A stretch of DNA of 64,000 bases from contig QIAU01000139.1 of assembly GCA_003225055.1 (NCBI GenBank), positions 1 to 64,000 on the forward strand. Reading direction: 5' to 3'. Positions 1 to 64,000 of the stretch are shown here, one piece after another. The notes beneath the pieces were generated by a model. That model worked only from the letters and a program-made list of their open reading frames with translations. It was not told where the DNA came from and ran no database searches. The position numbers and the translations under genes were made by a program. Numbering within the stretch: position 1 is the first letter of the stretch; every line of letters starts with the position of its first letter. Source of the DNA: Acidobacteriota bacterium (GTDB lineage: Bacteria > Acidobacteriota > Terriglobia > Terriglobales > Acidobacteriaceae).

Positions 1-2106
1 CACCTCGTACCAGTGATCCCACTGCAGCGGTGGACTGTCCACCCAGACCGTGTTCGGGCTGCAGTCGTTGCCCCCCATGATCCGCATCGACATGCGCACG
101 TTCTTGGTCCCCACCACTCCGCTCACGACCGCGTCGTCGTCCCGCACGTCCATCGAGAGATTGGCGTATTCCTGGGCGCAACTGGGCACGGGGTTGCTGT
201 CGTTGTGAAGCTCCAGAAACCAGTTCCAATTGCCCGTGGTGGGTTGAAAGGGCGCTTCCCCGGTGGCCGCCGTGGTCGACAGAGTCGTCGAGGAGGGGAA
301 CATCAGCGAGGTGCGCAGCCAGATTTCGTAGGGCTGGTAGTTCCAGTACTGGGTGGGGTCCCAGAGATAAACGCTGTCGCTGCTGGCCGCCGGCGAGGCA
401 TGGGCAGTAGGAGTGACGGTCATCCCGGCAGCCCGGCGTCCAGCCACATTGGCATGGTATGTCAGGTAACCCGCCCCGCTCTGGTTCGAGCCCACGTTGG
501 TGCCCAGGCCGAAGTCTCGATTGATCCACTGGACCAGGTTTGCCGTGGACATATCGCGGTTGTCGTAGATCGTTCCCGAGGCCGTGCCGGGCGCAACGGT
601 TAGCTGTAGCGCCTGACTGGCAGTTTGGGGAGTGCTTTCCGAATCCCTGACCGCCGCCGTGAAGCCGTAGGTTCCCGAAGCCGAGGGCGTGCCGGAAATC
701 ACTCCCGTACTGGCATTCAAGCTTAGTCCGAGAGGCAACTGGCCCGTCGCCATAGACCAGACGTAAGGCGTAACCCCGCCGCTGGCCTGCAACATGGTGT
801 TGTAGCTCGATCCCGCGGTCGCGGCGGGAAGAGAGGTCGTAATGATCGATACGGGTGACACCGTAGTGCCGGCGATGCTCAAACTGAATGTCCTAGAGGC
901 CGACGCCGGCGAGGTCTCCGAATCGCGCACCGAGGCGGTCACCGTGTAATTGCCGGCTGTTGAGGGCGTGCCCGCAATTTGCCCGGTTCCGCTGTTCAGA
1001 GACAAGCCGGCAGGCAAACCGGTCGCAGACCAACTGTAGGGCGCAACCCCACCCATCGCCTGCAATAGCGCGCTGTAACTCGATCCTTGAGTCCCAGCCG
1101 GCAGAGAAGCCGTGGTGACCGACAGCGCCGGAGGCGGTGTACTGGTAATCGTCAGACTAAATGTTTTGGACGCAGATGCGGGCGAATTTTCTGAGTCGCG
1201 CACCGAGGCGGTCACCGTGTAATTGCCCGCTGTTGAGGGCGTGCCCGCAATTTGCCCGGTTCCGCTATTCAGAGACAAGCCGGCAGGCAAACCGGTCGCA
1301 GACCAACTGTACGGGGTAATGCCACCACTCGCCGCGAGCCCTGTGCTGTAACTCGATCCTTGAGTCCCAGCCGGCAGAGAAGCCGTGGTGACCGACAGCG
1401 CCGGAGGCGGTGTACTGGTAATCGTCAGACTAAATGTTTTGGACACAGATACGGGCGAATTTTCTGAGTCGCGCACCGACGCGGCTACCGTGTAATTGCC
1501 CGCCGTCGAGGGAGTACCCGAAATTTGACCAGTATTCGTACTGAGCGCCAGGCCCGCAGGTAAACCTGTCGCCGACCAGCTGTACGGCGTAGCGCCACCG
1601 CTGGCCTCGAGCACTGTACTGTAACTCGATCCTCGAGTCCCAGCCGGCAGAGAGGCCGTGATGACCGACAGCGCCGGAGGCGGTGTACTGGTGATGGTCA
1701 AACTAAATGTTTTGGACGCAGATGCAGGCGAATTTTCTGAGTCGCGCACCGAAGCGGTCACCGTGTAATTGCCCGCCGTCGCGGGAGTACCCGAAATTTG
1801 ACCGGTGTTCGTACCCACCGCCAAGCCCGCAGGTAAACCTGTAGCCGACCAGCCGTACGGCGTAACGCCACCGCTGGCTACGAGCACTGTACTGTAACTC
1901 GATCCTGCGGTCGCGGCCGGCAAAGAGGTACTTGCAATTGTCAGGGGCGCCGACGGCAACGGCGGGGATGACGGCGGGTGCGACGCCACAATGCACCCGG
2001 CCGAGATGAGTATGCCGCAGATAAGAAGGACGGTTAAGTACCAGAGTTTTAGGGGGTTCGACTCTGTTTTCGCAGAACGACCGAAGCAACCGAATTGGGG
2101 AGACAT
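1..2106 (-). CDS. Repeat lipoprotein with five Ig-like (He_PIG) repeats and a lyase-like C-terminal domain; 3' end outside window
   Basis: The frame is open from the ATG at 2106 to the window edge (702 codons). It begins with a lipoprotein signal: a hydrophobic stretch at about residues 21-33 ending in the lipobox LISAGC, with the lipidated Cys at residue 38. Five repeats of exactly 91 residues (273 bp) follow, with the motif GSSYS at 273-bp steps and the recurring phrases ATGLPAGL, GTPSTAGNYTV and VRDSENSP. These are typical of the putative Ig (He_PIG) family. From about residue 510 the sequence changes to a beta-rich, Trp-rich domain (GNWNWFLELHND, RMSMRIMGGND, QWDHWYEV) that resembles the jelly-roll fold of heparin-lyase-like polysaccharide lyases. 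A GAGG Shine-Dalgarno precedes the start. I infer a surface-anchored polysaccharide-degrading or glycan-binding protein. The lipoprotein and repeats are certain; the lyase call is tentative because the end is missing. Confidence 0.85.
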   Translation of the reverse strand, partial: MSPQFGCFGRSAKTESNPLKLWYLTVLLICGILISAGCIVASHPPSSPPLPSAPLTIASTSLPAATAGSSYSTVLVASGGVTPYGWSATGLPAGLAVGTNTGQISGTPATAGNYTVTASVRDSENSPASASKTFSLTITSTPPPALSVITASLPAGTRGSSYSTVLEASGGATPYSWSATGLPAGLALSTNTGQISGTPSTAGNYTVAASVRDSENSPVSVSKTFSLTITSTPPPALSVTTASLPAGTQGSSYSTGLAASGGITPYSWSATGLPAGLSLNSGTGQIAGTPSTAGNYTVTASVRDSENSPASASKTFSLTITSTPPPALSVTTASLPAGTQGSSYSALLQAMGGVAPYSWSATGLPAGLSLNSGTGQIAGTPSTAGNYTVTASVRDSETSPASASRTFSLSIAGTTVSPVSIITTSLPAATAGSSYNTMLQASGGVTPYVWSMATGQLPLGLSLNASTGVISGTPSASGTYGFTAAVRDSESTPQTASQALQLTVAPGTASGTIYDNRDMSTANLVQWINRDFGLGTNVGSNQSGAGYLTYHANVAGRRAAGMTVTPTAHASPAASSDSVYLWDPTQYWNYQPYEIWLRTSLMFPSSTTLSTTAATGEAPFQPTTGNWNWFLELHNDSNPVPSCAQEYANLSMDVRDDDAVVSGVVGTKNVRMSMRIMGGNDCSPNTVWVDSPPLQWDHWYEV
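584..1948 (-). repeat. Five tandem 273-bp coding repeats
   Basis: The segment reading gtaactcgatcc (with one variant) recurs at 802, 1075, 1348, 1621 and 1894, exactly 273 bp apart each time. The two middle units are almost identical over long stretches of DNA, which points to recent duplication or gene conversion. Unit boundaries are approximate. Confidence 0.92.
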
Positions 2107-2320
2107 TAGGACCTCGGGGATTAGGTCCCCTTAGGTTCTTGGGAACCGACGCTTTGCCGTTACTATATACAGGGAGGTGCGACGGACACTAGGTATCGAA
2201 AGTCCCTGTCTCTGGAGCCAAAATTCAGGTGTTTCCCTTACCTCCAAACTGGCGTCCCATCCCCGGACCTTACGGATTGAAGGGCATAGCAGTACTCGCT
2301 ATCGGTGTTCTGGTTCATAA
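2107..2320. other. Divergent intergenic region
   Basis: This separates the minus-strand lipoprotein from the plus-strand FemAB-like gene, so it must carry promoters in both directions. A TATATA-containing AT-rich stretch near 2162-2169 is the only -10-like sequence I noticed. No other element is evident apart from the leader hairpin. Confidence 0.4.
2109..2128 (-). promoter_or_regulatory. Hairpin in the leader of the repeat lipoprotein, covering its ribosome binding site
   Basis: GGACCT at 2109-2114 is complementary to AGGTCC at 2123-2128 with an 8-nt loop. In the mRNA the 3' arm contains the GAGG Shine-Dalgarno that lies just before the ATG at 2106, so the stem would mask it. Whether it folds in vivo is unknown. 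Confidence 0.35.
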
Positions 2321-3358
2321 ATGATGCTGTACGAACTCAATCCACTCGAGGACCCGCGTTGGTCTGAATTCTTGTGCAAGCACGCGGCAGCTTCGGTATT
2401 CCACACTATCGAATGGCTCCGAGCCCTACATTCGACTTACGGGTACAAACCAGTTGTTTTAACCGCCTGCCCACCTGGCACCCCGTTGAGTAATGCAGTG
2501 GTCTTTTGTGAGATTCATAGTTGGGTCACCGGCGGACGCCTGGTTTCACTTCCCTTCTCCGATCATTGCGAGCCGCTGGCCGATAGCTCCGAAGAACGGG
2601 AGTCGCTGTTGCGCGCCGTTGTAGATTGCGCCAACCTGAACAGGTGGAAATATGTTGAGCTCCGGCCTGTCGACGTGGGTGTGGACGGAACCGGGTTCGA
2701 ACCTGCCGATCAATATTGTTTACACCGGCTGGAGCTGTCCGGCTCGAGCGAGGAGATTTTCAGAAGATTTCACAAGGATTGCGTCCAGAGGAGAATTCGC
2801 CACGCGGAAAGGCAACCACTCAAGTATGAGGAAGGAAGGTCGGAATCCCTCTTGCGCGGATTTTACCAGCTACTGTTGCTCACGCGGCGACGCCATCAAC
2901 TACCGCCTCAGCCTCTGGAGTGGTTTCGAAACCTGGCTGATTGTTTGGGGGACATGCTGAAGATACGCACGCTCTCGATCGACGGAAAGCCGATTGCAAG
3001 CATCGTAACCATCCGCTACAAGGACTCGATGACATACAAGTATGGCGGCTCGGACCCGGTGTTTAACAAGCTGGCCGGCACTGCGTTGCTGTTTTGGCGC
3101 GCTGTCGAGGAAGCCGCCCGCGATGGACTACGCACGTTTGACATGGGGCGTTCCGACCTCGACAACCGCTCGCTCATCTTATTCAAGGACCGATGGGGAG
3201 CGGCTCGAATTCCCCTCACTTACCGGAGATATCCGGGCGGACCAGCTCGCGCGAGGACATCAGACTGGAAATCTTTGGTGGCGAAACAGGTTTTCCAGCG
3301 ATTGCCTGACTCATGGCTGGTCGCTTCAGGGAAGCTGCTGTACCGACACATGGGGTGA
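2321..3358 (+). CDS. FemAB/BioF2-like GNAT-fold acyltransferase, probably for cell-surface polysaccharide
   Basis: This 345-residue protein has the architecture of the GNAT-fold family (BioF2-like, PF13480) related to FemAB peptidyltransferases. An N-terminal half opens with HTIEWLRAL, an amphipathic central section follows (SSEEIFRRFHKD, then RHAERQPLKYEEG), and the C-terminal acetyltransferase part contains DGKPIASIVTIRYKDSMTYK and a conserved YGGSDP-N-LAGTALLFWRAVEEA stretch. Relatives occur in exopolysaccharide and PEP-CTERM loci, where they are thought to modify surface polymers. The neighbouring UDP-GlcNAc 2-epimerase 116 bp downstream on the same strand fits that role. Two adjacent ATGs start the frame and no clear Shine-Dalgarno is present. 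The exact substrate cannot be told. Confidence 0.75.
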   Translation: MMLYELNPLEDPRWSEFLCKHAAASVFHTIEWLRALHSTYGYKPVVLTACPPGTPLSNAVVFCEIHSWVTGGRLVSLPFSDHCEPLADSSEERESLLRAVVDCANLNRWKYVELRPVDVGVDGTGFEPADQYCLHRLELSGSSEEIFRRFHKDCVQRRIRHAERQPLKYEEGRSESLLRGFYQLLLLTRRRHQLPPQPLEWFRNLADCLGDMLKIRTLSIDGKPIASIVTIRYKDSMTYKYGGSDPVFNKLAGTALLFWRAVEEAARDGLRTFDMGRSDLDNRSLILFKDRWGAARIPLTYRRYPGGPARARTSDWKSLVAKQVFQRLPDSWLVASGKLLYRHMG

Positions 3359-3411
3359 TTTTCCCAAGCGTGCTCTCACCTGGAACGAGCTTTGAGTATC
3401 TGAATAACCGC

Positions 3412-3437
3412 TTGATGCTTCCCGTTGATGCTTCCCG
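3412..3437 (+). repeat. Perfect 13-bp tandem duplication upstream of the epimerase gene
   Basis: TTGATGCTTCCCG occurs twice head to tail (3412-3424 and 3425-3437), 37 bp before the epimerase start codon. Confidence 0.9.
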
Positions 3438-3474
3438 CGAAATTGAGTTCAATTCTGAACATCGGGAGATTTGA

Positions 3475-4611
3475 ATGAACATTGTCCACGTGGTTGGTGC
3501 GCGCCCCAATTTCATGAAGGCCGCTCCGGTGATGAAAGCCTTGGGGACCAGACCGAATGTCACGCAAACGCTCGTCCACACCGGCCAACACTACGACGCC
3601 GAGATGTCCGAGATCTTTTTCGAACAGCTCAAGATGCCCAAGCCTGACGTCAGCCTGGCGGTCGGTTCGGGTACGCATGCCGAGCAAACCGCCGCCATCA
3701 TGGTGCGATTTGAACCGGTGGTAGTGGAACGCAAGCCGGATTGGGTGCTGGTATACGGCGACGTGAACTCCACGGTCGCCACAGCGCTGGTGTCGAGCAA
3801 GCTTGGAATCAAGGTCGCGCACGTCGAGGCGGGGTTACGTTCCTTCGACCGGAGTATGCCCGAGGAAGTAAACCGTCTCTTAACCGACCAGATTGCCGAC
3901 CTCTTGCTCACGCCGTCGGAGGACGGCGACCGAAACTTGCTTCGCGAAGGCATACCTCGCAACAAGATCCGGTTGGTCGGCAACACCATGATTGACACGC
4001 TTATTCAGCTCCTGCCACTGGCTGCCAGCCAGGTCCCCAAAGACCTTCCCGCTCGTTACGCGCTGGTGACGCTCCATCGCCCTTCGAATGTAGACGATCC
4101 GATCGCGCTTCGAAAACTGTGTGAAGTGCTGGCCTGGGTCAGCACGAGAATCGAGGTCTTTTTCCCCGTGCATCCGCGAACTCGCCGGCGTCTACAGGAA
4201 TTCGACATACTGGTAAATCTTCCTGGCCTGCATTTACTGCCCCCAATGCCGTATCTCGAGTTCCTCGGCATGCAGCGGCGCGCTTCGGTGGTGCTAACCG
4301 ATTCAGGTGGCATCCAGGAAGAAACCACATACCTGGGAGTGCCCTGCCTCACGCTTCGAGAAAACACCGAGCGGCCGATTACGACAACGATGGGCACGAA
4401 TGTCGTGGTAGGTCGAGACATGGAGCGCCTGCGTACGGAAATCCTTGCGGTGCTGAGCGGCGACTTTCGACGCGGGACAATCCCACGATTATGGGATGGT
4501 CATGCTAGCGAACGCATCGCCGAATGTCTGTGCGACACAGCGGAACGTGAAGACCTCCCCTGCCTGAGCCAGCCGCGAGTTCAGGCGAATAGGTCACTTC
4601 ATCAGATATAA
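3475..4611 (+). CDS. wecB: UDP-N-acetylglucosamine 2-epimerase (non-hydrolysing)
   Basis: This enzyme interconverts UDP-GlcNAc and UDP-ManNAc in the cytoplasm, supplying ManNAc units for surface polysaccharides. The 378-residue length is the family norm. The N-terminus VHVVGARPNFMKAAPV is the nucleotide-sugar glycosyltransferase-B-like first strand and loop. HVEAGLRS with the catalytic acid, the following NRLLTDQIAD, and the C-terminal UDP-binding DSGGIQEE and GVPCLTLRENTERP motifs are all present. A GGGAGA Shine-Dalgarno lies six bases before the ATG. It follows the FemAB-like gene on the same strand, so the two may form a small surface-polymer module. wecB and mnaA are alternative names for the same activity. 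Confidence 0.95.
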   Translation: MNIVHVVGARPNFMKAAPVMKALGTRPNVTQTLVHTGQHYDAEMSEIFFEQLKMPKPDVSLAVGSGTHAEQTAAIMVRFEPVVVERKPDWVLVYGDVNSTVATALVSSKLGIKVAHVEAGLRSFDRSMPEEVNRLLTDQIADLLLTPSEDGDRNLLREGIPRNKIRLVGNTMIDTLIQLLPLAASQVPKDLPARYALVTLHRPSNVDDPIALRKLCEVLAWVSTRIEVFFPVHPRTRRRLQEFDILVNLPGLHLLPPMPYLEFLGMQRRASVVLTDSGGIQEETTYLGVPCLTLRENTERPITTTMGTNVVVGRDMERLRTEILAVLSGDFRRGTIPRLWDGHASERIAECLCDTAEREDLPCLSQPRVQANRSLHQI

Positions 4612-4731
4612 GCGAAAGCGAGGCAAACGGTCAGCATCGAATTCAAGACCACCTTCGACTGGGCTTGCGGCCGAAAGTACCCTGAAAACACACCTGCATT
4701 TTCTTCCCACACTGGTGACCGCTTGGAGTCG

Positions 4732-5934
4732 CTAAGGCCCCGGCGCCTTCAAGCCTAGTGCCCCGAGTGTGGGCCCGTCTGGAAGGGTCCCCCCGTCCGT
4801 CTTCGTCACGACTCCGAACCCGCCAGAATAATCCCACATCGTCCATCCCATACCGTGCCGCTCGAGCGAGGTGCGCACGTCGGTCAGCCACGCCACACGC
4901 GAGTTGGTGTCGGCATACTTGCGATATACCCCGAACTCATCGCAAGTGACCGGCACTTGGTGTCTCCCGGCCCACTCCGCGACCTGAGAGACTTCGGCCT
5001 CAATGCGCGCGCTGTTCCAGCGCTCGAAACCATAGCGAATCACGTAAAGGCGGTTAGCCGCTTCCGGCACCAGGGCCGCAACTTTTGCGGCGGACTCGGG
5101 AGTCGAGGGGTAAACCAGCCCCTGTTCGAAATGCCAGAAGTCCACACCCCAGGTGGCTCCCTGATGGGTGAAGATGTGCGGCTCGTAGAAATGGAAGGTG
5201 TAAATTACATTGGCATCCGGGAGCGGCTCCAGGAAAACGAGATCGGCGTCGTCTGACCAACGAGCCCCAGTTGCGATTATCGTGCCCTGAGATGCTCCCT
5301 CGCGGATAGCTGCCGCCAGTTTCGTCTGGATGCCAGCCCAGCGATAGCGGTCTTCGAATTCCGGCTCATTGAGAATCTCGAAAAAAACCAAATTCGGGTC
5401 CAACGCCGCATAGTGCTTCGCAAAAGCACGCCAGAAATTTCCCAACTGCTCAACCAAGTGATCGTCCTTGGCCAGCCTGTTTTTGAACTCACTGTCGGGA
5501 TGCACGTCCAGTATTACGGCCAGACCATTAGAGAGAATGGTATGCACGGCCTGGTCCAAGTAATCCAGGTATTCCTGGGGAATCGCATCCGCCTGCCCTG
5601 CCCGAAACATGGGCTGCGGATTGACGCTGAGGCGCACGTGGTCGAATCCCATTGCCTTGACCAGAGCAATGTCGCGTGGGGTCGTGTGTGAAATGAAGTG
5701 CTCCCTTGTGTAGCCCTTCGGGTCAGCGACCTGGGCGAACCATCCGCTGAGGTTTATCCCGCGCTGGAGGTGCGACATCCTGCGGGCCGCAACGGTGTCT
5801 CGAGCTTGTTGCGGAGGAACTTTCGGTTGTGACTGAGGAGTCTCGGCCGCTAGTCGACACGTAGCGTAGAGGGAAACAAGTGATAGCAAAAGAAAAAATC
5901 CTGATGCGGGATTGATGCATGAGTTGCTTTTCAT
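4732..5934 (-). CDS. Secreted glycoside hydrolase family 5 (cellulase-like)
   Basis: This is a retaining endo-glycosidase of the GH5 TIM-barrel family. The catalytic acid/base is Glu190 in FFEILNEPEF and the probable nucleophile is Glu333 in VTCDEFGVYRK. The early strand MGFDHVRLSVNPQPMF and VILDVHPD match GH5 beta strands, and the C-terminal MWDYSGGFG is the usual aromatic end. I chose the ATG at 5934 because it places a classical signal peptide (hydrophobic residues about 13-28) at the N-terminus. The ATG at 6018 would add 28 residues and has a weak AAGAG before it, so it remains possible. It is convergent with the epimerase gene. Substrate (cellulose, mannan or other beta-glucan) cannot be fixed from sequence alone. 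Confidence 0.88.
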   Translation of the reverse strand: MKSNSCINPASGFFLLLSLVSLYATCRLAAETPQSQPKVPPQQARDTVAARRMSHLQRGINLSGWFAQVADPKGYTREHFISHTTPRDIALVKAMGFDHVRLSVNPQPMFRAGQADAIPQEYLDYLDQAVHTILSNGLAVILDVHPDSEFKNRLAKDDHLVEQLGNFWRAFAKHYAALDPNLVFFEILNEPEFEDRYRWAGIQTKLAAAIREGASQGTIIATGARWSDDADLVFLEPLPDANVIYTFHFYEPHIFTHQGATWGVDFWHFEQGLVYPSTPESAAKVAALVPEAANRLYVIRYGFERWNSARIEAEVSQVAEWAGRHQVPVTCDEFGVYRKYADTNSRVAWLTDVRTSLERHGMGWTMWDYSGGFGVVTKTDGGTLPDGPTLGALGLKAPGP

Positions 5935-6145
5935 CCGAGGAGAGTATAGTACGGCCGCCAGTTCGTTCTGGTACTTCTCTGGCGCTGTTTCCCCAGGTTG
6001 GAGACTAGCAACCAACATTTCGACTCTTATGTTAGGTTATGCGGGCAGGGGCGCTGGAAGATTTATGGCTTGGACTTGCCGGATGACGTGCCGGAAAAAA
6101 TCTATCACCTGAATGGCCTTTTCGAGCAATTCAACGTAGCACGAC

Positions 6146-7093
6146 TTACTTCCACGCCGGCGCAGTCAGGGTGCTGGGGAAGAACTTCGTAACATATTCA
6201 CGATCCCGGAATGCTTCGGTGCCACCAGCTCTGGTGGTTGAAAATGCGCCGGCGTAGTTGCCGGAAACCAAGCACGTCCCCAAATCCGCCCCGCGCACAT
6301 ACTGCGCCAGAAAACCGGCATTGAAGCTGTCGCCTGCGCCCACCGGATCAATGGCATGCACCGCGACCGGGGGTGACGTAAGCCGCTCGTTGCCGCGCTG
6401 CGCCAAGGCTCCTTTCGCCCCCAGCTTGACGACTAGCACCGGAACACTCTTACTCAGGTGCCTGACAGCTGCTTCCAAATCATCGACCCGCGCGATTTTG
6501 CGAGCTTCCCGGGCATTTGGCAGAAACACGTCAACGTATGGCAAGACCTGCTCGAGGCTTCCATCCCAGCTGTCGTCAGGGTCGTCATTGGTATCCAACG
6601 AAATCGTCAAACCTGCATGCTTAAGTTCTCGAAACAGATCGGCGACCCGCGGCCGTAAGCCACGCTGCAGATAATACGAAGAAAAATGGAAGTGCCTGGC
6701 ATCGACAAGGTACTCGAGATCGAGATCGTCAAAGATCAACTCGGCAATGGTCCCCAGGTACGTGATGATTTGCCGCCCACTCTCCTTTTGCAGGATCACA
6801 GTAAGGCCTGTTGCGGCGCCCGCGCTGCGGTGCAGCTTGGAGACATCCACCTGCGCATCCTCGATCCGCTCGACCGCCATCTGTCCGAGTAGGTCGTCCC
6901 CGATACGCGATATAAATCCCACACGGGTTCCCAGTGCCGCCAGGTTGTGGGCAACAATCGCGGACGAACTTCCCAGAGTCAGCATCATTCTCTCAGCCAG
7001 AGATTCCCGTTCCGGCGGAAGCTCCTGTGGCAAACCATAGAGAATAAGATCGAGGTTGAGTTCCCCAGCGATGGTGATGTCAAAGCGCGGCAT
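6146..7093 (-). CDS. PfkB-family carbohydrate kinase
   Basis: This ribokinase-like cytoplasmic enzyme phosphorylates a sugar or sugar phosphate using ATP. The 315-residue length is typical. The N-terminal ITIAGELNLDLI strand and the signature DPVGAGDSFNAGFLAQY, with the catalytic Asp and the anion-hole glycines, are both intact. Its start overlaps the end of the SIS-domain gene by 14 bp, so the two are translationally coupled. It is the last gene of the deoR-SIS-pfkB unit. Together with an SIS isomerase/deaminase, a kinase of this kind usually acts on amino sugars, fructosamines or tagatose-type intermediates. The substrate is not determinable here. Confidence 0.9.
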   Translation of the reverse strand: MPRFDITIAGELNLDLILYGLPQELPPERESLAERMMLTLGSSSAIVAHNLAALGTRVGFISRIGDDLLGQMAVERIEDAQVDVSKLHRSAGAATGLTVILQKESGRQIITYLGTIAELIFDDLDLEYLVDARHFHFSSYYLQRGLRPRVADLFRELKHAGLTISLDTNDDPDDSWDGSLEQVLPYVDVFLPNAREARKIARVDDLEAAVRHLSKSVPVLVVKLGAKGALAQRGNERLTSPPVAVHAIDPVGAGDSFNAGFLAQYVRGADLGTCLVSGNYAGAFSTTRAGGTEAFRDREYVTKFFPSTLTAPAWK

Positions 7094-8216
7094 GGCGAGG
7101 TTCTTGGGTTGGGTCTTTTTCGTCGAGCATGACTACGCGGTTTAGATGGCGCGGGTGGTCCGGATCCAAGCCCTTCTTCAGCCCGGTGTATAGACCAAGC
7201 AACTGGCCGGCGAAAACGTAAGGAGCCAACCGCACTATCTCGGGAATTTCAAGCGGTAACTCGATGACCAGGTCGGAAGCCCTCGAAGTCCGCTCATCCG
7301 CCCGATTTGCAACCGCCAGGGTAGTCGCGCCCAATGACTTGATCTCCTCAAGGACGCCGCGCTCTCGAGCGTAGCCGGTCTCGGAGAGCAGAAAGATCAC
7401 CAGGGTCTGAGGACTGATCACCGACTTAGGTCCATGCCGAAATTCCAATGTATGGAAACATTGCGCATACGACACCGACATTTCCGTGATCTTCAGCGCG
7501 GATTCAGAGGCCAACCCATAAAACGGGCCTTGCCCCAGGCAGATGTAATCGTCGAAGCGCCGCTGCTTCACAAAATCGCTTACCGCCGACTGTACCTTCT
7601 TCAAAATGTTCTCGGTGAGTTCCGGCAAGCGCCGCAAATTCTCCATTAACGCATGGTTCCCGACCACGGAGCCGGCAAGGTATTGGAGACCCAACAGCAT
7701 GGAACTGAAGGACCGGGTCATGACGGTGCTTTCCTCGTCTGCGGACAGCAAAGACAAGGTACTTGTGGCCATACGCGCCAGCGGTGGGCCATCGGCGCAA
7801 GTGACCGCGAGGGTTCGAACCCCTCGAGCCTCGAGCAGTTGTGCGGCTTCGACCGCTTCGGAAGTCCGCCCCGAGCGGGAAATAACGACCCCCGCTGTCT
7901 GCTCGGCCCGCGTCATGATGAGCTCGGGAAAGAGCAAGATCTCCGAAGCCGGAATGGCGCGTGCACGCCGACCGGTAATAGTAGTCCAGGTTGCGGCGGC
8001 GGCCAGCCCAACGTAGTAACTCGAACCACAGCCCACAAACAGCCACTCGGTTGCACGGGCAAGTGGCTTCCAGATTTCATTTAGTAACCTGGAATCTTCC
8101 AGCTCTTTGAGGCAGCTGCCCCAGCAACGTGGCTGGGAAAGAATCTCTTCGAGAGAATGATCTCCCGGCCCTGCTTTCGTCGGCGGGCCGAAACGGCCGT
8201 CTTTGTCCTCAGACAA
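7080..8216 (-). CDS. SIS-domain sugar isomerase/deaminase (AgaS/FrlB/GlmS-isomerase-like)
   Basis: The 378-residue protein carries two SIS domains and no glutamine amidotransferase domain, so it is more like AgaS or FrlB than complete GlmS. The first SIS domain shows VGCGSSYYVGLAAAATW and ISRSGRTSEAVEAA, the phosphosugar-binding Ser/Thr loop. The second holds EFRHGPKSVISPQTLVIFL, characteristic of GlmS-type isomerase domains. The start codon is TTG at 8216, inside the end of the regulator gene and preceded by GAGG six bases upstream. No ATG would preserve the first domain. I infer cytoplasmic deamination or isomerisation of a phosphorylated amino sugar, with the product passed to the PfkB kinase encoded next. 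Confidence 0.88.
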   Translation of the reverse strand: MSEDKDGRFGPPTKAGPGDHSLEEILSQPRCWGSCLKELEDSRLLNEIWKPLARATEWLFVGCGSSYYVGLAAAATWTTITGRRARAIPASEILLFPELIMTRAEQTAGVVISRSGRTSEAVEAAQLLEARGVRTLAVTCADGPPLARMATSTLSLLSADEESTVMTRSFSSMLLGLQYLAGSVVGNHALMENLRRLPELTENILKKVQSAVSDFVKQRRFDDYICLGQGPFYGLASESALKITEMSVSYAQCFHTLEFRHGPKSVISPQTLVIFLLSETGYARERGVLEEIKSLGATTLAVANRADERTSRASDLVIELPLEIPEIVRLAPYVFAGQLLGLYTGLKKGLDPDHPRHLNRVVMLDEKDPTQEPRHAAL

Positions 8217-8970
8217 GGGTTACCTCGATTCCGGCTTTCTTGAGCGTGCGCAAATCGGATTTGGGGATACCTCGGTCAGTAATGATCTGGTGTAAGGCGC
8301 TGGGGGGAACGATCCGCGACAAGCTGCGCCGTCCGAATTTGCTGGAATCCGCAACCACCACCGTACGCTTGGCCACCTCGACCATCACCCGGTTCACTTT
8401 CGCTTCCAGGAGATTGGGTGTGCTCAGCCCGTAGTGCACGTCGAAGCCATCGACTCCCAGGAAAAGGACGTCGGCGTTCAGGCGGCGCAAGGTTTCTTCC
8501 GCTATCGGTCCCACCAGAGAAAATGAATTTCTTCGCAAAGTTCCGCCGGTCAAGATAACTTCCAGGGCACTCGCTGAGAGCTCGGCTGCGATATTCACCG
8601 CGTTCGTGACAATCGTAAGATTCCGAAGGGCGCGCAGCGCGCGGGCGATTGTAGTCGTGGTGGTACCCGAATCCAGGATGATCACCTGCCCTTCCTTTAC
8701 CAGCCGAGCCGCCGCAGCCGCAATGTGTAGTTTCTCTTTCCGGTGCAGCTTTTCTTTTTCCCGCAGCGCGGAATCTTCGAGCGCTCCTTCCTGGGCAGGC
8801 AGAGCCCCGCCGTGCGTGCGGTGCACCAGACCGTGTCCGTGAAGCAGCTCCAGATCTTTGCGGATCGTAACTTGAGAAGCTTCGAACTGCCGGGCGAGAT
8901 CGGCCACCAACACACGGCCGTCGCGGTTGAGAGTGTCCAGGATTGCGCGCCTTCGTTCCTCGATCAGCAC
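8209..8970 (-). CDS. DeoR/GlpR-family transcriptional regulator
   Basis: A 253-residue regulator with an N-terminal DeoR winged helix (RRAILDTLNRDGRVLVADLA, then EASQVTIRKDLELLHGHGL, then RTHGGA) and a C-terminal phosphosugar-sensing domain containing DSGTTTTTIARAL and LTGGTLRRNSFSLVGP. I chose the GTG at 8970 because GAGG stands six bases before it; the GTG at 8982 would add four residues and has no ribosome binding site. It overlaps the SIS gene by 8 bp and heads the operon, so it most likely represses its own unit and is relieved by a sugar-phosphate intermediate. Confidence 0.92.
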   Translation of the reverse strand: MLIEERRRAILDTLNRDGRVLVADLARQFEASQVTIRKDLELLHGHGLVHRTHGGALPAQEGALEDSALREKEKLHRKEKLHIAAAAARLVKEGQVIILDSGTTTTTIARALRALRNLTIVTNAVNIAAELSASALEVILTGGTLRRNSFSLVGPIAEETLRRLNADVLFLGVDGFDVHYGLSTPNLLEAKVNRVMVEVAKRTVVVADSSKFGRRSLSRIVPPSALHQIITDRGIPKSDLRTLKKAGIEVTLV

Positions 8971-9003
8971 CTTCTTCCTCACCTGGAGGCGTTAAGTACC
9001 TTG

Positions 9004-9027
9004 TTTTCCTTTTATATCTTTTCCTTT
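9004..9027 (-). promoter_or_regulatory. Possible operator repeats before the deoR-SIS-pfkB operon
   Basis: AAAGGAAAA (read on the minus strand) occurs twice, at 9004-9012 and 9019-9027, 15 bp apart, 34 bp upstream of the regulator start and within an AT-rich stretch. DeoR proteins commonly bind direct repeats near their own promoter. The assignment is by position only. Confidence 0.35.
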
Positions 9028-9227
9028 CGTTTGTCCAGCCGAGCGCTCGGATCTCCTCAACGTTGTAGCTGCAAATTCGAACTCAGGGCGCCATGCAGTA
9101 AAGACACAGCAAGATAGCGCTGATGATTGGCGTCTCGTGGGAAAAAATAAGCTACTTGTCATTTATTTGAAAACGCAAACCTGGAACCATGGATGGCACC
9201 CTACGTCGAAAAGCCGGTCCGTTGTAG

Positions 9228-10736
9228 CTAACGCGAACCTGCTTCCGACGGCCGCTCGAACGTGCTGAGCGGGGCCTCCTTAGATTCCAGGAGCGCGGAC
9301 TCACGCAGTTCCGAGAGCAGCGGATTTCGCGTGCCGGATGCTCTGGGCAAACGAATTGTGGCCACACAGCCACGCCCTTGATGACGGTTCTTCAATTCGA
9401 GTGATCCACCATGGGCTTCGCAGATCTGGCGAGAGAGGATGAGGCCAATCCCGCTGCCTTGCGCTTTCGTGGTGTAAAAGGGAACAAAAGCATTGCCCGG
9501 ATTCATCAGTCCGGGACCCTTATCTTCAATTTTCAGGATCACATCTTTCTCGGTGAGTTGCCATGTAAGGATAACCGGAGCTCCCGATTCTGACGCACTG
9601 TCGGAGCCGTCGGCGCTCGATGCCTCAAGCACGGCGTCAGCCGCGTTGCGAAGCAAGTTGATCAGCATCTGTTCGAGTTGATCCGGGTCTGCGGCCAGCC
9701 TTACCTCGGGCCCTGCGATCACCTTCACTTCTACGCGCTCCTCGAGGGCAACTACACGGTCCACCAATACCGGGATGGAACATTCCCGTATAACCGGCGG
9801 GGGCATTTGCGCTAAGCGACGATAGGCCTGCAGAAAACGGTTCAACGAGGCCACGCGGCTCTCGATAATAGCCAGACCACGTTCAAAGTCACGTCTCTGG
9901 TCGGCATCAAGGTCGGTCTCAGACAGGCGCGCGTTGAGGCTGCCGGCAATCGATTTGATAGGTGCGAGAGAGTTATTCAATTCATGGCCGATGACCCGGA
10001 TCAGACGTTGCCACGCTTGTCTTTCCTCCTCGCGCAACGCACGGCTGACATCGGAGAGCACAACCAGCGTATGAGGAATACCTCGCTGGCGAAAGGCTCG
10101 GCGCCGCACGAACCACCGCGCACCACCCGCAAACGGAAGGCCAACCAGAGTCTCGTTCTCGCAGGATAAACAACTCTCGACCCGCAGCTCAGAGGCGGTC
10201 CTGCCAAGCAGTTGCTCAGAAGCGTGCTCCAGCAGCTTCTCTCCCGCAGAATTCACCAGCCGCAGCTTCTGCACCGGGTCAAAGGCAAAAATAGGAATGT
10301 CCACTTCCTCGACTACCCGCTCGACTAGAGCCGCGGCCTCGATGGCCCCGGTTCGGTTCTGGGCAAGAAGGTCGGCCAGCGCGTTGACTTCCAGAGAGAG
10401 CTCGCCGAGAGCGTCGTCGGGAACTGCCAAACGCGCACGAAACGAGTAGTCTTCCTCGCTTAAAGCACCAACGACATTGGCGAGGGTCTGCAGCGGTCGA
10501 GTGATGTGCTCGTGCAGGGCGGCGCCAATGAGAAGGCACGCCAGCGCCTCGAAACCCAACAGCAGCAGCTTCGACTCGATCGCCCAAGGCTCCAGCCAGA
10601 TGAGGATGCCGCTGATCAGGAGTCCGGGTAAAGCCAGCAATATCGAAAGCCGAATGACGCGGGTCTCAAAAGGGACCCGCTTCAGCTTTCGAGGAACAGG
10701 TCGTGATGCTTCGCCTACACGTGGGCTAGAGCCCAT
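9228..10736 (-). CDS. NtrY-like membrane sensor histidine kinase
   Basis: A 502-residue kinase. Two transmembrane segments lie at about residues 27-72 (SILLALPGLLISGILIWL and LLLLGFEALACLLIGAAL) with almost no periplasmic loop between them. A HAMP-like linker, a PAS-type domain and the H-box VIGHELNNSLAPIKS follow. The ATPase domain has the N-box LLRNAADAV, DKGPGL and the SGIGLILSRQI box. The ATG at 10736 overlaps the regulator stop by 11 bp and was preferred over an upstream TTG. It is the distal gene of the efflux operon and should phosphorylate the NtrC-type regulator encoded immediately before it. With such a small extracellular loop it probably senses a membrane or cytoplasmic signal. 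Confidence 0.92.
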   Translation of the reverse strand: MGSSPRVGEASRPVPRKLKRVPFETRVIRLSILLALPGLLISGILIWLEPWAIESKLLLLGFEALACLLIGAALHEHITRPLQTLANVVGALSEEDYSFRARLAVPDDALGELSLEVNALADLLAQNRTGAIEAAALVERVVEEVDIPIFAFDPVQKLRLVNSAGEKLLEHASEQLLGRTASELRVESCLSCENETLVGLPFAGGARWFVRRRAFRQRGIPHTLVVLSDVSRALREEERQAWQRLIRVIGHELNNSLAPIKSIAGSLNARLSETDLDADQRRDFERGLAIIESRVASLNRFLQAYRRLAQMPPPVIRECSIPVLVDRVVALEERVEVKVIAGPEVRLAADPDQLEQMLINLLRNAADAVLEASSADGSDSASESGAPVILTWQLTEKDVILKIEDKGPGLMNPGNAFVPFYTTKAQGSGIGLILSRQICEAHGGSLELKNRHQGRGCVATIRLPRASGTRNPLLSELRESALLESKEAPLSTFERPSEAGSR

Positions 10737-12132
10737 ACTTTTCCATCCGCCGGTACAGGGCGCCGCGGCTGAGGCCAAGCGCTTCGGCGGCCTGGCTCAC
10801 GTTGCCCTGAAAGCGCTGCAGCGCCTTGCGAATCAGGATATTTTCGACTGCCTCCAGACTCAATTCCTCCAGGTTCTGGGGTTGCCCGCGCGGAGCGGCC
10901 AAGCCAAGATCAGCGGGCTGGATGTGATCCGTGCGGCACATCAGCACAGCACGTTCGATCGTGTGCTCCAAGTCGCGAACGTTGCCCGGCCAGGGGTATT
11001 GGACCAGCAGTTGCAGAGCGGCGGGGTCAATGCCATTCACCTGCCGGCGGTAGCGGGAAGCGTAATGGGAGAGAAAATGCAGTGCCAGCGTCGGGACATC
11101 TTCCCTGCGTTCGCGTAGAGCAGGCAGGCGGATTTCGACCGTGTTGAGCCGGAACAGGAGGTCCTCGCGAAATAGCCCATCGCGGCATGCTGCCTGCAAA
11201 TCAGTATTGGTTGCGGAAATTATTCGCACGTTCACCAGCTGGGCCCTGGAGGATCCGACGCGCTCGATTTGTCCGGATTCAATCACGCGCAGTAACTTGG
11301 CCTGCTGTCGCAAAGGCACATTGCCGATCTCATCAAGGAAAATGGTGCCCCCGTCTGCCAGTTCAAAGCGGCCGATGCGGTCGGCGCGGGCGTCGGTAAA
11401 AGCGCCTTTTACGTGCCCGAACAGCTCGCTCTCGAAGACACCTTCCGCCAAGCCACCGGTGTTTACGGCGATGAACGGGCGAGACGCGCGCAACGATAAG
11501 GCGTGCACGGTCTGCGCAACGACTTCTTTCCCGGTGCCGTGTTCGCCGGAAATCAGCACGTTGGCGTCGGACGGAGCGACGCGGGTGAGGGTTTCGAGAA
11601 CCGGCAACATGGAAGGCGCACTCGCGATGAACTCGGGCCTGCCGTGAGCGGCCAGCAATCGATTCTCAGCCGCGAGGCGCTCCGCTTCCTGGAGGGCGCG
11701 ACGCAGTTCTACTTGGGTCCGCACAATAGAAAGGAGCCGTTCATTCTCCCAAGGCTTCTGAATGAAATCGCGAGCTCCACGGCGCATCGCCTCGACGGCT
11801 AGTTCAACATTGCCCCAGGCGGTCATCACAATCACGGGCAGAGCGCTGTCGAGGGCAACAATTTCGGAGAGCAGATCGAGACCTTCCTGGCCCGAGGTGG
11901 TGTCACGGGTGTAATTGAGATCGATCAGTACCGAGTCATAGGAGGTGCCGGCAAGCGCTTCGCGCACCAGGAGGGGAGACTGCGCCGTATCGACCTTGTA
12001 GCCTTCCCGCTTAAGCAGCAGTTCGATCGCCTCGAGGATATGCTGCTGGTCGTCGGCGGCCAGAATTCGGGGCCGATTCGCGCCCGTCCGGGCAGGGCTG
12101 TTGATATCTCGCGGCTTGGCCGAGGTCGGCAT
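10726..12132 (-). CDS. NtrC-family sigma-54-dependent response regulator
   Basis: A three-domain activator of 468 residues. The receiver has the acidic pair at residues 27-28 and the phosphoacceptor Asp71 in VLIDLNYTRD. The AAA+ domain has Walker A GEHGTGKEV, the sigma-54-contacting loop ELFGHVKGAFTDA (GAFTDA intact) and LDEIGNVPL. The Fis-type helix-turn-helix ends the protein (VSQAAEALGLSRGALYRR). It should activate transcription at -24/-12 promoters when phosphorylated by the histidine kinase encoded next. The ATG at 12132 lies four bases after the TolC stop; an ATG at 12174 inside tolC would add 14 residues. A sigma-54-like element lies before the first gene of this operon. Confidence 0.93.
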   Translation of the reverse strand: MPTSAKPRDINSPARTGANRPRILAADDQQHILEAIELLLKREGYKVDTAQSPLLVREALAGTSYDSVLIDLNYTRDTTSGQEGLDLLSEIVALDSALPVIVMTAWGNVELAVEAMRRGARDFIQKPWENERLLSIVRTQVELRRALQEAERLAAENRLLAAHGRPEFIASAPSMLPVLETLTRVAPSDANVLISGEHGTGKEVVAQTVHALSLRASRPFIAVNTGGLAEGVFESELFGHVKGAFTDARADRIGRFELADGGTIFLDEIGNVPLRQQAKLLRVIESGQIERVGSSRAQLVNVRIISATNTDLQAACRDGLFREDLLFRLNTVEIRLPALRERREDVPTLALHFLSHYASRYRRQVNGIDPAALQLLVQYPWPGNVRDLEHTIERAVLMCRTDHIQPADLGLAAPRGQPQNLEELSLEAVENILIRKALQRFQGNVSQAAEALGLSRGALYRRMEKYGL

Positions 12133-12136
12133 CAGG

Positions 12137-14038
12137 TTAGGGCGAAGCTTGGCTGATCTTGCCGGTAACCGCATCCTGGATCAGAATGCCATTATGTTCC
12201 AAAGTGTTGCCGGTTGCACGATCCAGCTCAACCTTGGCCTTTTCGTAGACCGTCATGGCGGCAGCCAGGTCTAGTTCGGCGAGCGACAGGTCACGCTGAG
12301 CAGTCATGGTCTGGAACGTCGAACCGGCTCCCAGGTCGTGCTCCTTCTGCATGATTTCGAAGCTACGCTGCGCGAGATCGCGGGCTTTGCGGGCGGCATC
12401 CACGCGCGCGGCGCTTTGTTCCAGCGCGTATTCCGCGTTGCGTACTTCGATCCTGATTTGCTTACGCAGTTGCTCGCGGCGCAATTCAGCCTGCCGATAT
12501 TCAAGCTCAGAACGGTATTGGTCAGCCTTGGCCACTCGGTTTCGAAGCGGAATGTTCAGATTGAATCCGACGTAGTAGTCCGGAGCCGAGTTGTTGAAGG
12601 CGTTGGCCAAGGCCCCGGCGAAATTGGTAGGGACGCTGGAAGTAACACCCGGGATATCGGAAAGGGGGTTCAGCGGACCGGCCAATCCTGATCCTCCGTA
12701 AAAGCCGACCAGCGACAACGACGGCAGCAACGCATTCCTCGCGGCCTTTCGGCTAATCTGCCGGTTAACCAAATCGACATCCGATTCGGCAAGTTCCGGG
12801 CGTTCCCGCAACGCCTGGGCAATCAGTTCCTGCACGGATTGCGGGGCGGGCGGCGCCTGAGCCGGTTCGAGACGATCGACGGGAACGACCGGCATCGACT
12901 CCAGCAGCGGGTCGTCGAGACTCTTGGTCAGAGCATTCTTCATCAACAGTTCCTGCAGCTGAAGGCTGGTTCGCGCCACCGTCAAATCCTGGTCCCGCTT
13001 GGAAACTTCGGCTTCCGCCCGCATCACGTCCATAGCCGGGACGCTTTCGAGTTGGAGCTGTTTTTTGGCATTGTCCAGAGAGCGCTGGGCGAAGGCCAGC
13101 GACTGTTCGTTGACTTGCGCCTGTTCGTAGGAGTTCACCAGATCCCAATAGATGTTCTCGATTTGCGTCACCGTGGCCATGACCTGGTCCTTAAACGCGA
13201 TATCGGAAATCTTCTTGTTGTTCTTGGCAATGCGCAGATAGCGGAGATTGGGACCCAGGCCGAAACCGGCAAGCAACGGCTGGTGAAAAGAGAGCCTGTA
13301 GCTCGCGTTCAGGATGGGAGCGAGAATATTGAATGGGCTATTGGAGGTCTGGCGGGCGTTGTTGAACTCGAAGGAAATACTGGCGCCGGTGGCAAACGCC
13401 TGGCTAACCCCAAAGTTGGCCTGGCCAGTATTGAGCTGGAGAGACGGCACCCCGTAGATTTGCCGGTTGGCCAGCGGGCTGGTTAAGTGCTCGGCTCCTA
13501 CCGAGCCGATGATCGATAAGTCATAGGACGGGACGGCAGTTCCGGTGCCCAGGGTGGATTCGACCAGACCGGAAGCGCCGGCTCCGGCTCCGCCCGCTCC
13601 GGCGGTCGTGCCGCCGGCACCGGCGCCCGGCGCTCCCGTGCCGAAGCCGCCAACTCCACCGCCCGGAGTGCCTTCGACGACACCGGCGTTTACCCCGCGA
13701 AAAGCTCCGCCGGCTTTCGTGCGCAAGAGATCGGTGTCGGCAATCGGCAGATTGTAGCGGGCAATGGCAATATCAAGGTTGTTCTCTAAAGCCAGGCGGA
13801 TCGCGTCTTTCAGGGATAAATACAGCTTGCCGTCACGAATGAGTCGGGTCAGATCCGGAGAATTGATGAGCTCCGGTTCGGGAGCTACACTCGGGGAATA
13901 TGCACTCAAAGGATTGTGCGATTTCGGCATCTGGAGCAGCCCGGAGGCGTTCGTCTGGGCCGAGATCGCGGAAGCAAAGCAAACGACAAAGCATCCGAGC
14001 AACTGCGCTATCCCCAATGTCTGTAGGCTGTCTTTCAT
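12137..14038 (-). CDS. TolC-family outer membrane efflux protein
   Basis: A 633-residue outer-membrane channel component, longer than the roughly 450-500 usual for TolC. It has a signal peptide ending near SAISAQ, then the first OEP repeat (LKDAIRLALENNLDIAIARYN) and the second (LIAQALRERPELAESDVD). Long coiled-coil helices are rich in Arg, Gln and Ala (QYRSELEYRQAELRREQLRKQ), and the end is DRATGNTL. Much of the extra length is a Gly/Ala-rich insertion at about residues 105-165. The start overlaps the preceding ATPase stop as ATGA. It should dock with the adaptor encoded 23 kb upstream in the same unit to form a periplasm-spanning conduit. Confidence 0.93.
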   Translation of the reverse strand: MKDSLQTLGIAQLLGCFVVCFASAISAQTNASGLLQMPKSHNPLSAYSPSVAPEPELINSPDLTRLIRDGKLYLSLKDAIRLALENNLDIAIARYNLPIADTDLLRTKAGGAFRGVNAGVVEGTPGGGVGGFGTGAPGAGAGGTTAGAGGAGAGASGLVESTLGTGTAVPSYDLSIIGSVGAEHLTSPLANRQIYGVPSLQLNTGQANFGVSQAFATGASISFEFNNARQTSNSPFNILAPILNASYRLSFHQPLLAGFGLGPNLRYLRIAKNNKKISDIAFKDQVMATVTQIENIYWDLVNSYEQAQVNEQSLAFAQRSLDNAKKQLQLESVPAMDVMRAEAEVSKRDQDLTVARTSLQLQELLMKNALTKSLDDPLLESMPVVPVDRLEPAQAPPAPQSVQELIAQALRERPELAESDVDLVNRQISRKAARNALLPSLSLVGFYGGSGLAGPLNPLSDIPGVTSSVPTNFAGALANAFNNSAPDYYVGFNLNIPLRNRVAKADQYRSELEYRQAELRREQLRKQIRIEVRNAEYALEQSAARVDAARKARDLAQRSFEIMQKEHDLGAGSTFQTMTAQRDLSLAELDLAAAMTVYEKAKVELDRATGNTLEHNGILIQDAVTGKISQASP

Positions 14039-14742
14039 GGCTTCACCGCCTCGTAAGCCTGCAGGTCGGGATTAGCCGTGTCGGCGACCATCCAACCGTC
14101 GCGCAATTGAATGGTGCGCGAGCCGTAAGCAGCGTTGGTCTCCGAGTGTGTTACTTGAACGATCGTGGTTCCCTGCTGATTCAGCTCACGAAAGAGTTCC
14201 ATGATTTCTTTGGCCTGGCTGGAATGAAGATTGCCGGTGGGTTCATCCGCAAGGAGAAGCGCAGGTTTGTGGATCACGGCCCGCGCGACTCCGACCAACT
14301 GTTGTTGGCCGCCGGACAGTTGGCTGGGAAACAGATCCTTCTTGGCGACAATCTGGAAGCGGTCGAGGGTGTCGGCCACCATACCTTGGCGCTGCTTGTG
14401 CGGGATGTCTTTATAAGAGAGTGGAAGATCGATGTTTTCCCTTACGGTCAGTTCATCGAGCAGGTGATAGCTCTGAAAGACCATCCCGATATTGCGCTTG
14501 GCGAGTTCACTTCGCTGTTTGCGTTTCATTTGGTGGGCGGCCTCGCCGCGAAACCAGAACTCGCCCTGCCAGCCGTCATCGAGCAAGGCGAGGACATTCA
14601 ATAGAGAGGACTTCCCTGCCCCGGACGGGCCCATGATGGTGATGAACTCGCCTTCGCGAATCTCCAAATTAATGCGGCGCAGGACCCAGAACTGCCCGGC
14701 GCGAGTTTTGTAGCTGCGTTCCAGATTCTTGAGTTGGATCAT
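14035..14742 (-). CDS. ABC transporter ATP-binding protein, LolD/MacB type (second ATPase)
   Basis: A 235-residue nucleotide-binding subunit of the type that drives FtsX-fold permeases by mechanotransmission. Walker [10 protein letters not shown] is at about residues 38-46, and the Q-loop is in [14 protein letters not shown]. The signature [14 protein letters not shown] departs from the usual LSGGQQQRVAIARA, a Leu standing where Arg is nearly invariant. Walker [12 protein letters not shown] and the switch His in QVTHSE are present. AGGAGAGGC precedes the ATG. It follows the broken permease by 24 bp and overlaps tolC by 4 bp. With its own permease destroyed it may serve the eight intact permeases or be surplus. 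Confidence 0.93.
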
Positions 14743-14766
14743 GCCTCTCCTAAATTGTGCACGAAG

Positions 14767-15325
14767 TCACTCGTATCTAAGCGCGACCATCGGATCGGTG
14801 CGGGCGGCACGGCGTCCGGGAAAATAGGCCGCCAGTAGCGCGACCGCGGCTAGTGTAGCGGCGACCACGCCACGCACGCACACCCAGGCCGTGGTGGTAA
14901 TCACCGGTCACAAATTGTCCCACTGCCAGTTCCGCCCGGCCGTTGGCGATGACGTTCAGCTTCTCGTTGGTCGCGAACGCGAATACGTCGGAGAACAGGT
15001 CCCTGGCCTGCCGCATACGATCGAGGGTGATGTATGGGAAGGATGTGCCCTGCAAGTGGCCGGTGGTGGAGAAATCCGACGTAGCGTTCCCGTCGTAGCC
15101 TCCCGGCACCGGAATTCTTCGGTCCTTCGAGTCCCCCACCATCAGCGCCAGCCCAGTTGGATTCCTGACCGGGAGCGGCTTCAGTAAGACCGCATTCACG
15201 ACCGAGAACAACGCGGTGTTCGCTCCGATTCCGCACGCCAGCGTCAGGATCACAATCAGGGTGAACCCCGGTCTTTTCCGCAGCTGCCGCAGCGCGTACT
15301 TGAGATCCTGCACTAAGCCATTCAT
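14767..15325 (-). pseudogene. Broken ADOP-type permease: N-terminal 145 residues joined out of frame to the last 35
   Basis: The ATG at 15325 opens a normal permease N-terminus ([14 protein letters not shown], then a transmembrane helix ending [19 protein letters not shown]) and continues into the periplasmic domain until [11 protein letters not shown]. The DNA then jumps to the far C-terminus of the same protein type. In another frame it reads [23 protein letters not shown] followed by DPMVALRYE and a stop at 14767, the hallmark end of its eight neighbours. About 1.9 kb is missing, and the junction lies in the short G-T-rich repeat near 14874-14888. The in-frame product ends after 182 residues with a nonsense tail, so it cannot transport. 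Confidence 0.9.
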
Positions 15326-15383
15326 CGAATTTCCGTCACTCCTCCCGCCTCGACCGATCGAATTTCACCGTCACCTTAATTTC

Positions 15384-17816
15384 TTATTCCTCTCGCAACG
15401 TTTTCGCAGGATCGATTCGTGCAATTCGCAGAGTTGGCACAGTGGTGGCAATGATCGTCACAGAGGCGAGCATCAAAACGACTGCGATGATTGTAGGCGC
15501 ATCGTAAACGTAGATCCCGTAGAGCACGCTGCTCATGACTCGCAGTGCTCCCACACACAAGATCAAACCCACGACGAGCCCCAGTACTGCGGCTCGTACC
15601 CCCGGCACTCCAATATGGAACATGGCTTGACGAAGGGTGGAGCCCAGAGCGATGCGGATGCCGATTTCTCGGGTTCTCTGCGCCACTATATTTGCTACCA
15701 GTGCGAAAATTCCGACAGCACTCAACATCAGGGCGAGAGCCGCCATTGCGCTCAGCAACGCCACTTCAACGCGCTGCGTCGCTAGGGTCTTGGCGAGCAG
15801 GTCGCTCATTCTGTAGAACCCGGAAAAGGGCAAGTTCGGATCGACACTCGCAAGCGCGCGTTGCATATGTGAGGTCAGTCCTTGCGCCGACCCAGATGTG
15901 CGAACAATCCAGCTAGGCTGGAACCACACGTGAAGCAACGAGAGCTGCCTGGCCTCCATTTGCGCGGCAGGAACATACATTGTTTGGTCGCTGGTAAGAG
16001 GCGCGGCAGAGTCAATGCTCGGCGCCATGGCTACATCCTCAACTACTCCGACAATCATCGTGTCCTTATCGATGTGACGACCAACTGCATTTGCTCCATG
16101 GAAAAACTTGCGCACGAAGGTCTGGTTGACAATAGCCACCCGCGGCGCACCCTGGCCATCTGCTTCGGTAAAGGCGCGGCCCGCCAGGACCGGAATCTCG
16201 AATGCCGCGAAGTAATCAGGCGTGATGTATACCTCAGCCGCCATAACTTTCTGTCCCGCTTCTTTACCGTCGCTGATGGCTATCCCTCCGGTATTCAGCG
16301 CACGCTCATAGGGCAGGCTTAGGCCGACAGCGGCCCGTTGGACTCCGGGAATTTCTCGCATGGCGGAGGTGCTTTCAATGAGCAGCTTTCGGAAAACTGC
16401 TGCGTCGTGATATCGCACATTGTCTAGCGATGCCCTCGCCGTCATCACTCCAGTTGGGTTGAATCCGGGTGGCAAGGTTTCCAGGTGGATGAGAGTGCGG
16501 ACGAGCAGACCTGAAGCGGCCAACAATACAACGGTGAGCGCGACCTCGCCCATAATCAAGGCCTGCCGCACGCGCAAGCGATCTCCGCCGGTCAGGCCGC
16601 GACTGGCGCTGGCGGCACGCAGATCAGATTTTCGCGTTGTAAGGGCAGGAAGCATGCCAAAAAGTACGCTAGTCAGCAGGGAGAGGAAAAAAGTAAATTC
16701 CAGCACGCGGCCGTCGAGGGATAAGTCGGCCACGGGCAGAAGGTGTTCGGGTAGCAGCAGGAGCAGTCCACGTGAACCAGCAAAAGCGACCACGACGCCG
16801 GCTGTTCCGCCCGCGAATGCCAGCAGGAGATTTTCGACCCAGAGTTGTTTTTGAATCTGCCAGCGTGAGGCTCCAAGCGCCAGCCGGGTTGCTATTTCAG
16901 GCGTGCGCCGTAGCACGCGTACTAGCGTCAGAGACGCAAGGTTCGCGCAGGCGATCAGCAGAATGAATCCCGCCGCCAGCATCAGAGCGAGCACCTGTGG
17001 ACGCAGCGTGGCAGTCTGTCCTTTTTGGAGCGGAACGGAGTAGTAAGCCACGGTTGCCCCGGGGTTGTCTCCCAGTTCATAGCGGTTTGAACGATGCAAC
17101 CAAGTGCGGTTGATTTGGGCGTCCGCCTCCTGCCAGTTCGCGCCATCGCGCACACGGGTGATGCACTCAAAGTTTGTTCCCATTCCTTCGCCTTGGCGGC
17201 TGGGCTGTAGTGCGGTATAAAGATCGGCGTTCAAGGGAGTTGTTGCGCCTTGAGGGAGCACACCGATCACGGTATACGGCTCACCCTTCAAAAGAATGGC
17301 TTGGCCCACCATCTTGGGGTCAGAGCCGAACGTACTGCGCCACAAGCCGTAGCTCAAGATCGCCGTCTTCGGTCCATGCGGAAGGTCTTCCGCCTCTGAG
17401 AAATTGCGCCCCATGATTGGGTGAACAGCTAGAACATCGAGGTAGTGCGCTGAGATGCGTCCCGCTTGAACATACTGCACCCGGGAACCCGATTCCAAAT
17501 TGACGCCTGACGTTCTCGTCCCTGACAGGGCGGAGATTAAGGATGGGACATTGTCACGCAGCAGCTCCCATTGTTCACCATTCAAATGGTGCCGCTCATC
17601 CGAAGACGTGGGACCCGAAATCCTGGTGAAAATGGTGCCAATGCGCTCCGGATGTGAGTAAGGAAGGCTTTTAAGCATCAGTGCATTCACTATGGAAAAA
17701 ATTGCGGTGTTTGCACCGACCGAAAGCGCCAGCGTAAGGACCACAGTTGCGGTAAACCCTGGATTGCTGTGCAACTGTCGTAGCCCATAGCGAAGGTCTT
17801 GTATCAGAGCGTTCAT
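15384..17816 (-). CDS. ADOP-type FtsX/MacB permease 8 (of eight intact)
   Basis: An 810-residue inner-membrane permease built from two FtsX units. TM1 (about residues 21-41) is followed by a MacB-type periplasmic core domain ([21 protein letters not shown]). The first FtsX domain has [17 protein letters not shown] and [14 protein letters not shown], and a second periplasmic domain and second FtsX domain follow ([13 protein letters not shown]). It ends [10 protein letters not shown] rather than the DPMVALRYE of the others. Its first periplasmic domain ([20 protein letters not shown]) also differs most, so it is the outlier of the array. GAGGGAACAGA precedes the ATG, formed partly by the stop region of permease 7. 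It lacks an ATPase domain. Confidence 0.93.
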
Positions 17817-17825
17817 TCTGTTCCC

Positions 17826-20330
17826 TCACTCGTAGCGCAGCGCAACCATAGGCTCCAGAGTCGCTGCTTTGCGCGCTGGCAGTCCACCGGCGAGCAGGGC
17901 TATCGCGGAAAGCAATGCAATCACAGATCCGAAGACGAAGGGGTCGCTCGCCTTGACGCCAAATAGCTGGGATTCGATCCAACGACCGGCCAGGGCCGCG
18001 AGCGCCAGACCAATGGCGAGTCCAGCCAACATCATGCGCAGCCCTTCCCGCAACAGCAGCCAGGCGACATTCTTGCGAGTGGCGCCGAGCGCTATGCGGA
18101 CACCAATCTCTCGCGTACGGCGAGTCACCAGGTAAGCCATCACTCCGTAGAGGCCGATAGCTGCCAAGAGGCACGCTAGTCCTCCCAACGAGAGCGACAG
18201 GAAGGTGACCAATCGATCAGCAAAGAGTGAATCGTCCAGTTGTTGGTCCAATGTCCTCAGGTCGTAAACGGGTAAGGCCGGATCTAACTCCGCGACTGCC
18301 TTCCGCAACCTTCTGCTCATAGCAGCAGGATCTCCGGCTGTGCGCACATAGAAGGTGACGTGGCTGAGGGTCTTATCCTGTGCGTAAGGGATGTAGACAA
18401 AAGGATGGACGGGATCGCGAACATTCGTATGCTTGCTGTCTTCCGCTACGCCGACGATCTCGATGTCGGGATGCGCACCGCTACCCGCCCCCAACGCAAG
18501 ATGCAAGCCCACCGGATTGCGGCGAGCGAAATATCGCTGTGCCGCCGTTTTGTTAATGATCGCCACCTTGGGTGAATCCGGACCGTCAGCGGCACGGAAC
18601 TCACGCCCTGACGCAAGCGGGATTCCGAGCGTTTCGAAGTAATTGGGTCCAACCCAATTTTCGAAAAAATGCAGTTCTTCATCCGCCGCCGGGACGTAGC
18701 CTTCCAAAGTGACATCTGCGCCAGCATCGCTGTCTGTGAGGACTGGAACCCGAGCCGCACTGACGGACTCGACGCCCGGCAGCCGGGCAATGGTTTCTTG
18801 CAGGCGATCGCAGAAAGCAACCGTCCGGACAGGCGTGTAACGATTGAGACCCGGTGCGATAGAAAACTCGATCGCGTGGTCGGTGCGTAATCCGAGGCTG
18901 AGCCTCTTCAGATTAACCAAGCTGTGGGTGAACAACCCCGCTCCTGCCAACAAAGCGGCTGTCAGGCCCACCTGGCACACGATCAACGCTTTGCGGAGAA
19001 GCACATTGGTCCGAGTCCCCGAGAGACTCGATCCTTGTTCTTTGAGTGCACCGTGTACATCGACACGGGTAGAGCGGAACGCGGGCGCCAAGCCGAACAG
19101 CAAGGACGCACCGAAGGAGGCGGCTATCGCGAAGCTGAGAACCCGGTAATCCAGACCCGCTTCGAGACCAGCAACGGCTGCACCACTGGCCAAGGCGGTG
19201 ACAAGAATTTTGGTCGTCCAGGACGCCAAGCCCAATCCGAGTGCGCCACCGGCAGCGGTCAGCATCAGAATTTCGGTGAACAACTGCCTAAGGATGCGCT
19301 GCTGCGAGGCGCCGAGCGACAACCGGACCGCTACTTCACGCCGCCGAGCCTCCCCCCGTACAATTAGCAGGCTGGCCAGATTCGCGCACGCGATCAGCAG
19401 AATGAGACTTACCATCGCAGTCAGAAAAAGCAGCGGCTGTTTCGCATCGAGTTGCACAATCGGGCGTCCGTTCGCTCCAGGATCGAGGAGCAAGGGCCTG
19501 CCAACAAAACGCTCTTTGTCGGCAGCCGAGCTCTTGGACAGCGGCCACTCGAACTCGAGGAGAGCATGGTAAAGAGGTTGCACTCCACTGTGTGCCTGAG
19601 CGGGAGACAAGCCCGGTTTTAGACGCCCGAAGATCGCGACCCAGTGGTCGCTTCGATCTTCGAGTCCGTTCCAGTTGGGCGTCATTTGCGCTTTCATCGT
19701 GATGGGAACAAATATTTCTGGGACTTGACCGATCTCGACGCCACTAAAACCGGGACGGGTTACTCCAACCACCGTCAAGAGAATCCCATTTACGACAAGT
19801 TGCTGGTTCAGGACGGCAGGGTTGGCTCCGAAGTGCCGGGCCCAGTAGCCATAGCTCAACACCGCCACCTCATTTGCCCCCGGTGCAGTTTCGTCCTCGG
19901 AGGTGAAGACGCGCCCGAACACCGGATTCACGCTGAGCACCTGAAAATAGTTGCCAGACACCAGTTCACCAGCCACACGTTCGGTTTGACCGTGTCCGGC
20001 CACGCTGAGGGAAAGCGGATAACGGGCAATCACGCCGGAAAAGACCTGATTTCGATCACGCAAGTCCTTATACATCGGATAGGAAAATGTGCCGCCCTCC
20101 AGCCCATCGCTCCAGGTGTGTCCTCGAGTTGCTCCCGGCGAGCGCAGAACCACCAGTTCCTCAGGATGGGAGACCGGCAACAACCTCAAAAGAATCTGGT
20201 CAGTGAGGGAGAAGATCGCGGTGTTGGCGCCGATGCCAAGCGCCAGCGTGATTATGGATACGGCCGTGAATCCGGGAGTCTTCCGCAACTGGCGAAAAGC
20301 GTAGCGAATATCCTCGAGGAAACTGGCCAT
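17826..20330 (-). CDS. ADOP-type FtsX/MacB permease 7
   Basis: An 834-residue two-module permease. The ATG at 20330 is chosen because it yields the shared start of the array (LEDIRYAFRQLRKTPGF); the longer reading frame adds 40 unrelated residues. The first periplasmic domain has FSYPMYKDLRDRNQVFSGVI, close to permease 5, so these two form a subgroup. FtsX domain 1 has [18 protein letters not shown] with REVAVRLSLGAS. FtsX domain 2 has RTREIGVRIALGATRKNV. The C-terminus is [16 protein letters not shown]. Four transmembrane helices per module are expected in this family. Substrate unknown; the extracytoplasmic domains, which transmit ATPase motion in MacB and LolCE, are the most divergent parts between paralogues. 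Confidence 0.93.
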   Translation of the reverse strand: MASFLEDIRYAFRQLRKTPGFTAVSIITLALGIGANTAIFSLTDQILLRLLPVSHPEELVVLRSPGATRGHTWSDGLEGGTFSYPMYKDLRDRNQVFSGVIARYPLSLSVAGHGQTERVAGELVSGNYFQVLSVNPVFGRVFTSEDETAPGANEVAVLSYGYWARHFGANPAVLNQQLVVNGILLTVVGVTRPGFSGVEIGQVPEIFVPITMKAQMTPNWNGLEDRSDHWVAIFGRLKPGLSPAQAHSGVQPLYHALLEFEWPLSKSSAADKERFVGRPLLLDPGANGRPIVQLDAKQPLLFLTAMVSLILLIACANLASLLIVRGEARRREVAVRLSLGASQQRILRQLFTEILMLTAAGGALGLGLASWTTKILVTALASGAAVAGLEAGLDYRVLSFAIAASFGASLLFGLAPAFRSTRVDVHGALKEQGSSLSGTRTNVLLRKALIVCQVGLTAALLAGAGLFTHSLVNLKRLSLGLRTDHAIEFSIAPGLNRYTPVRTVAFCDRLQETIARLPGVESVSAARVPVLTDSDAGADVTLEGYVPAADEELHFFENWVGPNYFETLGIPLASGREFRAADGPDSPKVAIINKTAAQRYFARRNPVGLHLALGAGSGAHPDIEIVGVAEDSKHTNVRDPVHPFVYIPYAQDKTLSHVTFYVRTAGDPAAMSRRLRKAVAELDPALPVYDLRTLDQQLDDSLFADRLVTFLSLSLGGLACLLAAIGLYGVMAYLVTRRTREIGVRIALGATRKNVAWLLLREGLRMMLAGLAIGLALAALAGRWIESQLFGVKASDPFVFGSVIALLSAIALLAGGLPARKAATLEPMVALRYE

Positions 20331-20346
20331 TCTCGTATTTACTCCT

Positions 20347-22767
20347 CTACTCGTATCGCAGCGCCACCATGGGATCGACCGAAGCCGCACGGCGCGCGGG
20401 CACCAGGACAGATAGTATTCCGGCAAGAAACAGCGCCGTTGCCAAAGCAAAGATCACGCCGAAGTCCTTGGCTGCGTTAATCGTCACTATGGCGGAGATC
20501 AGCTTCCGTGCTGCTTCGGTCAGCAGCAGTCCAGCCAGCACGCCAACGGCCAACATCAGAGCCACGCGGCGGTAAACCGATCCGAGGACCGTAATGCGTG
20601 TCGCCCCGAGCGCCATGCGCACACCGATGTCTCGGGTTGACAGTTCTACTTCATGGCTTACCAATCCATAGAGTCCAACGACAGCAAGCGACGCCGCCAT
20701 GGCGGCGAACGTGCCAAGCAGCCAGTTTTCCAGGCGCTCGAGGACCAGTACATCAGTGACAACTTGCCGCATTGTCAGCGGCTCGCGAAAAGGCAGGCCG
20801 GGATCAAGCTCATGAAACACGCGCCGCAAGCTGGACACGATCGATTCGGGTTCGACAGCCGTCCGCACCAGGAGCGACGTCTCCGAGATCACTTGCCATT
20901 GGTCCTGGGGCGGAATCTGATAAATGGAGAAATCCATTTCGGCCATGGCAGGCTGGTAGATGTTTTGCCGGATGGAGCGCACGACGCCGACTATCCTGAG
21001 CTTGCCTATCCAGCCCTCAACGTACTTTCCGATCGGGTCTTCGCCCTCCGAAAAGAACTTCTTCACGAAGGCTTCATTGACCACGACTACGGGCTGAGAG
21101 GTACGAGTATCCAGTTGTTCATCCAGCCGCCGTCCCCGAACCAGCGAGATTCCGAGCGCGTTGAAATAGCTGGGACTGACAAAGCGGCTTTCAGCCAGGC
21201 GTTCCTGATTGGGAGGATCGGGCGGGTGTCCGACTACGTGCATGTCGCTGTTCCAGCCCCAGTTGTGGATGGGCAAAACCTGGATCAAGCCCGCGGCCTT
21301 GACGCCCGGCATGCCGTGTACTTTTTCCAGTAGAGGCCGATAAAAACTCGCGATGACATCACGGCGTTCATAAGTAGCGGGGGAGAGATCGATTTCGGAA
21401 GTCAGCAACCGATCCGGATCGAATCCAAGATCGGTTCCGCGCAGACTCGCCAGAGCACGCAACAACAGGCCGGAAGTTACGAGCAGCACCAAAGCCAGCG
21501 CCATTTGCGCCACGATGAATCCTGACCGGAGGCGGTGTTGCGCCCGGCTGGAACCGGTGCTGCCGCCTGTTTTCAGAGCGAGATTGGGAGCAATCGCCGA
21601 TAGACGAAATGCCGGTCCGACTCCCGCCACCAGACTGGTCAGGATGGCGAGAGTGATCGCGACCAGCAGAGCGGTCGTATCAAGATGTACCTCAGCGCCT
21701 CGCGCCAGCGCGGCGATCAACAGAGTTCGAATTGCCTTCAGCAACCCGGCGGCCAAAACCGTGCCTGCGAGTGCGCCGAGAGAAGCAAGTAGGATGGCTT
21801 CGGTCAGCATCTGCCGCACAACCCGGGTACGGCCGGCCCCGACGGCACAGCGAAGCGCTACTTCCCTCTCGCGCTGAACTCCGTGAGCAAGCAGCAGCCC
21901 AGCGACGTTGACGCAACCTATCGCCAACAGCGCGAGTACGGCGAAAATCAGAACCTTGAGCGGTGCAACGGTGTTGCCCACGATGCCTGCGCTAATCCCG
22001 ACGAGCTGCATGCGGCGGCCCTTGCGTTCGGGAAATGCCCGTCCGATGTCGCCCAACACGCGGTTCATGTCGGCTTGTGCCTGCTCGCGGGAAGTGCCGT
22101 CCTTGAGCCTTGCCATGGTGGGCAGCCAGTGCGAGCCGCGGGCTTCGGCCAAGGCTCTTGGCATGTGCAGGGGAGTGTAGATCGCGCCTCGTACGCTGAT
22201 GGGATAGCGGAATCCGGCAGGCATTACCCCAATGACCGTGTACGGCAGACCATCCAGCTTGATGGTTTGGCTGATGGCGCCAGCTTGCGATCCGAAATAC
22301 TGCTGCCAGGCCTCATAGCTTAAAACAGCAATGTCATCCCTGCCGGGCTGGTCCGCGCCGGCGGAAAACGTTCTGCCCAGGTAAGGAGCAACTCCGAAGA
22401 TTTCAAAGAAGTTGTCCGTACCTGAGACTTTCGGAACAGCCACCGGTCCGGAAGGTCCTTCGAAGTTCGCGCCGTAAGAATTGAAAGCTGCCAGCGCGGA
22501 AAACACGTGGTTCTCACGTCGCCAATCGAGATACTCCGGATAGGAAGCAGGCTGGGTGTAACCCTGCGGCGACCACGTCTGGAGAGAAAAGATGCGGTCG
22601 GAACGGTCGTAGGGAAGCGGGCGGATCAGCATGGCATAAATGACGCTGAATACGGCTGTGCTGACACCTATCGCCAGTGCCAGGGTGAACACCACGGTCG
22701 TAGTGAAGCCCGGCCTTTTGCGTATTTGCCGGAGCGCGTAACGAACGTCTTGAGCCAGTCCGGTCAT
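20347..22767 (-). CDS. ADOP-type FtsX/MacB permease 6
   Basis: An 806-residue permease. Its periplasmic domain has YPEYLDWRRENHVFSALAAF, placing it with permeases 1, 2 and 3 and apart from 4, 5, 7 and 8. FtsX domain 1 contains LLAIGCVNVAGLLLAHG and REVALRCAVGAGRTRV, with Gly and Val replacing the Ala and Leu seen in other copies. FtsX domain 2 contains STRDIGVRMALGATRITV. The end is [16 protein letters not shown]. Only 12 bp separate it from permease 5 upstream. The second half has the usual periplasmic block starting LRGTDLGFDPDRLLTSEIDL. It has no ATPase domain and must borrow one. Confidence 0.93.
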   Translation of the reverse strand: MTGLAQDVRYALRQIRKRPGFTTTVVFTLALAIGVSTAVFSVIYAMLIRPLPYDRSDRIFSLQTWSPQGYTQPASYPEYLDWRRENHVFSALAAFNSYGANFEGPSGPVAVPKVSGTDNFFEIFGVAPYLGRTFSAGADQPGRDDIAVLSYEAWQQYFGSQAGAISQTIKLDGLPYTVIGVMPAGFRYPISVRGAIYTPLHMPRALAEARGSHWLPTMARLKDGTSREQAQADMNRVLGDIGRAFPERKGRRMQLVGISAGIVGNTVAPLKVLIFAVLALLAIGCVNVAGLLLAHGVQREREVALRCAVGAGRTRVVRQMLTEAILLASLGALAGTVLAAGLLKAIRTLLIAALARGAEVHLDTTALLVAITLAILTSLVAGVGPAFRLSAIAPNLALKTGGSTGSSRAQHRLRSGFIVAQMALALVLLVTSGLLLRALASLRGTDLGFDPDRLLTSEIDLSPATYERRDVIASFYRPLLEKVHGMPGVKAAGLIQVLPIHNWGWNSDMHVVGHPPDPPNQERLAESRFVSPSYFNALGISLVRGRRLDEQLDTRTSQPVVVVNEAFVKKFFSEGEDPIGKYVEGWIGKLRIVGVVRSIRQNIYQPAMAEMDFSIYQIPPQDQWQVISETSLLVRTAVEPESIVSSLRRVFHELDPGLPFREPLTMRQVVTDVLVLERLENWLLGTFAAMAASLAVVGLYGLVSHEVELSTRDIGVRMALGATRITVLGSVYRRVALMLAVGVLAGLLLTEAARKLISAIVTINAAKDFGVIFALATALFLAGILSVLVPARRAASVDPMVALRYE

Positions 22768-22779
22768 GGTTCATCCTTA

Positions 22780-25287
22780 TTATTCATAGCGCAGCGCCAC
22801 CATGGGATCGACCTTGGCGGCGCGGCGGGCGGGCAACGCAGCCGCCGCGAGCGCAACTGCCAAGATCGCTGCGCAGACAACAACGAGCGTCACCGGATCG
22901 TAATTTGAAATTCCAAATAACCGATTGCGCACCGTGCGAGTCAACAGCAACGCGAGGGGCATTCCGAGGGCAATGCCAATCGTCGCCAACCGGGCTACGT
23001 CAGAAAGCACCATTCGGACAACTTCGCTGCGACTGGCTCCCATTGCGATTCGTATGCCGATTTCCCGCGTGCGCTGCGCGGCCGAGTACGCCAGCACGCC
23101 ATAAATGCCAATCGCCGCCATCAGCGCGGCGAGCAGACCGAACGAGGTGGCCAGCAAGGCGATCACACGATCGTCGCTCAGGTTTTCATCCACCTGCTCT
23201 TGCATGGTTCGGAAGGCATCAAGAACGAGCTTTGAATCGAGCGCCTGCATGCCGGCGCGGATCGTGGACTCTGCGGCCTTGGGATCTTGCCAGGTGCGCA
23301 CGTAAAAGGTCATTCCGAAGCGGTAAACAACACCTAGCTGCGAGTCCTGCAAGTAAGGTGTGAAAACCGCACGACGGATGTTCTCGCGAACACCGTTATG
23401 CTTTGCATCTTTGACAACCCCCACGATCTCGATGTTCGGCTTTACGTCGCCAGCGCCGGCACAGAAGTAGTGGCCGAGCGCATCTTGAGGCCGCCCGAAG
23501 TAGCGCCTGGCGAAAGTCTCGTTTACCACCGCCACCTTCTGCGTACCCGAACGGTCGTGCTCCTCGATTTCCCTGCCAGCAAGCAAAGGCATTTTCATTG
23601 TCGAGAAATATTTAGCGCTCACCCGCGCCCATTCGACGTTCATGTCTTCACCTTCGGCAGCACGATAGCCGGCGATGGTAATGTTGTTTCCCCAATTGTT
23701 TTCGGCGAGCTCAGGATCATTCGTGGCCGCAGCGGATCGGAGACCGGGCATACTGGCCAGCTTGTCCAGTATTTCTTGATATAGGGCAATGGTCTGATTG
23801 TCCTCGTATCCAGCTAGCTTCGGGTCGACGGCAAAAGTGAGCAAATGGTCTGTGGTAAACCCGACATCAAGTGTTTTCAGATTGTGTAAAGAACGGGCAA
23901 AAAGGCCTGCTCCGATCAGCAACAATAGGCTGAGCGCGATTTGTGCGGCTACGGACGAGCAACGCAAGTAAGCCGATCCGCCCGCAACTACGGCTGCTTG
24001 TTGTTTTAGCGCCTGAGTGACGTCAGGTCGGCGAAATTGCAATGCCGGAACCAAACTGAAGAGCACGCTCACGAACAGCGTCAACCCGAAGTTGAACATC
24101 AGAATTCGCTGGTCGGGACGCGAGCTGAAGGCAAGATGGCCGGCCTTGCCGCTTAAAATTGTGTGAATCAATAAAGCAGCTATCTGCGGGGCCACGACGA
24201 TTCCAATTGCACCGCCCGCAAGTCCCAACAGCATGCCTTCTGCCAACAACTGCTGCATCAGCCGCCGCCGCTGTGCCCCCAGTGCGTAGCGGACTGAGAT
24301 CTCGCGAGTACGCCGCGCCACTCGCACCAGCAGCAGACTGGCTACATTCGCGCACGACATGAACGCCACCAGCCCTGCCAATGCCATTACGATCAGCAAG
24401 GTTGTGGACATTGTTGCGTGCATGGGTACACCTTTCGAGCCGTCATGGAGAAACAAATGAGAGTTTGTGAGGAAAGCATCGCGGAATCGTTGCGAGGTGC
24501 GCCCTATTTGCTTAAGCTCTTCCGCGCGAATCGAACGCCAAAGAGCATCGATAGCTGCCTGGCCCTGCGGGTGTGTGAGCCCGGGCTTGAACCTTCCGAC
24601 GATGTTCAGCCACTTTGATCGACGTTCTTCGAGATCATTCCAGCCCGGGGTTATCTCCGGTTTCATCGTCATGGGCACAAGGACCCCCGGGTTATCTCCG
24701 CTGACCACGCTATGAAAACTGGGCGGCGCAACACCAATCACAGTAAAAGGATGGCCATTGATCGAAATACTCTGGTTCACAATCTTCGGATCGGCGCCGA
24801 ACCGGCGCTGCCAATAGTTAAAGCTGAGCACCGCGACGGGATTGCCTTCTTGCACCAAATCGTCCGAGGACACCAACAAACGGCCGAGTGCAGGCTGGAG
24901 CCCAAGCACATCGAAGTAATTGCCGGAAACCAACTCCGCGTCCGCCAAGTCAGGTTGGTTGTGCCATTGCACACTGACCTGCGCCCAAGCAGTGGCAATG
25001 AGTCCGCTGAAAACGGAATTGCGGTCGCGCAAATCGCGGTACATGGGGTAGGAAAATACCTTTTGGGAGCCGCCACGAGCGTGCGTGCTTCCCGTATCGC
25101 CGCCTGAAAATCGCAGGAACACAAGTCGGTTTGGTTCTTTCACGGGCAGACTGCGCAACAGCGCTTGGTCGAGCAACGTGTAAATTGCCGTGTTGGCGCC
25201 GATGCCGAGAGCCAGCGTGAGCACCGCCACAATCGTGAAGGCAGGCGACTTCCGCAGCAGCCTCAATCCGTATCGAACGTCTTCCAT
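22780..25287 (-). CDS. ADOP-type FtsX/MacB permease 5
   Basis: An 835-residue permease. The ATG at 25287 has GAGGA six bases before it and gives MEDVRYGLRLLRKSPAF; the ATG four codons earlier has no comparable site. The first periplasmic domain contains FSYPMYRDLRDRNSVFSGLI and the phrase SGNYFDVLGLQPALGRLL, closest to permease 7. FtsX domain 1 has VAFMSCANVASLLLVRV, where the otherwise conserved LLIACAN is altered, and RRTREISVRYALGAQRRRL. FtsX domain 2 has [18 protein letters not shown]. It ends [16 protein letters not shown]. The 29-bp gap to permease 4 upstream is the largest between intact members of the array. Confidence 0.93.
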   Translation of the reverse strand: MEDVRYGLRLLRKSPAFTIVAVLTLALGIGANTAIYTLLDQALLRSLPVKEPNRLVFLRFSGGDTGSTHARGGSQKVFSYPMYRDLRDRNSVFSGLIATAWAQVSVQWHNQPDLADAELVSGNYFDVLGLQPALGRLLVSSDDLVQEGNPVAVLSFNYWQRRFGADPKIVNQSISINGHPFTVIGVAPPSFHSVVSGDNPGVLVPMTMKPEITPGWNDLEERRSKWLNIVGRFKPGLTHPQGQAAIDALWRSIRAEELKQIGRTSQRFRDAFLTNSHLFLHDGSKGVPMHATMSTTLLIVMALAGLVAFMSCANVASLLLVRVARRTREISVRYALGAQRRRLMQQLLAEGMLLGLAGGAIGIVVAPQIAALLIHTILSGKAGHLAFSSRPDQRILMFNFGLTLFVSVLFSLVPALQFRRPDVTQALKQQAAVVAGGSAYLRCSSVAAQIALSLLLLIGAGLFARSLHNLKTLDVGFTTDHLLTFAVDPKLAGYEDNQTIALYQEILDKLASMPGLRSAAATNDPELAENNWGNNITIAGYRAAEGEDMNVEWARVSAKYFSTMKMPLLAGREIEEHDRSGTQKVAVVNETFARRYFGRPQDALGHYFCAGAGDVKPNIEIVGVVKDAKHNGVRENIRRAVFTPYLQDSQLGVVYRFGMTFYVRTWQDPKAAESTIRAGMQALDSKLVLDAFRTMQEQVDENLSDDRVIALLATSFGLLAALMAAIGIYGVLAYSAAQRTREIGIRIAMGASRSEVVRMVLSDVARLATIGIALGMPLALLLTRTVRNRLFGISNYDPVTLVVVCAAILAVALAAAALPARRAAKVDPMVALRYE

Positions 25288-25316
25288 CACGTTCCTCATC
25301 GTTCACCCGAAATATT

Positions 25317-27827
25317 TCACTCGTATCTCAGCGCCACCATGGGATCGACCTTGGTCGCTCGCCAAGCCGGCGTGAGGGCCGCAGCGACGGAAACAGTCAT
25401 CAGCAGTGCGGCAGCCCCCAGTATGGTAGAAGGATCGTACGGACTCAGGCCGAACAGCAGGCTGCTTACACTGCGTGCAGCCGAAAGTGCCAAAAACAAG
25501 CCTGCGGCAATGCCGCTACCAATTAAAACGAGTGTCTGACGCAAAACAAGCCAAAGGACCGTCTTACGTGAAGCCCCTAAGGCTAACCTGATCCCGATCT
25601 CACCGGTCCGCCGTGCAACCGCAAACGCCGTAACTCCATAGAGATCGATGCAAGCGACAATTAACGCCAGGGCACCAAAGACGGTCGTCAGCCTGGTAAT
25701 CAGCCGTTCCTGCGCCAGATTGCTGCTCACCTGTTCTGCCAAAGTGGTAATTTTCCCGATGGGGAGATCGGGATCGATACTCTTAAGAACCTGGCGCACC
25801 TGTTCGGTTAACGAGGCAGGATTGGCGATAGCACGAACGTCGAGGCTGTGAACGTCGGGAACAAACTGCAACAACGGGAAGTAGACCAGGGGTGGTGCGT
25901 TTTCCCGAGGGCCATTGATCTGGGCGTCGGCGACGACCCCGATGATTTGAAACTCGCCTGCAGAGCTGGAGTCAAAGCCGAAACGTCGGCCGATAGGATC
26001 TTCGTCCGCGAAGAGTTTGCGGGCCAGCATTTGATTAATTGTCGCCACATGTGGGGCCCTCTCGGTGTCGCGGGCAGTAAACTCGCGCCCGCGCAGGAGC
26101 GGAATCCGCGTGTTTTCGAAGTACTCCAAGCTGACCACATTCACCTGTGGCGTTGCCGCGACCCTGGCGGCTCCTGGCACGTATATGTCACTGGCGCTCC
26201 TGCAGCTAGAGGCAAGCGGGCAAACGGCAAGAGACGCCGACCTTACTCCGGGGAGAGCTTGCACACGATCGAGGACCTCGTGGTAAAGCGAAAGCAGTTG
26301 ATCATGGCGGTAATGCCGGATGCTCGTATCGAGCCAGACACTGAGGATATGCTCGCGATCAAATCCAGGATCGAGCCGCACAAAATTTCGCAAGGTGCGA
26401 AGGAACAGGCCAGCGCCGACCATAAGCACAAGCGATAGGGCAAATTGTGCGACGACCAGAGCCTGTCGGAGTGGCCATTGGGCTCGCGTAAGCTGGGTGC
26501 TGGACGCCCGCGTCGCGCTTGCCTTGAGAGCATTGATGGGTTCGATGCGGGATCCTTGGAACGCCGGAGCCGAGCCGAAGAGAAGCCCTGCGGCCACCAC
26601 AACGGCGATGCTGAAGAGCAGGACTCGCGCATCCGGCGCAAGATTGAGCGGAATGGGGAACGATTCGAGGGATGCCCATTTGGGCAAGACCCGGTCACAG
26701 CCGTAGGCCACCCAGATCCCAAGCAAACCACCAAGAATCGAAAGCAGCAAAGATTCCGTCAGAAGCTGCCGGACGAGGCGGCTTCGGGTCGCGCCAATTG
26801 ACAGCCGTACTGCCATCTCGCGCATGCGGTTCGTACCCCGTGCCAGCAGCAGGCTGGCAAGATTCGCGCAAGCGATCAGCAACACCAGGCCGACCATTGC
26901 TGTCAACACCAGCAGCGGTCGTGCGAACTGTCTTTGCAATGTTTTGATTCCCTGTCCGCCGGGCTCAACGACTAGCTGATCATTGAATCGAGCCTGCCCG
27001 TCTTGAGTGGTTGCTCCTACGCCCTTCTCCCACGCATCTTCGGAAAACAGTTGGTTCAGGGTTCCGGAAATATGGCCCAATTCGTCCCGATGTCTCGCCC
27101 GCAGCACGAGTTCCAGCCAAGTAATGTCGTCTTGTAATACCCACGGCCTCTCCTGATGCGCGGCGGTGCTTTTGCTGTAGTGTTGGGCGTAATCGAGGGA
27201 CGACTGCATCATGAGCGGAAGCCAAAAATCCGGTGCTCTTCCCGGCTCCACGCCAAAGAAGTTGCGCGCCGCGACTCCCACCACCGTGAGACTCACGCCA
27301 TTAACAATCAGTTCGCGCCCAACCACGTGAGGATCAGCCGCGAAGCAACGGTTCCAGCACGCGTAACTGATCACCGCCACTGGATGTCCATCGATATTTC
27401 GATTGTCTTCGGCGCTTAGCAGTCTGCCGACTAACGGAAATGTTCCAAACGTCTGGAAAAAATTTCCCGATACAAGTTGGCCCTTCGTCAGCTGGAGCTG
27501 GCTTTTCCCAATTCCCACGTAGAAATCGCCTACCGGAGTCATCGCAGCCAGGCTTGCCGAACCAGGCATTGTCTTCAACATCCGGTCGTAAAGTGGATAA
27601 GAGACTCGCGTCTCGTCCGCAAACCGGTCATGCTGCCGAATCAGGAAAAGCTGCTCGGGACTCGGCACGGGTAAGGATTTCAGCAGAACCGCATTGACCA
27701 GAGTGAAAATGCCGGTGTTGGCGCCCGTCCCCAACGACAGAATAAGGACAGCAACCGCCGTAAACCCAGGGTTTTTGCGCAACTGCCGCCATGCGTATTT
27801 AAGGTCCTGGATCAAGCCACTCCTCAC
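25317..27827 (-). CDS. ADOP-type FtsX/MacB permease 4
   Basis: An 836-residue permease starting with GTG at 27827, supported by GAGGGAAC directly before it; that site overlaps the stop codon of permease 3, so translation is probably coupled. The first periplasmic domain (RVSYPLYDRMLKTMPGSASL) belongs to neither of the two subgroups seen in the other copies. FtsX domain 1 shows [16 protein letters not shown] and MREMAVRLSIGATRSRL. FtsX domain 2 shows [19 protein letters not shown], with Gly in place of the usual Arg. It ends [15 protein letters not shown]. Two-module topology and the absence of an ATPase domain match the rest of the array. Confidence 0.93.
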   Translation of the reverse strand: MRSGLIQDLKYAWRQLRKNPGFTAVAVLILSLGTGANTGIFTLVNAVLLKSLPVPSPEQLFLIRQHDRFADETRVSYPLYDRMLKTMPGSASLAAMTPVGDFYVGIGKSQLQLTKGQLVSGNFFQTFGTFPLVGRLLSAEDNRNIDGHPVAVISYACWNRCFAADPHVVGRELIVNGVSLTVVGVAARNFFGVEPGRAPDFWLPLMMQSSLDYAQHYSKSTAAHQERPWVLQDDITWLELVLRARHRDELGHISGTLNQLFSEDAWEKGVGATTQDGQARFNDQLVVEPGGQGIKTLQRQFARPLLVLTAMVGLVLLIACANLASLLLARGTNRMREMAVRLSIGATRSRLVRQLLTESLLLSILGGLLGIWVAYGCDRVLPKWASLESFPIPLNLAPDARVLLFSIAVVVAAGLLFGSAPAFQGSRIEPINALKASATRASSTQLTRAQWPLRQALVVAQFALSLVLMVGAGLFLRTLRNFVRLDPGFDREHILSVWLDTSIRHYRHDQLLSLYHEVLDRVQALPGVRSASLAVCPLASSCRSASDIYVPGAARVAATPQVNVVSLEYFENTRIPLLRGREFTARDTERAPHVATINQMLARKLFADEDPIGRRFGFDSSSAGEFQIIGVVADAQINGPRENAPPLVYFPLLQFVPDVHSLDVRAIANPASLTEQVRQVLKSIDPDLPIGKITTLAEQVSSNLAQERLITRLTTVFGALALIVACIDLYGVTAFAVARRTGEIGIRLALGASRKTVLWLVLRQTLVLIGSGIAAGLFLALSAARSVSSLLFGLSPYDPSTILGAAALLMTVSVAAALTPAWRATKVDPMVALRYE

Positions 27828-27833
27828 GTTCCC

Positions 27834-30281
27834 TCACTCGTAGCGCAGCGCCACCATGGGATCGACCTTGGCGGCGCGGTAAGCGGGAATCAGGCTGGCA
27901 AATAGCGCGACAATCGCGAGCACCGCCGCTACCGAGAGGAAGGTCAGAGGGTCGGTGGGCTTCACGCCATAAACCAGGCTCGACATCACACGCGCGAGCG
28001 CCAGCGCGCCAACCACTCCGATACTCATCCCCAGCAGCGTGGGCCTCATGCCTTCGAGGACGATCATGTGCAGGACATCGGATAAACTCGCGCCTAATGC
28101 CAGGCGAATTCCGATTTCCTGCACGCGCCGCCTCACGCTGTACGACAAAACGCTGTAAATTCCGATCGCCGCCAGAATCAGGGCGAGCATGGCGAAAGCT
28201 CCGAGGAGTGAAAGATTGAATCGTTGTTGCGAGAGCGAATTGGTTACCAGGTCGTCCATCGTGAGCACGTCGCGCACGGGAACATCTGCATCAACTTCGC
28301 GAACAGCATTGGTCACCGGGGAAACTAAGCTCACGGGAGTTGAACTGGAGCGAACGACAATGGCCATGGGAAATGAACGCCATCCGCCGCTCGCCGGTGT
28401 GGTCAACTGAGTTAGCGGAACGTAAAGGGTTGCCGTCGGGCGAGTCTGGTCGAGTCCGTCCCCCTTCACGTCGCCGACAACGCCGATAACCTCGCGAACG
28501 ACACCCGGAAAGAATGTCAGAGTTATGTGTTTTCCGATGGGATTTTCATTTCGCCAGAACTCCTTAGCCAGCGATGCGCTGACGAGAGTTGTCGCGGGGC
28601 GTCCGGCAACATCTGAGGAGTCGAAATCGCGCCCGCGCAAGACCGGGATACGCAGCGCGCTCGTGTACCCCGCACTGATGACGCGCACATCGACTTCGGG
28701 TTGTTCTGACATTGGCACTACCGGGCGGCCTTCGACTGCGATCGGCTGATGGGAGCCGTTTCCGCTCAGCGGGAGATCGTCAATTACTCCGGCGGAGAGA
28801 ACTCCCGGAAGCGCGCGGGTGCGTTCAAGCACGCGCTCGAAAAAGCTGATCTGTTGCGCCGGCTCAGGAAACTTTGCGCTTGAAACTGCGGCGGTCATGG
28901 TCAAAACCCCGTGCGATTCAAACCCGGGATTCACTTGTCGGAGCATCTGGAAGCTGCGGATCATTAAACCTGCGCCAATCAGCAGGACCAAAGACAATGC
29001 GACCTCTACGACCACCAGAATGCTGCGGGTACGTTTGCCACCGGAGTCGGCGTCGGTCCGCCCCAATCCCTGTTTCAGCTCCTGATTAACGTTGCCCCGG
29101 CTCAGCTGCAACGCCGGTAGAATTCCGGCGATCACGCCGGTGAGCACGGAGACAACAGCGGTGAAGGCGAGTACCTTGATATTCATGCTGGCCTCGACCG
29201 AGGCGGGCAATTTATCGGCGAGGAAGGCCATGATCAACCGGATGCCATATTGCGCATAGGTGAGCCCGAGCGCGCCTCCGAGCAGCGCGAGAACCACACT
29301 CTCAGCCAGAATCTGGCGAACGATGCGCGCGGAACTTGCGCCCAGGGCAGTGCGAATGGCAATTTCCTTGTGACGGCTGAAAATCCTGGCCAGCGAAAGA
29401 TTGGTTACGTTAACGCAGGCGATGAGGAGAATGAATCCCACTGCTCCGAGCAACACCAGGAGTGCAGGGCGTACATCGCTCACCAGATCTGAGTGAAGCG
29501 GCAGTACCACTGCGCCCCACCCTTTGTCGTCTGCGGGATATTGCTGCTGCAGGCGACCCGAAATTGTATTCATCTCTGCCTGCGCCTGCTTCAGGTCAAC
29601 GCCGGGCCTGAGCCGCGCGATCACCAGGTAGTTGTGATTGCCGCGAACGGCTCTGTCCTGATCGGTCCAGGCGAGTGGTGTCCACATCTGGGCAAAGTCC
29701 GGGAAGCGGAGGCTTGGTGGCATCACGCCGGCAACCAAATAAGCTATGCCGTCGACGGTGATGTTGTGGCCGACGATCTCGCGATTGGAACCAAAATGCT
29801 CCTGCCAGAAGCGATGGCTGAGAACAACCACGTTTGAGCGCCCGGGCTGGTCTTCATCGGGCAAGAGCACGCGGCCGATAATAGGCTGAACGCCGAGAGT
29901 GGAGAAAAATTTAGCTGAAACAGCGCTCGCGGCGACCTGCTCGGCTTTGCCTCCGGTGGTCAGCGTAAACCCGCGATAACCGTAGATTGCCATGCTGTCG
30001 AAGACATGGTTCTGGTCTTGCCAATCGAGGTAGTTGGCAGGTGAAACGGCAAATTGGTTCATTCCAGGAAAACTGCTCCGCGGCGGTGTATGCCAGATCC
30101 GGACCAGACGGTCAGCGTCTTTGAATGGCAGTGCGCGAAGCAGGACACTATTCACAACGCTGAAAATCGCAGTGTTCGCGCCTATGCCGAGCGCGAGGGT
30201 GACGACCGCGACGGCGGCGAAGGCCGGCGCCTTCTGAATCTGGCGGAATGCGTAGCGTAAGTCTTGAAGTACTCCAGACAT
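27834..30281 (-). CDS. ADOP-type FtsX/MacB permease 3
   Basis: An 815-residue permease. The ATG at 30281 has GAGGAGA upstream and gives MSGVLQDLRYAFRQIQKAPAF; the longer frame begins inside the 3' end of permease 2. Its periplasmic domain contains NYLDWQDQNHVFDSMAIYGY. FtsX domain 1 has LLIACVNVTNLSLARIF with KEIAIRTALGASSARI, and FtsX domain 2 has RRRVQEIGIRLALGASLSDV. The C-terminus is [15 protein letters not shown]. Permeases 1, 2 and 3 share the VNVxNL or TNVANL form of the first FtsX motif, so the three promoter-proximal copies appear most closely related. Confidence 0.93.
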   Translation of the reverse strand: MSGVLQDLRYAFRQIQKAPAFAAVAVVTLALGIGANTAIFSVVNSVLLRALPFKDADRLVRIWHTPPRSSFPGMNQFAVSPANYLDWQDQNHVFDSMAIYGYRGFTLTTGGKAEQVAASAVSAKFFSTLGVQPIIGRVLLPDEDQPGRSNVVVLSHRFWQEHFGSNREIVGHNITVDGIAYLVAGVMPPSLRFPDFAQMWTPLAWTDQDRAVRGNHNYLVIARLRPGVDLKQAQAEMNTISGRLQQQYPADDKGWGAVVLPLHSDLVSDVRPALLVLLGAVGFILLIACVNVTNLSLARIFSRHKEIAIRTALGASSARIVRQILAESVVLALLGGALGLTYAQYGIRLIMAFLADKLPASVEASMNIKVLAFTAVVSVLTGVIAGILPALQLSRGNVNQELKQGLGRTDADSGGKRTRSILVVVEVALSLVLLIGAGLMIRSFQMLRQVNPGFESHGVLTMTAAVSSAKFPEPAQQISFFERVLERTRALPGVLSAGVIDDLPLSGNGSHQPIAVEGRPVVPMSEQPEVDVRVISAGYTSALRIPVLRGRDFDSSDVAGRPATTLVSASLAKEFWRNENPIGKHITLTFFPGVVREVIGVVGDVKGDGLDQTRPTATLYVPLTQLTTPASGGWRSFPMAIVVRSSSTPVSLVSPVTNAVREVDADVPVRDVLTMDDLVTNSLSQQRFNLSLLGAFAMLALILAAIGIYSVLSYSVRRRVQEIGIRLALGASLSDVLHMIVLEGMRPTLLGMSIGVVGALALARVMSSLVYGVKPTDPLTFLSVAAVLAIVALFASLIPAYRAAKVDPMVALRYE

Positions 30282-30291
30282 CAATCTCTCC

Positions 30292-32703
30292 TCACTCGTA
30301 CCGCAGGGCCACCATGGGATCGACTTTCGCGGCGCGGCGGGCGGGGATGTAGGACGCACTCAGCGCAACCGCAGCCAACAGAAGAGCAACGCCTAAGAAT
30401 GTTTGCGGATCAGTCCGACTGACCGAGAACAGCATGCTCGACAACAGACGAGTCGCGATCATCGATGCGGTCAGTCCAATTCCCATGCCAGCGAGCGCCA
30501 AGGCTGAGCCGTACCGGAGCACGAGCCTAAGAATGTCTTCGCGCGAAGCCCCTAAGGCCATGCGGATTCCGATTTCATTTCTTCGTTGGGTGACGGAATA
30601 GGCCATCAAACCGTAAAGGCCGATCGCGGCGAGCAACAGAGCGAGCGCCGCAAAAATCCCCAGCACTTGCGATGAGAATCGCGGCTGAGCTGCCGATGCG
30701 CCCAGAACATCATTCATCGATGTGACCGCCGAGAGCGTTACGGCTTTATCGACTGCACCGACTTGCGCTTGCAGAGCCGCGCCTAGATTCATTGGATTGG
30801 CGGCGGCTCGCACGACAACATTCATCGTGGGCGGTGCAAACTGCGCGTATGGGACATACATCTCCGACCAGTCGGGTTCGCTAAGCGCGATGTGTCGAAT
30901 GTCCCCGATCACACCGACGATTTCCCGGGTCGAAGCCGTATCGCCCATGAGTTGCAGGCGTTTGCCGATCACATCACTGCCAGGAAAGAAACGCTTCGCA
31001 AATGCTTGGTTGACGACCGCAACTCCGGGCGAGTTCTCGTCATCGTGTTCATTCAGCCATCGTCCCGAAATCAAGGGAATGCCCATTACTGAGAGATAGC
31101 CAGGCGTGACCTGGCGGAATTGGGCGTCGTCGAACTCACTTGGGCCGTAGATGTGTCCCGGAATATGGAAGGGATCGTCACTGTGCTGTCCGCTCAGAGG
31201 CAGTTCAGAGGTTGCGCCAACGGTTTCGACTCCGGGAAGAGCTTTGACGTGCTCCTCAAATTGCCGCCAGAACTGGACACGCGCCCGGGGATCGGCATAG
31301 GGCCCATAGGACGATAGGGGCAGACTCAATCGCGCGGTCACAACGTGATCGGTCTGAAAGCCTGGTGAAACGTGGATCAACCGCCAAAAACTCTTGAGCA
31401 GCAGGCCAGCGCCGACCAGCAATGTGAGCGATATGGCGATTTCGCCGATCACGAGGGCGCTGCTAAATCGCTTGTACGACGCCGGCGCTGAGGTACGGCC
31501 GGATTCCTTTAATCCTTGGATAAATTCGCCAGCGGAAACCCGCAGGGCTGGCATGAGGCCAAACACAACACCAGTCAATACAGAAATTCCGATTGTGAAA
31601 GCGAGGACCGTCGGATTGAGACAGCTTTCTCCCAGCCGCGGGACGTCGTGTGGGCCGAAGGCATGCAGCGCGTGAATGCTCCACCATGCAGCAAGTACCC
31701 CAATAGCGCCTCCAGCGAGAGAAAGCACCACACTCTCGGTGAGCGTCTGGCGGATCAGGCGTATGCGACTCGCTCCGAGAGCAGCGCGCAACGAAAATTC
31801 CCTCTGTCGCGAAATCGAGCGTGCAAGCAGTAGGTTCGCAACATTGACGCATGCAATTAGCAAGAGCAGACTAACCGCACCCCACATAAGCAACAGCGCT
31901 GGGCGCACCGGTCCAATCAGCACGTCGCGCAATGGCCTCTGGCGCATCCACCAACCTTTATTAGTATCGGGATACTGGTGCTGCAATTGCAGCGCAATGG
32001 CATCCAAATCGGCTTGAGATTGCCCAAGCGTAATACCTGGCTTGAGGCGCCCAATTGCTTTCAGTGAATGCCCCAGGCGGAAACTCATCAACCGATTCAG
32101 CATCGGAGTCGGCAGCCAAATCTGAGCTTCGCTGAGCAATGGCACATCGGACGGCAGGACCCCGACGACGGTTAAAGGCGCGCCATCCATCCTGATGGTG
32201 CGCCCCACAACGTTGCGATTGCCGCCGAAATCGCGCTTCCAGACGCCATAGCCGAGAATCGCCACTTGCGGCTCGTTCACTTGTTCGTCCGACAGAAGAA
32301 AGTCCCGCCCAAGCAAGGGGCGAATGCCCAGGCACGCGAAGAAATTAGCGGATGCAATGGTTGTCAGGACCTGCTCGGGTTTATCGCCTGAAAGGTTTGA
32401 TGGCCCAGCCACGTAGCCCATCCCCGCAATCCGTTCAAACGCTCGGTTCGCGGCCCGGTAATCGCGAAAGTCGGGTGGTGAAACACCTGCTTCATCGCTC
32501 ATTGGCATCTTGCCGTTAAGCCATACCAAACGATCAGGGATCCCAAAGGGTAATGGACGCAGGATCACCGCTTCGATGACGCTGAAGATGGCCGTGTTCG
32601 CGGCGATTCCAAGCGCCAGAGTGATGACAGCTACCGAGGTGAATCCCGGGCTCTTGCGCAACTGCCGCAGCCCGTAACGAAGATCTTGCAGTAAGCCGCT
32701 CAT
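30292..32703 (-). CDS. ADOP-type FtsX/MacB permease 2
   Basis: An 803-residue permease. GAGGAAAGTCT precedes the ATG and is partly made by the stop codon context of permease 1. The first periplasmic domain has DFRDYRAANRAFERIAGMGY, with Arg-Asp-Tyr in place of the LDW seen in its nearest relatives. FtsX domain 1 has LLIACVNVANLLLARSI with REFSLRAALGASRIRL. FtsX domain 2 has RRNEIGIRMALGASREDI. The C-terminus is [16 protein letters not shown]. The gap to the gene upstream is 9 bp. No substrate can be inferred from sequence. Confidence 0.93.
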   Translation of the reverse strand: MSGLLQDLRYGLRQLRKSPGFTSVAVITLALGIAANTAIFSVIEAVILRPLPFGIPDRLVWLNGKMPMSDEAGVSPPDFRDYRAANRAFERIAGMGYVAGPSNLSGDKPEQVLTTIASANFFACLGIRPLLGRDFLLSDEQVNEPQVAILGYGVWKRDFGGNRNVVGRTIRMDGAPLTVVGVLPSDVPLLSEAQIWLPTPMLNRLMSFRLGHSLKAIGRLKPGITLGQSQADLDAIALQLQHQYPDTNKGWWMRQRPLRDVLIGPVRPALLLMWGAVSLLLLIACVNVANLLLARSISRQREFSLRAALGASRIRLIRQTLTESVVLSLAGGAIGVLAAWWSIHALHAFGPHDVPRLGESCLNPTVLAFTIGISVLTGVVFGLMPALRVSAGEFIQGLKESGRTSAPASYKRFSSALVIGEIAISLTLLVGAGLLLKSFWRLIHVSPGFQTDHVVTARLSLPLSSYGPYADPRARVQFWRQFEEHVKALPGVETVGATSELPLSGQHSDDPFHIPGHIYGPSEFDDAQFRQVTPGYLSVMGIPLISGRWLNEHDDENSPGVAVVNQAFAKRFFPGSDVIGKRLQLMGDTASTREIVGVIGDIRHIALSEPDWSEMYVPYAQFAPPTMNVVVRAAANPMNLGAALQAQVGAVDKAVTLSAVTSMNDVLGASAAQPRFSSQVLGIFAALALLLAAIGLYGLMAYSVTQRRNEIGIRMALGASREDILRLVLRYGSALALAGMGIGLTASMIATRLLSSMLFSVSRTDPQTFLGVALLLAAVALSASYIPARRAAKVDPMVALRYE

Positions 32704-32712
32704 AGACTTTCC

Positions 32713-35130
32713 TCACTCGTAGCGCAGCGCTACCATGGGATCGACCTTGGCGGCCCGGCGGGCGGGGATGTAGCAAGCCAGCATGGCCGTCGCTAATAAC
32801 ACGGCCGCGACTCCGACCAATGCCCGGATATCCACTGCTGCTACTCCATAGACCATGTTTTTCATGGCGCGACCGACAAAGTAGGTACCCAGTAATCCAG
32901 CCACGGATCCGACCAGCGCCAAACCCACACCCTCCCTCAAAATCAGCCCCAGCACCTTGTCCCGGCCGGCCCCGAGCGCCATCCGTACGCCAATCTCGTG
33001 TGTACGCTGCGTAACAGCGAAGGCCATTACGCCGTAGATCCCAATTGCGGCGAGCAACAGAGCAAACGCGGCAAAGGTTGCGTACAAGACGGTGGTGAAG
33101 CGATCTGACGCGAACGACTCATTGACGATCTGATCCATGGTTCTCACAAAAGCCAAAGGCAGCTCCGGTTCTATGGAACGAATCGCCTTCGCCACGTTCT
33201 CGGTCATCTCTCCTGGATCGCCCGTAGTCCGAACCGCCAGGTTTGCCTGCGGCCACGGACTCTGCCAAAAAGGCACGTCAATTTCCGGATAGTCATCACG
33301 AAGATCACCAGTCCGCACGTTGTGGAAGATGCCCACGATCTGCCATTCCACTGGAGGACCATTGCGGGTGACGCCTGGAATCAGCTGTTCGATTGTGAGG
33401 CGCTGGGTGAGGGGATCAACCCCGGGCAAGTAACGCCTGACGAACTCCTCATTTACCATGGCTACCCGCACGCTCCCCGATGTATCTCGTTCAGTGAAGC
33501 CGCGCCCCTTTACCACGCGAATGCCGAAGGTTTGGAAGTATCCTGGCGTGACCATCTGAAATCCCGCATTGGTCCGAGATGACGCATCCTGCGGAGAGCC
33601 CACGACTGTAAAAAACATGCCAAACCGTCGGCCTCGTACCGGAGTGGCAGTCGCCGCCTCCGCGCGAGTAACACCGGGAATCGATTCCAACTTTTCCAAA
33701 ACCTGACGGTAAAACGCGACGATCTCGTCTGCGCTGGAGAAACGACCCTGCGGTACTGGAAGAGAAAAGGTGAGAATGTGATCGCGGCGAACGCCCAAGT
33801 CTACCTGAATAATATTCCAGAAGCTGTGGATGGCCAGCCCCGCCGCTGCCAACAGCGTCAGCGCCAGGGCGAACTCTACGACCACCAGGGTTCGTCGCAA
33901 CTGATGCCGGCCGGCACCGTTGCCGGCGCGCCCGCCTTCCTTGAGCGCTTCGTTGGGATTAACGCGCGATGCCTGCCATGCGGGGGCGCAACCGAATAAA
34001 ATAGCGGCCGCCATCGTGGCTATCAGCGTGAAGTAAAGTGTGGGGAGGCTTATCTGGATGTCAGCTTCTGAAGGCAATGTGGAAGGCGGCATGATTGTGA
34101 TCAGCGCCTTGAGGATGGCTTGACCCACACCGATGCCGACTGCAGCTCCCATTATGGCCAGCACCAGGCTCTCGACCAGAAACTGCGTGAAAAGCTTGCG
34201 ACGGCTTGCACCCATGGAAGCTCGTACTGCGATTTCTCGTTGTCGTGTGGTGCCTCGGGCTAGCAGTAAATTGGCGACGTTGGTGCACGCAATCAACAAA
34301 ACCAAGCCGACCGCGCCCATCAACAGCCACAGGGTCGAAAGGGTTTGGCGAGGTATGAAATTATTGCGGAGAGGCTCGACGCTTGCTCCCCAATTCTTGT
34401 TCGAATCCGGATGGTCTTGAGCGATCCGGCGCGTCACGACGTCCATGTCGGCTTGTGCCTGCGGCATAGACACTCCCGGCTTGAGACGTCCCATTACGGT
34501 CAACCAACGAAACTTATGATCCATTTGGTCGGGTTTGAAGGCCAAGGGAGCGGTCACCTGAACCGGGAGCCGATCAGCCACACCTGGCGCCAGCACTCCT
34601 ACCACGCTGTAGAGCTCGCCATTCATCCGGATCTGCCGGCCGATGATGTTGCGATCAGCGCCCAGGCGCTCCCACAAGTTGTGCATAAGAATAACGACGT
34701 GGTCTTTGCCTGTCTCCCCTTCCTCGGACACAAAGTCACGGCCTAGGAAGAAACGAAAACCCTGCATGGTGAACCAGCCAGGCGTGGTGAGATGGCCGGG
34801 CACCTCTTCGGGGCGGTCCGATGTAGCCAGATTGAAGTTGGCATCCGTCCACGCGTTCAGATCCTGAAAGGCGGAGTTCTGTCGTTTCCAATCGAGGAAA
34901 TCACCAGTCGAAACTACGCTGCGGCCGTCGCTCACTCTTGACCACACCATAACCAGCTGTTCGGGATGTGGATAGGGCATGGGTTCGAGAAAAGTCGCGT
35001 AAACCACGCTGTAAATCGCGGTTGTCGATCCGATGCCCAGCGAGAGCGTCAGGACCGCGACTAAGGTGTACCCGGGATTCTTGCGCAACTGCCGCAATGC
35101 ATAGCGTAGGTCTTGGAATAAGCCGCTCAT
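32713..35130 (-). CDS. ADOP-type FtsX/MacB permease 1 (directly after an ATPase)
   Basis: An 805-residue permease whose ATG overlaps the TGA of the preceding ABC ATPase (ATGA), the tight coupling expected of true transporter partners. The first periplasmic domain has GDFLDWKRQNSAFQDLNAW. FtsX domain 1 has LLIACTNVANLLLARGT with REIAVRASMGASRRKL, and FtsX domain 2 has RTHEIGVRMALGAGRDKV. It ends [16 protein letters not shown]. Family descriptions of these permeases stress the lack of neighbouring ATPases, so this junction is notable. This copy is the best candidate for the original partner of the upstream ATPase. Confidence 0.94.
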   Translation of the reverse strand: MSGLFQDLRYALRQLRKNPGYTLVAVLTLSLGIGSTTAIYSVVYATFLEPMPYPHPEQLVMVWSRVSDGRSVVSTGDFLDWKRQNSAFQDLNAWTDANFNLATSDRPEEVPGHLTTPGWFTMQGFRFFLGRDFVSEEGETGKDHVVILMHNLWERLGADRNIIGRQIRMNGELYSVVGVLAPGVADRLPVQVTAPLAFKPDQMDHKFRWLTVMGRLKPGVSMPQAQADMDVVTRRIAQDHPDSNKNWGASVEPLRNNFIPRQTLSTLWLLMGAVGLVLLIACTNVANLLLARGTTRQREIAVRASMGASRRKLFTQFLVESLVLAIMGAAVGIGVGQAILKALITIMPPSTLPSEADIQISLPTLYFTLIATMAAAILFGCAPAWQASRVNPNEALKEGGRAGNGAGRHQLRRTLVVVEFALALTLLAAAGLAIHSFWNIIQVDLGVRRDHILTFSLPVPQGRFSSADEIVAFYRQVLEKLESIPGVTRAEAATATPVRGRRFGMFFTVVGSPQDASSRTNAGFQMVTPGYFQTFGIRVVKGRGFTERDTSGSVRVAMVNEEFVRRYLPGVDPLTQRLTIEQLIPGVTRNGPPVEWQIVGIFHNVRTGDLRDDYPEIDVPFWQSPWPQANLAVRTTGDPGEMTENVAKAIRSIEPELPLAFVRTMDQIVNESFASDRFTTVLYATFAAFALLLAAIGIYGVMAFAVTQRTHEIGVRMALGAGRDKVLGLILREGVGLALVGSVAGLLGTYFVGRAMKNMVYGVAAVDIRALVGVAAVLLATAMLACYIPARRAAKVDPMVALRYE

Positions 35131-35852
35131 GCGCGCGCATCCTGCATCAGCTTGTGCAGCTCTTCTTCGGCCACGACTTTGCCGTCGAAGAGATGGATTT
35201 CGCGCTGCGCATGTTTAACGAACCGCGGGTCGTGCGTGACCATGCAGATGGTTGCGCCTTCGCGGTGGAGGTCTTGAAGCAGCTCCATGACCGCTTCGCC
35301 GTTGCGCGAATCCAGATTCCCGGTGGGTTCGTCCGCAAGCAGGATGGAAGGATGTCCGGCGAGCGCCCTGGCGACGGCGACTCTCTGCTGCTGGCCTCCG
35401 GAAAGTTGCGAAGGGTAATGCCTGATTCGGTGCGCCATGCCGACGCGCTCCAGCGATTCCATGACACGTTTTTTGCGCTCCGCCGAAGGCATTCTCTGCC
35501 GGTAGGTCAGCGGCAATTCCACGTTCTCGTAAACCGTGAGATCGCCAATCAGATTGAAACTCTGAAATATGAAACCAATCTCGCGGTTGCGAATGCGGGA
35601 GCGGGCTGCAAAATCCAGGTTTTCGACCGGCTCGTTGTTCAGCCGGTACTTCCCGCCGGTCGGCGTATCGAGCAAGCCCATAATAGAAAGGAGCGTGGAC
35701 TTGCCGCATCCTGACGGTCCGGATATAGCCACGTATTCCCCTTTCCCAATTCCCAAATGGACTCCAGAGAGCGCGTGCGTCTCGACCTCGTCGGTATAAA
35801 AAACTTTCGTCAGGTCTTCGATCTGGATCAGGGGTTGTCCTGCTTCGCTCAT
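35127..35852 (-). CDS. ABC transporter ATP-binding protein, MacB/LolD type (first ATPase)
   Basis: A 241-residue nucleotide-binding subunit. Walker A is GPSGCGKSTLL (about residues 40-50), the Q-loop is in FIFQSFNLIGDLTVYEN, the signature is the canonical LSGGQQQRVAVARAL, Walker B is [11 protein letters not shown], and the switch His is in MVTHDPRF. All catalytic elements are intact, unlike the variant signature of the second ATPase 20 kb downstream. It lies between the adaptor (20-bp gap) and permease 1 (4-bp overlap), the usual MacA-MacB order with the MacB domains on separate chains. I infer that it energises at least permease 1 and possibly the whole array. Confidence 0.95.
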   Translation of the reverse strand: MSEAGQPLIQIEDLTKVFYTDEVETHALSGVHLGIGKGEYVAISGPSGCGKSTLLSIMGLLDTPTGGKYRLNNEPVENLDFAARSRIRNREIGFIFQSFNLIGDLTVYENVELPLTYRQRMPSAERKKRVMESLERVGMAHRIRHYPSQLSGGQQQRVAVARALAGHPSILLADEPTGNLDSRNGEAVMELLQDLHREGATICMVTHDPRFVKHAQREIHLFDGKVVAEEELHKLMQDARA

Positions 35853-35872
35853 AGGTTGTTCCTCGGTTCCGG

Positions 35873-37132
35873 CTAATCAAGCCGGATGCGGTCGGTATTG
35901 TCGTAGCGCGACATGTCGGAAAGGATGACGGTGTCGCCTTGGTGCAGGCCTTCGAGAATCTGGATTGAGTTCACGGACGCTCGCCCAACTTTCACCGGAA
36001 CGCGCACGCCGCTCCTGCCGTCCGGATCAAGTTTGAACAAGCTGATGATGCTGTTTTCTTGTCCAAAGGCTGGGCGGCCGGTATAGAGCACGTCGTCCAG
36101 GCGCTCCAAATCAATGGTTCCGTCAACGCTCAGATCAGGCCGGGCTCCTTTGGGAAGCTCGCCTGTGAGTTTCACGTCGACCGTAACCGTGCCGTTTTGC
36201 ACCGCCGGATCGACGCGCATTACCGTGCCGGCGACCGTTCCGTTGTGAGTGTCGATCAAGGCGGGCTGGCCGATTTGGACGTCGCGCGCCTGTGTTTCCG
36301 CAATTTTCAACTCCGCCATTAAATGATCCGGCTGAACCACCTTTGCCAGCATCGTGCCCGGCGACACATGCTGTCCAACCTGCAGCGGAAGGTCGACCAG
36401 GACGCCTTCAATTTGCGCTCGAACCTTGAGTGCGTTTAGCTGCTTCTGTTTCAACTCGGCAAGCACGCGCATCTGATCAACCTTGGCTTCTTGTTGGGCA
36501 AGCTGGGATTCGATCGCTTTCTGGTTAACATCGAGGCGCTCACTCTCAAGATTGTTCCGGGTCGTCAGTTCATCGGCTTTGCTCTTGGAGTTCTTGTAGA
36601 CAAGTCCAGAAATCACCCCGAGATCGTAGAGCGCCTTGTCGGTGTCGGCCTGACGCTGGGCTTGGGTGTAGTCGGAGGTCACGGTCGCCGCCCCGGCTTT
36701 TTGGTTCATCAGATCGCTCTGGAGTTTCACGCGCAGGCTCTGGTATTCAGCCTCTGCGGCCTTCAACTGAAGTCTTGCGTCCACCGCAGCCTGCTCCACC
36801 TGCGGATTGCTCATCTCGACCAGAATCGTGTCCGCTTGCACCTCGGAGCCGGGCAATTTGAGGATTCGGATAACCGTCGCCTCTGTCTCCGCCGGTATTT
36901 GACGGGTGAACTCTTGGCTGGGAATTAACGAACCTAGACCTCTCACCTGGCGAAGCATGGAGCCGCGCTTCACGCTGTCGGTCCAGACGGTACTGCGCTC
37001 GACCTCAGGCGCGGCAGGCTTCAGTCTGGAGATGCCGATCGTCGCCGCGCCCAGGCACACGATACCAATCGCCGACCAGATGATCTGCCGGCGTCGCTTT
37101 TGTCGCTTGAATTCAGGCCGAGCAATATCCAC
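35873..37132 (-). CDS. MacA/HlyD-type periplasmic adaptor protein
   Basis: A 419-residue adaptor anchored by one N-terminal transmembrane helix (about residues 17-36, IIWSAIGIVCLGAATIGISR). Order of parts: a beta/lipoyl lead-in (VRGLGSLIPSQEFTRQIPAE), a long helical hairpin of about residues 105-225 rich in Lys, Gln and Glu, the second lipoyl half (IEGVLVDLPLQVGQHVSPG), and beta-barrel and membrane-proximal parts ending GDTVILSDMSRYDNTDRIRLD. The start is GTG at 37132 with an in-frame stop four codons upstream and no Shine-Dalgarno, so it may be read from a nearly leaderless transcript. It is the first gene of the efflux unit and should bridge permeases and TolC. Confidence 0.93.
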   Translation of the reverse strand: MDIARPEFKRQKRRRQIIWSAIGIVCLGAATIGISRLKPAAPEVERSTVWTDSVKRGSMLRQVRGLGSLIPSQEFTRQIPAETEATVIRILKLPGSEVQADTILVEMSNPQVEQAAVDARLQLKAAEAEYQSLRVKLQSDLMNQKAGAATVTSDYTQAQRQADTDKALYDLGVISGLVYKNSKSKADELTTRNNLESERLDVNQKAIESQLAQQEAKVDQMRVLAELKQKQLNALKVRAQIEGVLVDLPLQVGQHVSPGTMLAKVVQPDHLMAELKIAETQARDVQIGQPALIDTHNGTVAGTVMRVDPAVQNGTVTVDVKLTGELPKGARPDLSVDGTIDLERLDDVLYTGRPAFGQENSIISLFKLDPDGRSGVRVPVKVGRASVNSIQILEGLHQGDTVILSDMSRYDNTDRIRLD

Positions 37133-37144
37133 AGATGAAGATTA

Positions 37145-37160
37145 TGCAACTCGTTGGCCA
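37145..37160 (-). promoter_or_regulatory. Sigma-54-like (-24/-12) promoter element before the efflux operon
   Basis: Read on the minus strand the site is TGGCCAACGAGTTGCA. It keeps the defining GG-N10-GC spacing and matches TGGC and TTGCA of the consensus, differing in the middle. Transcription would begin near 37134, only about two bases before the GTG start codon of the adaptor. An NtrC-type activator is encoded in the same unit. It could be a chance match. Confidence 0.45.
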
Positions 37161-37509
37161 GAATCCACACCGTGCTATGCGATTGAAGGGCTCGGAGTTA
37201 GAGTTCCTGAAGGGATTCTTGTGCCAGCCGCGGTTGTCCGCTGGCGGAATTGGGTGTCCGTTATCGGACAGGCATGTGATCGGCTTGACGCGCCCCGACT
37301 TCGGCTCCCTGATGTCCTAAGAAACAACGAACGTACCTTGTTTCGCTCCCATGGACTGGCCTGAATTCTTGTGAGTCTGGGACCTGCCATTCAATCGGTT
37401 GCCCTACGTGCCCACAGAACGAACTCACAAGTGCAACATCCGCCGTTTTCACGCTGCAGCTGATGTTGCAGATGGCACCGGTAAACATCGCTTGAGTCGA
37501 AACCATAGG
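37161..37509. other. Intergenic stretch without a recognisable gene
   Basis: Short frames on both strands here have no recognisable motifs and overlap one another. Upstream activator sites for the NtrC-type regulator would be expected in this space, but I could not identify a convincing palindrome. Confidence 0.4.
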
Positions 37510-37526
37510 TCCTCCACAATGGAGGA
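37510..37526. promoter_or_regulatory. Palindrome upstream of the decayed toxin-antitoxin locus
   Basis: TCCTCC-acaat-GGAGGA is a perfect 6-bp inverted repeat, 20 bp before the antitoxin start codon. Antitoxins of this class repress their own promoters through such palindromes, so it is a plausible relic operator. Confidence 0.4.
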
Positions 37527-37545
37527 GGTTGGGAGTAAAACATAT

Positions 37546-37986
37546 ATGGCAATCCTCAACATCAAGAACTTTCCCGACGCTCTTTATGGTCATCTTCATC
37601 TACTTCATCGAAGAACGTCCCCGGTTTCTTCCCCTGCTCGAACCGCTTTTCAGAGGAGTCGATGACGGACGCAGGGAGTTGGTTACGTCGGCGCTTACTT
37701 TGCTGGAAGTCTTGGTCGTTCCCTACCGTTCCGGAGACCATCTGCTGGCCGAGCGCTATGAGGCTCTTCTCACGCAGAGTCGCGGGGTCCGGGTTGCAGA
37801 GATTTCGCGCGACCATTTGCGCGCGGCCGCGCAGCTCAGGGCCGAAACGGGAGTCCAGATGCCAGACTCTCTTCAGCTTGTGGCCGCATTGGCGGCGCCG
37901 GCTGCACTACTTTTCTCACCAATGATCGTGACCTCCCGACCATAGCTGGGCTCGGTATCTTGCAATTATCTTCCTGCGTTAGGTGA
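37546..37986 (+). pseudogene. Fused and frameshifted VapBC-like toxin-antitoxin remnant (PIN-domain toxin)
   Basis: The ATG at 37546 begins AILNIKNFPDALYG, the ribbon-helix-helix N-terminus of a FitA/VapB-like antitoxin. After about 14 codons the DNA switches to the start of a PIN-domain ribonuclease in another frame (MVIFIYFIEERPRFLPLLEP, then TSALTLLEVLVVPYR). The rest of the antitoxin and the first catalytic Asp of the toxin are deleted. Near 37887-37892 a one-base indel moves the toxin to a further frame, where its true end can be read as AGCTTFLTNDRDLPTIAG, ILQLSSC, and a stop at 37986. Remaining acidic residues are Glu in LLEVLVVP, Asp in QMPDSLQL and Asp in TNDRDLP. Both parts are inactivated. 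Confidence 0.82.
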
Positions 37987-38187
37987 TCCTGCAGCGCTAC
38001 CGAGGTGCTCAATGCCGGGAGGCGTTCTCGATGTTTGCGGTGTCAGGTCGAAGTCCCAGCCCGGGTCCGGAGTTCAGCGGCCGCCTTTCGAAATAAGTCG
38101 GAGAATTTTGTGGCTGCCCTGAGTCGACGTTCCGGCAGAAGTCGGGCCCCAGCGAAACCAAAGACGATTAGAGTCCACAGCAATGCA

Positions 38188-38313
38188 TCCAAACTTTGCG
38201 CCAGCTTGCGAATAAGTAAGGATTCCTCCGGGGTCGTTATCGACGTTCGCAGTAATAAAGCCGGGGCCAAACACCGCAAAAAACGCGAGTAAGCGGTACC
38301 GGAGCAACTTGGC
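38188..38313 (-). pseudogene. Fragment of an Nramp metal transporter gene (42 codons), inverted copy of 47487-47612
   Basis: Read on the minus strand, 42 codons spell the N-terminal segment AKLLRYRLLAFFAVFGPGF and ITANVDNDPGGILTYSQAG, identical in protein to the intact transporter at 47460-48722. I count six nucleotide differences over 126 bp, all in third codon positions and all silent. Upstream there is no in-frame start. Downstream the similarity fades after LLWTLI. It is a gene relic of no coding use. Confidence 0.85.
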
Positions 38314-38455
38314 GAGACGGCATATGAGCGCGGGTAAACGCCGGTTAATCGGAGGCGCGCAAAGCTGTGGCAAACGCGCTGGTCCATTGGCAGTTAAAAC
38401 GACTTTAGCAATACACCTTACGAAAAGAGCGCTTCTCCAAACCCAAGGTTCGCCT

Positions 38456-39193
38456 TCAGGGGCGCACTTCGTTGGCCTCGAGCAGCTCGCGGATCGCGCG
38501 CACTCTCGCTTCGAACTGAGACATCTCGATGTTTGACACGGGGGAAGCCGACCTGGGGCGGGGGCTGACTCGCGACCTACCAAGCGAAGTATGGACATAG
38601 CACGCGCGGGTCTGGGCGAGGACATGGTGTACATTGCTCGCGTCAATGCCTCCGCCCGGCATGATGGTGATGCGGCCGGCCGCTTGCTTCACGAGCTGCT
38701 CAATTTGGACCACACCGTCCGCTGCTGTGGCGGCGCCTCCAGAAGTAAGAAGGCAGTTGGCTCCGGTTTTAATCACCAATCCCAAGGACGACAAAAGATC
38801 CTGGCACTCGTCAAATGCTTTGTGAAAGGTTACGGGAATGGGCGCCGCCAATTTCACCAACCTCGCCGTGCGGGTAAGGTCGATCCTCTTGCCGGCTTCG
38901 AGAACCCCGAGCACAATCCCATCTGCGCCAAGCTGCTTCAGGGCAGCAATGTCGCACTCCATCGTGTCGAGTTCACAGTCGGAGTAGCAGAAGTCGCCAA
39001 GGCGCGGACGGATCAGAACGTGAATGGGGATATATACCCGCCGGCGGACTTCCGCAATGAGGCCTCGACTGGGCGTCGCCCCTCCGGAAAACAGCTCGCT
39101 GCAAAGCTCAATCCGGTCAGCGCCACCGCGTTCTGCAGCGACAGCGTATTCCACCGACTCAACGCAGATTTCCACGACGACACCGTTCTTCAT
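38456..39193 (-). CDS. cutC: CutC-family protein (copper homeostasis)
   Basis: A 245-residue cytoplasmic TIM-barrel protein of the CutC family. The diagnostic opening VEICVESVEYAVAAERGGADRIELCS, the next strand RRRVYIPIHVLIRPRLGDFCYS, the central ITFHKAFDE-like PVTFHKAFDECQDLL and CLLTSGGAATAADGV, then RITIMPGGGIDASNV are all present. The length is normal. CutC has been linked to copper tolerance, but its biochemical activity is not settled. The ATG at 39193 is 64 bp from the end of the receptor gene upstream. The C-terminal 40 residues (ARVRAIRELLEANEVRP) are ordinary for the family. Confidence 0.95.
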   Translation of the reverse strand: MKNGVVVEICVESVEYAVAAERGGADRIELCSELFSGGATPSRGLIAEVRRRVYIPIHVLIRPRLGDFCYSDCELDTMECDIAALKQLGADGIVLGVLEAGKRIDLTRTARLVKLAAPIPVTFHKAFDECQDLLSSLGLVIKTGANCLLTSGGAATAADGVVQIEQLVKQAAGRITIMPGGGIDASNVHHVLAQTRACYVHTSLGRSRVSPRPRSASPVSNIEMSQFEARVRAIRELLEANEVRP

Positions 39194-39257
39194 GGTTTGG
39201 CTCAGGAAAACCGGTGCTCCCGGTATCGGCTTCGAACCTAGGGCAGCGTGGCCAGGC

Positions 39258-42200
39258 TCAGAATATGTACTTGGCAGTCATTTGGATGGTGCGCGGTGAC
39301 CACCAGTTCCTTAATCCCGACTGCATCGACTCAGGAAGCGGCTGGCCGCTTGAGTTGCTGTCGATCGGAACCAGCGACCCGAAGTTTCCAGCTTGCAGGT
39401 CGCCTTGTATGCCGCTACCCACATTGGAATGCCAGAGTGAGAACACATTGAAGATCTCCAGGCGATACTGGAAGTTCTGCCGCTCGGTAATACGGAAGTT
39501 CTTCGACAGCGTGATATCACCACGCATGAAATAGGGCTGACGGATGCTATTGCGGGCTACATTCCCGTACTGGTTCCCGGCAGGAGCGGCGTAAGCCGCC
39601 GGATTGAACCAGTGAAAGATGCTGCTTTTGAAATTGGCCTGCGGATAGATGGTAGGGTTGAGCGTCCCATACACGGGTGCGTTAGGATTTCCAACTTGGT
39701 TCGGGCGCCGCAGGTCGGCACGCACACCATCTTCGCCGTAGCCGCCCATGCCCGCAAAAAGGGTCTCGGGGAATCCTGAAGCAGCAGTGTAGATGCCGCT
39801 AAAGCTCCATCCGCCGATTACCCAATTGGCTGGCCCGGCGGACCACCTTCGGCCATTTCCCAGGGGCAGTTCATACGAGCCACTCGCCACCAAACGATGG
39901 GTCTGATCAAAGGAGGCCGGACCGTAATCGCACTTGAAACAGTTGTTGTTCTGCAAGGTCAGCGTGCCCGTCGGGATGTTGTTGATGGCCGAAGTCTCAT
40001 CCAGAATGCGCGACCAGGTGTAGCCCACCTGATACTGTAGTCCCTGACTATATCGCTGGTTGAGACGGACTTGCATCGAGTTGTAGTTGCTGTTGAAGAG
40101 ATTGGCTATCGAGTAGGCATGCGTACTGATGTCGGAGAAGCGGTTGCGCGACATGGCCGGAATGAAATTCGGGTCGCTGGCGCAGGTCGGATCGCCTGAC
40201 GCCTCCTGGACCATTCGATACCGATCGCAGGGGTCGTTCAGGGCCGGCATGGTGGCTGCGTTGTAGTACCAATAGGCCGGCTGTCGAAGAGCGTGATTGC
40301 CGATATAGCTCACGTCCAGCAGAAGATTCTGTTTGAGGGCGTACTCGGTCCCCAGCATCCACTGCTGGTTGTAGGGACTTCTATTCCCCGGCCAGTTGAT
40401 CTGGGGGTAAGGCACATATAGCGGGTAGGCATTCGGCCCCACGCCGAAGAAGCCGTAGTCGACAGTTGAAGGCAACCAGAGGCTGTCTAACACATTTGGG
40501 GCCGACGGCGTTGCCCCGGTCGAGGTCGCATAGAAAGCAGGTGAGCCGACATATGTGCTGATGTTGTCGTATGTGGTGAGCGAATACCACTGGTTCTGGA
40601 GATCGTAGAAAATGCCGTAGCCGGCCCGGACCACGAAACGGTCGCTGTCCAAGGGACGCCAAGCCACTCCGATGCGCGGCGCGAAGTCCTTGTGGTCCGG
40701 AGGAACCAGCTTGTTATCTCGACAACACCGCGTGAGAAACGGGTATCCACCTGCCTGCTGCGCCTGGAGTGCGGTGTTTCGGTTCGCCCACAGGAACCCC
40801 CCGCCATTGCTCAGATCCAATTGCGCCCCGCTGTTGTAGATATCGTGGTATGCGGGGGGTATTTCGTAGCGGAGCCCGAGGTTCATGGTTAACATCGGGG
40901 TGACCCGATAGTCATCTTGAAAGAAGAAGTTCCAATTCGTGGCGCGAACATCGAAGTAATCGGAGCCGCCCGGCGCCGGTCCCGTGACATTGATAGGGTT
41001 ACCTAGGAGAAAATCGGCAATCGAACTACCCGCGCCCGTCTCGGTGTACTTCCCGCTGTGCGTGAGGTTCGGGTCAGTTCCGGTGTAAGCACCGTTGAAA
41101 TCTACCTCTCCGGTCGAGCCAAACGCCGCCACCATATAAAGCATGTACCGCCGGATGTCGGTTCCCATCGTGAGCGTGTGCTTTCCCACGACCCACTTCA
41201 GGTTCTCCACAACTTGGTAGTTGTTCTCCTTCTGTGTCCAGCCGGAGTTCGTATTCCCGATGGCCTGAAACCCGCTGAAGGTCAGGTTAGGAACTCCCCA
41301 GAGAGCTTGATTGCCGGGCACATTGGCGAAGCCGAGTTGCTGACCATAGTTCGGTCCATCGGCTGCATCCGAACCGTTGCGCCACTTCATCCAGTCGTAG
41401 CCAACCCGAAACTCGTTAAAGATGTTTTGGCTTATGCTGTGTTGCCAATTGAAGCCCATCAGTTTGTTGCGCTGATATTTGATTTCTCCGGTGAGCGGCA
41501 TCACGCTGGGGTTGTGAAGCTGCTGATCGCCGAGAATCCCGGTGAAGTAGAAGCGATCACGGGTCCCCATATTGTGGTCCAAGCGGAAAGTGTAGTTGTT
41601 CGTATTCGTGGGCCGGAGAACATTGGCGACGTAGTTGTAGCACGCCCCCGATCCATTGCCGTTGGTCTGGGCGCAAGACGCCATATTGGCTTGAGGCACA
41701 TTGGGCTCGGCCGAACCAAGGAGGCCGATGTACTTGCCGGCAGTCGAACTGAATCTCGAGCTCGGGATCTGGTTCCCGGGGAACGGCGTTCGCGTGGAAG
41801 GATTACCGCCAGCCTGGGTAGCAGGATCATAGATGGGAACCAGATTCCCTTGAGCATCCCGCCAATCGGAGAAGTCACCGGCCCGCTCAGCCGCAGTCGG
41901 AATCAACACCCGGCTCAGACCGGATTCCCTGCGGCGGCCCCCTTCATACGAGAAGAAGAAAAAGCTCTTTGACCTGCCCTGATAGATCTTCGGGACTTGG
42001 ATCGGCCCACCCAAAGTCAAGCCGAACTGGTTCTGCTTCAACTCACTCTTCTCGGGGAGCGGAACTCCATTCACTGCATGTTCCCATGCGTTCAGGGGGC
42101 TTTGAGGCTCCCACATATCATTTTGAATGTAATCGTAAGCGGAACCATGGTACCGGTTGGTTCCCGATTTTACGGCCACGTTCACCTGTGCCGAGCCCTG

Positions 42201-42929
42201 GCCGTACTCCGCTGAGTACAGACCATTTTGCACTTTGAATTCCTCGATCGCCTCCGAGCTCGGTTCATTATTTGCGGTGGAAAAATACTGGTCGTTATCG
42301 GAGACGCCATCGACCAGGTAACTCACCGATTCGGTACGCGACCCGTTGACACTCACCGAAGCGTAATCGTTATTCAGGCCGTGCTGCGCCCAATAGAGCT
42401 GAGAGCTGCCTTGGACCTGGGTGGCTCCCGCCTGCACTCTGAGCAAGTTGGTGAAGTCACGGCCAATGATGGGCAATTCTTCAATGAGCTTGCTAGGCAC
42501 CACTGTGCCGGAAGTCACGTTGTCGGTCTGCACCATCTGCGATTCCGCGCTGACCGTCATTTGCTGGTTAGTCGCCCCGACCTCCAGCTTGAAATCCTGC
42601 CGCAGCGTGGCCTCCACGCTGAGGCGCGCCGCTTCGACCTGCGCCTGTTTGAACCCTGTCATTTGCACGGTGATGTTGTAGTTGCCGGGTTTCACGTTAA
42701 CGAACACGTAGTCGCCAACCGCGCTGGTTTTCGTGCTGTTCGAAACTGAAGTCGCGACATTGGTGATCGTCACCGTCGCTCCGGGCAAGACTGCTCCGGA
42801 GGCGTCAATCACATGCCCCAAAATCGTTCCTTGCGAATTCTGCGCGGCCAGGGGAAGATTTGCGGAACAAAAGACGGCAAGAGCAAAAACACACCGCAAA
42901 CCAGGGTTCAGGAAGTGTCTGGGGCTCAT
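39258..42929 (-). CDS. TonB-dependent receptor with N-terminal carboxypeptidase-regulatory domain (Oar-like)
   Basis: A 1223-residue outer-membrane receptor. A signal peptide ends near LPLAAQ, followed by a CarboxypepD_reg beta-sandwich (GTILGHVIDASGAVLPGATV to about residue 100). A plug domain contains IIGRDFTNLLRVQAG and VNGSRTESVSYLVDGVSDND, and a long beta-barrel ends in an aromatic terminus, MTAKYIF, suited to BAM insertion. The ATG at 42929 has GAGGAGG upstream; the ATG 15 bp earlier lacks one. Acidobacteria encode many such receptors, generally linked to glycan or peptide uptake. It diverges from a DeoR-type regulator, suggesting sugar-dependent control. The cargo is unknown. Confidence 0.93.
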   Translation of the reverse strand: MSPRHFLNPGLRCVFALAVFCSANLPLAAQNSQGTILGHVIDASGAVLPGATVTITNVATSVSNSTKTSAVGDYVFVNVKPGNYNITVQMTGFKQAQVEAARLSVEATLRQDFKLEVGATNQQMTVSAESQMVQTDNVTSGTVVPSKLIEELPIIGRDFTNLLRVQAGATQVQGSSQLYWAQHGLNNDYASVSVNGSRTESVSYLVDGVSDNDQYFSTANNEPSSEAIEEFKVQNGLYSAEYGQGSAQVNVAVKSGTNRYHGSAYDYIQNDMWEPQSPLNAWEHAVNGVPLPEKSELKQNQFGLTLGGPIQVPKIYQGRSKSFFFFSYEGGRRRESGLSRVLIPTAAERAGDFSDWRDAQGNLVPIYDPATQAGGNPSTRTPFPGNQIPSSRFSSTAGKYIGLLGSAEPNVPQANMASCAQTNGNGSGACYNYVANVLRPTNTNNYTFRLDHNMGTRDRFYFTGILGDQQLHNPSVMPLTGEIKYQRNKLMGFNWQHSISQNIFNEFRVGYDWMKWRNGSDAADGPNYGQQLGFANVPGNQALWGVPNLTFSGFQAIGNTNSGWTQKENNYQVVENLKWVVGKHTLTMGTDIRRYMLYMVAAFGSTGEVDFNGAYTGTDPNLTHSGKYTETGAGSSIADFLLGNPINVTGPAPGGSDYFDVRATNWNFFFQDDYRVTPMLTMNLGLRYEIPPAYHDIYNSGAQLDLSNGGGFLWANRNTALQAQQAGGYPFLTRCCRDNKLVPPDHKDFAPRIGVAWRPLDSDRFVVRAGYGIFYDLQNQWYSLTTYDNISTYVGSPAFYATSTGATPSAPNVLDSLWLPSTVDYGFFGVGPNAYPLYVPYPQINWPGNRSPYNQQWMLGTEYALKQNLLLDVSYIGNHALRQPAYWYYNAATMPALNDPCDRYRMVQEASGDPTCASDPNFIPAMSRNRFSDISTHAYSIANLFNSNYNSMQVRLNQRYSQGLQYQVGYTWSRILDETSAINNIPTGTLTLQNNNCFKCDYGPASFDQTHRLVASGSYELPLGNGRRWSAGPANWVIGGWSFSGIYTAASGFPETLFAGMGGYGEDGVRADLRRPNQVGNPNAPVYGTLNPTIYPQANFKSSIFHWFNPAAYAAPAGNQYGNVARNSIRQPYFMRGDITLSKNFRITERQNFQYRLEIFNVFSLWHSNVGSGIQGDLQAGNFGSLVPIDSNSSGQPLPESMQSGLRNWWSPRTIQMTAKYIF

Positions 42930-43067
42930 GGGGTGCCTCCTCATAAACTCGAGTCCGCATCATCCCTGCGCGCCCGACGCTTCCCATCCTTCGACCAGCA
43001 AAGGACGTATTTGCCGCGGAACACTACTGCGTTCTCATGGCATTGTCAATTGAAAAACGAATGTTAT

Positions 43068-43102
43068 GGGTAAAAACGATCATCTTTCTGATCGATATAC
43101 CC
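43068..43102. promoter_or_regulatory. 35-bp interrupted palindrome between the receptor and the DeoR gene
   Basis: GGGTA at 43068-43072 pairs with TACCC at 43098-43102, and inside it GATCA at 43078-43082 pairs with TGATC at 43089-43093, nearly symmetrically about the centre. It is the most structured element in the 295-bp divergent region and is well placed to bind the adjacent regulator. Function is inferred from position. Confidence 0.5.
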
Positions 43103-43224
43103 GTACTTAAATTTAGAAATGATTGGCTCTTTCAGGCAGCAGGCTGCTAGCATGTGCGATTCTGGATCGCAGCCGTCTCCCCCGAGGGCGTGGCCCGTAT
43201 CCTCATCTGGCTTAAGAACCTAGC

Positions 43225-44010
43225 ATGTCCGCGCGACAGGAACACCGCACCGGTCGAATCCTAAAACTGTTGCTCGAGCGCGGGTCCGTGTCGGTCGAAG
43301 AGTTGATCACCCTGCTCGGTGCATCGGCACCGAGCATCCGGCGCGACCTCACCCGCCTGGAAGGCAAGGGCCTGATCCGCCGCACCCATGGCGGCGCCGC
43401 TCTAGTACAGGAGCTGCTCTACGAACCGTTCCGCTACGATACAGCGTTTCAAACCCGCGAGCAGCGATTCGTCAGGGAGAAGCGGCACATCGGGCTCGCT
43501 GCCGCGGAACTCATTAAGGAAAACGAGACCATCGGCTTAACCGCGGGCACGACCACCACGTGGGTAGCACGCAGCCTGCGTCATAGGACCAACCTCACGA
43601 TCGTCACCAATGCCGTCAACATTGGCATGGAGCTCTGCAACATGCCAGGACTCAAGGTCCATTTGACGGGGGGGTACGTCCACTGGCCGTGGTCATTCTC
43701 CCTGGTGGGTGCAGCGGCGATTAATTTTCTCGGCGATGTTTTCCTCGACAAGCTGCTTCTCAGCGTCTCCGGTATAGACGACGAACGCGGCACTACGACA
43801 AACGAGTCTGACGAAGCCCTCACCTTTCGCGCCATGGTAAAGCAAGCCAAACAGGTCATCGTGGTGAGCGACTCCAGCAAATTGGGCCTAATTACGCCAT
43901 CGCTGATTTGCCCTATCGAAGACGTCGACATACTTGTCACTGAAGAGGCAGCGCCGGACGAGGCAGTTGAAAAATTTGAGCGCCGCGGAATTAAGATCAT
44001 CCGCGCCTGA
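43225..44010 (+). CDS. DeoR/GlpR-family transcriptional regulator
   Basis: A 261-residue regulator with an N-terminal DeoR winged helix (RTGRILKLLLERGSVSVEEL, then SAPSIRRDLTRLEGKGLIRR and THGGAALV) and the C-terminal sugar-phosphate domain (IGLTAGTTTTWVARSL, VHLTGGYVHWPWSFSLVG). The effector motif contains Tyr-Val-His-Trp where many relatives have a charged residue, so the inducer may differ from that of the other DeoR protein here. It is transcribed away from the TonB-dependent receptor, with a palindrome between them, and has no partner gene downstream. I infer control of the receptor and of itself. Confidence 0.92.
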   Translation: MSARQEHRTGRILKLLLERGSVSVEELITLLGASAPSIRRDLTRLEGKGLIRRTHGGAALVQELLYEPFRYDTAFQTREQRFVREKRHIGLAAAELIKENETIGLTAGTTTTWVARSLRHRTNLTIVTNAVNIGMELCNMPGLKVHLTGGYVHWPWSFSLVGAAAINFLGDVFLDKLLLSVSGIDDERGTTTNESDEALTFRAMVKQAKQVIVVSDSSKLGLITPSLICPIEDVDILVTEEAAPDEAVEKFERRGIKIIRA

Positions 44011-44039
44011 CAAGCGAATCCGTTCTCATCAATTGCCTG

Positions 44040-44062
44040 ACTGGCCTGTCATGAAGGCCAGT
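44040..44062 (+). terminator. Hairpin after the DeoR gene
   Basis: ACTGGCC and GGCCAGT form a perfect 7-bp stem around a 9-nt loop, 30 bp beyond the regulator stop. No T-run follows, so an intrinsic terminator is only possible. Confidence 0.35.
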
Positions 44063-44386
44063 ACGGCGCGAACGGGTTTATAAGCGACTGCCGCTCGATC
44101 CGATCGTTCTCTTGTCCGCCTGTCGGAATTCCCGGAGGAAACGCTTCGCCTGGTGCAATCGGGGTTTATGAAAGGCGAGTACGAACTCGAGAAGTTTTCG
44201 CGGCGGCTTCGTCTTACCGTCCTGCATCTACCCGTCTTCGAATACACCTTGGTTGATTGAGCATTTGCCGTACGGGCCGCGGCTGTCCGCTAAACCCCAC
44301 AGCCGCCAACAGCAGACTTTTTGTGCCCGAAAGGCCGTTCCCGGTGTATGCTTGTGCGCCTAGGATGTCGAGACAGCGATTTCGTT

Positions 44387-44410
44387 GACCTTAACTTAGA
44401 CCTTAACTTA
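44387..44410 (+). repeat. Perfect 12-bp tandem duplication
   Basis: GACCTTAACTTA occurs twice head to tail, about 95 bp before the start of the oxidoreductase alpha subunit. Confidence 0.9.
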
Positions 44411-44504
44411 TCCACATTCCGAACTGCAGCTGAGCTGACACGCCGCAAGTGGAACGGAACGCTTTGGCGGCTGAGTCAGTCGGCTCCAGCCTGGAGATTG
44501 CGTT

Positions 44505-46295
44505 ATGAGGCAGACATTTGCCATCGGTATCGGGGGCGCCGCCGGCCAAGGCGTCGCTACGCCGGGCGACATCTTCGCCAAGATCTTCAGCCGCCGCGGC
44601 CTGCACCTCAACGCCTACAACGCCTACCAATCCATCATTCGCGGTGGCCACACCTTTCTCACCATTCGTACCGGCCAGGAAAAGGTCACCAATATGGGGG
44701 ACCGCCTCGATTTACTGATCCCGCTCAACCAGGATGCAATGAATCGCCACCTCGGGCTGCTCACCGCCGGCGCCGCATGTATTTATAACGCGGATACGAT
44801 CAAGCCCGGGACCGCCGCGGAAGGCGTACAGCTCTGTCCGCTTCCCGTTTCAAAGTTGGCTGATATCAGCCGCAACAAAGTGGCCCAGAACACACTCGCG
44901 CTGGGCTCGGGTCTCAGCATGATGGGTATTGGGTTTCAGGCGTTGGAGAGCGTTCTAATCGAGCAGTTTAAGAAGAAGGGCGAAGCGGTGGTGTCGGAAA
45001 ACGTCGGAATCGCGCGGGCCGGCTACGACTATGCCACCGGGAGTTTCAAGCCCTTTGCCCGGCCGCTTGCCATGACCGAGAACCGGTACGCGGTGCTGAG
45101 CGGGAATACCGCCATGGCGATGGGGGGCGCAGCCGCGGGGGTGAAATTTTACTGTGCCTACCCCATGAGTCCTTCCACAGGCGTTCTGCACTGGATGGCG
45201 GCGCACGCGCGCAAGGCTGGCATCATGGTCCGGCAGGTGGAGGACGAGATTGGCGTAGTGAATATGGCGATCGGCGCTTCCCATGCCGGCGTTCGCTCGA
45301 TGTGCGCAACCTCGGGCGGCGGCTTTGCCCTGATGAGCGAAGGCCTTGGTTTGTCGGCCATGATGGAAACCCCGGTCGTAGTCATCGACTGCCAGCGCGC
45401 CGGCCCGTCCACTGGAGTTCCTACCAAGACGGAGCAGGGCGATCTTTGGCAGATGTTGGGTGCCGCGTTTGGCGACTATCCTCGCGTCATCGCTGCTCCG
45501 CTCGATATCGCGGATTGCTTCAAAATCGTCCCTGAGATTTTCAATATCGCAGACCGCTTTCAGTGCCCTGGGATCGTGCTCTGTGACCTCCTGCTCTCTG
45601 AGGGCAGGCTCAGTGTGGATCCAAAGGATCTGGACTTTAATCCGCCTATCGATCGCGGCGAGCTGATCACGACGGCTGACGCGACATCCGGGTCTGACGG
45701 GAACGGTGATTACAAACGCTACAAGATCACCCAAAGCGGCATTTCACCCCGCGCCATTCCCGGCGTTCCTGGATTCACCCACACCGCCGCCAGTGACGAA
45801 CACGACGAAGACGGTGTCTTAATCAGCGATGAATTTACGAATCCGACCAAGCGCCGCGCGATGATGGAAAAGCGCATGCGGAAGGTCATCGGCATCGCGG
45901 CCGCGGTTCCTCCGCCGGAGTTGCGGGGGCCGCGTGACGCCGAAGTCACGTTAATCGGTTGGGGATCTACCCAAGGAGTGATCGAGGAGGCGTGCGAAAT
46001 CCTCACCGAGCAAGGCATTCCCGCTAACCAGCTTCAGATCCGCTGGCTGGTGCCGCTGCACGGCGACGCGATACTGGACATCCTAAGAAGCTCGCGGCAC
46101 ACCATCATCGTGGAGAATAACTACAGTGGCCAGTTCGCCCGCTACCTGCGCAGCGAAACGAGCTACGTGCCGAATGGGTACATCCGCAAGTATGATGGCG
46201 AGCCATTCATGCCGCACCACATCGTCGAGGCGGTGAAGGAACAGTTAACCGGGAACACCAAGCTCTCGGTTCCGGCCCATGAAGTTATGGTTTGA
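44505..46295 (+). CDS. korA: 2-oxoacid:ferredoxin oxidoreductase, fused gamma-alpha subunit (KorA type)
   Basis: A 596-residue cytoplasmic subunit of a CoA-acylating 2-oxoacid:ferredoxin oxidoreductase, most likely for 2-oxoglutarate. Residues 1 to about 190 are the gamma domain (IGIGGAAGQGVATPGD and YQSIIRGGHTF). From about 200 the alpha pyrimidine-binding domain follows (LSGNTAMAMGGAAAGVKFY, then YPMSPSTGVLHWMA and QVEDEIGVVNMAIGASHAG), and a C-terminal transketolase-like domain carries EVTLIGWGSTQGVIEEA. This fusion and length are usual for KorA. A GGAG site lies upstream of the ATG. The beta subunit follows after 12 bp. It may replace NAD-linked 2-oxoglutarate dehydrogenase or act in reductive metabolism. 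Confidence 0.93.
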   Translation: MRQTFAIGIGGAAGQGVATPGDIFAKIFSRRGLHLNAYNAYQSIIRGGHTFLTIRTGQEKVTNMGDRLDLLIPLNQDAMNRHLGLLTAGAACIYNADTIKPGTAAEGVQLCPLPVSKLADISRNKVAQNTLALGSGLSMMGIGFQALESVLIEQFKKKGEAVVSENVGIARAGYDYATGSFKPFARPLAMTENRYAVLSGNTAMAMGGAAAGVKFYCAYPMSPSTGVLHWMAAHARKAGIMVRQVEDEIGVVNMAIGASHAGVRSMCATSGGGFALMSEGLGLSAMMETPVVVIDCQRAGPSTGVPTKTEQGDLWQMLGAAFGDYPRVIAAPLDIADCFKIVPEIFNIADRFQCPGIVLCDLLLSEGRLSVDPKDLDFNPPIDRGELITTADATSGSDGNGDYKRYKITQSGISPRAIPGVPGFTHTAASDEHDEDGVLISDEFTNPTKRRAMMEKRMRKVIGIAAAVPPPELRGPRDAEVTLIGWGSTQGVIEEACEILTEQGIPANQLQIRWLVPLHGDAILDILRSSRHTIIVENNYSGQFARYLRSETSYVPNGYIRKYDGEPFMPHHIVEAVKEQLTGNTKLSVPAHEVMV

Positions 46296-46307
46296 GGAGG
46301 ACCACAA

Positions 46308-47204
46308 ATGGCGACTGGTTTAGCAGCTCCCAAGCAACTGGCGGTGGCGGATTTTAAAGGCAAAGTCGATCCTGACTGGTGTCCCGGCTGTGGCGATTTT
46401 GGCGTGCTGGCTGCGGTTGAGAAGGCGCTGGTCGAGCTGCAGATTCCAAATCACCAGGTTGTCACCATTAGCGGCATCGGTTGTTCCTCCAACTTCCCCG
46501 GCTTTATTAACACCTACGGCATGCACACGCTGCACGGGCGTGCGCTGGCGGTGGCAACGGGCGTGAAGCTTGCGAATCACGAGTTGACCGTAATAGTGAC
46601 TGGCGGTGACGGCGATGGCTTCGGCATCGGCGGCAACCACTTCGTCCACTCGATGCGACGCAATGTCGACGTGCTGTATATCGTGATGGACAACCAGATC
46701 TATGGCCTCACCACCGGTCAAACGTCGCCCACCAGCCGCGTCGGAATGAAGACAAAAAGCATGCCATTCGGCAATATCGAATCGCCGGTCAACCCCATCT
46801 CGCTCGCTCTCGCCTGCGGAGCCACATTCATCGCTCGCGGCTTCAGTGGCGAGCAGAAGCACCTCACCGAACTGATCAAGCGGGGCATTCAGCACAAGGG
46901 CTTCTCGTTCCTCGACGTCTTCAGCCCTTGCGTCACGTATAACCACGACAATACCTACCAGTGGTTCCGCCCGCGCGTGAAGAAACTCGAAGACGATCCC
47001 GCTCACGATCCCACGAACTGGGTGCTAGCCATGGAGAAGTCTTTGCTCTGGGGCGAGGAAATTCCGATTGGAAGATTCTTTGAGCGTACCGATCTTCCTG
47101 CCTTGCACGAAGCAGAACCGGTGCTGAACGAAGGCGCCCTGGTGCATAACGGCGCAAAGATCCCAGCCGAGGTGTCGCGTGCATTCATCGGGGAGTTGAT
47201 GTAG
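46308..47204 (+). CDS. korB: 2-oxoacid:ferredoxin oxidoreductase, beta subunit (KorB type)
   Basis: A 298-residue thiamine-diphosphate and [4Fe-4S] binding subunit. Cysteines expected for the cluster are in DWCPGCGDFG, GIGCSSNF and FSPCVTYN. The thiamine-binding motif reads GGDGDGFGIGGNHF followed by DNQIYGLTTGQTSPTS. GAGGAGG lies between the alpha stop and this ATG, indicating co-translation. Together the pair forms the catalytic complex; no separate ferredoxin-like delta subunit is encoded, which is normal for the two-subunit class. Confidence 0.94.
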   Translation: MATGLAAPKQLAVADFKGKVDPDWCPGCGDFGVLAAVEKALVELQIPNHQVVTISGIGCSSNFPGFINTYGMHTLHGRALAVATGVKLANHELTVIVTGGDGDGFGIGGNHFVHSMRRNVDVLYIVMDNQIYGLTTGQTSPTSRVGMKTKSMPFGNIESPVNPISLALACGATFIARGFSGEQKHLTELIKRGIQHKGFSFLDVFSPCVTYNHDNTYQWFRPRVKKLEDDPAHDPTNWVLAMEKSLLWGEEIPIGRFFERTDLPALHEAEPVLNEGALVHNGAKIPAEVSRAFIGELM

Positions 47205-47459
47205 CCGCCGGGCAGCGCACCACAATCTTTCCCCATGACTTGGATGTGCCCGGCTGCGGCGCGCTCGCGCAACCGTGCTCCGTCGCCAGCATTCGCCTGA
47301 TCTCACCATCGGCCACTCGCTCGACGTGGTAAAACTTGGACCCGAGCGAGTGAATCTAGGCCAAGCTTCAAGCTGTAGCGTCTAGGCTTCACCCTCCAAA
47401 AATCGCTTGCGTTCGTGGAGCAGGCTGTTCTCGTACCTGTGCCAGCAGGAGGTACCCTC

Positions 47460-48722
47460 GTGCGCCTTAAGGAAGTTCGCTGGCCCGCCAAGTTGCTCCG
47501 CTATCGCTTACTCGCGTTTTTCGCGGTGTTTGGCCCCGGCTTTATTACCGCTAACGTCGATAACGACCCCGGAGGAATCCTTACTTATTCTCAAGCTGGC
47601 GCAAAGTTTGGATATCGACTGCTCTGGACTTTGATTCCCACCACCATCGCTCTGATCGTCGTTCAGGAAATGGCAGCCCGCATGGGTGCGGTGACGGGCA
47701 AGGGTCTGCACGATCTGATCCGGGAAGAGTTCGGTATCCGGGCGACGTTCTTCGTGTCGTTCGTATTTGGCTTAGCAGACTTGGGAAACATCGTCGCCGA
47801 ATTCGCAGGACTGGCGTCCGGCATGGGATTGTTTGGCATCAGCAAGTACTTCGTGGTGCCCATCGGTGCCTTCCTGGTGTGGATCGTTGTCGTTCACAAT
47901 TCATACAAGCCCTTCGAGCGCATCCTGATCCTGTTCTCGCTGCTGTTTTTCGTTTATCCGGTATCTGCTTTCCTCGCGCATCCTGACTGGCACGCCGCTA
48001 TTCACGATACTTTTGTGCCGCAGATTATCAGAAGTTCCGACTACCTAATCATGGTGGTTGGCCTGATCGGTACCACGATCACGCCATGGATGCAGTTCTA
48101 CTTGCAAGCGTCCATCGTCGAAAAGGGTATCGGAAAAAAGCAGTACTCGCTGGCAAAATGGGATGTCATTTCGGGCTGCATTATTACCGATGTGATCGCG
48201 TTCTTCGTCGTGCTCGCCTGCGCTGCCACGCTGTACGTATCAGGAGTTCGGAACATCTCGGATGCGACGGAGGCGGCGGTTGCATTGCGACCTCTTGCAG
48301 GCGACTTTGCATACCTGCTCTTTGCTTTGGGATTGGTCAACGCTGCCATGCTTTCGGCTGCGATTTTGCCGCTGGCAACGGCGTACAACATCTGCGAAGG
48401 ACTGGGCGCCGAGTCTGGCGTTAATAAACGGTTTTCCGAGGCACCCGTGTTTTACTGGCTTTACACGTTCCTGATTGTTTCTGGAGCAGGCGTGGTGCTG
48501 ATCCCTCGGTTGCCCTTGATCAGGCTCATACTATTCTCCCAGGTCGCCAACGGTGCGCTACTCCCGTTTTTGCTGGTTTTCATGTTGCTTTTGGTTAACC
48601 GCAAAAAACTGATGGGCGAGTACACAAATTCGAGACCTGCAAACGTGATTGCCTGGGCCACCAGCATCATCATTATGGTTTTAACGATTGCGATGATCTG
48701 GACTACTTCAGTAGGGCAATAG
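47460..48722 (+). CDS. Nramp-family divalent metal ion transporter
   Basis: A 420-residue inner-membrane symporter for divalent metals, about eleven transmembrane helices. The first helix contains GPGFITANVDNDPGGI, the broken-helix motif in which DPG(N) residues bind the metal. Here it reads D-N-D-P-G-G, with Gly after Pro-Gly in place of the Asn used by MntH for manganese, which suggests an altered specificity. The sixth helix region reads IGTTITPWMQFYLQ, lacking the MPH motif of classic MntH. I chose the GTG at 47460 because AGGAGG stands seven bases before it; a GTG 45 bp earlier lacks a site. An inverted fragment of this gene lies at 38188-38313. Confidence 0.9.
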   Translation: MRLKEVRWPAKLLRYRLLAFFAVFGPGFITANVDNDPGGILTYSQAGAKFGYRLLWTLIPTTIALIVVQEMAARMGAVTGKGLHDLIREEFGIRATFFVSFVFGLADLGNIVAEFAGLASGMGLFGISKYFVVPIGAFLVWIVVVHNSYKPFERILILFSLLFFVYPVSAFLAHPDWHAAIHDTFVPQIIRSSDYLIMVVGLIGTTITPWMQFYLQASIVEKGIGKKQYSLAKWDVISGCIITDVIAFFVVLACAATLYVSGVRNISDATEAAVALRPLAGDFAYLLFALGLVNAAMLSAAILPLATAYNICEGLGAESGVNKRFSEAPVFYWLYTFLIVSGAGVVLIPRLPLIRLILFSQVANGALLPFLLVFMLLLVNRKKLMGEYTNSRPANVIAWATSIIIMVLTIAMIWTTSVGQ

Positions 48723-48745
48723 TACGTAGCCCCGACGATGGCTGG

Positions 48746-49265
48746 TTATCTCGCTACCCGCGCCAGAAGAGGCCCCAACATCGCCATGATAAGAACGTAG
48801 ACAGCCGAGAGCGGCCGAGGCACAGCTCCAAGCCCCGCAATGACAATGGAGGACTCGCCGCGTGCAACGTTTCCATCCCCACCTGGAGACGCCCTCCTTG
48901 GTCAATGCCTGCATGACGAGCCGCCCAGTATCCTGTCACCACCTTCGTGACAGTCGTGAGCGCTGCTACCCCCACAGCAAACGGCAAGGCCGGGACGAGG
49001 CTCGCTGGATCAATCTCTAACCCGAAGAAGAAAAAGAACATCGCGGCGAACAGGTCTCTTAGAGGGCTGACGAGGCGGTGCGCCTGCTCCGCGACCGAGC
49101 CGGACCGTGCGATGTCGACCCGAAATGCTCCAATGGCTTGCCGAAACCTGGAATCGCTGTACCACACCAGCCACCAACAGCACGGTACCAAAGATCGTCA
49201 GCAGAATGACTTCGTCCGATTCGTGGGCGACAAGTCGGCTTGGCCCCGCTCGGCGCCAGTGTTAA
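48746..49265 (-). pseudogene. Decayed CPA2-type Na+/K+:proton antiporter (C-terminal part)
   Basis: Three frames together spell the C-terminal half of a Kef/CPA2 antiporter. The first gives RLVAHESDEVILLTIFGTVL, then AGVVQRFQVSA. After a shift comes IGAFRVDIARSGSVAEQAH and LFAAMFFFFFGLEIDPASL. After a second shift near 48865-48875 comes VARGESSIVIAGLGAVPRPL, ending LARVAR and a stop at 48746. The N-terminal membrane half is missing beyond about 49265. At least two frameshifts make it non-functional. Confidence 0.85.
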
Positions 49266-49310
49266 GTCGAATCGGGCTCCACCTCAACCTCACCTCGCTT
49301 GAATGTGTGG

Positions 49311-49330
49311 AATACAGAATTCCCTGTATT
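49311..49330. promoter_or_regulatory. Operator-like palindrome upstream of the GH16 gene
   Basis: AATACAG-aattcc-CTGTATT is a perfect 7-bp inverted repeat, 123 bp before the GH16 start codon and just upstream of tandem repeats. It resembles a dimeric repressor site; no regulator gene is adjacent. Confidence 0.45.
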
Positions 49331-49354
49331 TACACCAACTTCCTTGAAAGTAAA

Positions 49355-49419
49355 TTATTCACTCACTCGATTTAAGTTATTCACTCAGTTGACTTAACTA
49401 TTCACCCACTCGATTTAAG
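49355..49419 (+). repeat. Three tandem 21-22 bp repeats upstream of the GH16 gene
   Basis: TATTCAC(T/C)CA...TTAA(G/C) recurs at 49355-49376, 49377-49398 and 49399-49419. The first and third units share ACTCGATTTAAG, the middle one is variant. The spacing of about two helical turns would place bound proteins on one face of the DNA. They end 34 bp before the GH16 start codon and may be activator or repressor sites. Confidence 0.8.
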
Positions 49420-49452
49420 AAGAATTGAAAGAATAATAAGGAGCTGAACGCC

Positions 49453-51237
49453 ATGCCGCCAGGACGCAGAAAAATCCACAGCTTCGTTGCCCTATTGGTT
49501 TTGATCTTTTTCAGTCCGAGTCTGGCCCAATCCCAAACCACTCAGGGAAGCAACGGGTGGCAGCTTGTATGGTCAGACGAATTTAATGGAGCCGCGGGCT
49601 CTGTGCCAGATTCCCGCAAATGGACCTACGATGTCGGCGGCGGTGGATGGGGCAACAATGAGGAAGAGGTGTACTGTGCGGCCGGCTCCGACGTCAGCCC
49701 CTGCAGCCCGCTGACGCCCAACGCCGTTCTCGACGGCCAGGGCAATCTGGTCATTTCGGCCATCCATAACAATGGCGCTTGGACTTCAGCCCGCATGAAG
49801 AGCGAGGGCATGGAGAACCTCCAGTACGGACGCATCGAAGCGCGCATGCAACTGCCTATGGGAGCTGGCGTTTGGCCGGCGTTTTGGCTTCTTGGATCGA
49901 ACATCCATACCTCCGGCTGGCCCCTCTGTGGCGAGATGGACGTCATGGAATGGGTACCGCAGTACGGACCGTCGAAGACTTCGTCCACGGTTCATGGACC
50001 GTTTTCCGGCGGAAACGGTGTTGGCTCGTCGTTTACTTTTCCCAACGGTGGCACAGTAAGGGACTTTCATACGTATGGGATTATTTGGTCTCCGAACCAG
50101 GCGCAGTTCTATCGGGACGACCCTAGCGCGCCTTATTTCACCATCCAGAACACCAGCGACATTCCGGGCGACTGGGTGTTCAATCATGACTTTTTTCTTA
50201 TCATGAATCTGGCGATGGGTGGCTATTTCCCCGGATACACAGACAGCACGACGCCGAACCCAGCGGTGATGCTAGTGGATTATGTGCGGATCTATCGGGC
50301 TGCGCACACGCCAGCCGCAGGACCCTTGACGATTAATGCCGGCGGGGTTGCGCAGGGCAGTTTCTTTGCAGATACAAATTTTACCGGCGGCAAGACGGTC
50401 TCGACGGAGGCTGCAATAGATACCTCGCTTATTCCTGCGCCCGTACCTCCGCAAGCTGTTTACCAGACCGCGCGCGCGGGCGAGTCGCAATACACGATTC
50501 GAGATTTGGTTCCTTATGCGCCCTATAACGTGCAGTTACACTTTGCCGAAACTCAGGTCAATGGACCGGGAGAGCGTCGGTTCAGCGTAACTATTAATAG
50601 TCAAACGGTTCTGAATCGCTTCGACATTTTTGCTGCCGCTGGAGGCAAAAATAAAGCCATCGAGGAGAACTTTAAAGCCAACGCCGACGAGTACGGGAAT
50701 ATCGTAGTCCAGTTGACTCCTCGCGCTCCCGCTCAACCGCTGATCAGCGGCCTGGTGGTCAGTCAGACCACCGATAATGAACCGACCAGTGGCCCGGTAT
50801 TACTCGACTCGGGCGGTGGCGAGGTCGGCAACTTCATCGCCGACACTGACTTTTCTGGAGGGAACCAGGCCAGTAGCTTCGCTCCGGTTGACACCTCCCT
50901 CATATCCAGCCCGGTTCCGCCGCAGGCAGTTTTCCAAAGTGAGCGCTGGGCGCCAAGCACTTACACGATTGGCGGTTTCACGCCGGGAACCAGGCATACC
51001 GTCACGCTGTACTTCAACGAGATCTACTGGAGCCAACCAACCCAGCGACAATTTAATGTTCTGATCAATGGCTCGCAAGTGCTCACCAACTTCGATATCG
51101 TTGGCATGACTGGGGCGAAGAACAAGGCCGTTGAGGAGCAGTTCCAGGCGACGGCTAATTCGGAGGGGCAGATCGTAATCCAACTTACGCGCGGTGCCCG
51201 AGATCAGCCGAAGATCAGTGGCATCGCCGTGAATTGA
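49453..51237 (+). CDS. Secreted GH16 beta-glucanase with two malectin-like domains
   Basis: A 594-residue secreted enzyme. A signal peptide ends near SLAQSQ. The GH16 jelly-roll runs from about residues 35 to 275 (QLVWSDEFNG, AFWLLGSNI) with the catalytic motif GEMDVMEWV, whose first Glu is the nucleophile and second the acid/base. Two tandem malectin-like beta-sandwich domains of about 145 residues follow (DTNFTGGKTVSTEAAIDTSL and DTDFSGGNQASSFAPVDTSL, each ending ISG with a short tail). These domains usually bind carbohydrate. AAGGAG precedes the ATG by nine bases. Laminarin or another beta-1,3/1,4-glucan is the expected target; the family also includes agarases and carrageenases. Confidence 0.93.
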   Translation: MPPGRRKIHSFVALLVLIFFSPSLAQSQTTQGSNGWQLVWSDEFNGAAGSVPDSRKWTYDVGGGGWGNNEEEVYCAAGSDVSPCSPLTPNAVLDGQGNLVISAIHNNGAWTSARMKSEGMENLQYGRIEARMQLPMGAGVWPAFWLLGSNIHTSGWPLCGEMDVMEWVPQYGPSKTSSTVHGPFSGGNGVGSSFTFPNGGTVRDFHTYGIIWSPNQAQFYRDDPSAPYFTIQNTSDIPGDWVFNHDFFLIMNLAMGGYFPGYTDSTTPNPAVMLVDYVRIYRAAHTPAAGPLTINAGGVAQGSFFADTNFTGGKTVSTEAAIDTSLIPAPVPPQAVYQTARAGESQYTIRDLVPYAPYNVQLHFAETQVNGPGERRFSVTINSQTVLNRFDIFAAAGGKNKAIEENFKANADEYGNIVVQLTPRAPAQPLISGLVVSQTTDNEPTSGPVLLDSGGGEVGNFIADTDFSGGNQASSFAPVDTSLISSPVPPQAVFQSERWAPSTYTIGGFTPGTRHTVTLYFNEIYWSQPTQRQFNVLINGSQVLTNFDIVGMTGAKNKAVEEQFQATANSEGQIVIQLTRGARDQPKISGIAVN

Positions 51238-51429
51238 ACTGGCCGGATTGAAAAGGGTCACACCAGGAGCGGCAGCGATTTATTACCGGGGAAAGCGAAA
51301 GTGCGCTCGAATGGGTGAAACCACTAGTCCGATTCCTCGGCCAACTACGCGGATGAATGATTAACGTAGGGCTTGCCTAGATCGGTAGATCGAAGGATGA
51401 TCCGCCTGCTTCCCTTACTGGGCAATCCG

Positions 51430-51455
51430 GTCGATGTGCAGAGTCGATGTGCACA
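51430..51455 (+). repeat. 13-bp tandem duplication
   Basis: GTCGATGTGCAGA is followed directly by GTCGATGTGCACA, one mismatch. Confidence 0.85.
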
Positions 51456-51516
51456 GTGGTTGGGAAGTTAGTTCTAGTTCGGCACCCGTAAACGCAATTG
51501 GAACGTCTGCAAGAAG

Positions 51517-51544
51517 TGCAAAATTCTCTGTGCAAAATTCTCTG
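51517..51544 (+). repeat. Perfect 14-bp tandem duplication
   Basis: TGCAAAATTCTCTG occurs twice head to tail, about 130 bp before the pullulanase start codon. Confidence 0.9.
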
Positions 51545-51673
51545 TTGACGCGGAGGTTTTAGCCCACTAGGATTAACGCCGCTCTAAGAGGCGAAGGGTT
51601 GCCTCGGACGCACCGTAGCATTCTGCCTAGCACTCTACCGACCACCCTCACAGCTTATCGGGAGGTCCTTTCC

Positions 51674-54600
51674 ATGACGTCCAGAATAAAGGCTGCCCAT
51701 TGGCAGGCCAAACTCTCATTCAGCCTGCTGCTCTTTCTACTTTGCTTTTGTCGCACCCCGGCCCGGGCGGCGTCAGAGCCGCCCATTCCATCCGGAGAGG
51801 TGCGTATTCATTATTTCCGGCCCGATGGCAACTACGCCGGGTGGGCACTCTACACATGGAATGCATCTACCGAAAACGCCCTCTGGTGCCAGAGTGAGGT
51901 CGCAATCACGGGAACCGACAGTTTTGGCGTCTATTTCGACGTTACCGTAAACCCCGCTCAAGGCAACCCGGTTGGCGACCTGGGCTTCATCATCAATAAC
52001 TGTGCTCAAGGACAAGTCAAGGATCCGGGGCCAGACCAGCATCTCCAAATCACCCAGTACAACGAGGCTTGGGTCATTCACGCCGACGCTACTGTCTTCA
52101 CCAGCCAGCCGACGCCGCAACAAATCGCAAACGCAATCCTCAGCATAGAGCAGGCTTATTGGCTCGATCGTACCCACCTGGCCGTTCAGCCGCAGTACAT
52201 CCAGAGCGGGGCTACCTATGCGCTCAGTACCAGCTTGACCGGCGGCCTAAATTTGGTCAGCACCGGTATCACCGGCGGCACGCAAATCCCGCTAACGGCC
52301 GGTGGAGCGCTGTCCCAAGATGAGCTGATGCGCTATCCGCAGCTGGCTAGTTATGCGGTGCTTCAGGTGCCCGCGAGCGGGGATCTTGGTACGGTGAAGC
52401 AGGCGCTCAAGGGAGAGCTTGCGCTCTCGGTTGTGGGACAAAACGGCCGACTGCAGTATGCCACGGGGATTCAAACTGCCGCGGTGTTGGACGACCTCTA
52501 CTATTATCCCGGGAAGCTCGGTGTCGTCTTCCACGAGAATTCCTACCCGGTGAGGATCAAGTTGTGGGCACCAACTGCCCAGTCGGTGTCGTTGCTGATC
52601 TTCGATCACGAGAACGACACAATAGCATCCGCAACCATTCCCATGCGGGAAAACAACGGTGTCTGGGTGGCGAATGGCACGAGTGACTGGATAGGCAAGT
52701 ACTACCTTTACCGCCTAAGCGTGTGGGTACCGATCGATGCAGCCGTAGATACCAACGTGACGACAGATCCGTATTCGGTCGACATCGCATTGAACGGGAC
52801 GAAGAGTCGAATCATCGATCTCGATTCCGGAGCAACGAAGCCCCCGGGATGGGACCACCTGGCTTCGCCCCCGCTGCGCAGCTTCAGCGATATGAGCTTG
52901 TACGAACTACATATCCGCGACTTCAGCGTGAATGACATGACCGTTCCATGGGCACATCGCGGTACTTACGAAGCTTTTGCCGATCAGAACTCAGATGGAA
53001 TGCGACATCTGCGTGACCTCGCCACAAGCGGATTGAGGGCGGTGCATATTCTCCCGTCGTTTCACTTTGCGAGCGTGAACGAAGACAAGTCCACGTGGAG
53101 GACGACCGGCGACCTCTCGCAGTATCCGCCGAACGGGCAACAGCAACAGGCGGCGGTAACCGCGATTCAAGGCAGCGATGCCTACAACTGGGGTTATGAC
53201 CCTGTTCACTATATGAGCCCCGCAGGCAGCTACGCGATGGTTCCTGAAAATCGCGTACGCGAGTACCGCACGATGGTGATGGGGCTGCACAAAGCCGGGT
53301 TACGCGTTGTTCAAGACGTCGTCTTCAATCACACCAGCGCTTACGGCGAGGGGCCAAACTCGAATCTCGATGAGGTGGTGCCCGGATATTACCACCGGCT
53401 GGACGCGAATGGAAATCTGGAGACGGGTTCCTGCTGCCCGGATACAGCCAGCGAACATCGCATGATGGAAAAGCTGATGATCGACGCGCTCGTGCTCAAT
53501 GCGCGCGAGTACAAGATCGACGGCTTCCGCTTCGACATTATGAGTTTTCACTTCCTCTACAATATGCGGCACATTCAGGCCGCACTTCAGGCGTTGACCC
53601 CGGAAAAGGACGGCGTGGATGGGTCGAGGATTTACTTGTACGGGGAAGGATGGAACTTCGGCGATACGGCGAATAACCAGATCGGGCCGCACGCCGGCCA
53701 GCTCGATCTATACGGTTTTGGAATTGGCACATTCAACGACCGGATTCGCGACGGCATTCGCGGCGGCAGCCCCTTCACCGATGAGCGGGTGCAGGGATTT
53801 GCAACCGGACTGTTTACCGATCCTAGCGACTACACCAATCAGAACCCGCCGCAAGCCGGTCAGCAAAATCAACTGCTCCAGTATGCTGACTGGATTCGGA
53901 TTGGCCTTAGCGGCAACTTGCGCGATTACAGCTTCACTAATGGTGCGGGTGTCACGGTCACCGGAGCACAGGTGGATTACAACGGTCAACCGGCCGGATA
54001 CACAGCGACGCCAATCGAGGCAGTAAATTACTGTTCGGTTCACGATAATCAGGATCTATTCGATGCGGTGCAGTTGAAATCCAGCTTCAACGACAGTATC
54101 GCCACCCGCGCACGCCGGCAGGTGCTGGCCATGAGCCTGGTCCTGCTGGGGCAAGGCGTCCCGTTCTTTCAGGCTGGCGACGACATCTTGCGATCCAAGG
54201 ACATGGACCAGAACAGTTATGATTCCGGCGACTGGTTCAACAAAATCGACTGGAGCGGGAAAACGGCAAACTGGGGGATTGGCCTGCCCCTGGCGAGCCA
54301 GAACCGCGGCCAATGGCCCCTCATGATGCCGCTCCTCAGCAACCCCGCCTATACACCGCAACCGCAGGACATCGCGTACAGCAGTGATGCATTTCGTGAG
54401 TTTATGCAGATCCGCTACAGCTCGGGGTTATTCCGCATGCCGACCTTCGGGGAGGTCCAGCAGAATCTCACGTTCCTGAACACCGGCCAAAACCAGATAC
54501 CGGGGCTGATCGTGATGAAACTGGATGCCAACGGCCGGGATTACGGCCCCTATGCAGGTATATTGGTGATCTTCAACGCCACGAATCAGCAGGTGACCTT

Positions 54601-54757
54601 TACGGATGCCAGTCTCGAGGGGACTCATTTGCATCTGCATCCGGTCGAGCAAACGTCCAGTGACACGCTGACTCGGCAATCCACTTTCAATTCCAAGGAA
54701 GGAGCCGCCATTGTCTCCGCTGTGACGACAGCGGTCTTTGTGAGCGAAGCCAAATAA
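51674..54757 (+). CDS. pulA: Secreted type I pullulanase-like GH13 enzyme
   Basis: A 1027-residue debranching enzyme for alpha-1,6 linkages of pullulan, starch or glycogen. A signal peptide (to about residue 33, ending ARAAS) leads to a CBM41-like starch-binding module (VRIHYFRPDGNYAGWALYTW), then inner beta domains, a CBM48-type N domain (YPVRIKLWAPTAQSVSLLIF) and the GH13 barrel. The type I signature YNWGYDPVHYMSPAGSYA is intact. GH13 regions are DVVFNHT, GFRFDIMSF with the nucleophile Asp, YLYGEGWNFG with the acid Glu, and SVHDNQD. ATG 51674 has GGAGGT seven bases upstream; an earlier TTG adds 25 residues and is unlikely. The C-terminal domain of about 130 residues has the usual beta-sandwich end. 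Confidence 0.94.
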   Translation: MTSRIKAAHWQAKLSFSLLLFLLCFCRTPARAASEPPIPSGEVRIHYFRPDGNYAGWALYTWNASTENALWCQSEVAITGTDSFGVYFDVTVNPAQGNPVGDLGFIINNCAQGQVKDPGPDQHLQITQYNEAWVIHADATVFTSQPTPQQIANAILSIEQAYWLDRTHLAVQPQYIQSGATYALSTSLTGGLNLVSTGITGGTQIPLTAGGALSQDELMRYPQLASYAVLQVPASGDLGTVKQALKGELALSVVGQNGRLQYATGIQTAAVLDDLYYYPGKLGVVFHENSYPVRIKLWAPTAQSVSLLIFDHENDTIASATIPMRENNGVWVANGTSDWIGKYYLYRLSVWVPIDAAVDTNVTTDPYSVDIALNGTKSRIIDLDSGATKPPGWDHLASPPLRSFSDMSLYELHIRDFSVNDMTVPWAHRGTYEAFADQNSDGMRHLRDLATSGLRAVHILPSFHFASVNEDKSTWRTTGDLSQYPPNGQQQQAAVTAIQGSDAYNWGYDPVHYMSPAGSYAMVPENRVREYRTMVMGLHKAGLRVVQDVVFNHTSAYGEGPNSNLDEVVPGYYHRLDANGNLETGSCCPDTASEHRMMEKLMIDALVLNAREYKIDGFRFDIMSFHFLYNMRHIQAALQALTPEKDGVDGSRIYLYGEGWNFGDTANNQIGPHAGQLDLYGFGIGTFNDRIRDGIRGGSPFTDERVQGFATGLFTDPSDYTNQNPPQAGQQNQLLQYADWIRIGLSGNLRDYSFTNGAGVTVTGAQVDYNGQPAGYTATPIEAVNYCSVHDNQDLFDAVQLKSSFNDSIATRARRQVLAMSLVLLGQGVPFFQAGDDILRSKDMDQNSYDSGDWFNKIDWSGKTANWGIGLPLASQNRGQWPLMMPLLSNPAYTPQPQDIAYSSDAFREFMQIRYSSGLFRMPTFGEVQQNLTFLNTGQNQIPGLIVMKLDANGRDYGPYAGILVIFNATNQQVTFTDASLEGTHLHLHPVEQTSSDTLTRQSTFNSKEGAAIVSAVTTAVFVSEAK

Positions 54758-55150
54758 GAGGAGGCCCGCTCGGTCAGCGCAGCCGATCGGCGCGTCGCAC
54801 AAACAGCGCTGGAATAATCGCATCTCGTGCCTGTCATTCGCCGAAATTCTGGTCAGCCTTGAAATCATCAGCAGCTTGCACACTTTCTCAATCTGCATTC
54901 ACTCGAGTTTGTTTGCTTCGGTATGCTGGTATGCTTGACGTAACACCTAAATGCTGGATCATGATCGTCAGTTGCCGGATAAGCGGACAAAGACCAGGAT
55001 GGTGTACCGCCCGCTTTGACCCGAACCGAAGCGGCACAGCACGAGTACCAACAGACGTTCGGCGCCAAAACCCACGCTTCACCCCGTGTTTAGTCCCTTG
55101 ATCGTTGGGGGGCGCGCTTGTTGTGCTGGCCGGCTTCTCTTGCTCGACTT
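54758..55150. other. Intergenic region without a recognisable gene
   Basis: Short overlapping frames on both strands lack recognisable motifs. I saw no clear terminator after the pullulanase gene. Confidence 0.4.
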
Positions 55151-55288
55151 TCATTGCTGACTTGAAGCCCCGAATAGCTCTCTGATACCTTTGCCGAGTT
55201 CGGGAAGCTTTTTCGGTCCGAACATCAGCAGAGCAATTCCGAAGACAACCAGCAGATGCCTAGGGTGAAACACCTGAGTAAGGCCCAT
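55151..55288 (-). CDS. tatA: Minimal TatA/E-type twin-arginine translocase subunit
   Basis: A 45-residue protein with the complete TatA core: one N-terminal transmembrane helix (RHLLVVFGIALLMFG), the conserved hinge FGPKKLPELGKGI, and a stub of the amphipathic helix ending GIRELFGASSQQ. Usual TatA proteins are 55-90 residues, so the cytoplasmic helix and tail are strongly shortened. The ATG at 55288 gives this form; a longer frame reads through the divergent gene's leader and has no TatA features. No clear Shine-Dalgarno is present. No tatB or tatC is nearby, so it would act as an extra pore subunit for Tat proteins encoded elsewhere. Confidence 0.8.
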   Translation of the reverse strand: MGLTQVFHPRHLLVVFGIALLMFGPKKLPELGKGIRELFGASSQQ

Positions 55289-55393
55289 GCCCGGGACGGA
55301 CTCGACAAGAGCTGCCCATGCAACGATTTCGATCCGGCTTACATCAGATCTCAAAGCCGTCGGTGCAGCAACCAAGTCGTCGAGATAAGCCTT

Positions 55394-56860
55394 ATGTGTC
55401 GTCTTCTGCTTTGGGCTGTTCTTTTCCTTCTCCCGTGGAACTGGACCTGGGGGCAGACTCTGACTCGCCGCCCAGAACAACCTGGACCGGCAAGTAGCAG
55501 CGCGATTCTCTCCCGTCTCTTGACGGTACCCACCGGCACCCCGTTGAAGATCGGCCTCGATCAGGAGGTGCGCGTGCAAAAAGTCGGACAACTTGTTCAC
55601 GGAAAAATAGTCGAGCCGGTGTATGCGTTCGACAAGCTAGTCGTTCCGGCCGGGACTGAAGTCGTTGGCAAGATCTCAGCCATTGATCCAGTCCCAAAGA
55701 CACGGCGCATCGTGGCCGCCATGAATGGCGAGTTCTCGCCTTCCCGGCAAGTGCATGTTGACTTCAGCGAACTCGTGATGGCGGATGGGAGGCATGTCCC
55801 GCTCGAGAGCGATGTTAGCCCAGGATCCGGCGGTGTTCTGCAATTCGTGCCTGCCAGCGAAAAAGAAAGACAGAAACAGGGTAAGAAAGACGAAGCCAGG
55901 AGCGCTGCTTCACGAAGGATCGGGGAAGCTAAGAAGGAAATTAAGCGGCAGTGGGATTTCGCCAAGAGGCAGCTGCACGAACCAGGGAAGAAGCACCGAC
56001 TGGAGCGATTCGCGGTCGCACAACTTCCATACCATCCTCAGTACATGGCTCCTGGGACCAGCTTTAGCGCGGACCTGCGACACCCGCTGGATTTCGGAGC
56101 TGAGCCCATTACGCCCGCGATACTCGAGCACATCGGGATGCCACCTCCTTCGGGTAGCGTTGTGCGCGCAGTACTGGTCACGCCCCTTAGTTCGGTGAAT
56201 AGCAAGAAGGGGGATTCGGTGGAAGCAGTCATCACTCAGCCGCTCGTGGCCTCCGATCAATTATTACTTCCCGAGGGCAGCCGGCTGAGGGGCTCGGTCC
56301 TCGAAGTGAGTCCCGCGCGCAGGTTCGGCCGAAATGGACAGCTCCGCATCGTGTTTCATCAGGTTGTGCCAGCCGCCGGGATTGAAGAAAAGGTGGAAGC
56401 CAGCCTCGAAGGAGTGCACGTCGCCAAAGGAGAGCATCTGCAGCTTGATTCCGAGGGCGGCGCACAAGTCACCGCGCCCAAAACAAGGTATCTGACGACC
56501 GCGATTTCCGTCATGTTGGCCAGCTCCTCCGTCGCGGACGGTCACGGACGAGATACTGACGGCGATCTGCGGCGTGGCGGAGGCGGCGATGTGGGCAGCG
56601 GCGCGGCGAATGGCGCATCTGGCTTGCGGTTTGTGGGCACCATGGTAGGAGCGTTCGCCCATTCCCGGGTGGTGGCCTCAGGATTTGGGTTTTATGGAGC
56701 AGGCATGTCGGTGTATTCCCACTTTCTCGCCCGAGGGCGTGATGTGGTTTACCCGAAGGACATGTTGATGGTGATCGGGCTGGGGACGAGGGAGAAGCAA
56801 CCGCTGGCGGGAGCCGCGCCCACTACCAATCCGAGCCGACGGAATATAGGGCCACTTTAG
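55394..56860 (+). CDS. Secreted protein of unknown function with two VirB10/TrbI-like beta segments
   Basis: A 488-residue exported protein I do not recognise. The ATG at 55394 begins a clear signal peptide (LLLWAVLFLLPWNWTWGQ); the longer frame adds 46 residues before it. Two similar blocks follow: VPTGTPLKIGLDQEVRVQK to VVPAGTEVVGKISAI (about residues 40-110) and VTPLSSVNSKKGDSVEAVIT to LLPEGSRLRGSVLEVSPAR (about 260-320). Both have the 'lvPaGs.l.G.v' pattern seen in TrbI/VirB10 C-terminal barrels. A Lys/Arg/Glu-rich helical linker (about 160-205) separates them. The tail is Gly-rich (about residues 395-420). It diverges from tatA. A periplasmic structural role is only a guess. Confidence 0.75.
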   Translation: MCRLLLWAVLFLLPWNWTWGQTLTRRPEQPGPASSSAILSRLLTVPTGTPLKIGLDQEVRVQKVGQLVHGKIVEPVYAFDKLVVPAGTEVVGKISAIDPVPKTRRIVAAMNGEFSPSRQVHVDFSELVMADGRHVPLESDVSPGSGGVLQFVPASEKERQKQGKKDEARSAASRRIGEAKKEIKRQWDFAKRQLHEPGKKHRLERFAVAQLPYHPQYMAPGTSFSADLRHPLDFGAEPITPAILEHIGMPPPSGSVVRAVLVTPLSSVNSKKGDSVEAVITQPLVASDQLLLPEGSRLRGSVLEVSPARRFGRNGQLRIVFHQVVPAAGIEEKVEASLEGVHVAKGEHLQLDSEGGAQVTAPKTRYLTTAISVMLASSSVADGHGRDTDGDLRRGGGGDVGSGAANGASGLRFVGTMVGAFAHSRVVASGFGFYGAGMSVYSHFLARGRDVVYPKDMLMVIGLGTREKQPLAGAAPTTNPSRRNIGPL

Positions 56861-57140
56861 GGCAGCTTCACAGGGAAGAGGCGCTCGACTGGCTGAACCG
56901 TTATCTTGGCTGGTCAAGTAAGGACTGGAAGCGGTGCGGGAGACCCTTCGTCAAGGATATGAACCGCATTCGATTTCCAACTCGCCTTCGAGGATGTAGG
57001 ACGCTCATCCTCACGATAGTGGATGCTCTCTGGTGCTCCATGGTGAGGCGGCAGGTTGCCCTCGGTCAGCGCGTAACCCTCGCGAGCCCTGAACAAACGT
57101 GGAAGCTGGCAGGGATTGACACACCTCTCCCCCCTTCCTG
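56861..57140. other. Intergenic region without a recognisable gene
   Basis: Downstream of the unknown secreted protein and of the convergent receptor. Nothing beyond the hairpins noted separately was recognised. Confidence 0.4.
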
Positions 57141-57164
57141 ACGGCCCAAGCCGGGCCGTTTCTT
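57141..57164 (+). terminator. Rho-independent terminator-like hairpin
   Basis: ACGGCCC-aagcc-GGGCCGT forms a perfect 7-bp G+C-rich stem with a 5-nt loop, followed by TTCTT. It lies about 280 bp beyond the plus-strand gene and between convergent genes. Confidence 0.6.
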
Positions 57165-57197
57165 AGTTCGCCCGGCGAACCGTGTTTCAACCACGGC

Positions 57198-60100
57198 TCA
57201 GAACACGAACTTGGCTGCGAGTTGGAGAATACGCGGCCCGATGTCATTGGTGGGCAGGCCAAATGCGGATGCACCAGTGGTCTGGGGAACCAGGGTGCCG
57301 CCGGCCACGCTGTACAGCGTGGTCCTCACCGACGTGATGTTCTGCCGATTCAGGATGTTAAACGCTTCGGCGATCAATTTCAGGTTGCACCGCTCAGTGA
57401 GCCGGATGTTGCGGGTAATGCGCGGGTCGACTGAAAAGATAGAGGGCAAACGATACGTGTTTCGTGACGAGCCGGGGACGCGCTCGCTGCTACGATTGCC
57501 GTCGTTGTTCAGATCGGTGTTGACAAAGGCGGTATAAGGCTGCCCGGATTGCGCGGTAAGAATCCCGCTGATCTCCCAATCTCCTAAAAGCATTTGGACG
57601 GCGTGCGGCAGGCCGGACGTGTGGGGGGTACTGTCCCATGTGCCATGGAAAACAAAGTGATGACGCACGTCATCCAGGCTGCTGGCCAGATCCGCGCGCG
57701 GGTGGAGCGGATTATAGACCAGCTTGGCATCGTCGGTACCGGGCACGACCGCAGTGGCATCGGGAGCGTCATCGATGGCGTGACTCCAGGTATAGGCAGC
57801 GCCGAAGGAAAAGCCTTGCGAGAATCGCTTATTAGCGGTCACGACCAGGCCGTGGTATGTGGAATGGGCTGTGTCTTCGAACTGGAAGATGCGGCTGAAA
57901 CCGGCAATGGGTCGCGTCTTCGGGAATTGGAGATAGTTGAATTGAGCGCTCGGGGAACCCGCCAGCGAAATGGAAGCCGGGCTTGGCGGGCTGAGATTGA
58001 TGTCACGAGTCCGGGTCAGATGCGTGCCGCGCACTCCGAGATAGCCGACCGTGAAGGCAACGCTATTCGAGAGCTGATGCTCGAACTCGAAGTTGTACTG
58101 CTCAACCATTGGTTGTTGGTAGTCGGATTTGAATACGTAAATGGTTGGAGGGCTGGCGGAGCCGCCCGACGGCGCTGTGCAACTGGGCGATGCGACCGGG
58201 GCGCCACACAGGTTGTTGGGATAAGCCGGCATAGTTGCAGGGGAAAAAGTCAACGTCTGGACGTTGATGCCGTTGTTGGAGTGCGCGGTGCCAATCAGAA
58301 TGGACGGAGTATTGCCGTAAAAGATGCCCCACCCGCCGCGAATAACGGTCTTATTATCGTGGAACGGGCTATAGGCGAAGCCAAGGCGCGGAGCGATGTT
58401 GTTGGTGTCGGTATGGATGCGGCCGGTATCGAGGCCGGCAGCCAACGCCCTTGGATTGGTCACGCTGGGCTGCTGGTAGGTCTGGACGTCATAGCGCAGG
58501 CCCAGATTAAGGGTCAGGCGTGAATTGACCCGCCAGTCATCCTGAAAAAAGGCGCCGGACTGGAGCATGTTGGGCGTCGTGCGGGGCCCGGTAGTATTGG
58601 CGCCGGGGAAGGCCTCGATCAGGAACGATTTGGAAGTGGCGGGCAACGTCACGCCGGCGAGGCTCTGGCCGAAATCTTCCAGGCTGGTAAAGGTATACGA
58701 CCCCGAGAAATTGCCGGGGAAGAAGTTCAGGATGTGGTCGCGCAGGATGTCGGCCCCGGACTTGAGGGTGTGTCTCCCGTGCACCCACGCGATGGTATCG
58801 GCGTACTGCTGGCGATGGATGGTGGTTTCCCGCGGACTGAAAGAGTTGCGGCCGACATCGAGAAGGGTCTGACCGCTTTGCTGCACGATGGCTTCGGGGT
58901 TGTTATTGTTGGCGAAGCCGGGTTCACTGTCCCGCTGGTAGCTGAAGCGCGCGACGTTAATGAGGTTGTTGTGCAGGGTGCCCGTCCACTGAAGTGCCCC
59001 CGTGTCGGTGTTGACGTCGGAAGCGCCGGTGTGCTCCAGCGTGCTGACGGTTGAGCCCGAGGTAACGTTGCCGGAGTTTTCCAGGTTCGCGCCGACGAAG
59101 CGCTGGGCGTTGTAGCGCAAGGAGAACTGGTTGCGAGAACTGAGATTGTAGTCTACTTTCGCCAGGTAAACATTCTGGTTGAAGGTGGCGTTATAGGAAT
59201 TGGCGCGCGCCAGCAGGTAGGTATAGGCGGCGGTCTGGTAAGCGTCGAACATGGCAGGATTCACGCCCGTAGGGAGAACTAGTGCTAGCGATTCACCGAA
59301 AATGTTGCGCTGTCCGTCATAGTCAAAGAAGAAGAAAACCTTATCCTTCTTGATCGGGCCCCCGAGATTGCCGCCGAACTGATGGTAGTGATAACCGGGC
59401 CGGACCGGCGCGGCATGACCCGCAGCCAGGGCGAAGCCGCGGTTCAGGTTGTAGATGGGATCGCTCGCGTTGAGACCGCGGTCGCGGAAAAACTCAAATG
59501 CCGTGCCGTGGAAGCTATTGCTGCCGGATTTGGTTACGACGTTGGTTATGGCGCCTCCAGCGCGGCCGAGTTCGGCGGAATAGCCGTTAGTATTGACCTG
59601 GAACTCCTGCACGGCGTCCTCGCTGAACTGGTACGGTGCGCGCCCCGAACCGGTGCGGCCGAGCGTCTGGCCAAAGAAGGTGTTGTTGTTGTCGGTGCCG
59701 TCAATGGTCAGCGAGTTGAGCGTCCCGCGCTGCCCGCCGAAGCTGAGGTCGCCGCCACGGACGTCCTTAACCACTGCCGGGGTGAGCAACACGAAATCCA
59801 TGAAATTGCGGCCGTTTACAGGTAGGTCTCGGACGGCGTGGTCATCCACGGTGGAGCTGACCCGGGTGCGCGTCGTCTCCACGACCGGCACTTCGCCCGT
59901 CACCACTATCGCTGCCGTCTGCCCGGCCACCCCCAGTGAGATCGGTAGATTTATCTTCGCACCCACCACGACATCAATCGCCGTAACCTTGTAGGGGGCA
60001 AAGCCGGAGCTCTCCGCGGTCAGCTCATACGTACCAACAGGAATCACAGGAAAGCGAAAGTAGCCGGACTCATTGCTTGTGCCCGTTAAGGCGGCGCCGG

Positions 60101-60266
60101 TACCGGTGTTCGTCAGTTTGATAGCGACGTTGGGCACCATGGCGCCGGACGGGTCCGTGACGATCCCCTCCACGGACGCCTGATTGCCGACCTGCGCGAA
60201 GACGACCGCGGAGAGCAGGGATGTGAGCAGGCACACAAAAATGTAGAGCTTTTTGGACGGCAGCAT
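57198..60266 (-). CDS. TonB-dependent receptor with N-terminal carboxypeptidase-regulatory domain (Oar-like)
   Basis: A 1022-residue outer-membrane receptor. The signal peptide ends near VVFAQV, followed by a CarboxypepD_reg domain (ASVEGIVTDPSGAMVPNVAI) to about residue 95. The plug has ETTRTRVSSTVDDHAVRDLP, then NGRNFMDFVLLTPAV and TIDGTDNNNTFFGQT. A beta-barrel ends LQLAAKFVF. AAGGAGG precedes the ATG. It is about 200 residues shorter than the other receptor in this window, with little similarity beyond the family motifs in the barrel, so the two probably recognise different cargo. A weak CCGTG/CACGG hairpin lies just after its stop. Confidence 0.93.
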   Translation of the reverse strand: MLPSKKLYIFVCLLTSLLSAVVFAQVGNQASVEGIVTDPSGAMVPNVAIKLTNTGTGAALTGTSNESGYFRFPVIPVGTYELTAESSGFAPYKVTAIDVVVGAKINLPISLGVAGQTAAIVVTGEVPVVETTRTRVSSTVDDHAVRDLPVNGRNFMDFVLLTPAVVKDVRGGDLSFGGQRGTLNSLTIDGTDNNNTFFGQTLGRTGSGRAPYQFSEDAVQEFQVNTNGYSAELGRAGGAITNVVTKSGSNSFHGTAFEFFRDRGLNASDPIYNLNRGFALAAGHAAPVRPGYHYHQFGGNLGGPIKKDKVFFFFDYDGQRNIFGESLALVLPTGVNPAMFDAYQTAAYTYLLARANSYNATFNQNVYLAKVDYNLSSRNQFSLRYNAQRFVGANLENSGNVTSGSTVSTLEHTGASDVNTDTGALQWTGTLHNNLINVARFSYQRDSEPGFANNNNPEAIVQQSGQTLLDVGRNSFSPRETTIHRQQYADTIAWVHGRHTLKSGADILRDHILNFFPGNFSGSYTFTSLEDFGQSLAGVTLPATSKSFLIEAFPGANTTGPRTTPNMLQSGAFFQDDWRVNSRLTLNLGLRYDVQTYQQPSVTNPRALAAGLDTGRIHTDTNNIAPRLGFAYSPFHDNKTVIRGGWGIFYGNTPSILIGTAHSNNGINVQTLTFSPATMPAYPNNLCGAPVASPSCTAPSGGSASPPTIYVFKSDYQQPMVEQYNFEFEHQLSNSVAFTVGYLGVRGTHLTRTRDINLSPPSPASISLAGSPSAQFNYLQFPKTRPIAGFSRIFQFEDTAHSTYHGLVVTANKRFSQGFSFGAAYTWSHAIDDAPDATAVVPGTDDAKLVYNPLHPRADLASSLDDVRHHFVFHGTWDSTPHTSGLPHAVQMLLGDWEISGILTAQSGQPYTAFVNTDLNNDGNRSSERVPGSSRNTYRLPSIFSVDPRITRNIRLTERCNLKLIAEAFNILNRQNITSVRTTLYSVAGGTLVPQTTGASAFGLPTNDIGPRILQLAAKFVF

Positions 60267-60498
60267 GCCCCCTCCTTTCGCCTCACAACCACCTCAGTTC
60301 TCCGCGGCGCATCAGAGACAGAACTCTTCAATCCGGGCGGACCCACGAAGACGACCGTGCCGGGTGAACCAGGAGTTGTTGGCGCGACAAAATATCACGA
60401 ATCGGAAAGAAACTGCCAGCGTTTAGGGGACCCAGGGGATCCAGTCAGGGGACAAAGATCATAAGGCCCAACCGCTCACGTCCGGGGTGGCCTCGCGC

Positions 60499-60873
60499 CT
60501 ACGCAGCATTCCGACCGATCTTTTCAATCGCATCAATGAGTGCGCGCATGCCGCCAACGTCTTTGGAAACCACAGCCCGGACGCCAACACTGTATGCAAG
60601 TTCCGCGAGTTGCTCCGACGCGTACATGGTGAACAGCAGCACGGCACATTCAGGCGCAATTGTGGCGATCTCGCGCGCCGCCTCAACTCCGTTCATTTCG
60701 GGCATGGCATAGTCGAGCAGGACCACGTCTGGCTTTAAGCGACGAACCATATCTATGGCACTCAGGCCGTTGCCTGCTTCGCCGCAGACGCTCCACCTTT
60801 TATTCAGCTGAAGACACATTCGAATTGCCGTCCGAACTTGTGGGTTGTCATCGACGACGAGAATCCTTGTCAT
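60499..60873 (-). CDS. Single-domain response regulator (receiver only)
   Basis: A 124-residue CheY-like receiver with no output domain. The acidic pair is in LVVDDNPQV, the phosphoacceptor Asp in VVLLDYAMPEMNG (about residue 55), the switch Thr in LLFTMYAS and the conserved Lys in AVVSKD. Sequence style is that of NarL/FixJ receivers that have lost the DNA-binding part. It ends at IEKIGRNAA, shortly after the last receiver helix. It lies 15 bp after the small ORF upstream and is followed by the receptor gene. No kinase is adjacent; it may pass phosphate in a relay or regulate by protein contact. Confidence 0.92.
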   Translation of the reverse strand: MTRILVVDDNPQVRTAIRMCLQLNKRWSVCGEAGNGLSAIDMVRRLKPDVVLLDYAMPEMNGVEAAREIATIAPECAVLLFTMYASEQLAELAYSVGVRAVVSKDVGGMRALIDAIEKIGRNAA

Positions 60874-60888
60874 TTTGTTCGATAAGGA

Positions 60889-61077
60889 TCAGCAAAGCCG
60901 ACTCACGGTTGGCGCACCTTGCGCAAGAAGGTAGCGGTCGCAAATACGGTTGGCGATGTCCCAAACGCTCTCGCTGTCGGGCGCGTTGGCCAGAACCAGG
61001 GATGCATTGCTACGGGCCAGCAAATCCAGCTGCGGCAGCGTGGTTCCATCGTTGCTGGCCAGTTCCCGTGGCGGCAC
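60889..61077 (-). CDS. Small hypothetical protein upstream of the receiver
   Basis: A 62-residue frame starting with GTG at 61077, with AGGAG seven bases before it. The 15-bp spacing to the response regulator suggests one transcript. Its sequence (LLARSNASLVLANAPDSESV, WDIANRICDRYLLAQG) has no motif I recognise, no signal peptide and no membrane segment. It may be a real small protein or a chance frame. Confidence 0.45.
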   Translation of the reverse strand: MPPRELASNDGTTLPQLDLLARSNASLVLANAPDSESVWDIANRICDRYLLAQGAPTVSRLC

Positions 61078-61431
61078 AGGTAACTCCTAGGGAGGATTTA
61101 GCAAACAGTCGCGAGCCTTGCGACCGGGCCGATTGTCTCCTCTTGGGCAGGTCAGCTCAATACCGGCGATTCCTGATTACGAAAGGCCAAGACAGGGGGT
61201 GTCCAAAAGTACAGGGGTCCGCGGCGTGTCTTCGAGTAAGAGAACGGGAGAACGAGGCGTCGTGACAGGGTCAGCTTTCCGGCGAGAAAGTTCGGTCTTC
61301 CTCAATCTCTGCGCTAGAGTTTCGCAGCGTGTCCCCTGACCTTTATCTCGCCTCCAGTACCATTCACCGTTCCCCCTGGCGATGGTGAGCAAGCGTTTCC
61401 GAACTGGTACAGACGGGCCCGGAGGAATCTG
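61078..61431. other. Intergenic region without a recognisable gene
   Basis: Between the dihydropyrimidinase stop and the small ORF. Overlapping short frames only. It should hold the promoter for the small ORF and receiver genes and the terminator of the dihydropyrimidinase gene; neither is clear. Confidence 0.4.
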
Positions 61432-62823
61432 CTACGGCTGCGAATAGGTAGATCTGCGCAGAAATTCCCCACTGCCGGCGCGCCCCAGGAACTCATCACG
61501 ATCAACAATCATGCGCCCGCGCGAGAGCACCTGATCCGGCATTCCCCTGACTTCAATGCCTTCGAACATCGAATAATCCACTCGCATGTGGTGAGTTTTC
61601 GCGCTGATCGTATGCTTGCGTTCAGGGTCGAAAATCACCAGGTCGGCATCGCTTCCCGTCGCAATCGTTCCTTTCCGAGGATAGAGGCCAAAAAGCTTTG
61701 CCGGCGTCGTCGAGACCAGTTCCACACAGCGGTTGACGCTGAACCGCCCCTGGGCGACTCCGCCGGAATAAATCAGGCTCATGCGGTGTTCAATGCCGGG
61801 GCCACCATTGGGTATTTTCGTAAAGTCGTCGCGCCCTAACTCCTTCTGTTCCTTAAAACAGAATGGACAATGGTCCGTGGACACCACCTGCAGGTGATCG
61901 CGCTTGAGTCCGTTCCAAAGTTTTTCCTGGTGCCATTTCTCACGCAGCGGAGGCGTGAAAACATACTTTGCTCCTTCGAACCCAGGCACATCGAAATTTT
62001 CTATGGAAAGGTACAGATATTGCGGACAAGTCTCCCCGTAAACCGGAACACCGCGATCGCGAGCCTCGCGAACCTTTTCGAGGGCATCGTTGCAGCTCAT
62101 ATGCACAATGTAGACAGGCGAACCGGCCATCTCCGCCAACGCAATGGCTCGCGCGGTCGCTTCCGCTTCTGCGGTCGTCGGCCGAGTTAACGCGTGATAC
62201 TTCGGTGCCTTTTTCCCTTCCGCCAAGGCTTGCCGCACAATCACGTCAATCGCCCCACCGTTTTCTGCGTGCATGCAAACCAGTCCGCCATTCTGTCCGG
62301 TGGCGCGCAGGGCTTTGAAGATGCTTGCGTCATCCAGCATGAACACGCCGGGGTAAGCCATGAACAATTTGAAGCTGGTGACTCCCTCGCGCACCAAGGC
62401 GTTCATCTCGTCGATTTGTGCATCGGCCAAATCGGTAATAATGCAGTGAAACGAATAGTCGCAGACCGCCTTGCCTTCCGCCTTCTTCATCCAGTTGTCG
62501 AGGGCCTCTCTCAAGGTCTGCCCCTTATACTGGATCGCGAAATCGATTAGCGTGGTGGTGCCTCCGAAGGCAGCCGCCCGGGTGCCGGTCTCGAAATCAT
62601 CCGAACTGGTGGTTCCACCGAATGGCATGTCGAGATGGGTATGCACATCGATTCCACCGGGAAACACGTATTTCCCGGCGGCATCGATGATCTTGCGCGC
62701 ATTGTCGCGCGGCAAACCCTGCCCGATGGCCGCGATCTTTCCCTCCGTGATTGCGACATCACTTGTGTAGGTATCGGTAGCGGTGACCACCCGGCCGTTG
62801 GTGATGATGGTGTCAAAACCCAT
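61432..62823 (-). CDS. hydA: Dihydropyrimidinase (D-hydantoinase)
   Basis: A 463-residue cyclic amidohydrolase that opens dihydrouracil, dihydrothymine or hydantoins to N-carbamoyl products, the second step of reductive pyrimidine breakdown. Metal-binding residues are visible: His pair in DVHTHLDMPFGG, the carboxylated Lys in FKLFMAYPG, His in CMHAENG, His in VYIVHMSCN and Asp in VVSTDHCPF. TTSSDDFETGTRAAAFGG is typical. The ATG at 62823 has GGAGAGAG upstream; an earlier GTG adds eight residues. It diverges from the LLM oxidoreductase, with a 89-bp gap that must hold two promoters. Confidence 0.95.
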   Translation of the reverse strand: MGFDTIITNGRVVTATDTYTSDVAITEGKIAAIGQGLPRDNARKIIDAAGKYVFPGGIDVHTHLDMPFGGTTSSDDFETGTRAAAFGGTTTLIDFAIQYKGQTLREALDNWMKKAEGKAVCDYSFHCIITDLADAQIDEMNALVREGVTSFKLFMAYPGVFMLDDASIFKALRATGQNGGLVCMHAENGGAIDVIVRQALAEGKKAPKYHALTRPTTAEAEATARAIALAEMAGSPVYIVHMSCNDALEKVREARDRGVPVYGETCPQYLYLSIENFDVPGFEGAKYVFTPPLREKWHQEKLWNGLKRDHLQVVSTDHCPFCFKEQKELGRDDFTKIPNGGPGIEHRMSLIYSGGVAQGRFSVNRCVELVSTTPAKLFGLYPRKGTIATGSDADLVIFDPERKHTISAKTHHMRVDYSMFEGIEVRGMPDQVLSRGRMIVDRDEFLGRAGSGEFLRRSTYSQP

Positions 62824-62912
62824 TCTGGCTCTCTCCCCGCCCCTCACAGAGAACGAATTCTATGCTAAACTGCCCGCCCTAACAGCACGGATTTCGAGGT
62901 GGAGTCGAGCCC

Positions 62913-63917
62913 ATGAAGTTCGGCATTACCATAAAACCGGATATGCCCGTAGAACGCATTGTCGCACTCACCCGGCAGGCAGAGTCGGCCGGTTTTGAGT
63001 ACGGGTGGATCTTCGATTCCCACATCCTTTGGCTGGAGCCGTATCCACTGCTGACCTTGATGGCGGCTAATACCAAGAGCATGCGCCTTGGCACCTGCGT
63101 GACCAATCCTGCGGTGCGCGACATTACCGTAACTTCGAGCCTGTTCGCCACCCTTAACCTGATTTCCGGTGGCCGAATGCAACTGGGCATTGGCCGCGGA
63201 GACAGTTCGCGCCGCGTGCTCGGAAAAAAGCCGGTCACGTCAGACCGTCTCGAGCAATCCGTAGAAACCTTCCGTAAGCTCACGGCGGGACAACCGGTGG
63301 ACTATGAGGAACGATCCGTCCGGCTGTCGTGGGCAACTGGCTCACCGCCGGTCTGGATTGCCGGGTATGGCCCCAAGGTATTGGAACTTGCTGGCCGCAT
63401 CGCCGACGGCATAATCCTGCAATTCGCCGATCCTGACCTCATCTCTTGGTGCCTGAGTTTTGTTAAGCGAGGCGCCGAGGCGACGGGCAGAGACCCGCGC
63501 CGCATCGAGGTCATGTCCGCTGCTCCGGTTTGGGTTTCCGATGATCTGAATGTCGCCCGGGAGCGCGTGCGCTGGTTCCCTGCACTGGTTTCCAACCACG
63601 TTGTCGATCTCGTTTCGCGTTACAAACCCGAGGAACTCCCGTCTGCCCTGACCTCGTATATACGGAATCGAGGCCAGTACGACTACCTTCACCATTGTGA
63701 GGTCGAGAGTGACAACGCAAAATTCGTTTCCGACGAGGTCACCGATAGGTTCTGCCTGGTGGGACCGACCGAAGCCCACATCGAAAAGCTCCGAGCGTTA
63801 GCTCAGGTAGGAGTCACACAGTTCAACCTGTATCTGATGTGTGGCGAGGAGGAGGACACGATCGAGACGTATCGCAGAAAAATTCTGCCTGCATTGGAAA
63901 GAGTTGCCAAAGCCTGA
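62913..63917 (+). CDS. LLM-class (luciferase-like, probably F420- or flavin-dependent) oxidoreductase
   Basis: A 334-residue TIM-barrel enzyme of the luciferase-like monooxygenase superfamily, matching what I know as TIGR03842. Evidence is the N-terminus FGITIKPDMPVERIVALT, WIFDSHILWLEPYPLL, the cofactor-loop region RLGTCVTNPAVRD, SGGRMQLGIGRGDSSRRVLG, and PPVWIAGYGPKVLELAGRIADG. The cofactor (F420 or FMN) cannot be told from sequence alone. Members of this family sit beside dihydropyrimidinase genes, as here, so a role in the same pyrimidine or hydantoin breakdown route is likely. It is transcribed divergently from hydA and converges with the partial gene at the window end. Confidence 0.88.
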   Translation: MKFGITIKPDMPVERIVALTRQAESAGFEYGWIFDSHILWLEPYPLLTLMAANTKSMRLGTCVTNPAVRDITVTSSLFATLNLISGGRMQLGIGRGDSSRRVLGKKPVTSDRLEQSVETFRKLTAGQPVDYEERSVRLSWATGSPPVWIAGYGPKVLELAGRIADGIILQFADPDLISWCLSFVKRGAEATGRDPRRIEVMSAAPVWVSDDLNVARERVRWFPALVSNHVVDLVSRYKPEELPSALTSYIRNRGQYDYLHHCEVESDNAKFVSDEVTDRFCLVGPTEAHIEKLRALAQVGVTQFNLYLMCGEEEDTIETYRRKILPALERVAKA

Positions 63918-63933
63918 GTCACTTTTTGGCAGT

Positions 63934-64000
63934 TCACCCAACCACGGCCAGAAACTCGCCTTTTCTCCAGACCTTGGTGAAGGCATAGTAAGCGATAAAC
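63934..64000 (-). CDS. C-terminal end of a protein continuing beyond the window, possibly a membrane transporter
   Basis: The last 21 codons read FIAYYAFTKVWRKGEFLAVVG before a TGA at 63934. An aromatic helix end followed by a basic tail resembles the C-terminus of NCS1-type nucleobase or hydantoin permeases, and such a gene is commonly found with dihydropyrimidinase. With so few residues this is only a suggestion. Confidence 0.4.
   Translation of the reverse strand, partial: FIAYYAFTKVWRKGEFLAVVG

Follow-up and report, generated by a model that had tools for sequence, protein, structure and literature searches.

The 16-base element TGGCCAACGAGTTGCA on the minus strand at positions 37145–37160 of the window (the whole 64,000-nucleotide stretch of Acidobacteriota DNA analysed here) is probably a working sigma-54 promoter of a two-component exporter regulon under positive feedback, from which the mRNA of the lead gene would emerge leaderless or nearly so. 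Read from 37160 to 37145, it consists of GG, ten bases and GC at -24/-12; 12 further bases lead to the GTG (37132–37130) of a gene for an HlyD/MacA-type periplasmic adaptor (35873–37132, minus strand; assigned from Pfam and relatives). An in-frame TAA follows the -12 box directly (37144–37142, minus strand), which excludes a start codon further upstream, and no GGAG, GAGG or AGGA precedes the adaptor GTG in the window. The intact GG-N10-GC, a GTG lacking a ribosome binding site and an in-frame stop shortly upstream of it had each been pointed out in a preliminary description of this DNA, and all three are borne out by the sequence. By convention the GC of a sigma-54 element is counted as -13/-12, and by that count the predicted +1 is close to 37134, leaving about 2 nt ahead of the GTG. 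Mapped starts in Campylobacter, according to the accessible part of PMC3847290, have the sigma-54 motif 8–13 nt upstream, the motif there ending one base later than here; applied to the adaptor, this distance would leave a leader of none to a few nucleotides. The motif position and the Campylobacter distances together predict a transcript start zone at 37130–37137 (minus strand, centre ~37134).

Taken by itself, the promoter motif is at chance level, with two exact matches to TGGC-N7-TTGCW in the 64-kb window against 1.67 expected, so that the whole case hangs on relatives. Adaptor genes were collected from 100 genomes, in which orthologues (E <1e-100) and paralogues (E >1e-22) separated among the matches listed, the exceptions being a few short fragments of high identity. 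The 59 upstream regions from this search were combined with 69 non-duplicate regions from 78 of 80 named loci, giving 128, of which 125 were kept; the closest named adaptors, at 87% identity, belong to MAGs of Acidobacteriales, and we accordingly take the window's family to be of that group. Of the 125 regions, 96 have GG-N10-GC with up to two mismatches 8–35 nt ahead of the adaptor start; shuffled sequences averaged 3.1 such regions and never exceeded 8, and zones further upstream gave an average of 2.5% and at most 7.2%. These regions are related by descent, and the counts are therefore not independent. With a matrix derived from 87 orthologous sites, none of them from the window or from relatives of at least 85% identity, the 37145–37160 site outscored every other position on either strand of the 64 kb. 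The two computational checks proposed in the preliminary description, scoring the region with a sigma-54 matrix and looking for the element before homologous operons, both turned out favourably. The genome has rpoN (one Sigma54_DBD match, E 3.5e-60), and a conserved tandem dyad, at which activator binding is predicted, lies upstream of the -24/-12 GG-N10-GC. That the 16-mer is a chance match, with expression relying on another system, would agree with the chance-level number of exact matches in the window, but its place and spacing and the paired dyads are conserved in relatives, leaving this explanation a negligible probability.

Within the 96 regions, the element stood 12–16 nt from the start codon in 75; a wider scan of 8–45 nt placed it at 11–17 nt in 79 regions and at 20–41 nt in 18. 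Even with up to three mismatches allowed in this 8–45 nt zone, it was absent from 21 of the 125 regions, among them the second copy in genome G036 (L054), a region containing unknown bases (L186), and regions from Vicinamibacterales and Verrucomicrobia; three of the 21 (L086–L088) have an element at 48 nt. In region L174 the promoter is 24 nt from the ATG as against 13 nt in its tree sister L159, a difference of 11 bp, or about one helical turn. The upstream region of a Planctomycete adaptor gene (L217) has an inverted repeat, TTGGGATCGCCGATCCCAA, ~165 bp upstream and, 28 nt ahead of the start, a promoter-like element.

A pair of dyads absent from the preliminary description lies ~100 bp upstream of the promoter. 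Predicted activator dyad 1, TGTCCGATAACGGACA (37255–37270, minus strand), is a perfect palindrome of the form TGTCCG-N4-CGGACA and the top score of the window with a held-out matrix; predicted dyad 2, ATTCCGCCAGCGGACA (37235–37250, minus strand), supported by relatives, follows 20 bp downstream. The dyad was spotted in the window and then tested on the 124 other regions, where TGTCCG-N4 came first of 53,248 dyads scored (60 of 124). With up to one mismatch, it was present in 61 of 125 regions at -175 to -80 versus 0 of 125 at -270 to -175. A second copy lay at +20 in 52 of the 70 regions that have one (up to four mismatches), and the dyad-to-promoter offset was 99–104 in 55 of 68 held-out regions, with minor groups at 89–94 and 78–81, about a helical turn apart. 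Conserved tandem dyads with helical-turn offsets are typical of the enhancers that serve looping activators, and we predict this site to be one. By eye, stretches related to TGTCCG-N4-CGGACA can also be seen upstream of the adaptor in L219 and L220 (for example GTCCCGCAAGCGGGAC in L220), and these suggest that, outside the group to which the window belongs, the activator site is an older or a diverged one. A literature search on the dyad half-sites returned nothing relevant by title among the matches listed.

Whether the adaptor mRNA is leaderless depends on the start codon. An adaptor start further downstream, preceded by an ordinary leader, would account for the use of GTG, a weak start, given that leaderless mRNAs usually begin with AUG; in the available sections of PMC3616915, all leaderless mRNAs of S. 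meliloti do so. In the 77 regions with near spacing (up to 16 nt), 70 start codons are ATG and six are GTG, which makes the GTG of the window a weak point for the leaderless reading. Against a downstream start, adaptor codons 2–7 (mostly DIxRPE/D; the protein has an MDIxRP-like conserved N-terminus) are conserved across these 77 regions with variation mainly at third positions, the coding constraint beginning at codon 2, and where relatives have a Shine-Dalgarno-like motif it stands before the same codon. An in-frame stop falls inside the spacer or -12 box in 19 of the 77. The stops and the third-position variation together indicate that the adaptor start codon is well placed, and we regard a downstream start as very improbable.

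The promoter and dyads may also be real while the mRNA is not leaderless in practice, most of the protein coming from a leadered transcript of a promoter further upstream, or a shifted transcription start providing a short functional leader. This has room in the ~1.3 kb without a recognised gene upstream, and it gains from relatives that combine longer spacing with Shine-Dalgarno-like motifs and from two regions, L075 and L185, that have such a motif despite short spacing. On the other side, no sigma-70-like site was found in 36800–38500, which is weak evidence since shuffled sequences average only 0.7; the stop after the -12 box and the lack of a Shine-Dalgarno motif mean that lengthening the transcript would bring in no ribosome site of that kind; and a second gene of the regulon, encoding a phosphatase, has a spacing of exactly 12 nt in 8 of 26 loci. 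We consider this alternative unlikely, though it is the strongest of those weighed. The stretch concerned, 37133–38455, lies between the operon and cutC and contains a 112-aa frame (37261–37599) with no Pfam match; Rfam gave no match in the window, and a plasmid blastn with the promoter region gave none either.

The nearly leaderless adaptor mRNA implied by the preliminary description, with a promoter box that would set +1 at or next to a start codon lacking a Shine-Dalgarno motif, gained support from the narrow spacing, from the rarer Shine-Dalgarno motif and from the second gene with the same geometry. GGAG, GAGG or AGGA occurs within 18 nt of the start in 5 of the 77 near regions versus 10 of 18 with a spacing of at least 19 nt (Fisher 8e-6); the five are L064, L075, L184, L185 and L194, and L075 and L185 have the stretch in a good position. 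Promoter and dyads of this kind are present in the cultured relatives Acidipila rosea DSM 103428 (L190) and Silvibacterium bohemicum S15 (L194), and also in Paracidobacterium acidisoli 4G-K13 (L195, identical in region to L075), which adds a Shine-Dalgarno-like stretch. A quick tree built from 49 adaptors has one supported clade in which most rows (26 of 31) show near spacing; such spacing reappears in a different part of the tree in three Gammaproteobacterial MAGs, and all the states together require nine changes versus 17.8 when shuffled. The spacing is 11 nt in L214 and L218, and a reading by eye gives 11 nt for L220 as well if the ATG that lies one codon before the aligned start is used. 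These distributions suggest two origins of near spacing in the adaptor gene.

Strict-consensus searches asked whether near-start sigma-54 placement is general. TGGCAC-N5-TTGCW occurred at eight places in the window's own genome, equalling the eight of the reversed control, and none had a plausible gene start at 12–16 nt. For TGGCACG-N4-TTGCW in 60 family genomes, 30 loci of a longer list were read: 20 lie inside a frame of at least 200 aa and none of the other ten has a start at 11–16 nt, one (L315) having ATG codons at 8 and 32 nt. On this small sample, the searches gave no support to near-start geometry being general in these genomes.

The adaptor heads a co-directional run on the minus strand with gaps of at most 58 nt. 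Domain matches place an ABC ATPase of MacB/LolD/DarD-like type second (35127–35852), followed by eight ADOP (MacB-like) permeases, the first three by domain or ADOP match (32713–35130, 30292–32703 and 27834–30359) and the others by ADOP match (25317–27827, 22780–25299, 20347–22767, 17826–20450 and 15384–17816). All eight exceed the ADOP (TIGR03434) cut-off of 622.3 bits, at 725.1 to 983.4, and the whole genome has 17 matches over it. An ADOP remnant follows (14777–15325), a 182-aa frame covering model positions 1–136, with positions 770–803 matched at 14770–14871; judged by these matches it is a probable permease gene without its middle, inside the permease array. Beyond it lie a second ABC ATPase (14035–14742) and a TolC-like outer membrane efflux protein (12137–14038), both identified by domain match, the NtrC-type response regulator that is the predicted activator of the adaptor promoter (10726–12174, 14th gene of the run) and a sensor histidine kinase with an AtoS/ZraS-like C-terminal half, recognised by domain matches (9228–10778). 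This set resembles MacAB-TolC and the darobactin exporter DarBCD in its adaptor, MacB/LolD-like ATPase, FtsX/MacB_PCD permeases and TolC-like channel, and the DarC model aligns over almost the whole of the window's adaptor; the DarC/DarD assignment is below NCBI cut-offs (71.8 versus 450 bits; 239.8 versus 375 bits). Unlike those systems, it has eight ADOP permeases in the operon and more elsewhere. The distance from adaptor to regulator is 24,958 bp here compared with a median of 7,394 bp in the 37 genomes with both on one contig, and the tandem ADOP array (15384–35130) therefore looks expanded.

The regulator has receiver, sigma-54-interaction AAA+ and Fis-type HTH domains (Pfam, above cut-offs) and reads GAFTDA in the GAFTGA loop, as had been stated previously. 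GAFTDA was present in all 25 readable orthologous regulators (29 scanned); the 15 other readable enhancer-binding proteins of the genome (21 scanned) have GAFTGA, GSFTGA or GAFSGA. The literature on the variant is mixed in outcome: the accessible text of PMC4641369 on Desulfovibrio lists GAFTDA among variants that would keep activity, the sections available of PMC2941729 report signal-independent activity for the same change in NorR (G266D), and in the part seen of PMC10714721 the GAFTDA protein VfmH did not pull down sigma-54. With cut-offs of E 1e-100 for the adaptor and 1e-120 for the regulator, 49 of the 100 genomes have both, nine the adaptor only, two the regulator only and 40 neither (Fisher ~1e-16); in 35 of the 37 genomes with the two on one contig, they lie within 35 kb of each other. 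At the cut-offs used, the 49 upstream regions from genomes with a regulator orthologue comprise 38 with the element and 11 without, and 34 with the dyad and 15 without; in the eight regions from genomes without such an orthologue, three have the element and two the dyad. The earlier suggestion that the system regulates itself is made plausible by the regulator's place in the co-directional run and by a conserved dyad at the promoter that would suit an NtrC-type activator.

Sites of the same kind were found beyond the operon. The 7.4-Mb genome contains 11 instances of TGTYCR-N4-YGRACA, against 2 for the control, and besides the operon three of these have a convincing promoter and downstream gene. 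On contig C73 the gene is a receiver-SpoIIE phosphatase, with a second dyad, an offset of 103 and 12 nt to the ATG. The other two are stray ADOP permeases: that on C80 has a second dyad, an offset of 100 and a likely ATG, preceded by GGTGGAGG, 56 nt away, and that on C197 has a single dyad, an offset of 61 and 26 nt to the ATG. Among eight upstream regions scanned for ADOP genes outside the operon, only those on C80 and C197 have a close dyad. The perfect dyad at C102:38781 has neither a promoter match nor a second copy and was taken as chance; a second copy was likewise absent at six further places in the genome, one of which (C278) has a promoter-like match with two mismatches at offset 71. 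A composite dyad-plus-promoter pattern gave 33 places in 20 of the 100 genomes versus two for the reversed pattern. The 30 composite loci read lead to 17 adaptor genes, seven permease-like genes (recognised by eye in the translations, C80 excepted) and two receiver genes, while four (L254, L257, L261 and L263) lead to none of these types. The sites at the operon, the phosphatase and the two stray permeases are predicted to form one regulon.

The phosphatase gene (L030:1483–2652, in genome G000) fuses SpoIIE phosphatase to a receiver domain 54% identical to that of the operon regulator. A set of 26 receiver-SpoIIE loci was drawn from 200 genomes. In eight of them, one being that of the window's own genome, a distance of exactly 12 nt separates the promoter from an ATG; the spacer letters vary among the eight, and seven of these have the dyad at up to two mismatches. 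One further locus has 14 nt, and 17 of the 26 have longer spacing or no such element. In genome G039 a receiver gene is divergent from the adaptor gene, with dyads common to both, and in G024 a receiver-SpoIIE gene comes directly after the regulator gene. We read this gene as the clearest evidence for a near-leaderless geometry, its start being less certain than that of the adaptor because some loci have a later in-frame ATG.

NtrC/NifA-type sigma-54 promoters have the same GG-N10-GC, an AAA+ activator with Fis-type HTH and tandem 16-bp dyads ~100 bp upstream, and NifA sites have the shape TGT-N10-ACA, which the dyad fits. Here, by contrast, the dyad core is TGTCCG-N4-CGGACA and the promoter lies directly against the start codon, whereas in a typical sigma-54 gene a leader containing a ribosome site comes between. 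Bacterial leaderless genes, as presented in the portions seen of PMC3160421 and PMC4842269, similarly have a promoter box ~10–12 nt before the start and no Shine-Dalgarno motif, but theirs is a sigma-70-type TANNNT or extended -10 (TGnTA) rather than a -24/-12 sigma-54 box. A survey of sigma-70 boxes (PMC3160421, available part) found leaderless genes in all three Acidobacteria genomes included, averaging 13.3%. The accessible parts of PMC3616915, PMC12403871, PMC3847290, PMC4842269 and PMC5243855 describe no leaderless sigma-54 gene, and published start-site tables may hold examples. The sigma-54 regulons of Desulfovibrio vulgaris (PMC4641369) likewise pair a GAFTDA enhancer-binding protein, DVU2106, with target operons; by contrast with the present system, 'leaderless', 'MacB' and 'HlyD' are absent from its main text as accessible. 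Our literature search found nothing joining Acidobacteria and sigma-54 with MacB, or with a permease and a two-component system.

These data are consistent with the following model. On a presumed signal, the kinase whose gene closes the operon would phosphorylate the NtrC-type regulator, which would bind the tandem TGTCCG-N4-CGGACA dyads ~100 bp upstream and open sigma-54 polymerase parked at -24/-12. Sigma-54-dependent transcription would then begin at or within a few bases of the adaptor start codon, and we propose that the mRNA would thereby be leaderless or nearly so and translated as such. The operon would make a tripartite exporter resembling MacAB and DarBCD for a putative cargo, supplied with a pool of ADOP permeases, together with its own regulator and kinase, giving positive feedback, and the same dyad and promoter would drive the stray permeases and the receiver-SpoIIE phosphatase elsewhere in the genome. 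We lean somewhat towards the further view that selection fixes the distance between start codon and sigma-54 promoter in this regulon, an activator-gated, leak-free promoter feeding leaderless translation directly, and that this arrangement came about in two unrelated members of the regulon and, for the adaptor, perhaps on two occasions (in the window's family and, at 11 nt, in Gammaproteobacteria). For ADOP exporters, the analysis provides a concrete predicted regulon comprising site, activator and targets. Since orthologues of one gene include both near and far spacing, with Shine-Dalgarno-like motifs commoner where the leader is longer, the family would also serve as a natural experiment on whether leaderless translation can be supplied by sigma-54 transcription.
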